The notes beneath the pieces were generated by a model. It did no database searches, had not been told where the DNA came from, and saw nothing but the letters and a program-made list of their open reading frames with translations. The translations under genes were made by a program, and so were the position numbers. DNA of 64,000 nucleotides from Grammothele lineata (lineage: Eukaryota; Basidiomycota; Agaricomycetes; Polyporales; Polyporaceae): NCBI GenBank assembly GCA_002150815.3, contig NDFF03000388.1, positions 364,221 to 428,220 on the forward strand, in the 5' to 3' direction. Shown here piece after piece: positions 1 through 64,000 of this stretch (the stretch's first letter is position 1; every line of letters begins with the position of its first letter).

Positions 1-3000
1 TGGTTACTTCAAGCATACCATCGGCATCTTACAGTGCATATGCAAGGTAAGTTCCGCCGTTCATAATGTCAAGCGTAGCTAGAGCATGCACGGCCAGACT
101 TGTGCAAAGGTGCTCCTCGAGGAACCGGACCGCCGCACGTACCTCAAACGTTTCCGGAGACCCAACCTTGAGAACCTTCAGCGACAAAGTCTCACTAAAG
201 CCGTCCTCGCACTCGCTAAGAAGACTGTCTACTGCCCATACTGCTCCGCCACCAACGGCACTGTGAAGAAAGCCGGTGCTCTGAAGATTATTCATGACAA
301 ATTCCGCGCAAAGAAGACCGCAGAGGAAATGGAAAAGTGGAAGAAGACTTTCGGTCCCGCCGTCGAGGCGCAGAAAGAATTGGGCATGTACATCAACAAG
401 GCTGTGCATGAAGACTTGAACCCCCTCAAGGTTCTCGATCTCTTCAAACGGATATCCGACGAGGTCTGTCTCCGTTGTTTGACTTTAAAAATTACTATCT
501 CTCAATGCATGGTAGGATTGCGAGCTACTGGGGTTACGGCCAGATTTCGGACGACCAGAGCAATTTATCTGGCAATACATATCGGTCCCACCCGTCGCAA
601 TCCGACCGTCCGTGGCTCAGGACGGCGCTTCCAATGAAGACGACCTCACGGTCAAGCTCACTGAGATCGTGTTTAGCAACGCGCTCATTAAGCAGGGTCT
701 TGCAAAAGGTGCTCCCACTGCACAGTTTATGGTCAGAGCAATTTACTCATGGTTTCGTCGTAAGCTTATACTCCACCTTCCGGGTTTACAGGAGCAGTGG
801 GAATTTCTTCAGCTGTCCGTCGCAATGTACATCAACTCCGAGCTGCACGGTGTTCCCTCCCAAATGGGCCAGAAACCTATCAGAGGCTTCTGTCAGCGAC
901 TTAAGGGAAAACAGGGTCGTTTTCGTGGTAATCTTTCTGGAAAGCGTGTCGACTTCTCTGGTCGAACTGTCATCTCCCCCGATCCAAACCTCCGCATCGA
1001 CGAAGTAGCAGTACCGGAGCGAGTCGCGAAGATTCTGACTTACCCAGAACGAGTCACTGCGCACAACATCGACAAGCTCAAGAAGGCAGTTCGGAATGGT
1101 TGTGATGTCCATCCGGGAGCCAACTATGTGACGGCAGGAAGCAACGGGTTCAAGAAGTACCTCAAGTTTGGGAACCGCACCGCCATCGCGGATGGGTTGA
1201 GGATAGGCGACGTCGTTGAGCGACATGTTGTAGATGGCGACATCGCGCTCTTCAACCGACAACCCAGTTTGCACAAGGTAGGCCAGTCTTGCTGAACATG
1301 CCGTGTGACGTGCTAAAATCACTTTCTAACCATAGCTGTCAATCATGTGCCACCGAGTGAGAATCAGTAATTCATCGCATTTTTCAAGACCAAAGCTCAC
1401 AACATATACAGATCAAAGTCCGACCATGGCGATCATTCCGCCTGAACGAATGTGTTTGCGGGCCTTACAACGCTGACTTCGACGGTGATGAAATGAATTT
1501 GCGTAAGTCACTAAGTTATCTTGGCAGATGTCTTGGTTGAGCTACCGGCTACAGACGTGCCGCAAACGGAGGAGGCTCGAACAGAAGCACTCGAGCTCAT
1601 GAGCGTCAAACACAATTTGGTCACACCTCGCAATGGTGAACCCGTCATTGCCGCCATCCAAGACTTTATCACTGCGTCCTTCCTTCTCTCTCGACGTGAC
1701 ACCTTTTTCGACCGTCGACAATTCACTCAGATTTGTTGCTACTTCGGCGACGCAAACCTGCAGATCGACATTCCTCCCCCGACCATCTGGAAGCCCGTTC
1801 GACTATGGACTGGCAAACAGATCTTCAACGTACTTATGCGGCCTAACAAGCAGTCAAAGGTCTTCGTAAACGTCGAGTCGAAGTGCAATAAGGAGGACAA
1901 ACCGAGTGCGGGATGTTATCCTGGCATCAAGTCCCCTGCGCCAGATTTGTCACCCAATGATGGTTGGCTGGTCATCGTGAACAGCGAGATCATGTGCGGC
2001 GTCATGGACAAGGCAACTGTAGGCAGTGGCAAGAAGAAGTCGGTGTTCGGTGTCATCATGCGAGACTACGGTCCTCATGAAGCTGCGGCTGCTATGAACC
2101 GGGTAGCGAAACTTTGTGCTCGGTATCTGGGTAAAGATCACATCTCCTGTCATGTAATGTATAACTAATCGCCCCTGATTCTAGCCAACTTCGGATTCTC
2201 ACTTGGTATCAACGACGTTATTCCCGGACCTGTGCTGTCGGATAAGAAAGACTCCATGGTTGAAGATGCTTATGCCGCCTGCGAACGGCTCATCGTTAAG
2301 GCCAAGAAGGGTTTGCTCGAGAACAAACCTGGTTGTGACCAAGAGCAGACCCTGGAAGCAGAGATCTCGAAAGTGCTATCAGATGTCCGTGGCAACGTTG
2401 GCGAAATCTGCATGAAAGAGCTCAGTCGCCACAACGCACCTCTTATCATGGCCACTTGCGGTTCCAAAGGTAACTTGCATTCTACACTTCGGTGATTCTC
2501 GCTGACATATGACAGGTTCCGTCATCAATGTCTCGCAGATGGTGGCATGTGTCGGGCAGCAGATTATCGCAGGTCATCGTGTGCCCGATGGCTTCCAGGA
2601 CCGTTCACTCCCCCACTTCCCAAAGAAGTCTCGAGATCCACCGTCTAAGGGTTTCGTCCGTAATAGCTTCTACACAGGTCTCACACCGACAGAATTTCTG
2701 TTCCACGCCATCTCCGGCCGTGAAGGTTTGGTCGATACCGCTGTCAAGACTGCGGAAACAGGTTACATGCAGCGTCGACTGATGAAGGCATTGGAAGACC
2801 TTGTAACCCACTACGACTCTTCCGTCCGGAACGCTGTTGGTGGCGTCGTACAGTTCCGCTATGGCGATGATGGGCTGGATCCTGCTTGTTTGGAGGGTGA
2901 TGCCCAACCTGTCGATTACGACCGAGCATGGAGGCATGCTTGCGTGAGTGCCTGAGATTATGGCTTATCCGAACACACTGACATAGTTCACAGTCTGTAG

Positions 3001-4840
3001 CACGGAGGTCCACTCGTGGCTTGCTGCCATTTGAAATCATCGAGTTCGTAGACCGGACACTATCTACGCGCAAATTCACGACCGAATGCACAGCCGCGTA
3101 CTTGGCGACGATCCGCAAGTTCTTGTCTGAAAACATCGCTCAGCGACTAGCGGACATCCGCAAACGACATGGCATGTTCGATGCTTTGGAACGGGAGGAC
3201 GAGTGGGACGCCGACACCGACTTGACGATGGGGGCCTCCAGTACGTTCAGACCTCCATCTTTAGAAGACGTAACACGCTGACCTGAACCCAGAGGCCGAT
3301 GTGGTCGCCGTGGACAACACCATCAAGGTCACGGAAGAGCAGTTACGGTTGTTCCTCGACATTTGCTGGACGAAATACGTAAAGGCAAAGATCGAGCCAG
3401 GTCAGAAGAACTTATTTCTCACCTGTCACTATTTGACAATGACGATATAATAGGATCCACTGTCGGGGCCGTTGGAGCTCAGTCCATCGGAGAACCTGGT
3501 ACACAGATGACGCTCAAGACTTTCCACTTCGCCGGCGTTGCGTCCATGAACGTCACGCTTGGTGTACCCCGTATCAAGGAGATCATCAACGCTGCGAAGA
3601 TTATCAGCACACCAATCATTAGCTGTAAACTTGTCACTGCCGACAGTGAGGCCTCCGCACGTATTGTGAAGGGTCGACTAGAGCGAACTCACATAGGCGA
3701 TGTCAGCCCGTCGGTTATCTGTTTTCACTGGAACTCATTGTTTTCTGTCTAGATTGCGTCCGTGCTCGAGGAAGCTTGGGCTCCTGAGTACACTTACATC
3801 GGCATTATTGTAGATATGAAAGCTATTCAAGGCCTCCAGGTGAGTGAATATCCGTGAAACGTTTATAATACGTAGCTAAATTCTCGGACTCCTAGCTCGA
3901 GCTTACCCTCGATGATATTAAGTGGGGTATCGTTGCCGCACGCAAGCTCAAGATCAAGCAGGAGGTATGCGTCATGTGCGACTGTCGTGGCTATACTCAC
4001 GGTCTGTACAGTCGATCACGATTCTCCCTGGCAAGAACCGCTTACGCATCTATGTCGACGGTCCGGATAAGTACTATCGGCTACGTGAGCTCAAACGTGC
4101 TTTGCCAGATGTTGTCGTCAAGGTATGCATTAGCTTCTTCCATCGCATACTAGACTCTCACCGTTGGGGATATAGGGTGTGCCTACCATTCGTCGTGCTA
4201 TCATCAACATCAAGGACTCTAACGACCACAGGGGCAAGAAAGGCGACAAGGAGTTGCTCGTGGAAGGTTATGGTCTGCAAAAAGTGATGACTACGCAAGG
4301 CATTGTTGGAGAACAGACGACGTCGAACCATGTTATCGAAGTTTCGCAGGTCCTCGGTATCGAGGCTGCCCGGAAGACGATCATCAACGAAATCAACTAC
4401 ACGATGAAGAGCCACGGTATGAGCATCGATCCTCGGCACGTAATGCTACTCGGCGACGTCATGTCGTACAAGGTCAGAGTCCCTACAATTGTTGATCGGT
4501 GTTCCGTGTTGTTGACTTGATGACTACAGGGCGAAGTGCTTGGTATCACTCGCTTCGGTGTGGCGAAGATGAAGGACAGTGTTTTGATGCTCGCCTCATT
4601 TGAGAAGACGACAGACCACTTGTTCGATGCGTCGGCATTCGGCAAGACTGACGCCATTGCGGGCGTATCAGAAAGTATCATCATGGGCAACCCCGCCGCA
4701 ATGACAGGAACATCTATGTTCGTTGTTGTTTCGCTTCCTCTACCCACATTTTTACTAACAAGTGGTCTAGGCCTGCTCTGGTATCGCCAGCGCCCTCTGT
4801 CGGCAAGCCGAGGAAACTGTTGTTCGAAGATGCGTTGTGA
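1..4840 (+). CDS. RPC1: RNA polymerase III largest subunit (RPC1/RPC160), 5'-truncated by window edge
   Basis: Catalytic largest subunit of nuclear RNA polymerase III, which makes tRNA, 5S and U6 RNA. The first exon here (1-46) reads [15 protein letters not shown] and splices over intron 47-97 to [16 protein letters not shown], as in RPC1 proteins just after the N-terminal clamp. The Mg-binding NADFDGD motif is at 1469-1489. The [14 protein letters not shown] block before it, and the bridge-helix/trigger-loop part ([19 protein letters not shown], about 3480-3540) with the RPC1-type [12 protein letters not shown] continuation, identify Pol III rather than Pol I or II. At least ten short introns are present. 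The last exon joins with donor GTTCGT (near 4717) to [12 protein letters not shown] and TGA at 4838-4840. The N-terminal few hundred residues lie upstream of the window. No broken motif was seen. Confidence 0.93.
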
Positions 4841-5289
4841 TGTTGTATCCTTACGTGTTGTATCATATCTTATCGATCATATGTATTGCTCTAGTCTCCC
4901 TTTACCGCCGCTGACTTAGACAGATGGGAGAGGTATGATCCTTCCTCCATACATATGTAGGCAGCCATCAAACATCCAGCACAGCATCGACTACATCGAG
5001 GAGAGCATCTGCGGTGCCAACCTCGTCGACGGAGGCCGACTCGACGGCGTGCGACCGTATGATATTCCTCTGTGCATTCCGTACTACGGCATGTCACTAC
5101 TCGAGCAGCGTCTTAACGTATAACTACGGTCTCGTACTGAAGAATACTCAATATGATGGTTTACATACATGCCGATTCCGTAGAAGTCAATGCCTTTGTT
5201 AGAATATATACATACACCTCACTAGCAGACTACATCGCCAATTGTCGAGTTGAGCATAAAACCTTTGTTCTGAGTATGCAGGGCCGGCT
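4841..5289. other. Intergenic, convergent 3' ends
   Basis: Lies between the RPC1 stop and the stop of the minus-strand DUF6533 gene, so it should hold both 3' UTRs and termination signals. Short open frames exist on both strands (the longest about 60-70 codons) but none resembles a known protein or has a convincing start context. No RNA gene is visible. Confidence 0.6.
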
Positions 5290-7160
5290 TCACACCTCCT
5301 CTCGTGAACCCAAACGGCCCTCGGCCTCGCTACTCCCAACTGCTTTCCCATTCGACCCCCTGGCACTGTCACTGCTCCCACTCCCGCTTGCTGATGAGCC
5401 AGCATTCGCCCCGATCCCACGATGCTTGTCGTCAAACTCGGAATCCCTGACACTGATATCCTCCTTAGAGTCGTCTTGTATCCCGCGGCCGCGACTCCCG
5501 CCCAAGAGTACTCCGACGACGGTCTCGCTCCTGTTCGTATCCGTATACTCCGCGGATTCTATGGCGCGGGACGCTACGCTCATAGGATCCTCCCCGAACT
5601 CGCCCGCGATCGAGAGGCCCGGGCGCGCCCCTGCTTCGAAGCTCGATAATTCGCCCACGCTGGTGCCGTGGGAGATACCGCCATGGCGCGTGCCTGAGGC
5701 TTGGGGTTCTGTGTTCTGACTGTACTCGCGGAGGCGCAGGATGAAACGTGCGGTGAGAATCCCGGACAGTCTGTATTATCGGCGTTAGAATGAGGGAAAT
5801 TTCTCTATCGGAGGAAAATGGGGTATATGGATGTAACGTACGGTAGTGTTATGGCATTGAGGAGGCGCTGTGGGAAACCCCCCTACAGCAGACCATTTTG
5901 AGCAATGACATCAGGGAGTGAGGCAGGGGACGTACTGCAGCTTTCTTTGAGGACCGAGATGTGTTATGAGTTGGAAGTTGCGCGGAATAGGGAAGTGGTA
6001 CGCACGAAATTAAGCACAGTCGCGCCTACAGTGAACACCGAAACGAGACTACATGGTTAATGAGCAGAATGGTCTTGGGATGCAGACCGGTAGAAAAGAG
6101 TACCCAAAGTAGAGAACGCCTTGCTCAACGATGAGATAGTCGATTGTGTGCTTCTTGAGCGCGACAGACCCGCCCCCAAGACGCAGCGCTTGGATGGTGC
6201 GCATGAACGTGAGAACAGTTGCGCTAGCTTCGAACACGCAAACAAGGATAGACAGTAGGGTGTTCTCTGTGGTGGTGCCAGAGAGTCAGGACTTGAATGA
6301 AAGCATACGGAATGCGTCGTACCCCTATAGAGCGGTGAATCGGATGATTAAACCAATTATATGGTAGAAACGATGCAGGCTACGTACAACTGATTCGTCG
6401 AAGAACCATGACACCTCAAACCAGGAACGTGCATCTGCAGGGCACTACTCAACGTTTCTGGTCAGGAGGGCGGCGTCGAGAATGACGACTCACAGCGTCC
6501 AGAATCACGCAGCTCAAACCGAGGGCTCCAAGACCCACAAGGATGATTATGCTTTGGGCCCAGACAGCATATGTACGCATAAGAAAAGTGACTATAGATC
6601 GCGTCAGGCTCAGATGGACGGGGCGGTAACGGCGTGGGGAAACGCACAGATGACAGCAGCCCTCCCAAGCACGCTGATGACCCCTATGACCTTGTACCAC
6701 ACATCGCAGCTAGGCATTCTGGGCATTAGACACTTTCTAGGGCTACTAGGGGAATCTGCTCACTAACGAAAGGCGGTGGAAATCAGTTCTAGAGCACAGA
6801 CTAGTCACGATTGCAACGAACCTCGCTCCCCAGCTTGTTGGAAATGGCAAGGAGATACAGTACGTTGGCCAGCAACGCGTAGCGGTAAAGAACGTAGAGA
6901 AAGGTTGTCACCTTGAGCTTGCTCGGTTTCCAGATGTACTTGAGTTCGGCGGGAAAGGTCAAGATATAATCCCAGTAGAGGAGGGCTACGAAATGATCAT
7001 GAAAATCTCGTGCGAGTTCTGGGTATTGAGGGAAGGTCCGTACTAATGCTAGCCCATTGGATGGCGAACTGGAGGAAGCTGTATACGTGTCGGAAATTGC
7101 GATGCGAGTGGAATAGTCAAGTGTTGCTTACTGTTGCTCAGAAGCAGCAGCTGAAGGCAT
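5290..7160 (-). CDS. DUF6533-family multi-pass membrane protein
   Basis: Member of the large agaricomycete DUF6533 family (function unknown, predicted about seven membrane spans). The start ATG at 7160 gives MPSAAASEQ. A GTAAGC intron ending CTTCCTCCAG restores the frame into the signature DHFVALLYWDYILTFPAE followed by LKYIWKPSKLK and a hydrophobic helix (FLYVLYRYALLANVLYLL). Later exons supply RTYAVWAQSIIILVGLGAL (near 6500-6590), VFEASATVLTFMRTIQALR with YLIVEQGVLYFG (6100-6230), and ILTARFILRLREYSQ before a Ser/Gly-rich cytoplasmic tail that ends SREEV at 5290. This order of segments is what the family shows. Exact exon ends in the middle were not all resolved. No function can be assigned; such genes are often expanded in wood-decay fungi. 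Confidence 0.8.
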
Positions 7161-8014
7161 GTTGAGGTATGTGGGGGGGAGGGATCCAGGCGGAGACTCG
7201 AGAGCCTGAAAATGTGGGAGGGACTTATACGGCAAGGCTCGAGCATAACGCTGACCGGATAGACCCTTGATTCGTAGCTGGCGCACCTGCGGAGAGAGTT
7301 CACCCTTAGGCGACGAAGAGGAAGGCGAGCCATCTCCGTAGCCCGGGGAGAAGCAGCAGAACGGGCGATGCCAGTCCCTCCGGTCAGATGAGCGCGAGGT
7401 TTCTTGGCCGAGAACGGGGCGCGACTCACCAAGTCCGTGCACAAACGTTAAACGTGCGCCCAGGCCGTGCACGCGCAGATGGCAGTGGTGCGGCGGCGGA
7501 GGGTTCTGCGTTCTTTCCGCATTGCTTCAGATGATCTTGTCCTTGCCGCTCGGATAGCCCTATCGTTCACATCGCATTTGACTTTGATCTTCTAAAGTCC
7601 GGAGCGATAGACTTTGTTAACGATGATGACGGTCGTCAGTACAAACCGCTAGTCTATACGCCGGGAAGTCTTGGCCCCGGCCCAGCCCACCTCGTCCACC
7701 TGTACTCATACTAGTAGGGCGCGTATGATTGTCTTCGAGCGTGGTGGAGGGAGACGTGTTGGAGAGGTCGCCCTTCCTGTCAGCACGACCATGTTTCTTT
7801 CTCTTTGCCAACTCGAAGCGAGGCGGCGCGAAGCGAAAGAGATAGCAGAGTGCTTCATTCAACTCGCCGCTTCCTGAACCTCTGCCAGAGGCCACGTGAC
7901 AGGCGCTTAACAGGTCTTCGGAGCGGGCTCCGCGGAAAGATTTGATCATTTATGACTTCTAGGGCCGCATTCTCGTATCCATACATCGTAGGGAAAATTC
8001 CAACGGCACGTCTA
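7161..8014. other. Intergenic region
   Basis: About 850 bp between two minus-strand genes. It should contain the promoter of the DUF6533 gene and the 3' UTR of the carboxypeptidase. An open frame of about 110 codons on the minus strand (7617-7949) is compositionally biased and unlike any protein I recognise, so it is not called a gene. Confidence 0.5.
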
Positions 8015-9988
8015 CTATGTCGAAGAGAGCGATTTGTTGCTCATGATCTGCGAAAACATCTGCAGCGCCGCTTCGCCCACGGACAACGAGCCGTGCGTGT
8101 ATGCAGGCACTTCGTGACCGCTATAATCCTGATCAGCCAACGCAGTAATGTTTGAGAAAAAGGAAGTGTACTCACGCGCCATATATGCGCACGTAGGAGA
8201 ACGTGCCCGCATTCTTATACAGTCCCGTCACTTGGCCCTTGACAGTATAGTTGGCGAACTCCTGCTGCGAATACTCGTCGGTGAACTTGGTTTGGAGGTT
8301 GTCCACCATGGCCTCGACACCGTGGAAGTTGAGGATATAGTCCTATATGCTCATGAGCTACTGGGCCGATTGCCCTCAAACCAAAGGAGCACGTACAGCG
8401 TCGCCGTCATAGATAATCGTGCGCACACCCGCGTTGATGACCGTCTCGAGGTTCGGGCGGGAGTTGTGCATCCAATCGCCCGTGTTCGCGAAGTTATCGT
8501 ACACCTTAGTACTCGTCTCCTGCCACGTTGACTCAGCGCCGATCTTGGACGTGAGCGAGCTGCTGCGCAGGTAGTCGGTGATATCCGGCGGGTAGGGGTC
8601 CGGGTTCTGCGCGAGGATGTAGTAGACGTCGTAGTTGCCCGCGAGAGGCGAGAGGATATCGTTGTTGCAGAACGACTGCGCCTCCGAGCAGGTGTCTTCG
8701 TCGCCGGAGTCGTAACACTCTTGGATCTGGTCTCGGCATCCACCCGAGCGCGTGAAAGAGGTGTTGGCACGCTTGATAGTGGAGGAAGAAACAAGGGCGT
8801 GGTAACTGGCAAGACATGAGCGCGCGCTCGGTAAAACAAAACGATTTGTACTCACGGGTTCGACGCTGCGTAGCTGATATATCCAGGGTATTGCGAGAGC
8901 GGGTCCTACATAATGAAACCCGTAAGCATCCAGCGCTGCAACCGCTTTCTTTGCGTATGACGTACAGTCAGACCATCACCAACGCCGAGGAACTTGAGGT
9001 TGATGGGAATGCCAGAAACGGTGCCGTTTGAGATTCCCTCGTTCTGCGAGAGGAAGTAACTGCAAGGGACATCAGACTTTCTTTTTGTTGTGCACCCTAC
9101 AGCAAGGAACTCACGCCGCGAAAGTGGGACCATAATGCCCGCCGTACCTGTACAGGCTAGTCAATCCACTGGCCGAAGTTCGCACGATGTCTGTACTCAC
9201 GACTCGGTCCAGAGAGCGAAGTCATTCTTTTGGAATTTTGAGAACCGAGAGTCGGCGAAGAAGATCTGGAGGAACTTCCAAATGTCCTGCGCCGCTGCTT
9301 GTGATGTTCCAACAGTGGTGGACCCGTGCGAGAAGCCAACGCCGACGGGTTGATCGATGTAAAGCCTGAAGCAGAACGTTAAGCGCGCGATGAGATGCAT
9401 GTAAACGTTGCACTCATACATGTTGGACACCTCGTTCCACGAGTTAGGGTTGAGGGAGACGGTGCTGCTGTCGTTGTTGATTCTGCAGGGACCGTTCTCC
9501 TGGAAGAGACCGATCATGCTGGAACTACCGGGCTGTGCGGAAGATGGCGGTCAACAACCAGGCCCATCCGCGAGTGCAGACAGACGGTGAACTTACACCT
9601 CCGTTCAACCAGATGGAAAGGGGGGCTGTCTCAGGGCTGTTCCGCGCCTCGAAGAACCAGAACCTAGATGTCCCGGGCTTAGCGACCAGCTTGGTAGTCA
9701 CGGCTGAGTTGGCCATACGTACCAAATGCTCTCGTCTGACGTCAGGTCCCCGTACCCAGAGGCCTGGTACACACCGGGGGTGGTTTCGCAAACGCCGCTG
9801 TTCTCAGTGACACGAAGCTTGCCAGGGGTCGTTGCGCGCTTTACGTCGGTGATCCTGACATCGTCTGCTGTGGCTGGACCGACACCGCCGAATGCGCCGT
9901 TGATGAGAGGAATCTGTCCACCACGGACGGTGGACACGGGTGGCAGAGCCGCGAGAAGGGCGCTGAGCGCCGAGAGACGGAGGAGCAT
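8015..9988 (-). CDS. Secreted serine carboxypeptidase, peptidase family S10
   Basis: Carboxypeptidase Y-like enzyme that removes C-terminal residues at acid pH, probably secreted or vacuolar. The N-terminus [21 protein letters not shown] is a clear signal peptide. Conserved S10 blocks follow in order: [30 protein letters not shown] joined by splicing to YGGHYGPTF (the GESYGG nucleophile block, here TESYGG), [14 protein letters not shown], a Cys-rich insert, [15 protein letters not shown] (catalytic Asp) and GAGHEVPAY (catalytic His). The whole triad is therefore present. The nucleophile Ser codon is itself split by a 53-nt phase-2 intron (9148-9200). Eight or more introns are likely. The ATG at 9988 is the only start that precedes the signal peptide. 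Confidence 0.9.
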
Positions 9989-11094
9989 GATGGAGGTCGC
10001 GAGTCGAGCGTAAGGGCGTGGCAGTGGACTGGGCGAGCTGTGGAGAGGAGGCTGGCAGGTCCCCTTATAAACCGGGCGGAAGCAACGAACTGGGCGATAG
10101 GAGCCATATAGGAGCCAGGAGAAGGTGATGATCGCTTGCGTGAGGCTGGGAACGGTTGGGGAACGGAGCTATCAGGGCTTCTCTACCGTGTGGCTTGCGA
10201 TGTGCTTCGGATACAACACGCGGCTCGACCGACATGTACGTGCTGCACCTGCGCACGCGCGCGGTAGCGGAGAAGCCTCGTCGAATGGCGTTGGCGGCCG
10301 CGTCGGGAGTCAGTGCGGTCGGAGTTGTAAGCGCTGGCGACCACGCGCATTCGCTAGGGGTTCTCGTCATTCCGAGGTTCTCGATAGCTCCGAGTGCCTG
10401 CACGGGACGCCGCCCCCCACGGGCCGGAGCATTCTTCCTGCCGTGTTACTAGGACGCGCACATGTAGTGCAGCATGAGACATGTTGGGAGCGGGACAACA
10501 GGGCAACGCACTGGACTCGCCTTCGGTTAGCCGCCCAAACTGTGCCTCTACGTCCGGGGTCGTACACAGTACTCGCAGACGAAAATAGCCCAGAGCGCCG
10601 CGTCCTCCAAGCACCATGAGGTTTGTATCTGATGGACGTTACCAGCAAACGTTCTTCCTGTGGCCGGTCGGAACATGTGCATGAGGACTATGTGGCGGCG
10701 AGCAACTAGTCTGTCAATTGCCATAATTGGCCGCCCTCTGAGTCCACTCCACACCGACCCCGAATGTATGATGACGGGCGCGCGCACCCCGTTTGCCAAT
10801 GCTTGAAGGCGAGTTGATTCATATCCTTTCCCGGTGCAACGAGGAAGAGAGCGGCGTGTCTGGGACGTATACGCGGCGCGTCATGGCTGTGACGTCCCGA
10901 TCGTAGCCGACGTGCTCGGGGGCTGCAGCCGCCTCCTGACCTCAACGATCACTTACATCATGGCCCCAAGCCGCGGCTCACCTCGACGCGAGAGGATGGG
11001 TATGCGCATAAACATTGACTGTTGGGTAGGTTTACAAGGATCCATTAGTATTAGGCACCGTCCATGTCATTCGACACGTCTACAGTAGATGATA
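9989..11094. other. Intergenic region, 1.1 kb
   Basis: Upstream region of the carboxypeptidase and downstream region of the Kgd4 gene. Open frames of 80-160 codons occur on both strands but are GC-driven, lack splice-consistent neighbours and match nothing I know. I see no RNA gene or repeat. Confidence 0.5.
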
Positions 11095-11534
11095 TCAGTG
11101 GACTGAAGCTCCTCCGCTCTACCCACACCAATACTATCCATTAGCATATACTTCGAGTCAAAAGCAGAGCAGTACGCACCTGAACCAAGTCAATCTCCCA
11201 ATCTTGAAGCTCACGCTTCCAATACCGTGACGGGGCCTGCCAGAACTCCTCAAACACGGGCCCGCTCGCGCCGCCCTTCTTTGCGCCTGAGCCGGAGGAG
11301 GGGGAGGCTGAGCTGGGCGCGTTCTGGAACTTCTTGACAAAGTCTGAGAATCGCTCCTTGAGCTCAGGCGGAGCGAACGGGTGTGGGTGCTGCTCCTCGG
11401 ACTCTGTGTGCAGGTGAGCGTGAGGGAGCCTGAGAGGTGCGGGGTGCCGACGCACTGGAGGGCCATTGCCGCTTGCCGAGGAAACGGATGAGAGGTGTCC
11501 GCGTAGCGTTCGCCAGACGGAGAGTGGGATGCAT
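11095..11534 (-). CDS. KGD4: Kgd4-like subunit of 2-oxoglutarate dehydrogenase (MRPS36/YMR31 family)
   Basis: Small mitochondrial adaptor that ties the E3 subunit to the E1-E2 core of the 2-oxoglutarate dehydrogenase complex. Two introns split the gene. Exon 1 from ATG 11534 encodes MHPTLRLA...PLIRFLGKRQWPS, a basic presequence-like N-terminus ending in the family's RFLGKR motif. A GTGCGT...CACACAG intron restores the frame as K-SEEQHPHPFAPPELKERF. The last intron (GTGCGT...GGGTAG) joins EIDLVQ to SGGASVH and TGA at 11095-11097. The C-terminal SGGAS-(L/V)-H is the hallmark ending of fungal Kgd4 and confirms the short last exon. Total length is about 100 residues, normal for the family. It was once annotated as mitochondrial ribosomal protein S36. 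Confidence 0.82.
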
Positions 11535-11822
11535 AGTGGGTGTCGTCGTCGTCGTCGACGGGAGAGGTGAGTGCGGCCCATCTTCGGCCGACCACTGCTC
11601 ATCCTCGTTGCAGACGCCGGTCCTTGCGGTCCGTCTGCCCGGACTTCGCCGCATACAATACGACCAACTTACAGGTGTGCAAGTGTGCACCGTCAAATAC
11701 TCACACAGACCCTCTTGGGTCGGTCGGTATACTGCAGGGATCCGGAGATAGCTATCCGTGAGAGACCACAATACACCTGAACTGACTCTACGCTACACAA
11801 AACCCTATCTCCCATACACACT

Positions 11823-13737
11823 TCACCATTCATCAGCCGTCTCGTCCTCAGCGGCATCCAACGGAGGCCAGAACGAGTCAATGTCTCCCGCCCCTTCCTC
11901 CGGGGCCTCCTCTCCATTGACATCGTCTTCGACTTGCTCCTTGTTCCGTGTCTTAGCATGCCCTACACCCACCGCCTTGAGCTGGCCTACCGCTTTCCAG
12001 AACATTGCTTCCGCTTTCTCGGTCGCGGCATCTGCAATGGCCGGGAGGAGCTGCGTGTGTGTGGGTGTTACGATGATCCCGGACGTTTCATCGGGCGAGT
12101 GAGTGCATTGAGAGGCATTGTGAATGAAGAACGTCGTGAATAAGGGTGCAGCCAGACTTCGTTCGGTTTTGGAGGGAGGCATGGTGAGAGTCAAAGTCGC
12201 GTCCAGATAAGGTGTCAACATGGCTTGCGCTGAGGCAGTAGACGACGGAGGGTCGAGCAGAGGGAGTGAGATATTGATAATCCCTGCAGTAATTTCATCA
12301 GTGGATGCAGTAGATACTAAGACGTGCGCGCTCACACTTTCCCCTCGGTGCAGACATGCTGCCTTCCCCAGTGATGAGAACATGAGCCGCTGTTGTAGAT
12401 GAACCACCATCCACGCTTGCTGGAGGGAAGACTAGGAGGGCGGTATCGACTTCGTAGTCAGGTGGTGCAGGAGCCTCGACCGGTACCGGGTCTTCGCCAT
12501 CTACAGCTTCCTCAGTGGGGGGAGCATCTGACACTTCTGGCGCGTCCGTTGGCGTCAGGACAACTGGTTTATCGATAATTGCTACACATCGTGCGGTCAA
12601 GCATACTCTTGACGAGGAAGACGTGTCAGGGTCGAGGGCAGTCGGGGAATAGATGGAAGTCGAAAGATAGTCAGGAGAAGATACGAGGACCTTGGCAGTC
12701 AGCGGCTCATCAAAATCTTCCAGCTGCACGCTATAGCGCTGCCCTGCGGTTGTCTTGTCATCCAATGGAGGATTCTCGGGAGACGAAGGGGCGACAGCAA
12801 TGACACGACGTCCGAGGATGTACGTGCCTCCCTTCACAGCGGATGTGCGACAAAATCCTTGAGCCGTCTCTCCCAGACCGCCATAATGGCCGACTAGAAA
12901 TGGGGATGCGCCATATCGTCCGGAAGACCGTAGGTACTGTCGTATCCGCTGCAAGGCCGGAAGGGTCAGATCTGCGGTTGTCGGACTGTAATTCAACATC
13001 TAGCGTGGTCCAGCATACAACCGACACACCTTCGGCGGACGTACAGAATGCCAAAGCGTACGCAATGGCATTGGCGGCCTTCTCGTTCAGAGAGAAAGTC
13101 TCACTGAGATATCGCACGAAGGGTGTGTCTTCCTGTCCTTCGAGTTCCTTCTTGCCTTCAAACTCTCCGGCAGCGAACATGAGAAAACGCATCAGGCGCC
13201 GCTTCTCCATGAGCGACAGAACTTTGCTCTTGAACACATCCTCCTTGCTGCCAGGGACACTCTGCACGAAGCCCGGGCGGTCATACACCGCGACCTTCTC
13301 GAGGAGCTTGAAGGAACCGTACCGAGAAACGCCAGACGCGATGAGAGAATCGATATGCGGTCCAATTGAAGGTACAAGCGATGGTGCGAGAGATACTGCA
13401 TACTGACGAGATTGAGAGGGAAGGGTAGAGGAGCGGAAGACGGAGGAGTATCGGGAACGTTGGTGAGTGAGGTAATCGGTCGTCGAACGGTCGTCGCCGT
13501 TACTGCTACTTCCGCGGAGGTCGGCCCATTCCGCAAGTTCGTCGAGGGTCAAGGATGCCTCGTCTCCACCATAGTACTGGTTATTATCGATGTGGGCAAC
13601 TTTGAATCCGGCTTTGGAGAGGGCGCTGCCGCGGGAGACCTTTAGAGGGATCGAGGGCAAGACGAGACGCACTGTGCTCACGCGGCTGCGATAGACTCAG
13701 TGATACCAGTCCCAAGGACGATAGCGTCAAAATCCAT
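11823..13737 (-). CDS. MRS6: Rab escort protein (REP/Mrs6), GDI superfamily
   Basis: Presents newly made Rab GTPases to geranylgeranyl transferase II. The first exon (ATG 13737) reads MDFDAIVLGTGITESIAAA, the FAD-like N-terminal motif of the GDI/REP fold, and stops at a GTGAGC donor. The next exon continues SKAGFKVAHIDNNQYYGGDEASLTLDEL, the conserved Y-G-G block. Then come a Rab-binding segment with FLMFAAGEFEGKKE, FVRYLSETFSLNEKAANAIAYALAF, and TYILGRRVIAV. GDI would be shorter (about 440 residues) and better conserved; the long acidic C-terminal tail ending AEDETADEW at 11823 favours REP. At least three introns. It is divergent from the gar2-like gene with a 286-bp shared upstream region. 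Confidence 0.82.
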
Positions 13738-14023
13738 TGGCAGCGCGGTGGTGAAATGGGCGAAGAGGCTGCTACTATGATCTGGAGTATCTGGCGTTCA
13801 GACGCAAGTCTTGGATTGTCCTGAGATCTGAGACACCGGCCCGGAGTCGGCGAGCGCCGGAGGTGGAGAGTAAGCGCCCGATTTCCCTGTTTGCAAAAAT
13901 TTGGAGCACGTGATGGAAAGGGGCGACTGAGTTTCTCTTCCCGCGCCTGGATACTCCAGCTCTCTCTTGCTCCTCGCCAATCTTTTGCCCCTCTCCCCAT
14001 ATTACCCCTCCTCCCGCACCACC
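13738..14023. promoter_or_regulatory. Shared bidirectional promoter region (REP and gar2-like genes)
   Basis: 286 bp separate the divergent start codons of the Rab escort protein and the nucleolar RRM protein. The stretch contains a CACGTG core (near 13905) and pyrimidine-rich runs just before the plus-strand start. The regulatory role is inferred from spacing alone. Confidence 0.45.
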
Positions 14024-16062
14024 ATGGCAAAGACGGCTAGCGACAAGAAGGCTGACAAAAAGACTACGAAGTCTACCCCCGCGAAGAAGGCCGCTCCTTC
14101 TCCTGCAAAGGCCCCCGCTAAGACTCCCATCTCTTCGAAAGAGATTTTGGCCAAGGCCAAGGGACAGGTCCGCTTGTTCTCAATACCAGCTCGTGCTTAC
14201 CGATCATAACATCTTCTGCACAGGTCAAGTCCAAAGCAAAGGGCAAGAAGGCTGAGAGCAGCAGCGAGGAGTCCTCGGAATCCGACTCTGAGTCTGAGGA
14301 GGAAAAGCCTAAGGCCAAGGCTAACGGCACCGTGAGTCTCTCGCTTTCTAACTACGACGTGTGCTAAATTTTACGCTTTCATAGTCGAAGGCTAAGGCCA
14401 AAGAGTCTAGCTCAGAGAGCTCGGACGACTCCGAGTCGGATTCTGAAAGCGAGACACCCGCCGCTAACGGCAAGGTTTGTCCTGCTGTTCCTTCTTCCTT
14501 AATATCTCTTTAACATCATATCAGGCGAAGCCTGCACCAAAAGCCGCTGCTAAGTCTGCCGCTAAGGAGTCGAGCTCCAGTGAGGAGGAGTCGGACGAGG
14601 AGCCCGCAGCCAAGGTCGCTAACGGCAAGGTGCTTGCATATCCAGTTGCTTTACTGGCCTGTGCTGATATGCCTTCTTAGAAGGCCGCGCCCAGCGAAAG
14701 CTCTTCTGAAGATAGCGACTCGGAGTCTGAGGACGAGAAGCCCAAGGCGGCTCAGGTGAAGGCTGCACCCAAGAAGGCCGCATCGTCTTCGTCCGAGTCT
14801 TCTGAGAGCTCTTCCGAAGACGAAGCTCCTGCAAAAGCCGTCCCCGCGAAGAAGTCTGCACCTTCCAAGGCTACCCCCGCCAAGGCTGCTCCAGCAAAGA
14901 AGGCCGAGTCGAGCAGCGACGAGAGCGATTCCGACTCGGACTCTGATGCAGAGGACGCAGCGCCTGCTGCGAAGAAGGCTGCGAAGAAGGCCGAGTCTTC
15001 CTCCGACGAGGATTCTGACTCTGACGAGGAATCGTCAGAGGACGCAGACGGTGACGTGAAGATGGGCGATGCCGCTTCGGCTCCTGCTCCCAAGGGTGAG
15101 TCATTTATCCTTACACCATCAACCTCAGTGATGAACAGTGGCATCAGGCAAGAGGAAAGCCGAAGACGATACGTCTGCTCCTGCTAAAAAGGTTCGCATT
15201 GCCAACGGTGATGCTGCCGATACTGGGAACGGCGAGACGAAGACCGTCTTTGTTGGCCGCCTCTCGTGGAACGTCGACAACGACTGGCTCGCGTCTGAGT
15301 TCGCTGAATGTGGTGAGGTTGTGTCCGCGCGGGTTCAGATGGATCGCAACACAGGCCGCTCGCGCGGTTTCGGCTATGTGACCTTCTCCACCGCGGAGGC
15401 GCTTGAGAAGGCGCTTGAGCTGAGCGGGAAGGAGATCGACGGTCGCCCCATCAACGTCGACAAGAGCGAGGAGAAGGAAAAGAGCGCGTCGCGCGAGAGC
15501 CGCGCCCAAAAGTTCGGCGACAGCGTAAGCGAGCCGAGCGCCGTGCTGTTCGTAGGCAACCTGTCCTTCGATGCCACCGAGGACGCGATCTGGGAGTCGT
15601 TCAGCGAGTACGGCGACGTGAAGAACGTCAGATTGCCCACCGACCGCGAGACTGGCAGGCCTAAGGGCTTCGGCTACGTCGAGTTTACGGACATCGACGC
15701 TGCCAAGAAGGCTTTCGAGGGCCTTTCGGGCACCGAGATTGGTGGCCGCCCCATCCGACTTGACTACTCGCAGCCAAGGGATAACAGCAATGGCGGCGGC
15801 TTCGGTGGCCGTGGACGTGGACGCGTACGTCCCGAGTTATTCTGTCATCTCGCGACCTTCCGATTAACATCGTATCTAGGGTTTCGGCGACCGTGGTGGC
15901 CGTGGTGGTGGACGCGGTGGGGGGCGTGGCGGCTTCGGCGGTGACCGTGGTGGACGTGGTGGTGGCCGCGGTGGTCGTGGCGGCCGTGGTGGTGGACGTG
16001 GTGGCGGCGCGCGCACCGGTGCCATCGTGCAGTCGCAGGGTACCAAGAAGACCTTCGATTAA
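14024..16062 (+). CDS. gar2: Nucleolar gar2/Nsr1 (nucleolin-like) protein with two RRMs and RGG tail
   Basis: Nucleolin-like factor for pre-rRNA processing in the nucleolus. Architecture in order: Lys/Ala-rich N-terminus from ATG 14024 (MAKTASDKKADKKTTK); several acidic serine stretches (SSSEESSESDSESEEE and similar) separated by KA-rich linkers, each roughly one exon; RRM1 with KTVFVGRLSWN (RNP2) and SRGFGYVTF (RNP1); RRM2 with AVLFVGNLSFD and PKGFGYVEF; and a Gly/Arg-rich GGRGRGR-type tail ending GTKKTFD at 16062. One intron interrupts the RGG tail (about 15823-15880). The order acidic-RRM-RRM-RGG is exactly that of Nsr1 and gar2. The acidic serines are CK2-type sites by composition. The RGG part is GC-rich and internally repetitive. 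Confidence 0.88.
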
Positions 16063-16595
16063 GGAGGTTTGGTGCCCTCCACTGCTGTTGCTTCGACTCA
16101 TGTTGACCTCATGTCTTGTATGCTTTCGTCTCTTCCATGCTCCTTGCGACGTAGCTACCTGGTTTAGGACACCTGCTCTCTTCAATACTTCTCGAACCGT
16201 TTGTGCTTCTGGCTGTACCCGTATGCTCAGATTGCCTTGTGTAAAGGTCTACGAAAGACATCGTACGTGTATGTCGACGCCCACGAACCGAGATACATTC
16301 GTGCTTCTCTGGCCCCGTAGAAGTCAAACGATCCAACGTGTGAGCGAGGTCAGAACTGTGACAGCCAGTATCCAGGAAGCGCCCAGCACACACTGGCAAA
16401 TCGTGGGCGTCGTCTCCGAGCTGGGCCGGCCCGAGCACCTGACTCGGAGTCAACTCTCGGGGCGGTGGCTTTCATGAGCACGTTCACATACTATATTCGA
16501 GTCTTAACTTGCACCTTAACATGAACCAGAGACAAGGGTATCAGTGATTACCTCTGCAACACGTCAAAGCTACCCGTAACCCTCTGTCGGGCACC
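16063..16595. other. Intergenic region
   Basis: About 530 bp between two plus-strand genes; 3' UTR of the gar2-like gene and promoter of the antiporter. No gene, tRNA or repeat seen. Confidence 0.5.
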
Positions 16596-18477
16596 ATGGC
16601 TGTGGTTGAATATGAAGAGCCTTCTCTCATTCGACTCCTCGTCCTTACATCCTTCCTCTATCTCCTGACCGTTGTCAAGGTCCTCGCGGATTATCTACTA
16701 TATGCAGGACTCGTGGCCCAGATAGCTCTGGGAATAGTCTATGGGGCCCCGCTTGCTAACATCCTACCTGTTAGTTGGCAAAGTACTTTCACCGACTTAG
16801 GATATCTCGGTCTGATCCTCGTTGTCTTTGAAGGTGGGCAGATGCTCACACTTTAGGTCAGAGTCACGAACCACTGACAAGTCAATCAGGGGGCCTATCA
16901 ACAGACCTCCACCTTCTTGTCTCCAACCTCCCCCTCTCTGTAATCAGTGCGCTCACAGGGATTATACTCCCTATCGCGTTTTCCTTCGCTCTTCTTGATG
17001 CTGGGTTTGGGTACCGCCCTCTGGAAGCTTTTGCCGCGGGCGCTGCGCTTTCCTCCACAAGCCTTGGTACAACGCTTACAGCACTCAACAGTGTGACCAG
17101 TAGACTTCTTCAACCTAGACGAAACGCACAACCCACTCTCCTAGGCGATTCTACTCCCATTCCTCCATCGCAAACACCGTTACAACAGTCCCGTATTGGC
17201 ACCATCCTTGTCAGCGCTGCGATTATCGACGACGTCATCGGCTTGGTTATCGCATCTCTTATTCCTGCCCTAGCATCACTAGGCTCGGATAGCACAACCC
17301 CAGGACGAGGTCATCTCGCATGGACAATCATCCGCCCTGTCCTTTCTTCCGTGCTCATCGCTGTGGTCGCCGCAGCCGTCGCACGGTTCTGTCTTCGCCC
17401 TTTGTTCTGGTACCGCGGTTTCGGGGAACAATGGTGCGCACCTGCTCGCCCTGATAAGCCGTGGGGCGTTCTGCGTTGGTCCCGGGAAGGGAGTGGCTGG
17501 GGCATCGAGGCCCACGCAGATGCGGTCAAATTGCTTCTCATTGTCGCAACCGTCAGCGGTATGGCGGCCGTTACTAACTGTCAGTATCACTGTCATACTT
17601 CGCTGCTAGTAATCTTAGGCTGACATTTGTTCACAGACACTGGCTCAAGCAACCTGTATGGCGCTTATGTAGCCGGCCTCATTTTGACGTATGTCTGCAA
17701 GCCACCTCCCACGCCAGAGCCAGCGCAAAGGAGACCCAGTATCTCTGATAATGATGAACGGGAGCACGCCCTCTCATTTGAACACGCGTTTCGTCGCACA
17801 GTCGGCCCCCTCGAAACCTACCTTTTACTGCCACTGTTCTTCGCTAGTATTGGTTTCGCAATTGTGCGTACGCTTGGCCATCTTGACGTGACTGGCGCTG
17901 ATGAGTGTAATAGCCGTTCGTTAAGCTATGGAATCCAGTGATACTTTGGCGCGGTGTGGTCTATGCCATCCTCATGTGCCTCGCCAAACTAGGTGTCGGA
18001 ATTCCGATCCTCGCATATCCTAAGACAATATCGGCGGCTACCGCTACACGTCATTGCGTATACCGTCTTGCCCGCCGCACGGTGAACGTGATTCGTACCT
18101 TCGTTCTCGAGCAATGCAGCACTCTGCGCGATGGCTCACCGACTACCCCCACCGCCAGAGGCTCCTTGCGCGACTCGGAGAAGAGCGACAGGACCACGCC
18201 TCGACCACTCGAATCTCAGTCCTCAGAGAAGGGACATGCATCAACGTCGATGCGCCCCGCAGCATTCATTGGGATTGCCATGGTGTCTCGCGGAGAGATC
18301 GGTCTGCTCATTGCGCAGCTGGCCCGCGGCACCGATGGATCCGAGGGGTTACTGGGAGACGAAGCCTTCTTGGTCTGTATTTGGGCAATACTGTTGTGCA
18401 CGCTTATTGGTCCCATTGGTGTAGGGGTTGTAGTCAAACGCTGGGGACCTAAAGTTACGTCAGGTATCTGGGCATGA
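16596..18477 (+). CDS. Monovalent cation/proton antiporter, CPA family (Na_H_Exchanger domain)
   Basis: Integral membrane exchanger of Na+ or K+ for H+. The start MAVVEYEEPSLIRLL (ATG 16596) leads directly into helices such as LVLTSFLYLLTVVKVLADYLLYAGLVAQIALGIVYGAPL. A conserved DLGYLGLILVVFEGG block is joined by an intron near 16858 to LSTDLHLLVSNLPLSVISALTGIILPIAF. The ion-binding region FAAGAALSSTSLGTTL and VSAAIIDDVIGLVIASL (paired Asp) is present, so the exchanger looks competent. Later exons give YLLLPLFFASIGFAI and AAFIGIAMVSRGEIGLLIAQLA (conserved RGE). At least three introns. Closest in kind to fungal CPA2 (KefB/Kha1-like) proteins; the substrate cannot be read from sequence. Membrane location (plasma or endomembrane) is not shown. 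Confidence 0.82.
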
Positions 18478-18973
18478 AAGTCGCAACAGAGCGAGAAGTC
18501 ATGACCTAACACATAACGGGTTAACGCCGCCCTCCTAGACACGACTCGTTATGTATCGGTTACCCCTCGTCAGCACAATTCGTATTTATATTAATTACTG
18601 CTCTATCCGTATCCCATACCATGTTGCATTTTGTCTTGTTCATTTCACAGCTCGCTATATCTAACCTTTGATTGGATGAGTCTAGTCACGGCGAATTGTC
18701 AACTCGTGCTCCCCTTTATCTTGAACGTTCACGTCGATTGCCCCAATAGCGGCGAGATTGTAAGTGTAGACTCACGCTGCATATATGCGCCATCTGTGCG
18801 CAAGCTATTGAATACGACCGAGCCTCCGGTTTTGCTCCCGAAGTGTTTGGTAGATTGTGACGTCATCGAACAGCAGCCGAGTCGGTCCGTCCAAGTCAAC
18901 AGCCGCTGGTGCCATCGATACCGGCCTTCCCTAGGACCACGACGAGCCTCAATATCGACTCAGACACACATTC
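18478..18973. other. Intergenic region
   Basis: About 500 bp between two plus-strand genes; AT-richer 3' half of the antiporter UTR then the promoter of the phosphatase gene. No RNA gene or repeat seen. A short plus-strand frame starting near 18631 runs across the true start in another frame and is not coding. Confidence 0.5.
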
Positions 18974-19836
18974 ATGGCCCCAGCAACATCTAAGCGCATT
19001 TATCTTACGAGGCACGCAGAAGCCGAGCATAAGTACGTTTCGGGGCACTCAAGGTTTTACGCCTTACTTATACGGGCTCGTCTAGCGTTTCCTCCGATTG
19101 GACGAGTTAGTGCCCTTCTCGATTCCTTATAGAAATAACTCGCGGGATGCTGACATGTCTCAGTTCACGATGCTCCGCTAACACCCCTGGGCCGCTCGCA
19201 GGCCGCCGCGCTCAACGAATCTACCAAGGGCACCGTCCAGGCCTCGGCCGAGCTCCTCGTCACCAGCGCTCTGCGCCGCACGCTCTCCACCAGTCTTGTC
19301 GGCTACCCCGAACTCCGTGCGCGCCTCGAAGCCGCCGGAAAGCCCGTGGTCGTACTCCCGCAGCTGCAAGAGGCGAACGACCTCCCTTGCGACACTGGTT
19401 CCGTGGGTGTTCATCCGAATTGACGAGTTCAGCGAGGTTGATATCTGCCGCGGGCCTTCAGCCGCGCGAAGTCCTCGAGGTCATCCCCGAGTACTCCGGG
19501 CTGGACTTCTCCGCGCTCACGCCCGACTGGACCTCCAAGGAGGGCTTCTACTCGGCTTCTGAAGCTGCCCTGCTCGCGCGCGCCCGCTGGGTCCGCTGCT
19601 GGCTGAGAGAACGCGCTGAGGCGCGGATCGCCCTCGTCTCGCACGGGGACTTCCTGCGCTACCTCACCTTGGGCCGCAACGACCACTCCCCGTGGGCGAA
19701 CGTGGAGGTGCGCGAGTACACGTTCGCCGTGGATGAGGCGGACGACGAGGAGGGGGAGGCGTGGCTCGTGCCCGTGAAGCAGGTCGCGGTAGAGGGCGAG
19801 ACGGAGCCGACCTCGTCTGAGCAAGCTGCGTTGTGA
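18974..19836 (+). CDS. Histidine phosphatase (phosphoglycerate mutase-like) superfamily protein
   Basis: Branch-1 histidine phosphatase. From ATG 18974 the protein starts MAPATSKRIYLTRHAEAEH, with the catalytic RHG-type motif as RHA. Correct reading needs a 20-nt microexon (19086-19105): EH-N then VSSDWT, then I-HDAPLTPLGRSQAAAL, which is the expected family order. SALRRTLST carries the second active-site Arg. A GTGGGT...TTCAG intron joins CDTGS to PREVLEVIPEYSG. The second catalytic His lies in IALVSHGDFLRYL. The protein ends EQAAL at 19834-19836, about 240 residues, normal for YDR051C-like fungal members. Substrate unknown. The 3' end faces the end of RIC8. Confidence 0.85.
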
Positions 19837-20213
19837 AGTGGGTAATAGATGTCAGACTTCAACGTAGATCGTCCCGCTAGAGGCAATGCATGCATGGAAA
19901 CACAGGATAATCGGATAGGCCTGAAGCAACAATGGCGCGTTACATTATAAGATAACATACTACAGTATGAATATATAGATGCGGGTGTGTGTAGGCGCAT
20001 GCGGGGTCAGGAGACATGAGACATGTACGATGATTCGAACACGGCTTGGTATGCGAAAGCGAAGGGTAAAAAGAATGAGGTATATACGAAAGCCGCCCTT
20101 GGGCGGTAATAGTCGTTCGCAGTCCGTTGCATATTACTGATGTGTGCGGGGGAGACGTCGCGGCCGTCAAGCAGCTGCCGCTGTAGTGACCTTTCCTGGT
20201 TGCCGTCTCGAAC
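19837..20213. other. Intergenic, convergent 3' ends
   Basis: 377 bp between the phosphatase stop and the RIC8 stop. AT-rich in the middle, as for facing 3' UTRs. A minus-strand frame through it (19940-20464) is a shadow of RIC8. Confidence 0.6.
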
Positions 20214-22397
20214 TCAGCCGAGCTTGCCCTTCTGGATGGCCTGTCGTATCGGGTTCTGCTCCTTAGGGATAGCGCCGCTCTTCTCGAGGCGGTCGAAGAG
20301 TACGAAGAGCTTCTCGGCCTCGCGCTCCTTTTCCTCTTCCGACATCTCGACTTCTGGCCCGGGTGGCTTCTCTGCGACGCCGGTGATGGGGTTGATCGGA
20401 ACTCCCGTAGATGTTGTAGTCGGCGCGGTGGCGCCGCTGGACCCCGCAGGAGGCGGTGGGGCACTCATGATGCCTTTGTTGAAGAGGAAACCGGCGACGT
20501 TGCCGTAGCCGAAGTATGAAGCCAGTGTGCTCGCTGGGGAAACGAGGAACTCGTTAAGCTTCAAGGATTGACAAAATGGTAGGAATGCTCACAGTCCGAG
20601 TCGCAGATGGCATACAACATCTCTCCGACGCCATTCTTGAGCTTCGAGTGGTGAACGCTCGCTAGCAACCTGAGCAAGCGTCCCAACAGGTCGCTGCGGC
20701 CCTCGAGCGGGCTCGAGCGGTCGAGATCGTCGGGAACGAGCCACTCGCGCATGCGACGGCGGGAATCCTCGTCGGCGAGGCAAAGCTTGGTGATGAGCAC
20801 GGTAAGGGGCGTCATGACGTCGTCCAGGGGCTGGTCCATCTCCTTCATGCACCGCTGCCGCACGCTCGAGTCGTCCGGGTCAATAGCATCGGGCATATAG
20901 TGACTGAGAGAGACGTCGAGCATGTCGTACGCCCGGAGAAGCACGTCGGCTGAGGCTGAGTTCGCGTGCGGGGAGGAAGAGCGAGAGAGCGAGCGGCGGC
21001 CCGCTGCGGCCCCTGCTGCGAGGGCGGACCACGCCCGGTCGAACGCGCCGGGCTTGCCATCCTTCGATGGACCAGTCGTCGGAGAACCTGCACGGCTGCT
21101 GCCCCTACTACTCGACGAGCGGGAAGGCTTGCCTGATGTTGAGGGCTCGGTCGGGCTGGCTGATTTGGGTGGCGAGGGCGTGGACGAAGTGCGGCTAGGC
21201 GGGAGCCAAATGGGCTTGAGCGCGGGCGTGACAGGGATCGTGATGAGGGCGTGAATAACGTGGGTCATGGGAGCCGTGAGGGGCGCAGGGAAAGACGGTG
21301 GCAGCGTGGCAAATGTGCGCAGGAGATAAGGAAGAACACTGAAACGAAAGGAAGGTGAGTGAGACCATCCGAGTATAGTTGCGGTGCACACACCCGTCGA
21401 GACGGTCGCTCCAGAGCTCGCCCATTACTTTAGGTTCATTACTATTAGATTCATCGACAAGCTGATGGCACGTTAGTCAGTAGAAGACCATTGGAAAGGG
21501 CAATCGGGAACATACTCTGGGATAATGTAGCAATAGATTAAAAGTGAATTTGAGTAGGTCTGTCATGGCTTCACGTGCAAACTTGGTGCCAGAAAGGATG
21601 GCTCTCGAGAGCAGGTCGAGTTTGGAGCCGATCAAGTCGGTGATGCTAGGATATTTAGCCTCGACGATGGACTTGATGAGAGTCCCGGCGGAGTGCATGG
21701 AGACGGTGGAGAGAAAGAGGATGCGAGAGGCGAGGAATATGCGTTCTGGAGAGTTTGTGCGCTAATGTTCGAGGAACAACGGAGGTTATTGGATTGGCAG
21801 ATTGCAGGGGAGAAAGAGACAGATCACGCACGTCGAGAAGCTCTACGGCAAAGTCGCCACCACCGACGGCCTTATCCGCGAAGGTTGCACGGGCTTGATC
21901 GACAAGAAGCATGGCGTTTGCGATGCAACGGAGGGCTTCGTTAGACGCGTCGGGGACATCCTTGTAGGCATGGTAGAAGGCGAGAAGAGTAGAAAGGTTG
22001 GCGGATGTGGCAAGGACCTCGGAGCCAGCGGGGTTTTTGCCCAATGATTTGACGGCAACGAGGGCGGGGGCAGCGTCTGGGAAGGAGAGGAGAGGGTTGG
22101 GGAATGGGTAGAGCAAAGGGTGAATGCGGGAGAAGACGGACCTTTGGAAGACAACCTGGACTTCTTGGTGCCGTTTGTAGCAGTGCGGGGCAGATCGGCT
22201 AATATCGCGAGGATGAGGTCCCGACGCTTGGCATCGTCGATGGTGAGAGGAGGGGCTGAGGCACGGTGGAATTAGAGGAAAGGACGAAAAGAGTATGAGG
22301 AAGGCGCACCGTCTGCAATTGAGCGGAGGACGAGGGCGACGTCTGTGCGAGAGGAGGCGGGGGAAAGAGTGGTATATGCGTCGAGATACCTGGACAT
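20214..22397 (-). CDS. RIC8: RIC8/synembryn, G-alpha chaperone and guanine nucleotide exchange factor
   Basis: Cytoplasmic armadillo-fold protein that folds and activates heterotrimeric G-alpha subunits. The start MSRYLDAYTTLSPASSRTDV (ATG 22397) is followed by LVLRSIAD and, after a GTGCGC intron, LTIDDAKRRDLILAILADL. The middle encodes ALVAVKSLGKNPAGSEVL and NEALRCIANAMLL, an armadillo-like repeat typical of Ric-8. Then come the strongly conserved MTPLTVLITKLCLADEDSR, REWLVPDDLDRSSPLEGR and LKNGVGEMLYAICDSD. After the next intron ASTLASYFGYGNVAGFLFNKG and EAEKLFVLFDRLEKSGAI end the protein at 20214. A basidiomycete-specific Ser-rich insert precedes the conserved C-terminal half. Five or more introns. 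It probably serves mating and nutrient G-protein signalling, by family. Confidence 0.88.
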
Positions 22398-23299
22398 GGT
22401 TGGGCGTGCGGGGGACCGGGGCAAGGGAGAGAGTGGGGAAGAAGCGGAGGGGGAAAGTCACGGCAAAGAGCGATCGGGGCGGGAGAGAGCAGGTGTCGTG
22501 AAGGCGGGGCGTAGAGCGGTCGTGAGGAGAGAAGAGGCCGTGTCTGAGCGTCGCGTGCGGACAGGACGGTGGACAAGGCGGTCGTAGGCGAGAAACAAGG
22601 CGCAGACTGAGCGCAGAGCGGAGAGAACCTCGAGCCCGACTCTGACTGAGAGCAGCGGCGGCCGGTCGCCGGGCGAACCGCCGTCGCCGCCGTTGGTCTG
22701 GCAGAGTTGTCGCCGATGGCAACCACCGTCGCCGCCGTCGCTGGGCCCGGTTATCGGCCGCTCCGGAGCCGTCCGCCGTCGATCTTCCGTCGGCCCAGCG
22801 GAGAACAGTCTCGACTATTGATTATAATGGACCATAATTAACGCCTCAGGCTTCCATCATCGCTCTATGGCCCTCCTTCTCGCCGATCCGCCCACGCTCA
22901 AGCCTATCACTACTCGTTTATATCCCTACTCTCCTCCGCCAGCCTCGGACCTCGACCCCCACTCTCAGACATACTCAGATATACTTGCCGTACTACCCGT
23001 CCGTGGTCGTCGTCTTCGGTGGCGTGTCGCTAGGGCCCATCCCGACATATCGAATTAACCGATGTCACCTTCCTCCCTGCTGCCCGTCCGGCGTCCATTC
23101 CGCCGGCGCTGCGCGGGCTTTGCGCCATTGCCACACCCGGCCACATCCAGCATTCCCGAATATCTACCGCCCAATCAATTCAGCCTCATCCCCCTCCTCC
23201 ACCCCACCGCCTTGTGAAAATAGGTGAAAATGTACTCACACGGCGTCCCATTCACTGTCTCGTCGACACAGGACCATCCATGGATTGCCCACAGATCTC
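22398..23299. other. Intergenic region
   Basis: 900 bp upstream of RIC8 and downstream of MED10. The first part is rich in CGCCGT/GCCGCC runs (about 22640-22750), a plausible RIC8 promoter/5' UTR. Small plus-strand frames near 22867-23230 have no recognisable product. Confidence 0.5.
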
Positions 23300-24161
23300 C
23301 TACGTTCCATTCGCCAACATCTGGCTTGATCCCACTCCGTCCTCCTCCATCTTCACACCCGTTTCATTCTCGGCTCCCCTCGGCAAATACGACGAGTCCA
23401 TCAGGTGCTCTCCCAGCTCTGGGAAGTTCTGCACCAGCGCTTCATTCAACGCCTTCCTGTATGCCTGTTGTCAGAATCCGTCAGCGTCCTGCCCCCCTGC
23501 GGCGAACGCAGTCACAGCGGTCGTATGACATCGTGAACGGCTCACATCGATAGCATGGATTTTCCCATTCATAAATTGGTTTTCTGTTGCTGCTCGCTCT
23601 AGTCGGTCTTTCGTGAGCGTCATTGGGTTCCGCGAGTTGTCGATGTCGACCAGCACCTGCATCGGCACCATGGTAGGGATCGTTTCCGACCTTTGCTCTA
23701 GCTCTCTCAGGCGGTGGATTACGTCATTACTGCTCGTATGTTCACGACATAAACGGGGCCGTGGTCAACAACAGGCCGAGGGTACATGTCGAGCCGAATG
23801 GCATGATCGACGTTCATGTGATAAATGACATTGAGAATGGTGCAGCAACCAAAGGGTTGGCACGTATGTGCGACAATACATGAGGTTTATCAAACGTGGA
23901 ACGGAAGCTGAGCAAAAAGACGTACACTCTCTGGCCGACGGGTTTCCCGGCAACACCTCCTGGCTTGTCCTTCTCCTTCGTCAGGTCATTCACAACCGTC
24001 GTGCCGAGGTTGTAAAGGGACGTGGCGAGGTCGAGCAGCTCCATTTCTAGGTCCCCTTGGGCTCCAGGCGGGGGAGGGGACTCAGACTCGCGAGGACTGT
24101 CCGGCGCATGTGGCGGGGGAGCGGGGACGGAAGTGGGAGTAGACATCAAGTTGCGCGCCAT
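23300..24161 (-). CDS. MED10: Mediator complex subunit 10 (Med10/Nut2)
   Basis: Middle-module subunit of Mediator, which links activators to RNA polymerase II. The ATG at 24161 gives MARNLMSTPTSVPAPPPHAP, a Pro/Ser-rich N-terminus, then LEMELLDLATSLYNLGTTVVND, the first conserved helix. Exons follow that cover the Med10 core, including VPMQVLVDIDNSRNPMTLTKDRLERAATENQFMNGK (positions about 23540-23670), the diagnostic D-(N/D)-x-R-N-P motif. A final exon encodes YRKALNEALVQNFPELGEHL and an acidic tail ending MLANGT with TAG at 23300-23302. At least four introns. Length about 210 residues, usual for basidiomycetes. Confidence 0.87.
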
Positions 24162-25306
24162 GTTGGGAAACGGGTGTATGAACAAAGCCGACAGGAGCGT
24201 GCGAAGAGGCGAGGCGAGAGTGAGACAAACAAGTGGACAAGACGAACAGCGCAGCGTCGTCCCCGAACGTTCGCATCTATCTGAGACGCCCGTTACAGAC
24301 GCCGTCCGGCTCGTACTCTTCTCGCGAACGCCTCCCCTCGATTCATTCTCATCTATCAAGTTGTTTTACTCATCGCGATGAATCGGTAACTACATTTTAT
24401 TCCCTCTAATTGCATGAGCTCATGCTTCTTCATAACAGAGGTCCAATCATTTTGGTAAATCAGGCATCTGTGTTACATCGAGCTGAACAACTGACTACTA
24501 TCCGGTTGGTCCAGACGATCGACGAGGCCGAGGTGTGCTCGCCCGACCACTTGTCCCATCATTCTCGTAACTAACCCATGGTACCTAGTACCTCCTGGAT
24601 CAGCTCGTTCGTGACACCGGTTGCAATAATGCTTTCCATCACACCTCACGAAGCTGATTCTAGCCACCCCCATCCTCTGATGATGACGATATGCTAGTGA
24701 AGCTGCGTAGAAGGCTACAGGACTTGTTGACTACCCTCCGTGCAGGCGCGGAGGGAACCGTATCTAGCTGAGCAATATGCGCATATATGTGAGTAGGGGA
24801 AGGGCGTCTGGGTTCGTCTCATTCACGTCTTGCTTCCACAGCGTTGGAACGTCGTGTGCAAAGCCACGCAGACAGATTTGCTAGATCGCTGGACAGTATT
24901 GCGACAATCGTCATTGACCTTGCATATGAATGGAATATCCACCTCCGGCAGGCTTTGTAGCATAGTAGAAATATTGTACTTTGCCGTGTGATCATTGATT
25001 TTTGACATAAACCTACCTATCACATACGACAATTCTCTGGGAATATTATGGTTGCGATTCTTATGGGATGTGGTAGGCTGCAGGTTTCTCTGAGCCCCAC
25101 TCAAGCGGCCCTCAGGCTCCCGCTCCGAGACCGAGGTGCTCTCGGGCCGGATGGAATGCCGGGCGTCAGAGACCCAGCTCCGGAACTTGAGCTCGATCTC
25201 CTCTGCAGTACATTCCCAACGAAGACGACGGTGAGTCCGCTTTCCACCGTGCCCTTATGCATCATCAGCCGACCATCTATGATTAAATAAGAAGTCTCTT
25301 ACGCCA
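24162..25306. other. Intergenic, divergent promoters
   Basis: 1.1 kb between the start of MED10 (minus) and the start of the thioesterase gene (plus). A minus-strand frame at 24473-24673 contains CNRCHERAD but only 66 codons with no neighbouring exons that fit, so no gene is claimed. No tRNA or repeat seen. Confidence 0.5.
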
Positions 25307-25846
25307 TGGCTGAGGGCTCAAACTCTAGTGCCAACGTCGCGTCACTGAAGCGGCGATCAAGACAAGACTATCCGTTCACCCTCGAGTACAGAACTCGTTG
25401 GCGAGTCTCGATACTCTTGCGTTGCTTGTTCTTTCCTTATCATTGTTTCGTTTAGGATTGACAACGACCAGTATTCGCACATCAATAACTCAGTCTACTA
25501 CCACCTCTTCGATTCCATTGTCAACGCCTACCTCATCCAGCACGCTCATCTCTCACCAGCCTCTTCCCCGCTCATTGGTCTCGTCGTCTCCTCACACGCC
25601 CACTTCTTCTCCCCGCTATCCTTTCCTGACGTCGTTGACCTTTACCTTAGAGTCGTGAAGCTCGGTTCGAGCTCTGTCACGTACGAGATTGCCGTTTTCG
25701 CTCGTGACGCGGACGCACCTTCCGTTGTCGGAGGCTACACCCACGTCTTTGTGGACCGTACTTCCCGCAAGAGTGCACCCATCTCGGACCACACGCGCGC
25801 GGGTTTAGAGAAACTTCTTACTCAACTACCATCGGCCAGGCTGTAA
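25307..25846 (+). CDS. Hotdog-fold acyl-CoA thioesterase
   Basis: Predicted 4-hydroxybenzoyl-CoA thioesterase-type enzyme that hydrolyses acyl-CoA thioesters. From ATG 25307: MAEGSNSSANVASLKRRSRQDYPFTLEYRTRW, then across an intron IDNDQYSHINNSVYYHLFDSIVN, the active-site helix (D-N-D-Q-Y-x-H-x-N-N). HAHFFSPLSFPDVVDLYLRVVKLGSSSVTYEI and a C-terminal strand/helix follow to TAA at 25844-25846, about 155 residues, a single-domain length. The frame is only kept if the intron begins GCGAGT and ends TTTAG, that is, a GC-AG intron (about 25398-25454). It converges tail to tail with the METTL16-like gene, 66 bp away. Confidence 0.83.
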
Positions 25847-25912
25847 GATGAGCAGGGGATGAAGGACCTCTATTGGATCTGCTCCGACGTTTGTATGTAC
25901 GATCACACCGCA

Positions 25913-27801
25913 TTATCGCGCTGTCTGCTCCGCTGCGACCGCAGCTACCACCTTCCGCTGCACATGGCTCGTGAAGCTCTCGAACAAGCCCCTGTCCCTC
26001 CCTAATACCCAATCCGAGATCAACTCCATGCTATCTCCTCTCTGCTCGCATCTAATCCGACACACGAGCTGTACCACCCGCTGGGCCGCTTCCTCGGCTT
26101 CATCCCCTATCGCGTCTCGCTTCTTCCTGCGAGCGGCTCGTGACCAGGTGTTGCCCGACGCACATGCAAGCACATCTACGGCGTCAGGGCGAGTATGTTC
26201 ATGCTCCCTCACCAACACTCCGGGAACCAACGCGAGGATCTGCAGCAATACCTCGCCCAAACGCGGTTCAGGGTGGCCTTGTGGGAGTGACTGACGGAGC
26301 GTGTTTCGAGAGGGCGTGAGGTTCTGTAGTGCATGATGAGGTAATCTACCAATCGCCTGCTATGTGGTCAGTTGCGCATACAGCCCGGGCCCATCAGGAG
26401 CACCTACATCTGGCAGACGGGCTTCGCCGAATGACCACGCTACGACCCAGCGTTTCGTCTGTCCCTGAAAGAGCTCTGTGATGGCGTAGTTGTCGATCTC
26501 CGACGCCAGTCAGGACGACGTAAGTTTACCAGTTGCAGTGCTCACATAATTCCGCCTCAGAAGCTCAACGATATGCGTCAAACTCGACATTTTGCCGAGC
26601 ATAGACGTGAACCATCTGTCCAGAGTGTAAGAGTGTCGCACAAAGCGTTGCAAGCGTTCAGACGTACCTGCACCTGTCTCTCAACTCCAGGCTCTCATTG
26701 ACCATCCTCCCCACAAAGGCAGATTCTCCGCCAGGGGTAATCGTTTCGGTGTCGGCACCGGTACACACCTAAGACTCCATCAATATTAGGGTAGTAGCAA
26801 CCACCGGAGAGTGACAGGACCCACGGAGTGAGGCTCGAATTCCTTTGCTTCCGCCAGCCGAGCCACCTCCTCCCGATCGGCGTAGAAGGGCGGATTACAC
26901 ATTGTGAAGTCGTAGACTGTGGTGCTGGAAAGCTTCTTTCAGCCTTGAGATCACGAGTAACGCGAACGATTCGTACTGATTCGCAAGGGGCTCAAAGATC
27001 TGGCCTGCCGGATCCGCCGCGATGACGGCGATGCGATCTTGTAACCCGTTGTATTGCGCGTTCCTCCGAGCATGCTCGAGGGAAAGGCTGTCGACCTCTG
27101 AAACAGAAATGAGCAGAGTCAAAGAACCGAGGATAGTCTCGTCCCACCTGTCGCAGTGAATTTCCAGTCGGGGTGCAGGCGACATCCCAACAATGGGTAA
27201 ATGGCAGATGCCCCCGTGCCACTGCTTCACCGTTAGCTTTGGCTCGTGCCGCGCGAGCTTGGGGCATACATGTCTAAGCCTTGCACTGGATGCTTTTCCT
27301 GATCAATATAACCAGCGAGTCGAGTAGCCTCGATGACGTCTTCAAGCCAAAGGATGTAATTTAGCCTGTAGTGCACTAGATGAGCACGTGTGTATGTTTC
27401 ACGTTGGAATATGCCACCTGTTTGGCACCTAGGAAAAGTATGGGTGATTCGAAACGAGAGTCGAACCGGGACGTGACGTACAGGGGGGCAGAGCCTCCCG
27501 GAAGGGACGTCCAAATTCAGTCCAAAATCGCGATGTAGTAATGCTTCGGTCAGCCGCCTGCGCTCGAGATGATGAGTCTCGATTCAGAATGAAAAGGAAA
27601 TCTATACCTTTGGGCGACCTCGTCCTTGAAATCGATAGTTGCTCCATTTGAGTGCTTGATCACACTTTGTGCATCATCAGGGTCAAAATTGAGTCGTGTT
27701 GCATGGAAAAGGTGATTCGCGTACTGTGTTGCGAGAGGAGGGTACGCCTCCGCGAGAGCCGTAAAGTCGGGCGGGTTACGGTACGGATTGCGAGGGTGCA
27801 T
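25913..27801 (-). CDS. METTL16: METTL16-type RNA N6-adenosine methyltransferase (Methyltransf_10)
   Basis: SAM-dependent enzyme of the METTL16/RlmF family; relatives methylate the U6 snRNA ACAGA box. The start MHPRNPYRNPPDFTALAEAYP (ATG 27801) is the family's diagnostic N-terminus, which binds RNA. GATIDFKDEVAQR follows, then NRLNYILWLEDVIEATRL, GLDIGTGASAIYPLLG-like SAM motif around 27180-27270, and ATEVDSLSLEHARRNAQYN with the acidic ribose-binding residue. The catalytic motif MCNPPFYAD lies at about 26870-26900, giving NPPF. RWVVAWSFGEARLPD follows and the C-terminal part ends AAEQTAR at 25913. Around ten short introns break the gene. No key residue appears lost. Confidence 0.85.
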
Positions 27802-28102
27802 TGACTGTTCAGTAACGAGGTTTTCCCGCGCGCTTCTTCGCGATCGCGCTTACGACGTACGTTGAGATCACTTGGATGCGACTGTGGTGGTTTGTGTCAA
27901 GAAAGAACGACGGGCGCTACCTCCGTATGCCATATATCTATACTCAGGCATGACTTCCTTCGTTCGCACCGAATATGTAACACGATTGTATATATTTAGT
28001 TATTACGAATACAGCTCAAAAGCGATTACAGGATTATAGCTTGTGAAGACGGACGGAACGTGGGGATATCGCGAAGAGTTACGGGAACGAAATGGGTGTA
28101 GC
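27802..28102. other. Intergenic region
   Basis: 301 bp upstream of the METTL16-like gene and downstream of the next minus-strand gene. No feature seen beyond the expected promoter. Confidence 0.5.
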
Positions 28103-30341
28103 CTACCAGGCGACACCGATGCTGCTCAACCTACACGAAAGCTCAATACCGAGTTTTATCCAGTTGATATGACACTCACCTCGACTCCTCTTCCCTCCAA
28201 CTCTCATCACGGAAGTCTCCGCTTTTGGACAACGTCATCCCTGTTGTTGACTTCGACAGGGATGTGAAGTCCTCCACTGCAGTTTGGTATGCCACGTCCC
28301 CGCTATCCAACTCCATCGACACGGTCGCGATCCCGCTGTCATCATCGTGTACGCGCAAGCTCTCTGAGATGGACCCAACCTCGCTTTTGGTCTCCTCAGG
28401 GATGACCCAGAGTGGCAACCCGTGGACGTGTGCCCGTATGCTGGAGCTCACAACCTCCGCGAGGCCCGAGATCGGACCTTGGGTGTCCCAACAGAGGCGG
28501 GTGCTGCAGCTCCCTGGACACGGGCGCGTCTGAGACGCATCTACACCTGGGCTCGCGATCATCTCGTCGCCTGGACTGTCAGGGCTTGGGCTAGCGGGAG
28601 GACTGGAGAAGACCGAGCCATTGTCGTCACTGACTAGATCAAGTCCTAGACCAATGCCGAGCACGCCGGAGACGGCATCCACGTCAAGTTTACCGTCACT
28701 TCCGGTGAGATTACTGAGGTCCCAGCTATTTTCCAGAGCAGGATGGGCATGACGCGCAGCAGGAGAATTGGAGAGACCTGAACCCGAGCGAAGACTACTG
28801 GGAGATATCGGCGTTGGAGGAGTTGAAACCATAGATTGTCTACGCGGCGTTTGCTTGAGGATGCAGCGAGGGACATTAGGGCTGTTGGCAGACTTCAAAG
28901 ATGGAGATGCTAGATTGCCAGATGCACTAGACAGTGCCTTCATGCCCCTCTGAGGTCCCCCATGCCGAGACTTTGTCTCGGAGACCTTGACAGCGTAATC
29001 GAGCAACGGAGTATGTGCGTTGATTGCGGGGCTACAGTGGGAGGGGCTGAGGGGGAGTCCGGGTGTCGCTCTCGCTTCCCTGGAGCTGTCCCAAAAATGT
29101 GGTGACACGACGCAGCTTTCAGGTCGATTTTTTGGCGTGTAAACCGGCTGAGGTACCGGTATACCGGGTGCAACCGGAGAGTGGAAGACAGCCAGAGAGA
29201 CGGACGCGGGAGAGTTGAAGGAGGCAGCGCTGATGGAGAGCATTGAGGACGTAGTCGAGGATACATGTTGTCTTCTGAGAAGAGCAAAGGGAGTGACAGA
29301 GGTCGATTCGGACGTTGGTGGATGAGAGGTGGATAGACGCGGGGAAGTGAAAGGAGTGAAGAAAGGCAGAGCTAACGCATCACAACATCAGTACTCGTAA
29401 TCACAGCTTTGAGACAAAAAATAAAACGTACATGAATCGGCGGACGACTCGGAGTTATCCTGGATGGTGTTGGTAGACGACACGGACCTATCGTTGACAA
29501 GGAGAAGAGGCACATTATAGGTTGGTTCGCTGGAAGAGGCCGAGGTAGCCAGAGGGATTTTGGGGGAAACGGGTGACAGATGGTGCGACTTCAGGCTCCG
29601 GGGTGAGCTCAGGTGCGCTGGAGGAAGAACCTGGAGCGGGGAATGTACAATAGAGCAGTCGGGCATGCCGAGAAAATCAGGAACGGCAGGCAAAGGGTGC
29701 CTAGACTTGTGTACCAGACAGACTGAAGGAAACTGAGAATGAGTGGTGAATCTCGAGTTTGTCGACGAATAGAGAGTGCTGGTGTTGGCGGTGCGACACC
29801 TAAACGAATCCGCGGACGGAGCAGAACGCCAATGAGAGGGACGGCTACGCTTGGCTCGACGAATGGTTGAATTGAGCCTGCACAAGATAACGATCTCCCA
29901 CTCGGGGGAGCCACAGAAACCGACCAGATAAGGCTGAATGTCGGTCAAGAAGGCCTCCAAGCGAGAAGAAAGTGAGAGAGAGGACGGGTCGGAAGAAGCT
30001 AGTAAACGGGCGGTCATCGCCAAAGAGGACGCCTTCGAAAGACCGGATGGGAGGCCGTGGGCGTGAATAGACTGGCCCCTACGGAAGCGTCGGTAGGCAT
30101 GCTTGAGCAAGGCGAGGATCGGCAAAGGCAGAAAGCTGAGCACGACGGCGAGTGGCTCAAAGGTGGTTGCCGACGCCGCTCCAACTTGGATCGTAGCCTG
30201 GCCTTTCGTGCGCGACGCAGGTGCTGCACACGCGAAGAGGAATATGGACGAGAAAAGCAGAAATAATGTCGCCTGAGAGCGCACGAAGAGAGTAAGGGCA
30301 GACATCGCCATCGAGGCGGGGAGGAAGAGAGCACGGTGCAT
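28103..30341 (-). CDS. Unrecognised protein with two N-terminal hydrophobic segments and long Ser/Pro-rich tail
   Basis: I do not recognise a family. The ATG at 30341 gives MHRALFLPASMAMSALTLFV; hydrophobic stretches LFLLFSSIFLFACA and PLAVVLSFLPLPILALL suggest a signal anchor plus one more membrane span, followed by basic KHAYRRFRRGQ. The rest is low-complexity and Ser/Pro-rich, likely disordered. A GTACGT...GCGTTAG intron (about 29374-29431) joins exon 1 (DNSESSADS) to LPFFTPFTSPRLSTSHPP and the second long exon, which includes CILKQTPRRQS and acidic blocks. The exon reads to a stop at 28176, but a GTGAGT...TGTAG intron would replace it by LSSIGVAW and TAG at 28103; I prefer the spliced end. 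It shares a 200-bp upstream region with the next gene. Confidence 0.55.
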
Positions 30342-30541
30342 CGCATTCGACCCGAGTGTTTGTGCACATGTCACAGGTCCCAACAGGTCCCAACAGGATG
30401 CCGTCACTCGTCACCCCATGGTTCGCCTTGGCCCACGGCCACTCGGCTCAGGTCCCGCCGTTTCGTTCAAGTCCTCTCTCTTCAAGCACAGACCCGATCC
30501 GATACCCCCAAGCACGCTTGAGGCGACGACGTACTGCGACT
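30342..30541. promoter_or_regulatory. Bidirectional promoter region with 11-bp tandem repeat
   Basis: 200 bp separate the two divergent start codons. It holds the tandem CAGGTCCCAACAGGTCCCAA at about 30374-30395. If the upstream ATG at 30356 were used for the plus-strand gene, this region would be coding and the spacer would shrink to 14 bp. Confidence 0.4.
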
Positions 30542-32215
30542 ATGGCCTCCGATGTGCTTTCTGAACCCCCAGGGAGATCTGGCGACGGCCTTGGCCTGCT
30601 CCCCTCGGCAAGCTCATCTCTAGCTCTCGCAGTCAGCTCTGGTACGATTTCTTCTGTTGGCGCACCTACAGACGATCTTGGTGATCCCAGCTCCCGAGCT
30701 CGGGCCAAGACAATGCGTACAAAGGACGTCGAGAAATCTCCCGTACCGCATCGCTTCTACCTCGTGCCCAGCACAAGACGGCAACTCCTCAAAGAGGTCC
30801 CTAGATCGACATCGGACCTTGCGTACAGAAGACGCAGCCGCGCATACACGCATGCTGTCTGTACTTCCAGCATCCCAGACTTCCATGATGCAGAGATTGT
30901 GCGTGTTACTGTGTCCTTCATCCATGTAGGAATTAACCCTCTTGTCGCCCGACAGGACCTGCACTCGCGAGAAGAGCTCGATGCCATTCACAGCCTCAAG
31001 GATTATGTCATAGAAGAACTCGTATCCGACGCGCTGCACTCCCCGGTGTTTGATATTTGTGATTCTCCCCCCTTTTGTTCTGCCTCAGAGTCTCGGCCTC
31101 TGTCCGAGTCTGTTACTCTCGTTCAAGACCATTCAATGAAGGCGGTCGACTCTTCTTCATCCAAGCTGAAACCCACGCAGCACACAACTTCTCTTGTATC
31201 TCAGTCCTTTCTAGCATCCTGCCGCGTACAACATGACAACAACACTAGCACATCCCTACCGGCGGTCTCGGACAGCTCCGCAAACACTTCTGCTCATCGA
31301 ATATCTCTTGATCACACAGTCTCACACACCCATTCCCCTCTCGCGCACGCCATAGACTTGTATCTTGATTCTCATCCTGATTCGAACGCTCACAATGCTG
31401 CCGAGGCTCTGCCGCCACCTCCCTCGGACAGCACCCAAACTCTTGGCCTCACTCCAAGCGTCAGTAGACGCGCGACGCTCGCTGCTAGCCCTTCTTCCAT
31501 GCCGATCCCCACTCCACCCCCTCGCAAGTTTGCTCTCCGCCGACAGGCTATCTATGCGGAGGAGGGCTTGCAGCTCGCCTTACCCGAATCTGACTCTGAC
31601 TCCTCTGTCCGGGCGGCTGTTCGTAGTGCCGGAATGAAGTTAACAGGCTCAAGGGGACACCATGCGCACACGACGTCGGAATATGTCTTTCCACGCGCGG
31701 CTAGTGGATCGGGCTGGTCGGCGTCTTCGTCTATGGCCTCTCTAAAATCACAAGGGACGATGGATATTCCAGCAAGCATCGTGGTTCAGGGGGATCTTGG
31801 TGGAGAACTGGAGCAACCATTTGCTATCGAAGATCTGGGGCAACTGCTTCCGGACTTTGGAGACCAGCCTGGTTTACTGACGAGCACGCCACCTGTCAAG
31901 CTGCGCTCTCCAGCTCACCGACCTCTCACCCTGGCGCCTGACCCGGCGGCTCGCCTCTGCCTTGATTCCTCGTTCTCGATTGGCATCATTCCTAAATCTT
32001 CTGGCTTGAATTGGCAACCATTGCGGATAAGCAAACGAATTTCTGCCAAGCCCACGCGCGTCCTGGCTCCAAGCATTTCTCACAAGGACCGTGCATCCTT
32101 GCCGCCATCCTGGAACAAGTACGGGAGACCTCCGCTCATCGAGGAGATGTTGGAGGATCTCAATATGGCTATTGATGAATGGCGATCGATGATTCCTCCC
32201 GCCGTATACATTTAG
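30542..32215 (+). CDS. Unrecognised Ser-rich protein, intronless
   Basis: A single uninterrupted frame of 557 codons from the ATG at 30542 (MASDVLSEPPGRSGDGLG), or 619 if the upstream ATG at 30356 is used. I prefer the inner start because the extra 62 residues are basic and low-complexity and overlap the promoter region. The N-terminal third has a possibly folded stretch (VPHRFYLVPSTRRQLLKEV, IVRVTVSFIHVGINPLVAR, IHSLKDYVIEELV). The remainder is Ser/Pro-rich and likely disordered, with PTPPPRKFALRRQAIYAEEG and a short conserved-looking end SWNKYGRPPLIEEMLEDLN. No catalytic motif, signal peptide or membrane span. Function unknown. Confidence 0.6.
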   Translation: MASDVLSEPPGRSGDGLGLLPSASSSLALAVSSGTISSVGAPTDDLGDPSSRARAKTMRTKDVEKSPVPHRFYLVPSTRRQLLKEVPRSTSDLAYRRRSRAYTHAVCTSSIPDFHDAEIVRVTVSFIHVGINPLVARQDLHSREELDAIHSLKDYVIEELVSDALHSPVFDICDSPPFCSASESRPLSESVTLVQDHSMKAVDSSSSKLKPTQHTTSLVSQSFLASCRVQHDNNTSTSLPAVSDSSANTSAHRISLDHTVSHTHSPLAHAIDLYLDSHPDSNAHNAAEALPPPPSDSTQTLGLTPSVSRRATLAASPSSMPIPTPPPRKFALRRQAIYAEEGLQLALPESDSDSSVRAAVRSAGMKLTGSRGHHAHTTSEYVFPRAASGSGWSASSSMASLKSQGTMDIPASIVVQGDLGGELEQPFAIEDLGQLLPDFGDQPGLLTSTPPVKLRSPAHRPLTLAPDPAARLCLDSSFSIGIIPKSSGLNWQPLRISKRISAKPTRVLAPSISHKDRASLPPSWNKYGRPPLIEEMLEDLNMAIDEWRSMIPPAVYI

Positions 32216-32313
32216 CTAACACTGTCTTATGGGCATCGATGTGTCGAATGTATAGATATGTTAACGTTTGCGGACGTTTTTCAGAATACATCGTGTCCCC
32301 CGTGGAGCGAGTT

Positions 32314-34214
32314 TTAGCGTGTCGTGACGATCCGCCAATCGCCACTGAAGATGTCCTGCCATTCATAAGCCTCCTCTGCTGGCTCGTCTTCTTCTGCGTC
32401 AACGGGTCCACCGAACGATACGGCAGCTGTGATGGTCTCGGCGATTGGTTGTACGACAACTTGCGTGTCAGATAGTTGAACGCGAGCAACATACAACAAT
32501 GTCTCTGGAGTTAGTGTGACCGTGTTGATACCTAGTGCCTGGATAGTGTTCAGGGGTTGTTCCATTACACAAAGGTAGAAGTGATACGCACCTTCCAAGC
32601 GACCGTCGATCCGACAGATACTTGGGACTTCTCGGTGATTTTCCTTAGCGAGTCCCACTTTGTGGCAATGGTATTGCGTTCGAGGGCCACTGCATTCGTG
32701 AAAGTCGCGTCTAAAGTACTCTTGGTGGCGACGGCGCGGTCAGCAATCGCGGCTGCCGCGGAGTCGTCATCATAAGGCAACCCTTCTGCCAGTGCATCCG
32801 CCTCCTCCCAGCCGTCCTCGACGGTCTTTCTTTTCTTCCTATTCTTCCTTCTTGAGGGCCACATGCCCTCTTCCACATCTATGCTTGTCACAAACATATT
32901 GGCCGGAATTTGCCCCATTTCCTGCTTTTCTGACGGTGGAACCAATCTTGGTCCCCCCCTCCTTGTCAAGACAACATCAGCTCGCCTTTGGGGCTGGACC
33001 TGCAATGTCTCCTCAACTGCCATTGCGTCTGGGCTGGCATCACCCTCCTCGTTCTCCTCCGTTGCGGCATCATCGGTAGAGAAAACGATTTTGGCAGGAA
33101 CGCCCCTTGATAGGGCCTCTTTGAACCCGCGACGTTTATTCTTGTTTTGAAGGGAAGCCATCATGAACAGCGGCCGCGCCACCGTCCCGTTCTCATCCTC
33201 CAGCGCTCTCTTCTTACCCTTCGATGGCACGGCCGAGCTAGATGCGGGCTCGGGTTCGGCTGCGGCAGCAGTGGGCGGACCAACAGGTTCCTGTGTGTTC
33301 CGGGAGCGCACGCCGAGGGGGATGTCGTTCGCACTCGCTGGTTCGGCTGTTAGAGCGAGGCGTCCATACATTTTCTTGCGACGGCGGCGGAGGTTTCGTG
33401 AATGCGTCGAGGACTTGCCGAACCCAGGTGGGACGGGAGGGGCAGCGTCGGCACTACATGTACCTGAGACATGGAACGCAGAGAGAGCCGTCATAATGCT
33501 TACGACTTGGTCTTTTGGGTCCGGGCAGCGGACCTCCGAGCATCCGTACACTTCCTTGGAAGTGTTGTAGACGACTTCGATGAAGAAGAGGACGGGGACG
33601 ACGAGGAAGAAGATGAGGAAGAGGAAGAGGTAGTCGAATCATCTGAATCCGAGTCTGAAGATGATGAGGTGCTGGCCGAGTCAGAGTATGAGTCTGGAGA
33701 CGGTGGAGAGGAGGAAGCACGCCGGATAGATGGTAAGAGATATTGAGAAGTGTTTGTCTCGTGCGTTCGAGACTGCGTGTCGCCGGTCTTGACGCGCTTC
33801 CGGATGGGATTGACAGGCTCTGCATGCAGGTTGAGAAGAGGAGACAGAGATGTGTGGGGAAGAAAATGACCTTCTGCAGATTTGCGCTTGGATGAGGAGG
33901 GCAATAACCGCTTAATACTATACCAATAGTCATAGGCTTTATGAGAGATGGCATTGGAGAGAAGCAGGCGGGAGTGAAGAAGGTACATACACAATGAGGT
34001 CTCCATCGCGAATCACATCAAGGGGACTTGTATTCAGGAGCTCGAAGTCGTCAAGAAGGAGGACGATGTCCTCAGCACGAGCACGGACATGGCTGAGGGG
34101 CTGGAGGTCTGCACAAAGGGCGGTTTTGAGGTCGAGGATTGTGGAGAGAGCGCCGGTGCTGAACCAGGCCTTGAGAGGTGGAAGAGGAGGAAGCGTCTCG
34201 AGCTTTACGCGCAT
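32314..34214 (-). CDS. Coilin-like protein (Cajal-body marker homologue)
   Basis: Likely basidiomycete coilin, a scaffold of Cajal bodies in the nucleus. The N-terminus from ATG 34214 (MRVKLETLPPLPPLKAWF) followed by LDLKTALCADLQPLS and LDVIRDGDLIV matches the ubiquitin-like Coilin_N domain in length and pattern. Next is a Ser/Asp-rich disordered stretch with a run of about 25 Ser (33580-33670), then PPGFGKSSTHSRNLRRRRKK, the basic G-x-G-K-x-x-T-x-x-R-N-x-R-R-R block of coilins. The C-terminal part gives VGSTVAWKALGINTVTLTPE and later DIFSGDWRIVTTR, consistent with the atypical Tudor fold. Introns lie near 33470-33500, 33930-33990 and 32520-32590. Annotation rests on domain order; sequence identity is low. 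Confidence 0.7.
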
Positions 34215-34489
34215 CGTCACAGGCCAGGACCACCTGGTTGTGTGCCGATGGACGAGTGGCCGGAGGAATGCGAGCCTTTGCGAGGGACTCCGGACTTGGA
34301 GGAGACGCGTGCCCGTGACCCGAGGCGGGTGGGGTCACGTGGGGCGCTTGACACGTCCGTCCAGCACATCTCGCCCGACTGCTCTTGCCTGTCCTCGACG
34401 CCGACGTGTCTCTCCTCCGCTCTTTTCCCCGCCCGCCCGCCGCTGTACTCTAGCTTGTCGACGGCCTCTGCTCCGTCCCGCCGGCCACA
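34215..34489. promoter_or_regulatory. Shared upstream region of coilin-like and SEC63 genes
   Basis: 275 bp between divergent start codons, with a TCACGTGG E-box-like core near 34334. Function inferred from position. Confidence 0.4.
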
Positions 34490-36914
34490 ATGGCCAACTA
34501 CAACTACGATGAGTCTGGCAGCATGGCTGCCTACTTCGTCCTCACCTTCCTCTCCATCTTCCTCATCCCCTACACCCTTTCCTCCTTCTCCGTCTCCAGT
34601 ACGTGCACCAACGCATCTATTGAACACTCGTTTGCTAACCAAGCACCTTAGAACCTCCGCAACTCTCGGGTTGCCAATGCCAAGAGTGTGTCTCTCAGCA
34701 AGTACACATCCGAAAGCGGGAACGTGGCTCTTTGCTCTCGCCTAAGTTGCGGAGGAGGTGTGTGCTTCGCCGTTTATCCGTGTTGACTCCTGCCCATAAT
34801 TGGATTGTGTCAGAACTTTCATTATTCTCGTCGGCTGGTCGATCGCGGCATTCTGCGCGTACAGAATTGCCACTACTGAACAAGTCAACAAAATCTATGA
34901 TCCGTTCGAAATCCTCGGTATCAGCTCGGTGCGTTGAGTCACGTCGTCTCTCTGCCCTAATACCGCTGACATGTTTGTGGCTCAGAGTGCGACTACGAAG
35001 GATATCAAATCCCATTACAAGAAGCTCTCTCGTAAATTGTGCGTATACGAGGGATTCTCCTGCACATATGCCTGAAACCGACTGTTCGTTCATCAGTCAC
35101 CCGGACAAGGTGAAGCTGGGCGTGAACGAGACCATGGAGATGGTGGAAGCCAAGTTTGTGGAGCTTACCAAGGCTTACAAGGCGTGAGTGTGTTGTTCTG
35201 ACATCTCATCCCTACAAAGCTGACGTTTACCAGGCTGACGGATGAGACTATCCGCCAGAACTGGCTTTTATACAACAACCCTGACGGTCGTCAAGAGGTC
35301 TCCATGGGTATCGCATTGCCCAAATGGATTGTCGAAAGCAGTAACAACATCTGGGTGCTGGGCGTATATGGTCTCATCTTTGGCGGGGCGCTACCCGCGC
35401 TTGTGGTATGTCTACCATCGATGTACAGTTACACGGTCTTGTTAATGAATATTTTGCAGGGCCGTTGGTGGTTCGGTAACCGCGAGAAGACGAAGGATGG
35501 CGTGCATGCGCGCAGTGCAGCCGTTTTCTTCAAAAGTCTCACAGAGGAATCTGGCATGGACGACGTTACCAGCTCACTCAGCAAGTCTTTCCAGTGGGAG
35601 CTTGCGTCCAAGATTACAAAGGCTGACGCGGAACTTGCACACCTGGAGAAGCAGATCAAGGAGATATTGGGCGGTAAGTGGGACGATCTCATCAAGCTAG
35701 CAGAAGTCACGGGAGAATATGAGAATCGCCGGAAGGCATTCATCCTACTGTATGCCCACCTGCTCCGCCTGTCTGTTGCGAATGCGTCCTTGCGGAAAGG
35801 TAGGTGTTACTGGCTCGCCCGGGCCTTCAGCTTCGTCTTGAATAACCGCACTCTCTACCAGCGCAAGCCGATATCCTCCTCCAGACGCCTGTTCTTCTGA
35901 ATTCCATGCTCAACATTACGATGTCACGAAACTGGCTTTTGCCCACGATCTCCGCGATGCGTCTACACGCTTACCTTACTCAAGCTCTCTTGCCCGGCAA
36001 CAACGCGCTCAAAACTGCACAACTTCCCGGCGTATCTCCTGCCGATGCTCCAGGACTATCTTCGGAGTCAAAAGATTTTTCTGCTGCCGTGGCTTCTCTA
36101 TCGAAGTCCGACTCATCTGCACTCCCCGATGTTCAGAAGGCTCTCGAACGTCTTGGGCAGACTGACATCGTCGACGCCTCCTTCAAAGTCATCGGCGAAC
36201 GGTTTGTTACACCCAGTTCGTTCGTTCACCTCGTCGTCAAGCTGCGTGTGGCTCCCTTCGATAAGGAGGGACACATTGTTCAGCTTCCGAAGCAAGAGAA
36301 GGTCAATGAGAAACGTGACAGTGAATTCCTTTTGAGCAAGAAGGACATGGAGGACCTCTCTGCGGCCAGCACCGCGGGTGGGTACGCCCATGCGCCATAC
36401 TGGCCAGCGGTAAGCGTTTTCTTCCTTCAGCTTCTCGTTTTACCGTACTGATCTGTCGACTCAGAACCGCAAGCCATCGTGGTGGGTGGTGCTTGCTGAC
36501 GTCAAGTCGAATAAGGTTGTCGTACCACCCATGAAGATCACGGATGTGCCTGTTGCGGATGCCGCTCGTGCAGTCGACTACCGCGCGTACAAAATGCAGT
36601 TCCAGGCGCCTCAGAACGTCGGGCTCTTCACATGGAAGGTCTTCGTCGTCTCGGACACGTTCGTCGGCGACGAAGCCGTGCGAGACATCACACTGAAGAT
36701 TGACGATCCGTCGGTCCTTGCCGCAGACGACGCGGGTGATGTCGAGGATGACATTTCGGATCCGGAGGAGGATTCGCTAGCGGGCCAGATGGCACTTATG
36801 CGCGGGGGCTCGGTGAAGAAGCAGGCACAGGAGGAGAGTGACGACGAGAGTAGCACGGACGAGGAGGAGGACGGTAAAGGCGATAATAGCAGCAGCGATA
36901 GCGACAGCGATTAA
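34490..36914 (+). CDS. SEC63: Sec63, ER translocon J-protein
   Basis: Subunit of the Sec62/63 complex that recruits Kar2/BiP to the ER translocon. ATG 34490 gives MANYNYDESGSMAAYFVLTF and the first membrane span LSIFLIPYTLSSF. Further helices and a lumenal J domain follow: ILGISSSATTKDIKSHYKKLSRK-F-HPDK, where the Phe codon before HPD is split by an intron (GTGCGT at 35040 to CAG), leaving the HPD triad intact. ALTDETIRQNWLLYNNPDG and IVESSNNIWVLGVYGLIFG (membrane span) come next. The large Sec63 (Brl) domain follows (NITMSRNWLLPTISAMRL, APYWPANRKPSWWVVLAD by splicing). The tail is very acidic, ending DNSSSDSDSD before TAA at 36914. Full-length compared with yeast; about eight introns. Confidence 0.9.
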
Positions 36915-37362
36915 TCGAGCACGTTTTCCTGGCGAGCCTTGGAATTAAATTATTGTCTTCTCCGCTGGCTTTTGCTTGGAAACGCTGGTTGTATACTAAC
37001 AGGGGATGCGTTTGCGCATGAAGGTTAGTTAGTGTGATCTATGAGGATCAATTCGAAAGTCTACTCGACTGTACGCCCGGTAAACTGAAACTCAGTGTTC
37101 CTTCCGGCGTTCGTTGTCAACTGAGGTCAAAGATGGAGACGACGTACCCGTAACCGAGGGAGCGGCCGCATCGTTCTAATTGATAACTATACACAATGCT
37201 GAGGCACGCTGCACGTACTGTGCGCTGTGGATGTCGTTCGGATATCCTGAGACGAGCAAACGTTTGAAGGGAGGTAGAAGCTCCACGCAATGCATAAATA
37301 CTAGGGTCATATAGTAGCTGTAAGATACATCCTAACGTTCACGATAAATAAACCAGAGTAGT
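36915..37362. other. Intergenic, convergent 3' ends
   Basis: 448 bp between the SEC63 stop and the stop of the SH3 gene. AT-richer than the genes; expected UTRs only. Confidence 0.55.
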
Positions 37363-40300
37363 TCAGTGGACGTGGATGGCCTGCTGCAGAAGTTCGTCCA
37401 AAGTCTGCGCAACGACGAGCGGTCAGAGGTGCTGGACGCCAATGCGAGGATCCAAACATACCTGATCCATTTCTTCCAGCTGCTTGAAAGTACTCGCATA
37501 AATATTCCGAATCTCAGGGTGAAGTTTCTGCGGCTCGATCGGCCTCCCGAACAACATCTCCTCAACCGGATCCAGCGGTTCGTGCTCGGGTATCTTGTTG
37601 TTCAGTGAGGCCCGCATTTCGATGACCGCCATCATCTCATTCAGACCGAAATCGTTTTTAGGTAGTACCAGCTTTGGCTTCTCTTCCTTTGGTTGCGACG
37701 GTAAGCTGACACCAGCCCGCGGGGGAGACGACGGCGTGGCAGTCCGGTACTCTGACATAGCCGACGCGAACGAGGATTGTCGCTCGTGAGGGAGGGAATA
37801 GTTGCGAGTGCGGCTGCTCGCGGTCGGTGTAGCGGTGTGGGATCGAGTATACTCCGACTCTCCGGGGCTAGCAGTCCTGTAGCTAGACATCCGGGATGCG
37901 GGGGGAGAAGCGACGCGCTGAACACTGGTAGCAACCGAAGCCGATCTCGCCGTGTCTCGCGCAGTTGGCGTTACAGACCGTGAACTCGACAACTCTTGAA
38001 TGGTCTCGTTTGCCGTGTACGAGGAGTCCAAGCTCGAGCGTAAAGAGCCCTCAACGGGTCCGGATAGAGGCTGTGGCATGGGTGTGCGACCTGTCTCTTT
38101 CTCGTGCTTGATCTTGCTAAGCACCCGATCGAGCTTCGCACCCAGGCTATCCTTGTGGGCGAGTACACCATGCAAGAGGTCGTCACGGGACAAGTCTGGC
38201 TTGTTACTAGCCGGGCCAACTTCACCGCGCCATTCCTCCTCCACGATGTCGCTGATATCGTAGGTCTCGCCGTCAGGTTCGACGTACGAGTATCGCATCT
38301 TGTCATCAACTTCATAACGAGAGCTTCGCAGGATGGCATTTCCTGGTAGAAGGACATCCAATCCTCGGGAGGAATTTGCTTGCGTCGACAATATGGCCCG
38401 CTGGTTCGCGCGAGTAGCGGCTCGCTGAGCGGCGATGATCTCCTTCGCATTCCGCTTCGGAGACTCGGGATGCGCGGTGACATCAGACCCAGTGCTCGAG
38501 CTCGATATTGACTCGCGAAGTTGGTGCAAGGCAAGATCGTCAAGGGGCGCTGATGACCTGTGCCGTGAGGAGATGCGGTAGGCAATGGCACGACGAAGGA
38601 TGAAAACAGGATCATCCGGTCGGACATCGTCTACGGAGCCGAGGAGCATCTGAGCGGAATCCACAGAGCGACGTTTGCTGTCACTGAATCGGCGCTCGAA
38701 CGTTCGATACGCCGGTGGCCTAGGATACGCGTCAATCACTTTGCTGGAAGGGGCCAGCTCGCGCTCTGAAGGCGAAACATCAGTCGTCTTCGGTGGGAGG
38801 CAAGTCGTACAGTACTCACCTTTGCCGTTCATATCGACTGCCAAGCAATATCTGACACGGGAAGAGCTTCTTCTCTTTGTCTGCTTGTCTTCGACTTCGT
38901 CGCCGCCATCCACAACACCTTCAGGGATACCAAATCGGTCCAAACCCTGCTCGATGACTTCTGCAACTGTGATGTTCTTCGGGAAGACGAAGATCTTCTT
39001 GCGTTGCGTCTGCGAGATCCCCGGAGAGGGCACTTGACTGGTCTGGGGACGATGACGGAGCGTATTTTTGAACACGATGGCTTCTGTCTGCGGATCAAAG
39101 ACCATATCGTCCGGGAGGTCGTCGGGGTAGATGACGAGCTGCATGCCGAAGCGGAATGATGGCGAACTGAAGCGTTCGGGGGCGACGGAGCTACCGCCAG
39201 CCGTGGAAACGCTAAGGAATTGGCCGCGGCCGCGAATCTCCGTGTCGCCATCGACGCTCTCTGCGAGTAGCGTGTCGTCACCCTCTTCCCCAAAGCTTTC
39301 GTCGTCGCGGCCGCGACGATTGAGGTAGAACTTAACCTGCGAATCGTCTGTGAAGTCGTTCATTGAGAGTTTCTTGATGGCAGGGTGCATAGATAGGTTA
39401 CTGGCGACAGAACTGATGCTGCCCACGCTACTCCGCTTGACTTTTGGGATTTCCATCGCGGCTTCGACAAGCGACTCAAACACGCCCAGCGGCCTCTCTT
39501 CTCCTCTGAGAACAGCGGACGAGCCCTCAACCTGCTTGATGGTGAGATAGTAGTCCTTCTCGTCTTCACCCGCAGGCAGGCGGAAGCGTTGGATAGCTTG
39601 ACGAACGAGGTCGGACGCCGTAGTGGAAGAGTTGAGCAAAACCGTCTTGAATGTGGCTTCGGTCTGCAGATGGTCGCCAGCGAAGACACGGACGACGCTA
39701 AGATCGGGAAGGCCGACACCTTGACCGTCCATGTTTGTGGGTGAGAGAACCAGCGAACCAGGGCGGGGACGCGAACCGCCTGCAGACAGTCCTGAAGCGG
39801 AACTGACGGACGAATTGAACGACAAAGACCCTTGCAGGACGGCAGAGGCCGACTGAAGACCATACGAAGGCTGAGCCTCGGGTGGAGTGGCCGGTGAACG
39901 ATTGAGGTACTGCTGGTACAGAGCCTGCTGCTGCTGGTCGCGTTGACGCAATTGCGACGCATGCTGCGAGAGTTGTGCCTGAACAACGGGATCCTCCGAA
40001 GTGCGTCCCGATGCCACCGGCGATTCCCCCTGCTGAGGGGGAGTGGACGGTTGCACCTGAATGTTCCTCTTGGGATCGGTGGAATTCTTTTGCATCAGCA
40101 TGGCCTGCTGTTGCTGCTGGCGGGCGCTGGCCGTAGTCGGTGAGTTGGATTCCGGGGAAATGAGAGGGGAGGTACGCGAACGGCCAGACTCTTCAGACTC
40201 GCGAAGTGAGTCGAGGCTCGTAGCACTAGCGGTGTCCGACTTGTCTTTGGCCTTGTCCTTATCCTTCTTGCGGCCGAACAGCCCACCAAAGACGCCACCG

Positions 40301-41637
40301 CTCTTTTTCTTCTTGTCCTTCTCCTTGCCACTCTCATCATCCGTAGTGTCCTGCCCACGATCGCGCTCCTTACGCAGCTTACCACCACTAGACTTGCCTC
40401 CCGCCGGAGCATCACCAACGGAAACGGTAGAGGTGACTCGAGGACGTTGCTCACTGAGGGCACCGGCGACGTTTGCTTTCTTCCGGGCAGCCTCCTCGAG
40501 AGCTTCAATCTCTTCACGTGTACGCTTTCTCTCCTCTGATTGCTGATGCATGATAGCGCTTGGGAGGAGTGGCCCTCCCTGTGCTTGGCCGGCGTACTCA
40601 TCCGCACGTGCGACAGGAGGCGTCATAGATAGCTTGCGGGTCTCCGTGGCCTGAGCGGGGTCCATAGTGCGGCTGGGTGACATGGGCGCTGGAGGGGAAG
40701 TCTCATCCTGTACAACAACGAGCTTGTCACGATTGCTTTGAGTACGGAGAGGCTGTATGGCAGGCTGGTCTGGTCGACGGGAAGGATCGTCGACGGGGGG
40801 CGATGCGAGCTGCTGTTGTTGCGACTGTTGTTGCAAACGTTCGCGCTGAAGCTCCTCGGCAGCGCCATCCTCCCAACTCATACCGTCATCAGGTTCTATG
40901 GCTGGAGTCGGGGTCTGCTCGCCACGCATAGACCGGCGCTCTTCCCACTCTTCTGCGAGCTCGGGATCTTCGTCCTCGTAGTCTTCGTCATCCCATTCTA
41001 TGTCTTCGTCCTCCTCCTCCTCGTCATTCCATATGGCTGGGGCATATCTGCGGACGCCGAAGGCGTGGTTGAATGTGACACCTTTGCCTCGGGATTGGTG
41101 ACCCGGAGTGGGTGAAGGTGTATTGACCTGATTGGAACCGTTACGGGACGATATGAGGCGGTCGCGCGACTCTTGCAACTCAGCCTGAGTAGCTGAGGCA
41201 AGCTATGGATCGACATGAGTCGGGGAAAGAGGTGCTGGAAGGAATGAACTTACATCTACGTTACGATGCTTGTTGAGTCTTGCAAGACGCTCGAAGGGGG
41301 TCTCGATGTTCTCTGCGGGAATGTAGCCGACCTCCTGAGTCTTGAGGACGCGAACTAGCCACCAGTAGGAGTTACTGTCATCCATGAGAAAGAGAGAATC
41401 GCCCTTGACGACATTGGCTTGGCCCTCTACGGTGGCAGCGAAGCTGTGGAGGGCGTAGACGAGGTCAAAGTCGATAGACTCGTTTGGAATAGAGAGGGAG
41501 GAGGAGCCGTCGTCATCGTCCATATAGTCGAGATCCCTGTCCTCGCCGTCGGAATCATCCTCAAGGACAGAATGCTCCTCGTCGGAGGGGTAGGCATGGT
41601 CGACGTGCATTTGGTGCTGCATCATATCCTCAGCCAT
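37363..41637 (-). CDS. SH3-domain cell-polarity protein, Tea4/Bud14 type
   Basis: Large protein, about 1,390 residues. ATG 41637 gives MAEDMMQHQMHVDHAYPSDE and an acidic leader. An SH3 domain follows at residues about 57-115: FDLVYALHSFAATVEGQANV with ALYDY-type core, DDSNSYWWLVRV, and GYIPAENIETPFERLARLNKHRNVD. That extended end is the signature of the Tea4/Bud14 SH3 group, which brings PP1 to cell tips. After one intron a single long exon holds a very acidic patch, a Lys-rich GGVFGGLFGRKKDKDK patch, a Gln-rich stretch, and two ubiquitin-like/Ras-association-like segments (VRVFAGDHLQTEATFKTVLL; KKIFVFPKNITVAEVIEQGL). The last intron (GTATGT...GCGCAG) changes the end to TLDELLQQAIHVH, TGA at 37363. 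The assignment to Tea4/Bud14 is by SH3 similarity only. Confidence 0.75.
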
Positions 41638-42147
41638 TGACGGCGACGAGTCCAGAATGAGAATAAAGTATAGGGAGAAAAAAGAGAGAAAGCAGAGGGG
41701 GAGAGAACGAAGGAGGTGAAAGCAAAGGAGCGGAGATAGATGCCTGGGGTCGGCGACGGAGTGCAACAGGATAGACAGAGACGGAGAAGCTGCGTCAAGC
41801 GCCGTGTGCAAGGCGGTTCAGTACTATTAGTACTACTATAGCTAAGGTCAGTCTAGTCTAGGTAAACGGCCGTTCCGGTACCGGCAGTCTCTTAATACCA
41901 GTTGCTTCAAGTCCCCTGGATCATTCCAACGATTATGCACATCGGAGCCCTGGCGGCTAGGGAGCCCGCTCACGACGGTAAGACTCAGGGGACGCAGAGG
42001 CAATGCATCTTCTCGAGACAGAAGTGGACAGTCACGGTCGAATACAACAACAATCGGCCGTCCACGTCGCCGCATATAAATGGACAAGAAACGCTAACCC
42101 CCTTCACTAGACAGATACAAACAGTTCACCATGGATACACTCTAATA
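41638..42147. other. Intergenic region
   Basis: 510 bp upstream of the SH3 gene and downstream of the zinc-finger gene. A purine-rich stretch (41650-41790) on the plus strand is pyrimidine-rich in the sense of the SH3 gene, as expected for its promoter/5' UTR. Confidence 0.5.
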
Positions 42148-43525
42148 CTATGCGTACGGATCCTCTTCCCGCACCTCTGGGTTGTAGACATATGTATTCA
42201 GAGCCGCCATGACCAATGGGTTTGTCAACTGCTCCGCTTGCGATCTGTACCGTTCATACCGCCGGTCAGCGCCCTCTCCTCCACTATCATAACGTCCACG
42301 TACCCAAACTGCTTTTTGAGCAGCTCATCCAGCAGCGCGTCCTTGCGCTCCTTCCAGCACTTCTCTTCGTGCCGGAGAACCCGCAGCTCCTCGACCAGTG
42401 CCTCGTGCTGCTCCAGCACCCAGCGATGTTTGGCTTTCATCAGCAAATATCGCACCTGGTCCTGTGTCCGGCCCATGATCAGACCCGTTCCACTGTCTTG
42501 TTGTCGCGTGAGGTGCTCGGGAAGTGCGTCCTCGGGGTCCAACTCAATTTGTGAGGGATCTGGACTGTATTGCCGCACGGGGGTCTGTGTTATACGCGAC
42601 GAATGGTTTCCACCATCGACGGGAGACAGCCTAAAGTCGTCATCGTCTCCACCATGCGAGGACTCAACTTTGAACGTCGAATAGCCGTATGGATCGGGCG
42701 CATGAGAAGAGGTTTGATCTGGCTCCTCGCGCTTCCGTTTGCGATTTCCACCTCGGCCAGGCAACGGGGGAGAGATGTTGTGCTGAATGCGCATATGTTT
42801 CGCGAGTGCATCCGACCGAGTGAACGACTTATCGCACTCTGCCGTGTGCGTGAACGCTTCGATCATGCTCCACTAAGTCCTAGCAACTCACCTGGACGAG
42901 GACAAGTGAAAGGCTTTTCTCCCGTGTGAGAGCGAATGTGTGATATGAGAGCAAACCGGGACGTCTGTGCGATGCCTCGACGGACACAGCCTGCCCACTC
43001 GCAGGTGTAATTCGACTTATGAACTCCGATATGGTCTGGCCAGACAAGGAGGTCAGCGCACATCTTTCACTAGACGACATCCATTCAGGAGAAGACGGCT
43101 GTTCCCCACCATGACCATCCTTGGAGTCGGAATGAAAATACAGAGTCAGAGACAGGTACGATGCAATGTCTCTAGTAGGAACCGTACTTCAAATAGGCTA
43201 GATGATGCCTGAGTGGCAAGGACCCTTGTAAAGACTTGACACTGTGGCACGGCCACTCACCGTTGTGAATATGGTCAATGAGAGTTGGGAGATGGCTGAA
43301 AACCTTGCCGCAATCTTCCCACTGGCATGTCATAGTATCGGCTTGCTTGTCCTCACCAAACACATTCGTCTCCGTCGCCGTAGGGGATCCTGGCCTTGAT
43401 CCTGACCCCGCAATCTCTCCCCCACCTTCACCGAATGAGCCGACATCATCGTCGGAGGAGTCGGTAAATTCGGTGCTTGAACGGAGACTGGGTGATGGGG
43501 ACGGGTTGTAAGTGCTTCGTGCCAT
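42148..43525 (-). CDS. C2H2 zinc-finger transcription factor with C-terminal coiled coil
   Basis: Predicted DNA-binding regulator. ATG 43525 starts MARSTYNPSPSPSLRSS. Zinc fingers in order: CQWEDCGKVFSHLPTLIDHIHN, then CEWAGCVRRGIAQTSRFALISHIRSH, linker TGEKPF, and CPRP-ECDKSFTRSDALAKHMRIQH, where an intron (near 42847-42893) splits the third finger between its two Cys. A basic NRKRKREEP patch is a likely nuclear signal. The C-terminus has a Glu/Lys-rich coiled coil (VRYLLMKAKHRWVLEQHEALVEELRVL). The unspliced frame stops at 42225, but a 59-nt intron with GTACGT donor, CTGAC branch site and TACAG acceptor gives the conserved-looking ending NPLVMAALNTYVYNPEVREE and TAG at 42148. Target genes unknown. 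Confidence 0.77.
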
Positions 43526-43767
43526 CTTTGTCGCGGTCGGAGGTCTGTGAAGAGGAGGACGCAGCTGGGTGCAAGCTGGGTGCCATGGCGCGCTCGTCGT
43601 CCCGTGGACGACCGGTTTATGAGTCACGTGCGGATTCCATTGACGCGCCCGTTGGGAATCGCTCGGTGCGCCTCAAAACACTTGTTACACTTGTTACCGA
43701 AGGACGAACACGACTCCCCCTACTTTCTTGCCTGATACCACTATTGCCAACCCCGCGGCTGCTACGC
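43526..43767. promoter_or_regulatory. Shared upstream region of zinc-finger factor and TAF11
   Basis: 242 bp between divergent start codons; holds a TCACGTG-containing stretch near 43624. A plus-strand frame that runs through it into TAF11 is treated as untranslated because the TAF11 ATG at 43768 gives the natural N-terminus. Confidence 0.4.
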
Positions 43768-44816
43768 ATGACATCCCCATTCACCGCCTATCCTGCACCT
43801 GAGCGAACCTTCGTCTCGTCCAACCCTCCCGCTACTCCTACACCTGCCCGTGGTGGGGCTGTGTCAGCACGGGGAACTGGCGCAAAACGTGGTCGCAAGC
43901 CTAAGAATTCCAACGCCAATGCAAGTGCGGATACCCTTCGTACGCCTTCCACCTCCCAAGCAACTCAGCCCAGTGGTCTTCAATGGGCCGATCCTCTTGG
44001 AACCACGCCATCTCACTCGTCCCAGACGAACACTGCTAGGACCAGCTCTACCCCGGCTCCTGGACAGGAGGCATCGGCGGCGCTCGCTGCACAGGGCCTG
44101 AGCCTACCCGGAACGCAAGTAGCTGTGCCGGTGCCCACGCCAGGTGAGACTGGAACTCCAGGACCTGCGGGAGGCCGCACAGGAACTTCCCAAGCAGCCA
44201 ATGGAACATCTGGGACGGCAGAAGACGATGGCGACGGCGAGGACGAAGTGCTTCCCGCAATGGCGGACGACGATTACTCCGCTCAATTGTCGTGGCAGGC
44301 GCAGTCGAAGGACAATCTGAAGTGCGTTGTCTCGCCTATCGCGGTGGCATAGCATCGGAAACTCATTGTGTACGACGGTGCTCAGAGTCCTTATGGATAA
44401 TTTCAGTTCTGCTCAGTATGATCGATTTGAGGCGTATCGCCGTCATGCGCTGCCTAAACAGGCTGTACGTAAGGTATGTTATGACACACTATGTTCTGTT
44501 ATTTGTGTTAAACATGTGTAGGTTATACAACAAGCGACGGGACAGCAGGTCTCGCAGCCAGTTGCCCAGATTGTAGCCGGTTTTTCCAAAGTTTTTGTGG
44601 GCGAAATCATAGAGAAGGGTATGGTATCTGTTAAGTGCAACAGTCCTGTCCATCTGACCCTCAGTTCTGGCAGCTCGTCAAGTGCAAGCCCGCCGAGGCG
44701 AGACAGGCCCCCTCTCCCCGGACCATCTGCGTGAAGCATACCGCACGTACCAAGAAGAGACTGGCCGTGTAGGTTCTGCACGCCCATTGAAATCGAAGCG
44801 ACTATTTGTACGCTGA
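43768..44816 (+). CDS. TAF11: TFIID subunit 11 (TAF11, TAFII28)
   Basis: Histone-fold subunit of the general factor TFIID; pairs with TAF13. From ATG 43768 (MTSPFTAYPAPERTF) a long Pro/Thr/Gly-rich disordered region ends in an acidic patch. After an intron comes the TAFII28 histone fold: MDNFSSAQYDRFEAYRRHALPKQ, KVIQQATGQQVSQPVAQIVAG, FSKVFVGEIIEK. The last intron (GTATGG...GGCAG, about 44620-44669) joins EIIEK to ARQVQARRGETGPLSPDHLREAYRTY, which matches the family's final helix (PLxPxHxREAxR). TGA at 44814-44816. Three introns. About 330 residues, longer than yeast at the N-terminus. Confidence 0.88.
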
Positions 44817-45861
44817 GTGTGATGATCACTGGGCCATCACCATGAGCCTCATGCACACTGTCTCCCATGTGCGTTCCTGATCTCTGGTTCCTGTTCTGCC
44901 CATAGTGATTTGCTTCCTGTTTCATTTGTATTCCATCCATGTTCATCTGAATTTCCATATCTTGCTTGCTTCACATTTATGTTCTTCTGCCTCACATTTC
45001 ATTCTTCCATGTACACTACTTGTCTCTTGTGACTGAGGATCAAACTAACTTGTATCTTCTCTGCCTGCAGTTGTTGTATCCCTATTGTCTGACCTTCTAG
45101 GAAATTTAAACTTGTCCTCACTGTTAATGAGGGTGGACATCAGACTGAATGGCTGAGCACCCTGCATGAATGAGATAGGTGGTTATTTGACATCTGATGT
45201 GTCAAACATGTGTCTGGAGAATGTTCAAACAATTAGGAGGTTTGTCTTAGGTAGTGCTGTGCAGGCTTGGGCTCCAAGCCTGGAAGCCTGGGTACCAAGC
45301 CCCAAAAAGCCTGGCCTGGCCTAAGCCCATTTGTGGGCTTTAGATGGATAAAGGCTTGGGCTCTGCTTTTAAAAGCCCAAGCCAAGCCCCTAAGCCTGAG
45401 CTTTAAGCAACTGTTTGAGGGTTAGAGATCAATGGCTGGCATTGACTGTACAGTACCAATGGATGCTCAAATAAGAGTCCACATGTGCTATCACATATGA
45501 ACTTAGACTTTAAGGTTTAAGGCAGGGGTGCATCAGAAAAGGCCCATTTATCTTTCAGTGTCTTTGAGCTGTCTCCTCTGAGTAGTGTCAAATGCTTGTC
45601 AAGACTGCCCTTGGGATGCTCTTAGTGGAGGGCATACACCTTTAAACTTCATCTTGCACTTTTTTTTAGTCACAGGACACTAAGCTCATTCGTCTAGAAA
45701 CGCTAAGTTGTCATCCTCTGAATTAGTCCAAATGTCTGATTTTTTAGATGCTTGAGGCAATACTTCAGTACTGAGGATGGATCTGTATTGGATGCATACC
45801 AATTGTAAGTATGCACCCTCTTAATGCACTTTGAATGATGCATCCATCATTTGATAGATCA
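44817..45861. other. Gene-free AT-richer region after TAF11
   Basis: Start of a roughly 6.9-kb stretch with no intact gene. Base composition falls towards AT compared with the preceding genes. It contains the AAGCC-rich tract listed separately. The minus-strand frame 44479-44958 is a shadow over the TAF11 3' end. Confidence 0.6.
45262..45412. repeat. AAGCC/GGCTT-rich degenerate repeat tract
   Basis: About 150 bp in which CCAAGCC, AAGCCTGG and their complements GGCTTGGG recur about fifteen times in both orientations (for example GGCTTGGGCTCCAAGCC). The tract can fold on itself. It is not a simple tandem repeat, since the unit alternates strand. Confidence 0.65.
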
Positions 45862-45877
45862 TTAAAAGGCTCTAACG

Positions 45878-46137
45878 ATGCAAATTTGAACCTGCGACGT
45901 CTAAAAATGAGACCAGGAGGTAATCCAACTGAGCTACAAGGGTGTTGGAAGGGTTGGAAGTGGTGGGGATGACATTAGCCCTATATACATGATTTTAAAC
46001 ATATTTTAATTGTTCTTGAACATATTCAAATGCAAAAGGGTGCGTTAGAAAGGTGTTTAATAGGGCTTTCAAACAAGCCCACACGTGCTGGGATTGAACC
46101 AGCAGTCATGAATGGGTGCCATGTGCTCTTCCTGCCT
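45878..46137 (-). repeat. Inverted repeat arm 1 (tRNA-like boxes on minus strand)
   Basis: Nearly exact reverse complement of 46288-46549; only about two differences were found by eye (CACGTG against CACATG, and CTCTT against CTCCT). Read on the minus strand, the arm begins near a T-arm-like GCTGG-TTCAATC-CCAGC and ends with TAGCTCAGTTGG (A-box-like) and GGTTCAAATT (B-box-like). Confidence 0.85.
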
Positions 46138-46287
46138 TTAATAGAGACACAACTATACTTGGGTCAAATCTGCTTCAATTAGTTAAAAATTGGGAATGCA
46201 GCTAGTAATAGTGTGTTATTATAAATCTGGATACTTACATTGAAATGTTCATGAGTTATTAGCCTCAAAATGCCTTCCTGCCTCCTA

Positions 46288-46549
46288 AGGCAGGAGGAGC
46301 ACATGGCACCCATTCATGACTGCTGGTTCAATCCCAGCACATGTGGGCTTGTTTGAAAGCCCTATTAAACACCTTTCTAACGCACCCTTTTGCATTTGAA
46401 TATGTTCAAGAACAATTAAAATATGTTTAAAATCATGTATATAGGGCTAATGTCATCCCCACCACTTCCAACCCTTCCAACACCCTTGTAGCTCAGTTGG
46501 ATTACCTCCTGGTCTCATTTTTAGACGTCGCAGGTTCAAATTTGCATCA
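46288..46549 (+). repeat. Inverted repeat arm 2 (tRNA-like boxes on plus strand)
   Basis: Partner of 45878-46137, separated by a 150-bp centre. It contains a perfect 5-bp T-arm with 7-nt loop (GCTGG TTCAATC CCAGC, about 46323-46339), and at its far end TAGCTCAGTTGG and GGTTCAAATT about 45 nt apart. The second set lacks a stable T stem and acceptor stem. Weaker inverted similarity continues outside the arms (AAAAGG...CCTTTT, about 45862 and 46563). It could be two tRNA-derived SINE copies head to head or a foldback element. Confidence 0.85.
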
Positions 46550-46563
46550 TTGGGCCCTTTTAT

Positions 46564-48390
46564 GCTCAAAACATCAAATAAGCGCCCAAATAGCGGCAGA
46601 GTGCGACAGTGTGACTGCCTAGTCACTAGTAACTGTCTGTCACAGGTGCAGAACAGAGGGGGTCAAAACAGAGTTGTGTGAATAACTCTGTCAGTTCTGC
46701 TTCAAATGACATCATCAGAGGCTCATTTATGAGTGTAGAATTACACACATTTGATGGCTGACTAAGCACCCAGATTAACATCCATCTTTGGGATGGATTG
46801 ATCAGAGAGAGTTTAGATGTAGCATATTAAAAGGAGGCTGTCAGATAAAGTTGCGATTTTATTTACCCCATAACTCTATCAGTTTTGGTCCAAATGACAT
46901 CATTCAAGTTGTGTCAGATGCATTAGAAGCAGGAATATCGAACTGTAAAAGGGAGCCCACGATTCTCTTATATATTCATCTTAAACAGGCGCTTTTTTGC
47001 GCTAAAGCACTTGCTTACTTTTACAGGCAGTGCTCCACGGCGTGTCTCTGCGCATCATTTTCTGCAGTATGACAATGCACCATGGAGCACCCCCAGCCAG
47101 AGTGCGCAGGCACCTTAGAGCCAAATAGCGACCAAATTGGCCCAAATTGTGCCCAGGAGAGCTGTTTTACTGTCAAAACTTGATTAAAATACGCATTTAT
47201 AAATATATTTGTATATCTCCTTCAAACGTGCATCAAATCACATGATCTCAAAAGTGCCTGATAGGGGAGGTCTCTCATTCCAGAGAATTTCCAAATTGGG
47301 ACTTTTTGACCATTTAACCGTTTGATTAGACGCCCGCAGATCGTTTGACCGTTGGGCCGGCATGTGCATAGCTTGGCCACACTGCGTGCCGCTGTGGGCG
47401 CATACTGCCTCTTGTTGCGCTCACTGTGCACACCTGCTTACATGGCTGTAGCCATGCTCGTGCGTCTTACGAGCTGCATCTTTGCGCCATTGCTCCTTTG
47501 ATTGTAGATCCCCTAGAATAGCATCGTGCATATGTAACTTGGTGGGAGAGGGCCATGGCTGGCAAGCACGATCTATAAGGAACAGAAGTTATGATGTATA
47601 GCATATTGTATTGACTCTCAATATTACTTACCTAGAACTATTAAGAACCCTCATCAAGCAGGGCTTTACTCTAGATTATGTATTTAGCTGTTTATGAGCT
47701 TACTAAAGTGCCCTTGCCCTACATCATTACTTACTATACTGGCCTGCCCCTTCACTGTTGTCTCTTGCACACAAATTCAGCCTATTGCATTCACTTTATG
47801 TATAGTTTGCTGCTAATAAATGTCAAATACATAGCATGCCATTGCATAGTGCATATTAGATGGCAGCTACTTTATAGAGCACATAGCATACCCACCCCTG
47901 CATGGAGCAGTAAATTACTCATATTCTAACCTCTCAATTGATTGCATAGTGCCTTAGCTTCTATACAACATCAACTGCTTCACTAACAGATGTGTTCAAC
48001 TTGTTGCTTTCATTGCATATTATATAAACCATATTAGGAATTACAATGTACACTGTTGCATTTTCCTCATCTGTAGCTTTCCAGTAATATATAGGATGTC
48101 CCACTTTGCTTGAGTGGTTGCAGACATACAGCCTGATTGATTTGAGGATCTGAGTCTAGCTAAGTTTGAAAAAAAGCGCCTAAAAAGCGCAAAAACAGCC
48201 ATCTTGAGAGCTCAGATGTTAATATTTCAACCAAATCTTAACCAAATTACATGATTCAAGTTGTGTTGGTAAGCTAAATGCTGTGCGATCCCATGCCCAT
48301 TTTAAACGCCCGATTAGCATCAAAATTGTGTCATTTATAGGCTGGATGGCTCTAGATGGACTTAGATGTACTTGTCTAGCACTTGGTACC
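46564..48390. other. Gene-free region with dispersed diverged repeats
   Basis: AT-rich, no open frame above about 95 codons that looks coding. It carries copies of a motif close to ATGACATGATTCAAGTTGTGT, at about 46894-46917 and 48248-48268, with weaker copies near 46706 and 47240; further copies occur at 48588 and 48773. Confidence 0.6.
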
Positions 48391-48505
48391 GCTTTTTTGG
48401 GCACTTTTTGGGACCCCAAATTGGGTAAGTGATCTCCCTGCTTAAGCTTTATGTGGGGAGATCACTTACCCGATTTGGGGTCCCAAAAAGCGCCCACAAA
48501 AGCGC
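48391..48505. repeat. Short inverted repeat (hairpin), about 50-bp arms
   Basis: Arm 48391-48438 contains GGGACCCCAAATTGGGTAAG and TGATCTCCC; arm 48455-48505 is its reverse complement with few mismatches (GGGAGATCACTTACCCGATT and GGGGTCCC). The loop is about 16 nt. It looks like a MITE remnant or a structured transcript end. Confidence 0.85.
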
Positions 48506-48934
48506 ATACAGTTGCTTTAGTATTAGTGGTCTGCTTCAATAGCATTAAAATCAATGTTTTGACTGTATCTCCCTTAGTTTTGAAGATAATGACATGATTC
48601 AAGTGGTGTTATGGAGCTTCAGACAGCCCCTTTTAGCCTGACATATTTGCTTGCTAATCATCTACCATATTTGGCTTGCAATGATGCATCAACAATTAAA
48701 TTACGCACTTAACTAGTACATGCAGTCTGTGGCAAACTTGTGTTGCTCATATCTCCCTTAATACTTGCTTGATTAACATGATTCAAAGTGTGACAGGTCA
48801 CATTCAGCTATGCCTATATGCTGGTAAAGCACTACAGTGGTCTCATTAATAGTACCAAGCATAGAGCATACAATATGTACGTGCATGCAGTTTAGCAGGG
48901 CGCTACTAGGTCAAATGCTGTAACACTATAACAA

Positions 48935-49286
48935 GTGCAGTTATTCACCTGGTGTTGATGCATATAGAGGTCATTTGAAGTGCTTATTAGAGGCAAGCTT
49001 AGTCACCCATATTATGGGAATGCTTTGGGGGTGGATGGCACCAAGTACTTTTGGATGACGCAGATAGGCGCTGGTATGGCAGTCATTAGTGCACTTCTAT
49101 AAGGGCGCTTGCAGGGTGAAGTGCTATGCAGCCATTACCAGTGCAGTTATTGACATGGTGTTGATGCATATAGGGGTCATTTGAAGCATATAACAAGTTG
49201 GAGTCAAGTCCCCCTAGGTGTGATAGTGTATAAGGGGTGGATGGCAGCAAGTGCATTTGGATGATGCAGAGTAAGCGCTGAAGTCC
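48935..49286 (+). repeat. Two direct copies with 206-bp period
   Basis: GTGCAGTTATTCACCTGGTG at 48935 recurs at 49141 as GTGCAGTTATTGACATGGTG. Both continue TTGATGCATATAG(A/G)GGTCATTTGAAG and, further on, GGGTGGATGGCA(C/G)CAAGT and TTTGGATGA(C/T)GCAGA at matching offsets. Similarity is patchy in between. Confidence 0.75.
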
Positions 49287-49531
49287 AGTGAGAAAGGCAC
49301 GTGACTTTGCGTGCGCGCCAAAGGGTTGAGAAACCCTAACCCCATGGATTTTCAATCTCCGCTCTAAATAGTAAGTAACTTTTGTATTGCCATCAGTGGC
49401 TGTGCTTACTGGCGCCTTTCTGAGATTCAAGCTGAGTCGCGTTTTGCGTTACACAAATGGCAGGGATGGCTCACCCATAAAAAACGATTATTCGTTCCTC
49501 ATAAATCGTAATTAACACTCATCCAAGTGTC

Positions 49532-51640
49532 ATGCACTTAGATTACTTCATGAATCCTAAGGTGCCACTTGGGTGGCCACAACGCTTCCAGATCTCCGTG
49601 CTGCATGGGATGTTCAACTACCAGCACCTGATAAGCCCAACTAGCACCAACCGGAGTCATCTAGAATCTATAGGCCACCATGCAGGGTTTTCTCGACCTT
49701 TCATTCCTGTACCCCCTCGTGCACAAGATCGCATCTACAGCCCTCCAAATCTTCCTCCCCCTCCTGCTCAATCTGAGTTCCCTCACTACCCCGAGAACGA
49801 GGTAAGGAGAGGACTCGAGTCCAGCTACATGCCTGGCGTTTTTCCAGCACAACACGCTTTTATGGACTCTGCACCCCAGCCGAACTGGTGGGACAATGAT
49901 ACATTTTCAGAGGTTTCGAAGATTCGAGATTCACCGTCAAGAGGTCCCCTTGGTCAATGTCATCGATTATCTGCGTCAGGACCTTTACTCCAATCTCCCT
50001 TTGTGCAAACAGCTCCTGATCCCAGCATAAAGGAGGCTCTTTCTGCAAACTGTCTCAAAGGACTGTCCGACTTCGATAGACGTTCGAAGGTGTCGGACAG
50101 AGCGCAAGAGTTCTTCAACTTCTTAAAACGAAAAGAATCACGGTGTGCCTCCAGATGCAGACACTGTGTTCGCGCTTTGGGAGGTGTGGCGGACAGAGCT
50201 CATGGCCATTCTCGATCGTGCAGTTCCTCCAGAAGCATTACCCCCTCCAATTGTGCCGATGGTGCCCTCCATCCGCAGATCAGTGCACACTGAACCAACC
50301 TGTAGAGTCACCATCCCACATGAAGACAATGGTGGCTCTGATTTTGTCCCAAACTTTCTGAGCGACACACCACCACTCTCTCCTTTGCCACCTCAGAAGA
50401 TCACTTCAAGGAAAGCCAGAGAGGGCCTATCTGATGACAATGACAGTGATGACAAAGGCGACTTAGATTTCAACAGCGACCCAATAAATTATCACTTTGA
50501 GCAAATATGGACGACTGTCATAGATATCTGATCATTAGCGGTGACGAATCCTTCAAAGAGGAGTCCGACCTCGCCCAAATCTATCAAAAGCTCTTCCCGA
50601 ACCAGGTTGCTCCCTTGCTGCTAGAAAGACGGCTGAGGCTTCTTTACGAGATTGTCCAGCTGTTGTTGGAGGTGACTCAGGAGATACTTGACCCGATGCG
50701 TAATGTGATTAAGGAATGCCAGGTTGATCCACTTCTTAGAGACACCCTCCATCAAACCTGCATGGAGTTGTACAAGTTCCAGATGATTCGCTCAAACTTG
50801 CTTGCGGAGAGGGAGACTCATTGTGGTCTTGAGCAGGGATACTTTCAGTGGTTGACAGCCATGAACTCTGTCCTGGAGTGGCAGACCAGCAGCAATGTCG
50901 TAACAGCAAACCAGGTGACGAAGGCCTTAAATGCCTCCAAAGAGGACAGAGATGTCATTGTCAAGATCTTCGAGAAGGAATATGAGAAGATACTTGGAAG
51001 GGCGCTAGGAGGGGAGGATGATCAGTCCGGAGCCATTTGGCTAAACGCATTGCGAAACCTTTTCCAACCAGTCCAGCAGCCAGGAGTTGAGCTCGATGAA
51101 CACAATGCTGGAGGGACTGCCAAATGTTCAGCCAACACCACCTAGCCAACACTATCGGAGGGATCATCCCAGGCAGCCCAGTTTTCGCAACCACCGACTG
51201 AAACCGGAGACTGTCCGTACCTTACCATCAACTGGATTGTAGACACGACTCAGCGACTAGACATATTGCAGGCAAAAGCAGACGTTGGGACAAGTACTTC
51301 CTCCCCATCACCGCACATGAAAACGCTGCTACCAAGTGTTAGCCATCAAGAAATGGTAAGTTCATTTTGTTATAATTGATGGATTGTACTAAAATGTACC
51401 TATCTTTGAACATCTCAAATTCTTAGGTTGGAGGAGTGCATCTCAGCACTAGAGACCAACATTCAACCCCTAGCACCACCTCCAAGAAAACCGCCGACTA
51501 GAGATGAGGTCTTGGGTTGGCTGAGCATAGCCGCAATAAATGTGTCACGTCTTCCTGTGGCTTTCTGTAAGTATTTCTGCTATCCTAACATTACTACAGT
51601 ACACTGTGTGAAAGCGAGAACCTCTTAGGGGCTTGCTGGA
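49532..51640 (+). pseudogene. Frame-broken coding relic of unknown family
   Basis: Several overlapping open stretches on one strand read as protein-like but in different frames. They are about 49532-50140 (MHLDYFMNPKVPLGWPQRF, FFNFLKRKE; within it another frame reads VIDYLRQDLYSNLPLCKQ); 50145-50531 (PPDADTVFALWEVWRTEL, then an acidic DDNDSDDKGDLDF patch); 50507-51145 (a helical, Leu/Glu-rich segment of about 210 codons); 51250-51360 (WDKYFLPITAHENAATKC); and, after a canonical GTAAGT...CTTAG intron, LEECISALETNIQPL. Frames can be joined only with frameshifts or unusually short introns. I recognise no domain. Its place between repeats and a copia element suggests a transposon-borne or decayed gene. 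Confidence 0.42.
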
Positions 51641-51724
51641 GCACAGGAAACACAAGTACTGGACTCTGTGTTGAGCAGCTGAACTCATACATGCAGAACT
51701 GTACTGTAACTCACCTGGACTCTG

Positions 51725-52085
51725 TGTTGAGCAGCTAAGGAACGCAGCAACACCAGAGTCTGGTGTAAGCGTCCAACAGACAAAACAACAACAAATATGA
51801 AGTAAAGGAAAGCTGAGAAAAAGCATAGAGTATAGTAAGCGAAGATAAAGGAGTGTGGTGCAGTGGTTAACTGCACCAGCTATCTAAGCGTGTAGGAGCG
51901 CAAGGTGACGCGCTGTGGGTTCGAATCCCACGGGGTACGTAAAGTGAAGCACGCCCTACCTGCGGAATAAATCTGGGAAAAATCGGAGAATATTCTGAGG
52001 GCGAAAGTGAAGTAAGTTCTATCTTTTAGAAAGGAGAATAAACATGAACTGAAACTGAAAGAGCGTGAATTCACCAACTTCAACA
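51725..52085 (-). repeat. Ty1/copia 3' LTR, 361 bp
   Basis: Bounded by TGTTGA at 51725 and TCAACA at 52085, a perfect 6-bp inverted terminal repeat with TG...CA ends. The copia pol end lies on its internal side, and a polypurine tract (GGGGGGAGTG on the minus strand, 52084-52094) touches its edge. A 20-nt sequence at its outer end (GGACTCTGTGTTGAGCAGCT) also occurs 57 bp further out at 51661. Encloses a tRNA-like sequence. Confidence 0.78.
51849..51939 (+). other. Class II tRNA-like sequence inside copia LTR
   Basis: Contains an A-box TGGTGCAGTGG (51856), a 6-bp D stem (GTGCAG/CTGCAC), a long variable-arm stem AGCGC/GCGCT and a perfect T arm GTGGG-TTCGAAT-CCCAC (51915-51931) with a full B box. 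The segment expected to form the 5' acceptor strand does not pair with GGGGTAC at the 3' side, and the anticodon stem is weak. I therefore call it tRNA-like, not a functional tRNA gene. The long variable arm points to a Ser/Leu-type ancestor. Confidence 0.6.
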
Positions 52086-52136
52086 CTCCCCCCTGAATGC
52101 ACGTCTCTCCAACTCCCCCCTAAACGCACAATGCGT

Positions 52137-52527
52137 CTATTCCAAGCCCATCATCCGGCGGAACAGCTCAACCTTTGCTCGAGGCAATGCCTTGGTGAGC
52201 AAACCAGCAGGCATCTCATCTGTGCGCAAATGCACAGGAGAGATTTTGCCAGCCTCAACTGCATCGCGCAACCAATAGAAGCGCAAATCCAGGTGCTTCA
52301 TCCAACTGTGGTGCTCTGGGTTCTTAGCCACAGAAAGCGCAGATCGGTTATCAACATAGAGCGTGGAAGGAGCGTCGACAGGAGTGCTCATCGCAGAGAG
52401 AATGTTGCGCATCCAGAAGATCTCCTTACCAGCTTCAACAGCCGCCACATATTTAGCTTCCGTGGTAGAAAGCGTCACAATGGGCTGCTGTTTACTGCTC
52501 CAGCTAACAGCACCGAATCCAACGCGC
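52137..52527 (-). pseudogene. Ty1/copia polyprotein 3' end (RNase H), cut by gypsy insertion
   Basis: Reads RVGFGAVSWSSKQQPIVTLS then TTEAKYVAAVEAGKEIFWMR, YVDNRSALSVAKNPEHHSWM, KHLDLRFYWLRD and LRTDEMPAGLLTKALPRAKV, ending MMGLE with TAG at 52137. These are the standard C-terminal RNase H motifs of copia pol. The frame is intact but its 5' part is replaced at 52527/52528 by the LTR of the gypsy element, so the remainder should lie beyond the right edge of the window. Confidence 0.88.
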
Positions 52528-53286
52528 TGAGGTGGTCACACCTATCCAATCAACCCAAACTGACTGAGAGGACTAGCGAAGACCTATAACACCCAAAAGA
52601 ATATAGTAGGGTGTAAGGGGAGGGAGAGTCAGCCTCAGGTTCCCTGCGTGTCGGAGGATAGGGGAAGGGTGGAAGTGAGCTCTGCGTAGAGGGAGGAAGT
52701 TTCCGCGGAGGGAGCGGGGATTCGTAATAGGGGTCTCGTAATGGGGCTCGTGGACGGAGAAGCTCTGATATATATAAAACTCGCTGGCACGTAGAAAGGA
52801 AGGGGGAGTGTGGGGGAGGTTCGATGGGGACGGAGCAACACAAGAAATGACGTGGCAATGTGGCCGTGAAGAGACCTCAACAGGCAAAAAGCTATTGCTC
52901 GCAAGAAGGAAACACTTCGGGGCAAATGGAATAAAACGCACTGGCTCCGAATGAGTATCGCTGTTATGCGGGGGAACAAAATGCAAATGAGGTTCGAGCT
53001 TCTGAGTCGCGCGTTGTGGAGAAGTATGTGGTGGTGTATTCTGGAGTCCCGTGGAGAGAGCCTCTGTGAGTTACAACTCTACGTGCGCTTATCTAAGCAG
53101 CACAAACACCAAACAACACAACCAAAATATGCCAAACACCGCTCTCCGATAAGCCCCATCAAACTCCTGACTGATGGTCCTTTCCGCGGAGAGACCACAC
53201 GCCGTCCCGCAGAGAGTGGGCTGTGACTTCCGCGTAGAACCACGGAGAACGTTCCGACTGACCGTCGTCCGCGAAGATTCTCGTCA
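52528..53286 (-). repeat. Gypsy 3' LTR, 759 bp
   Basis: Starts TGAGGTGG at 52528 and ends CTCGTCA at 53286 (TG...CA). Its first 218 bp match 63783-64000 with three differences. The inner edge abuts the polypurine tract. An AT-rich ATATATAAAA at about 52766-52777 could serve as a TATA element on either strand. Confidence 0.82.
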
Positions 53287-53323
53287 CCTCCCCCCAACTG
53301 AAATACTGGCCGCCCTCGGTCAG
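53287..53323 (-). repeat. Polypurine tract next to 3' LTR, duplicate of pol end
   Basis: On the minus strand it reads ATTTCAGTTGGGGGGAGG directly before the LTR, the place and composition of a plus-strand primer. The 37 nt match the pol 3' end at 57671-57707 at 33 positions, the last 18 exactly. In the pol frame it would read LTEGGQYFSWGE. Confidence 0.75.
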
Positions 53324-53367
53324 CACCTCTTCCCTTCCCTCACCATCACTCCCTCAGCCGCCCTACG

Positions 53368-54017
53368 ATGGATCCTACGCTCTACCTGCATCATAACGAG
53401 CTCCGCAAGAAGTGGTGGTTCCTACTCGATATCAACATCAACCGCGCAATGGGGGACCTGTCCACCGAGATCGAGGCCGGTACTGGGGACGCCGCGGAGA
53501 TCTTGAAGAGGGTCGATGACCTTGCTCGGGCGCTGGTAGGCACCACTTCTGTCGTCCATCTTATCGAAGAGTTGATAGCCCGCGTAGCGCGATAAAATCG
53601 ACGCTCAAGGGTCCACACAAGGCATGGAGATCCAGTTGCAGCAGGCAATGGAGTTGGTGGATTCCTACGGGAATGTGGTCATGTCGCAAGACTTCGCTAC
53701 TAGATGGTCCGGCGTCCGCGCAGAGACTCTAGTTGTCCATCGTCGCGCAGAGTTGGTTCAACTCCGGGCCGCAGCTGCTTCGATCCGGAGCAATCTCCTG
53801 CGTCATCACATGGGCAGGGAATCCTCGTCCGGGGGAGCAAGCGCAACTCGACCTCCTCATTGCCGAAGTGGATGGGGAAGTCTCGTGGCTTGTGAAGGAG
53901 GTGTATGTGTTATCGGAGATCAGCACGCGCGCGAACACGCGGCGAGGGAATCAGTTGCCTGAGTTGCGACTTGCCGATGTGGGAGAATTGTTCGCAGAGG
54001 AGGCTGGAGACGTCTGA
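53368..54017 (+). CDS. Antisense accessory gene 1 of the gypsy element, unknown function
   Basis: Not recognised. ATG 53368 opens MDPTLYLHHNELRKKWWFLL with a helical segment to VVHLIEELIAR. A 57-nt intron (GTAGCG...ATCCAG) would join in phase to LQQAMELVDSYGNVVMSQDF, RWSGVRAETLVVHRRAEL and IRSNLL. A last change of frame is needed to reach QLDLLIAEVDGEVSWLVKEV and ELFAEEAGDV (stop at 54017). A 40-nt GTCATC...GCAAG intron fits the phase, but a 1-nt indel is as likely. About 190 residues if spliced. It runs opposite to gag-pol, with its start only 82 bp from the LTR. Confidence 0.5.
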
Positions 54018-54169
54018 AAAGGAAGGGGGCTGTGCGGAACGTGGTAGGCTAGCGCACGTCGTCAGAAGAGGAGTACGGAACACGACGATGCAGATGATAT
54101 GATAGAGGGTCTCCGCGAATATAACTAGAGTGCTTCGCGAGGTTCGCGAAGCACCACCCGCTTGCAGAA

Positions 54170-54817
54170 ATGCCTGCGTTGACGATCCCTGACCTGCTTG
54201 ACGCTGCGTACCCGTTCCTCCTGGATGCGATGGAGACACACTTTCTACACCTGGTGCCCCTCTCGTCCCATAGGCAGCTGGGTGGTGAGCTGATCCCCGC
54301 GTACCTCGCCTGTGAAGACGCCTGCGTCGACCTAGTCGTGAGCACTTTCCTAGCCTCGCTGCGCAGTGGTCTGACGACCTCTTCGGTGTAGGGCGTGATT
54401 GTCCTCCACAATGGCCATTCTTCCGCGCTAGCGCGAAGCCTTCGCCATTTGCATCGCCTTCACAAAGACCTTCGACGACGGTTCTTGGAACGCGTTACCC
54501 ACGTCCGTGACCTCGCGGAGACCGCTCACAAAGAGTGGCCGAATAGCCGCGTCGAGACATGTAGTTGGCTTCGCCTTGCGCGCGGCGGAACTGCGCGCGT
54601 AGGGGCTCCGCTGCTGCTTGTCACTGCAGAGCTTGACACCCTGGAGGTGTCCACTAGGCGGGGCCTAGCTCTGCACGTCGCGCGTGAGGCCTTACCGCCG
54701 CTTCTGCCGCGAGCGGACGACGATTCCGATGGTTCGCTACCCGATCTGGTCACACCGGAGTCTTCGAGCGAAGAAGGGGAGGAGGGCGTTGTCCTGGAGG
54801 AGAATGACGTCGACTAG
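54170..54817 (+). CDS. Antisense accessory gene 2, interrupted by one in-frame TAG
   Basis: Not recognised. ATG 54170 gives MPALTIPDLLDAAYPFLLDAME...LTTSSV, then TAG at 54389-54391, after which the same frame stays open for 142 codons (VIVLHNGHSS, LRHLHRLHKDLRRRFLERVT, AETAHKEWPNSRVE) to an acidic end SSSEEGEEGVVLEENDVD at 54817. Continuous frame and similar composition on both sides suggest one 215-residue protein with a nonsense change; two separate short proteins are also possible. The first part is Leu-rich and helical by pattern. Confidence 0.45.
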
Positions 54818-55044
54818 GGGAGAATCAGCCCTGTGGTATAGAGAATGATACGGTGTGCTTCTTCTCCTTTCTTGTGCGTCTCCTCGTTTTCGCGGGGCAC
54901 GAGAGGCGCCGAGCAGGCGTGCGCGCGAAGCTGGCATAAGGTTTGAACTTTGCCGTCCCCTGGGTCTCTTTCACATAAGGCCGCGCGTCGTTCGAAGGAG
55001 CCCCACGTTCTTCCCCTCTTCGTCTACCACTCACTGCTGCAGCT

Positions 55045-57374
55045 ATGTCCACGTCCACTCCTGCGCTTCCGCTCCCCCAAGACATAGATTCCTTTCTGAC
55101 CTGGGTGACGGGGCGCAAAGTGCGTGACCTACGTCGCGTCGACGAGGTCGCATGGTGCTCTCTTGCGGTCAAGCTCTGTACTCAAGCTAACGATGTACGC
55201 TCCACCTCTCCGTACTTTTCTGATTCGTGTTGATGCTATATCGATCTAAGACCTGCCCGCGTTTGGCTATGGGCTCATGCGTCAGGCCGCGCAGACGACG
55301 CGCCTCGCTATGGAGACCAGCACAATGCCCGAGTACGTCAAGCGCAGTGTCCCCTTGCTGCTCGAGCGGTTCTGCACCATGCGCAAGAATGGGCAACATG
55401 AGAGTAGCGACGACGAGTTGCGCCTGTGGATGGATGTCTTCGGTCCGACGTTTGGTACGATTCCCGCCTCCTCCGATGGTGTTGCAGACCGTTGCGATGC
55501 GCTCTACGCCGTCGAGCAGCTCTGCGCGAACGACGCGGCCGCTGTGCAGGTGTCGGAGGCTCCGGGGATTACGCTCGCCCCGCCGACGCCGATCGTCACC
55601 TCCGCGCAGGCCGCCCCTGCTCCTGCTGGGGGCTCTCCTCCCTCTGAGTCGCCACCACCCACGTTACCGAGCAAGGGGAAGGGGAAGCAGAAAGCCGTCG
55701 CCCTGGTCGACTCCTCCTCGGAAGAGGACACCGCGAGCTCTGAGATTGAGGTCCTGTCGGCCACCGCCATCGCGAAGCTGAAGGAAAAGAAGTCGGCCAT
55801 CTCGCTGACCGTCGATGACGTTGTCCAGATGAAGCATGATCCTCCGCCACTGGATATCCTGTACGCGTGCGACTGGTGTTTCACCCGCAGCCATGCTTGT
55901 CCTGGTTACGGGTTCCCTGGTTCCACCTCTGTGAACTGTATGGAGTGTGCAGCTGCACATCGCACTTGCCGTTTCCGCAACCTCCACGCCGATGGGGTGA
56001 TATGTGGTACGCGTCCCGCTCCTGCGATTCATGTCATGTGTTGCTGACGGGGTGGAGGCAGTAGAGAATAAGGATCAGGCCATCTACGATCCCGAGGACG
56101 GGTGGTTCATTCGCGTTGGGATCAGCCCCTCCGCGCGAGAGATTGTCGAGGGAATGATCAACTTCTTCACCTCTACTGTGCGTCCTGGCGAGGTGCTCCG
56201 CTGGCGCGGTACTGGTGATCAGCAGCCGAGGCCACCGAACCGGCAGAACTTCGAACCCTTCAAGTTCACTTTGGACCGTTCCGTAACAATGTTCGCGTTC
56301 ATCGGCTGGGTCGCGAGTACGCAGAACACTTCAAAGAAGGAGTTCGCATTGGAGAAAGAGGAGGTGACAAGGATTCTCGATCCCAAAGGCTAGCCATCGT
56401 TGGCTATGCGTCACCCTGATGAGGCGGGCAAGCCGCGGCCGTGCCGGCTTGCTGGGCGCGAGACCACACTGGGGGAGTTGTTTACAGCCCTCCAAAACGC
56501 AGAGTCGCGTGGAGAACGCCCGCCGCACGGGATCCCCTGGCCTGCGGAATGTCGGGCTGTCGTCAGCGTGCCCAAACCGCGTAAGCCAGGCAAGGTCACT
56601 GCTCGTCCCGTGAAACGCGAGCGCAGCTCGCCTACGCTCGATTCCACCACCGGGCAAGGAGATGACGATTATCCCGACGCTGCGACTGCAACGCCAGCCC
56701 CCCCGACCGGTACTCGCGTAACGCGGAACTCAAAGCGCAAGGCTGCCGCGAAGATGTCGCCACCTCCGGGAAAACTCCCCGCTCCCGTGGTTGCGGTTCC
56801 ACCCAAGCGTAAGCGGACCAGCTCAGATATGCAGGTGCGCTCGTCTTCGTCCGTTGTGGGTTTCTTGGGCCAACCGCAAGGTTCGTACCAGGCTGCGCGG
56901 ACGTATGGCCGTGGTTCGTGCAGCTCCGTCACGGTCGTTCCTCTCTTCCCCAGCCTCTCCGAGCCCACCGGGCGTGCGGGTTCATCGAGTTCGTCTGCTG
57001 TGCCAGACCTCGGGTCCTTCCGTGGGTCGCCCTCCGTCGCATCGTTCGCCAGCCCGCCCCTCACCGGTCTCCCCGGCGTCCGACTCAACGTTCGTGATGA
57101 GTTTTCAAACTTCTTCCGGACGTTGCAGGCTGTCCAGTCTTCCGCCGGCATGATCAAGTACTACGTGCACCAGGAGGAGACTGCGGAGCCGGGTACGGCT
57201 CGTGCCTTCGGTGAACCCCTTGGCAACCCGATCCTGGACACCGTGCCGGTCAATAGCCCTGCGTGGACGCTCCCTGAGCTCCGGGCGGTCGTGCGCTCTG
57301 TCGTGCAAGCGATCGCGGAGGTAGTGGATGGGGCTTTGCCAGTGGAAGGTGAGGATGTCGATATGGTTGAGTAG
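55045..57374 (+). CDS. Antisense accessory gene 3: Zn2Cys6-like cluster protein, with one in-frame TAG
   Basis: ATG 55045 gives MSTSTPALPLPQDIDSFLTW and VRDLRRVDEVAWCSLAVKL. A 91-nt intron (55195-55285) joins TQAND to AAQTTRLAME. A Pro/Ser linker and an acidic Ser stretch follow. Then comes a cluster at 55868-55969 with spacing C-x2-C-x6-C-x12-C-x2-C-x6-C, the fungal binuclear zinc pattern. A second intron (GTACGC, branch GCTGAC, GGCAG; about 56008-56061) leads to VENKDQAIYDPEDGWFIRVG and, to 56390, ILDPKG. TAG at 56391-56393 then interrupts the frame, which stays open to 57374 with basic patches (RVTRNSKRKAAAK, PPKRKRTSS). About 735 residues if the TAG is an acquired stop. It may bind nucleic acid. 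Opposite strand to gag-pol. Confidence 0.55.
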
Positions 57375-57665
57375 GCCTGCTTGCCCTTCGCGTCTTCGTC
57401 GCCCGCGTGCCTGTGCGCTGTGTAATGTTAGCCTGGTATCTGTGTCTGAGACTGTATCGCGTCCGTTGTAGACCATGAGATCGTGTAAGATAGCTCTGTA
57501 TGTAGTGAATGAATGTGGTCTTGCTTCGCATTGACTGGAGCGGCAAATGATGATTATGTGCTTGCGCAAAAGAAGGTGTAGTCATTGGGTTCAAAAGGAT
57601 CGCGTAACCCAGTCAGAGTAAGAGAGAGGAAAGATATATATTGAAGCGAACATAAATAAAGAAGC
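57375..57665. other. Spacer between converging accessory gene 3 and pol
   Basis: 291 bp holding the 3' end of the antisense block and the 3' flank of pol, with AT-rich ATATATATTG and AATAAA-like bases near 57635-57660. Expected to hold poly(A) signals for the plus-strand genes. No gene seen. Confidence 0.5.
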
Positions 57666-60600
57666 CTACTCCTCCCCCCAACTGAAATCCTGACCGTCCG
57701 CGGTCAGTATGAAAGATCGCCGGAATAGGAAGCTATAGTACGCAAGGGAAGAGGAAGTGATAGAGTCCGAGGGTGCATCATCGGTGAGTTCTAAAGCAAG
57801 TGAAGGTTCCTCGTCGTCGCCATTATCATCGTGCTCAATGAGCTCAGAGACGCGCTCCACTGGAATATCGAGGTCTTCATCGCGGAACGGCAATGGGGTG
57901 ACGCGTCGGGGAAAATACGGGATGACGCGATAAGCTGCAACTGGCCTGTCGAAGACTGCGCCATCAAGCTCCGCAAGGATGTACGCGCCTCCGCGGTTGC
58001 GTGCGATGACGAGCAACGGACCCAGGTAGCGGGGGCGTGTCTTCCGGTCCAAGTACTTCTTGATGGCTGTGTTACGCATGAGAACCAGTGTGCCGCGATG
58101 GAAGTCGTACCCGTGTATTTGATTCAGATGATGTTCTTCGAAGATGCGGGCATGCTCCAGGCGTTCTTCGTATATGGAGTCCCGCAGGTCGTGGATGAAG
58201 GCGGCACGGGCTGTGAGGGCATGCGCGCGGCGTGCAATGAGATCGCTAGTAGAGAGTAACGCTGTCAGCGGCGGCGAGAGATAGGTGGCTTCTACAAGGT
58301 CGAAGGGTAGGATTGGATGAGAACCAGTGATCGCGAAGTATGGAGAGCACCCCATGCGCTTGCGGATGGTGACGCGGTCGGCCCAGAACACTGCGTAGAC
58401 GCGAGAGAGCCACTTGCTTGCATCTCCTTCGCACGACTTGATCAGTGCCTCCCGGATGTGGAAGTGCGGACCCTCTACAATGCCATTTGCACGTGAGTTA
58501 TACCCGGAGATGCGTATGTGCGTGATGTGGTATGTCTTCGCGACATACTCGAGCGCGGCCACCCACGCGGAGCTGTTATCAGACACGATCTCGCTCAGCG
58601 CGCCCCAGCGACAAAGGAACTCTTGATAAATCCAGTCCCCAATTGTCTTCGCGGTCTCGGTCTGGACTGCGCGGCCTTCTCCCCAGGATGTACACGCGCA
58701 GCGGCCATGCAGAATGTGCCAACCGTTGGGCATGACCATAGAGTCTACATGTACACGTGCCATGGGCGACGAAGGGAGGGGGACAGTGGGCGGGACAAGA
58801 ATGCGAGTTGTTTGGTGAATTTGGCACTTGTGGCAAGTCTTCACATACCACGCGACGTCACGGTGAATATCTGGCCACCAGAAGCGATCACATATAAAGG
58901 CCCGCGTGGCGAAGAGGCCGCGGTGACCGATATAGTTGTGGAACTCGACGAGTGCACGTGGCCGGATGTGCTGGTCAAGAACATGTTTATGCTGCCCGTC
59001 CTCACTCCTCTTCCAGAGCTGGTCAAGGTCATCCAAGAAGAACTGGGCCGCGAACTTCATGAAGGCAACGTAGGCCCGATCTGTCAGTCCGTCCGGGCGG
59101 GAGAGCGGTTCGCGCAACCACGCGCGCACCAGTACAAGCCGTTCATCTGCCTCGATCGCCTGAGGGAACCGTGGAAAGGTGGTATACGTGGGAAGAGATA
59201 TCTGCGAGAGCTTCGCCGCGGTACCGTTCATCTGCTTGAAGAAGACCGATACAAGCGGACCTGCCGTGGGGACTCCAAGCATCATCGGTGTGTCGCTTAC
59301 GTCGCAGATTGTAAAGGGAGGGTTGAGCATGTGAACAAAGCCCTGGACCTTGTCAACCCAATCACTAAACTCCTCCATCTCGGTTCCACGGTCGCCGTCC
59401 TCTGGCTGCGCGTGCCGACGAGAGAGGCCATCCGGGGAGTGGGAGGTTCCTGGGACATGAACTAGCTCGAAGTGGAAGAGGAGGATCAACATTATCCACC
59501 TGTTGATTGATGCGCTGGGCATGATGTCAGGGTTCGCGAGCATTCCATGTATGTAGCTCGCATTTGTCTCGACAATGAGACGCTGGATGCCAATCAGATA
59601 GAGCCTCAGCGCTGCCAAGGCTCGGTATAAGCCGTATAGCTCGAGCTTCGGTTGGGAGAAACGCGACTCGCGCGCATTGAGGGTGATGGAGCCGAAGCGA
59701 CTATAGTAACGCCACGGAGGGGAAGTACCATGTTCCTGGCAGAGGTGGAAGCCAATAGCGATGATGGAAGTATCAACTGCTAGAATGACGGGTGCGTCAG
59801 ATTCGTAGTCGATGGGACGGAGAGCGGGAGAGTCCAGTAAGGCCTGTTTCAGGTCTGCCATCGCGGCTTCCTGGTTGGGGCCGAACTCGAATGGTACGTC
59901 CTTCCGCGTGAGCTTGAGCAAGTGGTGCGCGTGTTTCGCAGAATTCTTGATGAAGATACGCGCGACACTGATGGTCCCCAGGAAAGTGCGCACTTCGGAG
60001 AGGTCGCGACACCCAACCCAGTTCATGACCGCCTCCACACGATCGCTGCCAGGCGTGCGCCCCTCGCGCGTACACCAATGCCCTATGACCGCGAGCTCGA
60101 TGTCGATCGGGTGAAACTTCCCTGGCTTCGCGGAGAATGTCCCACCGCAATACTTCATGCACGTGACGATGCGGTTCAGGCCGCCAAAGTGCTCCCATAT
60201 GTATCGACGAATGCCCGGGTTTGCAGGAATCACTTCATAGGAACCGTCGGGACGCTGATAAGTGTCCTTTGGGCCCTTCACGGGGACATCGTCAATGTAG
60301 GGAACTGTGAGGTGGGGAATCTCCGGCTGCAGAATGAATGTAACGTCCTCGTAGAAGATGGGGACAGAATTCGACCAGCCCATGGGGAGCTTGACGAGCC
60401 GGTATGCTCCAAAGGGGGTCTGGAATGTTGTAACGTCGCGAGAGCTCTCTGCGATCTCCCGCTGGTCGTAACCAACATAAAGGTCAAGCGCTCCGAGACA
60501 TGCGCGACCCGCGAATTGCTCAGCGAGCTGGTCGGTGATGGGTGGAACACCAGAGTGCTGGATGGTGACTGCATTGAGAGGCTCTAGGCTATGCACGAGC

Positions 60601-61484
60601 CGTAGGCTTGTTCCATCCTTCTTCAACACGCAGAACCAGCGCGAACGGTAAGAGGAGTTGGAGGGCTCGTAGACACCCGTGTCGATCTTCTGCTTGATGA
60701 TCTCGCAGACTTGCTTATACAACCCAGGCGGAATGGGGATATTCTTAAGCACCCATGGCGTATGAGGGATGATCGGGATGTCGATAGGGGGAAAGAAGTC
60801 AGGACGCAAGCAGCCACGTTCGGAGTTGTCCCACGCAAACGCTAAGTTGTGTTTGCACATGAAGTCGTCGAGGAGATCCAGCTCCGCGGGGGTGAGAATG
60901 TGTTGATGGTCCCGTCGCACGCGATCGCGGCGCTCCTGCGTGTACCGACCGGTGGGAATGAATGGAGGGGGATTGGGATCTAAGGTGGGCATAGTGTCTA
61001 AGGGATCGCCGATGATGTGCCGCTGGATGCGGAACCTGGAAGGGAGATCAGCCACAACAGGCCTGACCTTCTTCGCGACGGGCTTGTGTTTCTTCGTTTG
61101 TTTGGGTTTTGGCTCCTTCGTGAACGTATAGGCTTCTGCGGGGCGCTGCTCTATGGGATAAATACACGTACGAGACAGAGACGAGGGACGAGACGAGATA
61201 GGAGACGTAGAAGAGACACATTCTTGGGCGTTGACGTGGGTTTTTGGCTTTTCAGGAACGGCAGAGAAGAAGGTGGAAACTTCAGGAGTATCGCAGGCTG
61301 ATAGATATAGAGATGTGAGAAAAGGATACGAGGACTGCTCCAGGATCGCGAACGCAGAAAACGAGGAGGCGGGGGTATCACCGTCGACTTTTAGAAGAAC
61401 CGCGACCTCGTCCGCGTCCACCGGGAGGTCCTCGAAATTCAAAAACCCGAAGCAGGACCAGTGGTGGGACGGAGACCCGGCCAA
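57666..61484 (-). CDS. Ty3/gypsy pol: reverse transcriptase, RNase H, integrase
   Basis: A single open frame of 1,272 codons from ATG 61484. [14 protein letters not shown] (about 246), [11 protein letters not shown] (331), [15 protein letters not shown] (358) and the catalytic YIDD at 396-399. RNase H: AVDTS (Asp571), QPKLELYG (Glu615), then VETNASYI where residue 641 is Asn in place of the Asp expected, and PDGLSRR (Asp685). Integrase: zinc site His849, His854, Cys884, Cys887; core Asp914, Asp969, Glu1004 with the D-D-35-E spacing. A GPY/F-like [17 protein letters not shown] module follows. The protein ends GQDFSWGEE, whose codons form a polypurine tract. It overlaps the protease frame by 46 nt in the -1 frame. 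Long and undamaged, so recently active. Confidence 0.9.
57671..57707 (-). repeat. Pol-end copy of the polypurine tract (internal)
   Basis: Encodes the last residues of pol ([12 protein letters not shown]) and matches 53287-53323 at 33 of 37 positions. It marks the right-hand boundary of the antisense block. Confidence 0.75.
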
Positions 61485-62278
61485 CCCTCTCCACGGTCGT
61501 ATGTCGGGACAACGGCAACCTTCTTCGTGTTCGGGCAGCGGATAGTGAGGCGATGGCCGCTGGGCCCGCTTGTCTCAACAATGGTGCTCGCAAGTTTATC
61601 GAAGGGCCTACCAAGGAGAACGTCGTACGCGGTGTCGCGCATCACGTGCATCTGGAGGTAGAGGACGATGTCACTAGTGGGGATAACAAAGGGCACGTTG
61701 ACCGTGACTCCGAGGGAGCCGTTAATCGACCCGTTCACGGACTCCATCCTCAGGACCTTATCGGGATTGTACGAGAGCCCTAACTTCTTGCAAAGCTGCT
61801 CACTGATCGAGACAATCATGCTCCCTGGATCGAGTATGCACTCGATGGGGGCAGTGGAGTCATTAATGTGCGCCCACACTGTCCGGAGGTTCGATAGCGG
61901 GGGAGCGACCACGATGGGGACCCCTTGTGCATTGGGTGTGGTGGGGGACTTGCTTGCCACCACGAACGTGGACGCATCCCCCTGCCCGTCCACGGCGTCC
62001 GCATACTCCTCCTCATCATCCTCGGAGACCTCCTCGATGTATGTGGTTGTGACGCGGGGCGTCGACTCCGACCTCATGCGCGCGATCATGTCGTCCACCA
62101 CCTGGGCGTCATTGGACTTCGGATCACAGAACGCTACACGTCGTATTGCGGTCCCATCATGAACGTGCTTCGCGAACTCAGGGGCGATGCTGAGGAGTTC
62201 TCCGGTCGTAAGCGTGATCTCCTTGTTCAGAAAGCGCTCCTCCACCCGATCAACCGCTTTCGCGTCGTGGAACTTCAT
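61439..62278 (-). CDS. Ty3/gypsy aspartic protease frame
   Basis: Frame of 279 codons from ATG 62278 ([20 protein letters not shown]). After an acidic linker the retropepsin-like core reads [20 protein letters not shown], with D-P-G-S where retroviral-type proteases have D-(S/T)-G, followed by [20 protein letters not shown] and [15 protein letters not shown], the second conserved Gly-Arg-Pro-Phe block. The start codon overlaps the gag stop as ATGA. The stop at 61439 lies 46 nt inside pol. Each junction is a shift to the -1 frame, so the three products could come from frameshifting or reinitiation. Confidence 0.82.
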
Positions 62279-63666
62279 TGTGGACTTCGTCTGGAAGGCT
62301 GACCGGCCCGCATTACGGACCGGAATTGCAGGGGCTTTCTGCGTGACGTCAACCGGTACAGCCTAGGCGGTCCTCGTGGAGCGAACTGCTGCAGTTGATG
62401 CGCGAAACCGGGAGGTGGCTGCTGAGGCATCACGGCGGGTATAGCCTGCTGTAGGCCGGCGACCATCGCATTTGCCTGGTCCATGCGCACTTGAGAGAGC
62501 ATTGATGAGAGCTGGGCGAAGCATGAATCTAATTCTTCGCACTTGATGTATCCATCCAGAACCGGAGGGGCGACCGTCGGGGCCATGGCGGGCGACGCGA
62601 CCGCCGATGCTACGATGGGCTGTACGACTCCGAGCGGACCTGCACCTATAACCTCCGCGGTACGGTGGCGAAGAGCGTAGATCGCGGCAGCGTTGATCTC
62701 CGCGACAGTTGGGGCATCAGGATTGAACTGGGGGTCCGCGACGAGGCGCATCTGAATCGTTCGCGCGATGTCGCCAGAGAAGGACTGTAGGAGAAGCCGG
62801 GCTCCTTCCGCTTGGGACATGGCAGTCGTTGACTGGCTAAGGTAGGTGATGATCACATTGAACCGTCGGTAGAAGGCCTGGTACTCTGCGAGCGATTGGA
62901 AGCCGACTCCCGGGGCACGCTGGCCTTTGTACTCAGCCATGATCGCGCGAAGGTCCTCTACCTTCCACTGGTGCTCAAGGCCTTTGTAACCGTATTGAGC
63001 GGTCACGTCATCACAGAAGTCCTCGTACGTCTTCGTTACATCAGAGAAGCTCGCCAGACCCTTCCAAATGTACTCCGTGGAGCCCGGAGAGTAGTAGACT
63101 GCGTGCTTCTTGCATTCCGTGTCATCGGAGAGATTTGCGCGACTGAAGAGGGCCTCAAGATCCTGGAAGAACCGGAGGACCGTGGCAACGTTTTCGGGAT
63201 CGAAGAATGGGTAGGTACGGCCACCGCGGAGGGGCATCTGCACGTGAGGACCCCAGACAGGCATCCTGACTCTAGGGGCTGGACGTTGATGCGGAGGGGC
63301 AGAAGGACGCAAGTGTGATATGGGAGCGGGGGAAGGGCGCGGGGGGGATAACTCACGTTCACGAATAGCACGAATGAGGTGATCAAGAAGCTCGTCTTGT
63401 TGGGATTGAGGTAGGCCGGAGTCACGAACAAGGGCGCGTGCAGTGCGCTCGTCTTGTAGCCCGTTGGGATCAGAGATGTCCGCGGAGTCGGTAGATTGTG
63501 ACTGCAGGGAGCTTGGCGGGGTGGCGAGCGGGGTAAGGGATCCTGTGAAGGGGCTCGATGTGGTGTCTCGCGGAGAGCTGTTTTGTGGGGAGTGGAAAAA
63601 GGAGGAGTCTGGGTTGTCGCCGAAGTGTTGATGAATCGCGTCGAGAAGCTTGTCACGGCTTCGCAT
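62275..63666 (-). CDS. Ty3/gypsy gag (capsid) protein
   Basis: 463 codons from ATG 63666 (MRSRDKLLDAIHQHFGDNPD). A Pro/Ser-rich start is followed by the capsid-like core: RTYPFFDPENVATVLRFFQD LEALF (a gypsy gag hallmark), KKHAVYYSPGSTEYIWKGLAS, YEDFCDDVTAQY, SLAEYQAFYRRFNVIITYL and ARLLLQSFSGDIARTIQMRL. The C-terminus is Gln/Pro-rich and ends in a basic stretch. No CCHC zinc knuckle is present before the stop, which many related gags have at this place. The stop TGA at 62275-62277 overlaps the protease start. Confidence 0.85.
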   Translation of the reverse strand: MRSRDKLLDAIHQHFGDNPDSSFFHSPQNSSPRDTTSSPFTGSLTPLATPPSSLQSQSTDSADISDPNGLQDERTARALVRDSGLPQSQQDELLDHLIRAIRERELSPPRPSPAPISHLRPSAPPHQRPAPRVRMPVWGPHVQMPLRGGRTYPFFDPENVATVLRFFQDLEALFSRANLSDDTECKKHAVYYSPGSTEYIWKGLASFSDVTKTYEDFCDDVTAQYGYKGLEHQWKVEDLRAIMAEYKGQRAPGVGFQSLAEYQAFYRRFNVIITYLSQSTTAMSQAEGARLLLQSFSGDIARTIQMRLVADPQFNPDAPTVAEINAAAIYALRHRTAEVIGAGPLGVVQPIVASAVASPAMAPTVAPPVLDGYIKCEELDSCFAQLSSMLSQVRMDQANAMVAGLQQAIPAVMPQQPPPGFAHQLQQFAPRGPPRLYRLTSRRKPLQFRSVMRAGQPSRRSPQ

Positions 63667-63760
63667 AGCTCGGGTATTCGTGGTGGGAAATGGATGGGGA
63701 GAAATGGAGTGGAGAGTGGATAGGGGCGACAGCAGGAGTTGGCCTTTGAGGATTAAAACC
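63667..63760 (-). other. Gypsy leader between PBS and gag
   Basis: Untranslated leader of 94 bp; nothing else seen in it. Confidence 0.6.
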
Positions 63761-63778
63761 CCCTCGCGGTGGGCTCCA
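63761..63778 (-). promoter_or_regulatory. Primer-binding site of the gypsy element
   Basis: On the minus strand, four bases after the LTR end (...CCACCTCA), the sequence TGGAGCCCACCGCGAGGG begins with TGG, complementary to a tRNA 3' CCA end. The matching tRNA was not identified. Confidence 0.7.
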
Positions 63779-63782
63779 CTAA

Positions 63783-64000
63783 TGAGGTGGTCTCACCTAT
63801 CCAATCAACCCAAACTGACTGAGAGGACTAGCGAAGACCTATAACACCCAAAAGAATATGGTAGGGTGTAGGGGGAGGGAGAGTCAGCCTCAGGTTCCCT
63901 GCGTGTCGGAGGATAGGGGAAGGGTGGAAGTGAGCTCTGCGTAGAGGGAGGAAGTTTCCGCGGAGGGAGCGGGGATTCGTAATAGGGGTCTCGTAATGGG
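63783..64000 (-). repeat. Gypsy 5' LTR, partial at window edge
   Basis: Begins TGAGGTGG at 63783 and matches 52528-52745. Differences seen: GGTCTCACC against GGTCACACC, ATATGGTAGG against ATATAGTAGG, and GTGTAGGGG against GTGTAAGGG. The rest lies outside the window. Confidence 0.88.

Follow-up and report, generated by a model that had tools for sequence, protein, structure and literature searches.

Architecture of the retrotransposon

The window, i.e. the whole 64,000-nucleotide stretch of the Grammothele lineata contig NDFF03000388.1 analysed here, ends in a Ty3/gypsy element at positions 52528-64000 on the minus strand. The contig stops at window position 64000 and thus inside the 5' LTR, so that only 218 of about 759 bases of this repeat are visible (inner part, 63783-64000, minus strand), the remainder lying beyond the contig end. 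The 3' LTR (52528-53286, minus strand) spans 759 bp, runs from TG to CA on the element strand and, over positions 52528-52745, shows 3 differences in 218 to the 5' copy at 63783-64000. On the same strand lie the core of the primer binding site (a 15-mer, 63762-63776), a gag frame (62275-63792) with a possible ATG at 63666, a protease frame (61439-62362) and pol (57666-61574), an open frame of 1302 amino acids comprising reverse transcriptase (RT), RNase H and integrase. The gag frame, for which the Pfam scan gave no match, was assigned from its position and from its counterpart in a second element of the same genome, termed C71 (54% identity). RNase H, the integrase zinc domain and one aspartyl protease model exceed their Pfam cut-offs in the window element, and RVT_1 in pol scores under its own. 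The element thus has an LTR pair, a primer binding site, gag, protease and RT-RNase H preceding integrase, as expected of Ty3/gypsy.

Genes in antisense orientation

Between pol and the 3' LTR sits a 4.35-kb block with three genes, A, B and C, on the plus strand. Gene A (53368-54017) starts with an ATG located 82 bp from the 3' LTR. Its exon 1 is 38% identical to that of C71 over 63 amino acids, and its donor at 53536 is common to both elements. The middle part of gene A also matches C71 (none of 1000 shuffles was as good), although the window copy shows a frame break near 53801-53830 relative to the C71 reading; for the last part no match beyond shuffles was obtained (234 of 1000 as good). 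Gene B (54170-54817) is open throughout and consists of two exons encoding 197 amino acids, with 47% identity to C71; its 54-bp GT-AG intron (54338-54391, phase 0) is kept in both elements. Gene C (55045-57374) is 29% identical to its C71 counterpart and shares with it an intron in phase 1 (56007-56061), and the window copy contains an in-frame stop at 56391-56393. The first introns of genes A and C, as well as the gene A acceptor, are placed only tentatively. Given the broken frame in A and the stop in C, the window copy may no longer make these two proteins.

Gene C encodes a zinc-cluster-like motif, C-x2-C-x6-C-x12-C-x2-C-x6-C (55868-55969, plus strand), whose spacing is identical in C71. 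This cysteine spacing alone agrees with the family spacing of fungal Zn2Cys6 regulators; the Pfam zinc-cluster model gave no match to gene C at E values up to 10, and the one match to an Mcm10 zinc-motif model, which lies ahead of the motif, stays below threshold (E 0.065). When solved structures were compared with the zinc stretch, three matches were returned, in none of which a stretch passed alone, and the best whole-sequence E value (0.0038) reflects six weak repeats of a designed protein. Among the block frames scanned (gene A exon 1 excluded), Pfam yielded nothing at or above cut-off and no match to TRP28 (PF04195). The structure model of gene B is of low confidence (mean pLDDT 42.7). 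Gene B does have a public relative, a 110-amino-acid protein from a 625-base ENA contig, to which 100 of 109 residues correspond (92% identical).

Related elements in the same genome

C71 contains the same genes in the same order and orientation, with the block at the same place, all inside one contig. Its LTRs are identical at 859 of 863 bases (4 differences), it is bordered on both sides by the 4-bp target duplication ACGT, and its pol is about 75% identical to that of the window; C71 is an independent insertion. Compared by tblastx, the two blocks match at E 3e-45 in plus frames and, in the mirror frames on the opposite strand, at 2e-21, while the reversed C71 block, used as control, reaches only 4e-4 at best. 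The similarity between the blocks resides at the protein level, with almost none at the DNA level, and the block proteins have diverged further (29-47% identity) than pol (75%). Together with the LTRs, the primer binding site and the gag, protease and pol frames, the match at 3e-45 confirms the arrangement recognised in the sequence-only reading, a minus-strand gypsy element with a plus-strand block inside its two LTR copies. That reading had also proposed splicing of the antisense genes, which is supported as far as sequence goes, by the introns that B and C (one each) have in common with C71.

In an RT-RNase H tree of 13 rows, the window element and C71 group together with 100/100 support, and a third element, C62, is their sister, again with 100/100. 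C62 is devoid of the block: its pol stop is followed by 315 nt, one palindrome-polypurine module (see below) and the LTR, and its repeat pair is identical across 1,017 bases. The antisense block is thus present in 2 of 2 members of the window/C71 clade found in this genome and in 0 of 1 in the sister. Further traces are a lone LTR (C75), which matches positions 1-759 of the window LTR at 92% and so sets its full length, and an LTR match of 81% over 118 bases (C50), with 10 kb on each side free of pol or block matches. Another LTR match, of 73% over 129 bases, was seen in C36. Target duplications, for which the flanks were read by eye, are ACGT in C71, ACGT in C62 and ACGG around the lone LTR; the other flank of the window element lies beyond the contig. 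With two block-bearing elements found in the genome, the copy number is low.

No solitary copy of the block was found in the genome outside the window element and C71 at the sensitivity used. This statement is valid only at that sensitivity, since own-genome protein searches with pieces of A and C recovered only themselves and missed homologues seen by direct tblastn. Comparison with other copies, as the sequence-only reading had suggested, was carried out in this genome, and its proposal that the genes travel with the element is borne out by the diverged, independently inserted C71, in which this block occupies the same position, and by the lack of a solitary block in these searches. A pol search at E <= 1e-50 returned 1,074 relatives, which shows that the database contains related elements; it provides sequences without genomic context. 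Nothing relevant came from the plasmid search and nothing useful from IMG/VR (gene C, pol, gene B), GTDB genomes (pol), the protein database (gene C exon 2) or Rfam. A bacterial promoter scan was discarded, as it does not apply to a fungus.

A duplicated palindrome-polypurine module

The block is flanked by two copies of a module made up of a palindrome and a polypurine tract, both on the minus strand. Module 2 (53287-53325) directly adjoins the 3' LTR, and module 1 (57671-57709) lies at the pol end of the block. C62 has one module, beside its LTR, whereas the window element and C71 have two each, flanking the block; this difference between a blockless sister and both bearers is new here. A pattern search across 41.8 Mb gave 4 matches, all in these elements, and 0 for the reversed control; it missed module 2 of the window, which differs in the right arm. 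The window pol frame runs on through module 1. That the module is mere pol coding was rejected, as pol ends at 19096-19098 in C71, about 130 nt ahead of the module, and 315 nt ahead of it in C62. In C71, the 7 bases after module 1 resemble the LTR start, a likeness too weak to be used.

Across five module sequences from three elements, 32 of 35 palindrome cells pair. Three pairs are changed on both sides, a number equalled by 21 of 500 shuffles; the corresponding values are 2 of 500 for cells with changes on both sides and 90 of 500 for pair types. The covariation score and the share of paired cells were reached by none of 500 shuffles and also exceed those of six slid versions. RNA folding gave z-scores of -1.79, -0.48, -0.33, 0.51 and -2.53 for the five modules, the best fold including the hairpin in four. 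CCG-N4-CGG occurs in 4 of the 5 modules and is not enriched across the element (7 versus 6.6 in mononucleotide shuffles). Such symmetry is equally compatible with a hairpin, of RNA or DNA, and with a DNA site bound by a dimer.

Origin and possible role of the block

In our view the data are probably best explained by a Ty3/gypsy lineage that houses, between pol and its 3' LTR, a resident block whose three antisense genes contain introns and are expressed as accessory proteins. The presence of the block at an identical position in C71, along with the doubled module in both bearers, argues for a resident of one lineage rather than a one-off insertion. The block may have entered before the split of the window element and C71, with duplication of the module, or may have been lost in C62; with a single sister element, gain and loss both fit. 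As the genes are oriented opposite to the element, their introns would stay unspliced in the sense genomic RNA and thus be preserved through reverse transcription. The genes would be expressed from antisense transcripts of their own, with a probable start within the 3' LTR or next to it, and the products may act as fast-evolving accessory proteins. With basic stretches and acidic regions in addition to its zinc-cluster-like motif, gene C is a likely nuclear, nucleic-acid-binding regulator, and the block may have a regulatory role.

Alternatively, the block could be mere passenger DNA that arose when another mobile element, or a cluster of host genes, inserted at the pol end on one or two occasions. 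The broken A and C frames of the window copy would agree with this, as would the far faster evolution of the block compared to pol, which little-constrained DNA might show. We nevertheless consider it unlikely, because two diverged elements have the block at an identical place between flanking modules, share intron positions and keep the cysteine spacing, and because a 92%-identical gene B protein exists elsewhere. Moreover, searches at the sensitivity used gave no block copy outside the elements, exact terminal inverted repeats of at least 6 are absent from the outer 60 nt of the block, and the stretch 50000-64000 lacks inverted repeats of at least 40. A further possibility is that the antisense transcript matters and not the proteins, by pairing with genomic RNA and either feeding small-RNA silencing or self-limiting copy number, as proposed for plant antisense ORFs (PMC7264820). 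While the two bearers found are in keeping with such a limitation, similarity at the protein level with almost none at the DNA level favours coding selection, and the introns match in phase, so that this role appears rather improbable. An assembly chimera, suggested by the contig stopping inside the 5' LTR, is scarcely credible, as C71, flanked by ACGT on either side, has the same order within a single contig.

Within the resident-block explanation, one might speculate on a self-regulating cassette, in which module 1 would serve as a second plus-strand start, similar to a central polypurine tract, the block would form its own plus-strand segment, and the gene C protein would control the element by binding the palindromes on either side of the block. 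We regard this as a long shot; if true, the accessory regulator and its binding or priming sites would have come together in one LTR element.

Comparison with known systems

Antisense genes at this place are already known from Grande, RIRE2, Retand and Boty, and the window block is a variant of this layout. Retroviral antisense genes, of which HBZ of HTLV-1 is an example, likewise lie near the 3' LTR and are comparable by position; the window element differs in having three genes, outside the LTR. For HTLV, the 3' LTR is described as containing an antisense promoter (PMC7264820). The plant elements Grande, RIRE2 and Retand share with the window element an antisense coding region between pol and the 3' LTR (aORF-3R). 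In Retand, as described in PMC11963269 and PMC7264820, this region measures 2.9-6.6 kb, its proteins are proposed to be DNA-binding regulators, and the TRP28 domain occurs in 97% of the clusters, whereas the window block has a zinc-cluster-like motif and no Pfam domain. Apart from the plant hosts, the duplicated palindrome-polypurine module sets these elements apart, being a feature of the window lineage. Where they treat the origin of the plant genes at this position, the same two papers call it unknown (PMC7264820; PMC11963269).

The closest fungal counterpart is a described family, contrary to the sequence-only reading, which knew of none with this layout: Boty of Botrytis and Sclerotinia has an antisense gene, brtn, in the interval from pol to the 3' LTR (PMC7264820; PMC8365987). 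Boty (BcGypsy1 in Botrytis cinerea) is likewise a fungal LTR element and is likened here by layout, with one extra gene named there versus three in the window element. The original brtn paper is reportedly that of Zhao et al. 2011. The cargo-bearing lineage proposed in the sequence-only reading holds for the window element and C71 and not for the wider pol clade, of which the block is not a feature, as the sister C62 is without it. One genome thus contains two elements with the block and a sister without it, the doubled module being a possible trace of how such a block joins an element, and the fungal cases that we found in print, with a single antisense gene, are extended to a block of three with predicted splicing.

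Results

As the sequence-only reading had proposed, a Ty3/gypsy element (W) lies on the minus strand of the window, and its LTR pieces, PBS core, gag, protease and pol could all be located. The element comprises the 3' LTR (52528-53286), pol (57666-61574), protease (61439-62362), gag (62275-63792) and PBS core (63762-63776); of its 5' LTR just 218 bases at the inner end are present, the window's end being the contig end (G000:C238:364221-428220). Over these 218 bases the two LTR copies show 3 differences, and the PBS 15-mer occurs at 7 genomic places compared to 3 for its reversed control. W is inserted in a minus-strand retroelement frame (52137-52535; other half past the contig end), which we take to be a copia-like RNase H, judged from a TEAKYVA-type motif; a Pfam scan of this frame returned no match. 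Elsewhere in the window, an inverted repeat with 276-base arms (45863-46138 and 46287-46562; 97.8% alike, 148-base spacer) is a fold-back element or young palindrome, and 48390-48504 is self-complementary (88%).

Between pol and the 3' LTR, three plus-strand genes lie within 4,347 bases separating two copies of a palindrome-polypurine module. Gene B (2 exons, 197 aa) has an unbroken reading frame and a 54-base intron (54338-54391) that starts with GTGAGC, contains CTGAC and ends in TAG. Gene C carries the zinc-cluster-like motif C-x2-C-x6-C-x12-C-x2-C-x6-C shortly 5' of its intron (56007-56061) and an in-frame stop at 56391-56393. For gene A, it is the first exon and donor that are clear. The only plus-strand AATAAA in 53324-57710 lies at 57655, downstream of gene C.

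A pol search of the same genome gave 63 matches. Among the 36 of 106 candidates scored, the element on contig C71, matched in two pieces at 76% and 74%, is closest to W; ACGT flanks it on either side, and there are 4 mismatches in 863 bases between its LTRs at 4893-5755 and 24010-24872. A nested insertion of about 6.7 kb (approximately G000:C71:11659-18385) splits its pol. The sequence-only reading had asked whether other copies carry the block at the same place; C71 indeed has corresponding genes A, B and C, and was the only match (loci L005 and L044) when the block frames were searched against 41 of 47 candidate loci, the six left out being W itself. Identity between W and C71 amounts to 38% over 63 aa in gene A exon 1, 85/180 residues in gene B and 140/479 in gene C (32% for its end, compared separately), whereas gag (247/456), protease (220/313) and pol (786/1043) are better conserved. 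With its genes in the 29-47% range, the block is thus the fastest-evolving part. The middle part of gene A scores above 1000 of 1000 shuffles, and the frame of the window's copy breaks relative to C71 near 53801-53830. Nucleotide alignment of the two blocks largely fails (38 bases at best), while pol aligns at 72%. In both copies the introns stand at matching positions, in phase 0 for gene B and phase 1 for gene C as read from the coordinates; C71 gene C has one extra intron (GTAAGT...CTAAT...TAG) immediately 5' of the zinc motif.

The same question finds a negative answer in the complete element on contig C62 (pol 55% versus W), in which the pol stop is followed by 315 bases, one module and the LTR. 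Its repeats (6504-7520 and 14756-15772) are identical over 1,017 bases, with ACGT on both sides as judged by eye. In an RT-RNaseH tree of 13 elements, W and C71 group together (100/100), with C62 as their sister (100/100). A palindrome of roughly 930 bases (90%) lies near the C62 element (G000:C62:3230-4144). A lone LTR on contig C75 (92%) has ACGG on both sides, and neither pol nor block was found beside it. In the outer relatives C230, C191, C70, C185 and C133, the 3' regions hit contig ends or have no LTR pair. Two of these show sense-strand open frames 3' of pol (G000:C185:6401-7084 and G000:C230:19508-19954); their likeness is weak (a score of 58, against at most 50 in 300 shuffles), and they are perhaps another extra gene in the clade.

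The window's block is bracketed by a 37-base direct repeat (89%). Each module consists of the palindrome TGACCG-N4-CGGTCA followed by TTCAGTTGGGGGGAGG; module 2 (53287-53325, beside the 3' LTR) has one palindrome mismatch, and module 1 (57671-57709) lies at the pol end. C71 has a module at both block ends, C62 only one. The pattern GGACNGTCN{1,8}TCAGTNGGG, which misses the window's module 2 owing to its changed right arm, has 4 matches in 41.8 Mb, every one inside these three elements, and its reversed control has 0. Across five modules, three palindrome pairs are changed on both sides.

Discussion

All four modules of the block bearers share the same polypurine core, CAGTTGGGGGGAG, even though C71 module 1 sits behind the pol stop; module 1 is therefore either still in use, e.g. 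as a second plus-strand start, or, as we consider more likely, a well-preserved scar left when the block arrived.

Own-genome searches gave one or two matches each for A, B and C, in W and C71 only, and gene B matches a public 110-aa protein from a 625-base contig at 100 of 109 residues. The block therefore looks like neither a fresh host-gene capture from its own genome nor a free element. Its reverse orientation would allow the introns to survive the RNA stage. We think that A, B and C encode accessory proteins; judged by motif and composition alone, the gene C product may be a nuclear regulator. Pfam gave nothing at or above cut-off for the block frames scanned, a PDB sequence search no convincing match, and the structure model of gene B is poor.

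The literature searched held no printed precedent for the three-gene block, zinc-cluster-like motif and doubled module. For Retand, PMC11963269 gives a length of 2.9-6.6 kb for the stretch from pol to the 3' LTR and finds TRP28 encoded in 97% of the clusters. According to PMC7264820, Grande, RIRE2, Retand and PvRetro13 have antisense ORFs at this place, as does Boty of Botrytis and Sclerotinia, whose antisense gene brtn is named in PMC8365987. The supposition that no fungal family with such a layout had been described is contradicted by Boty, and the layout, found in plant elements and in Boty, is therefore already known.
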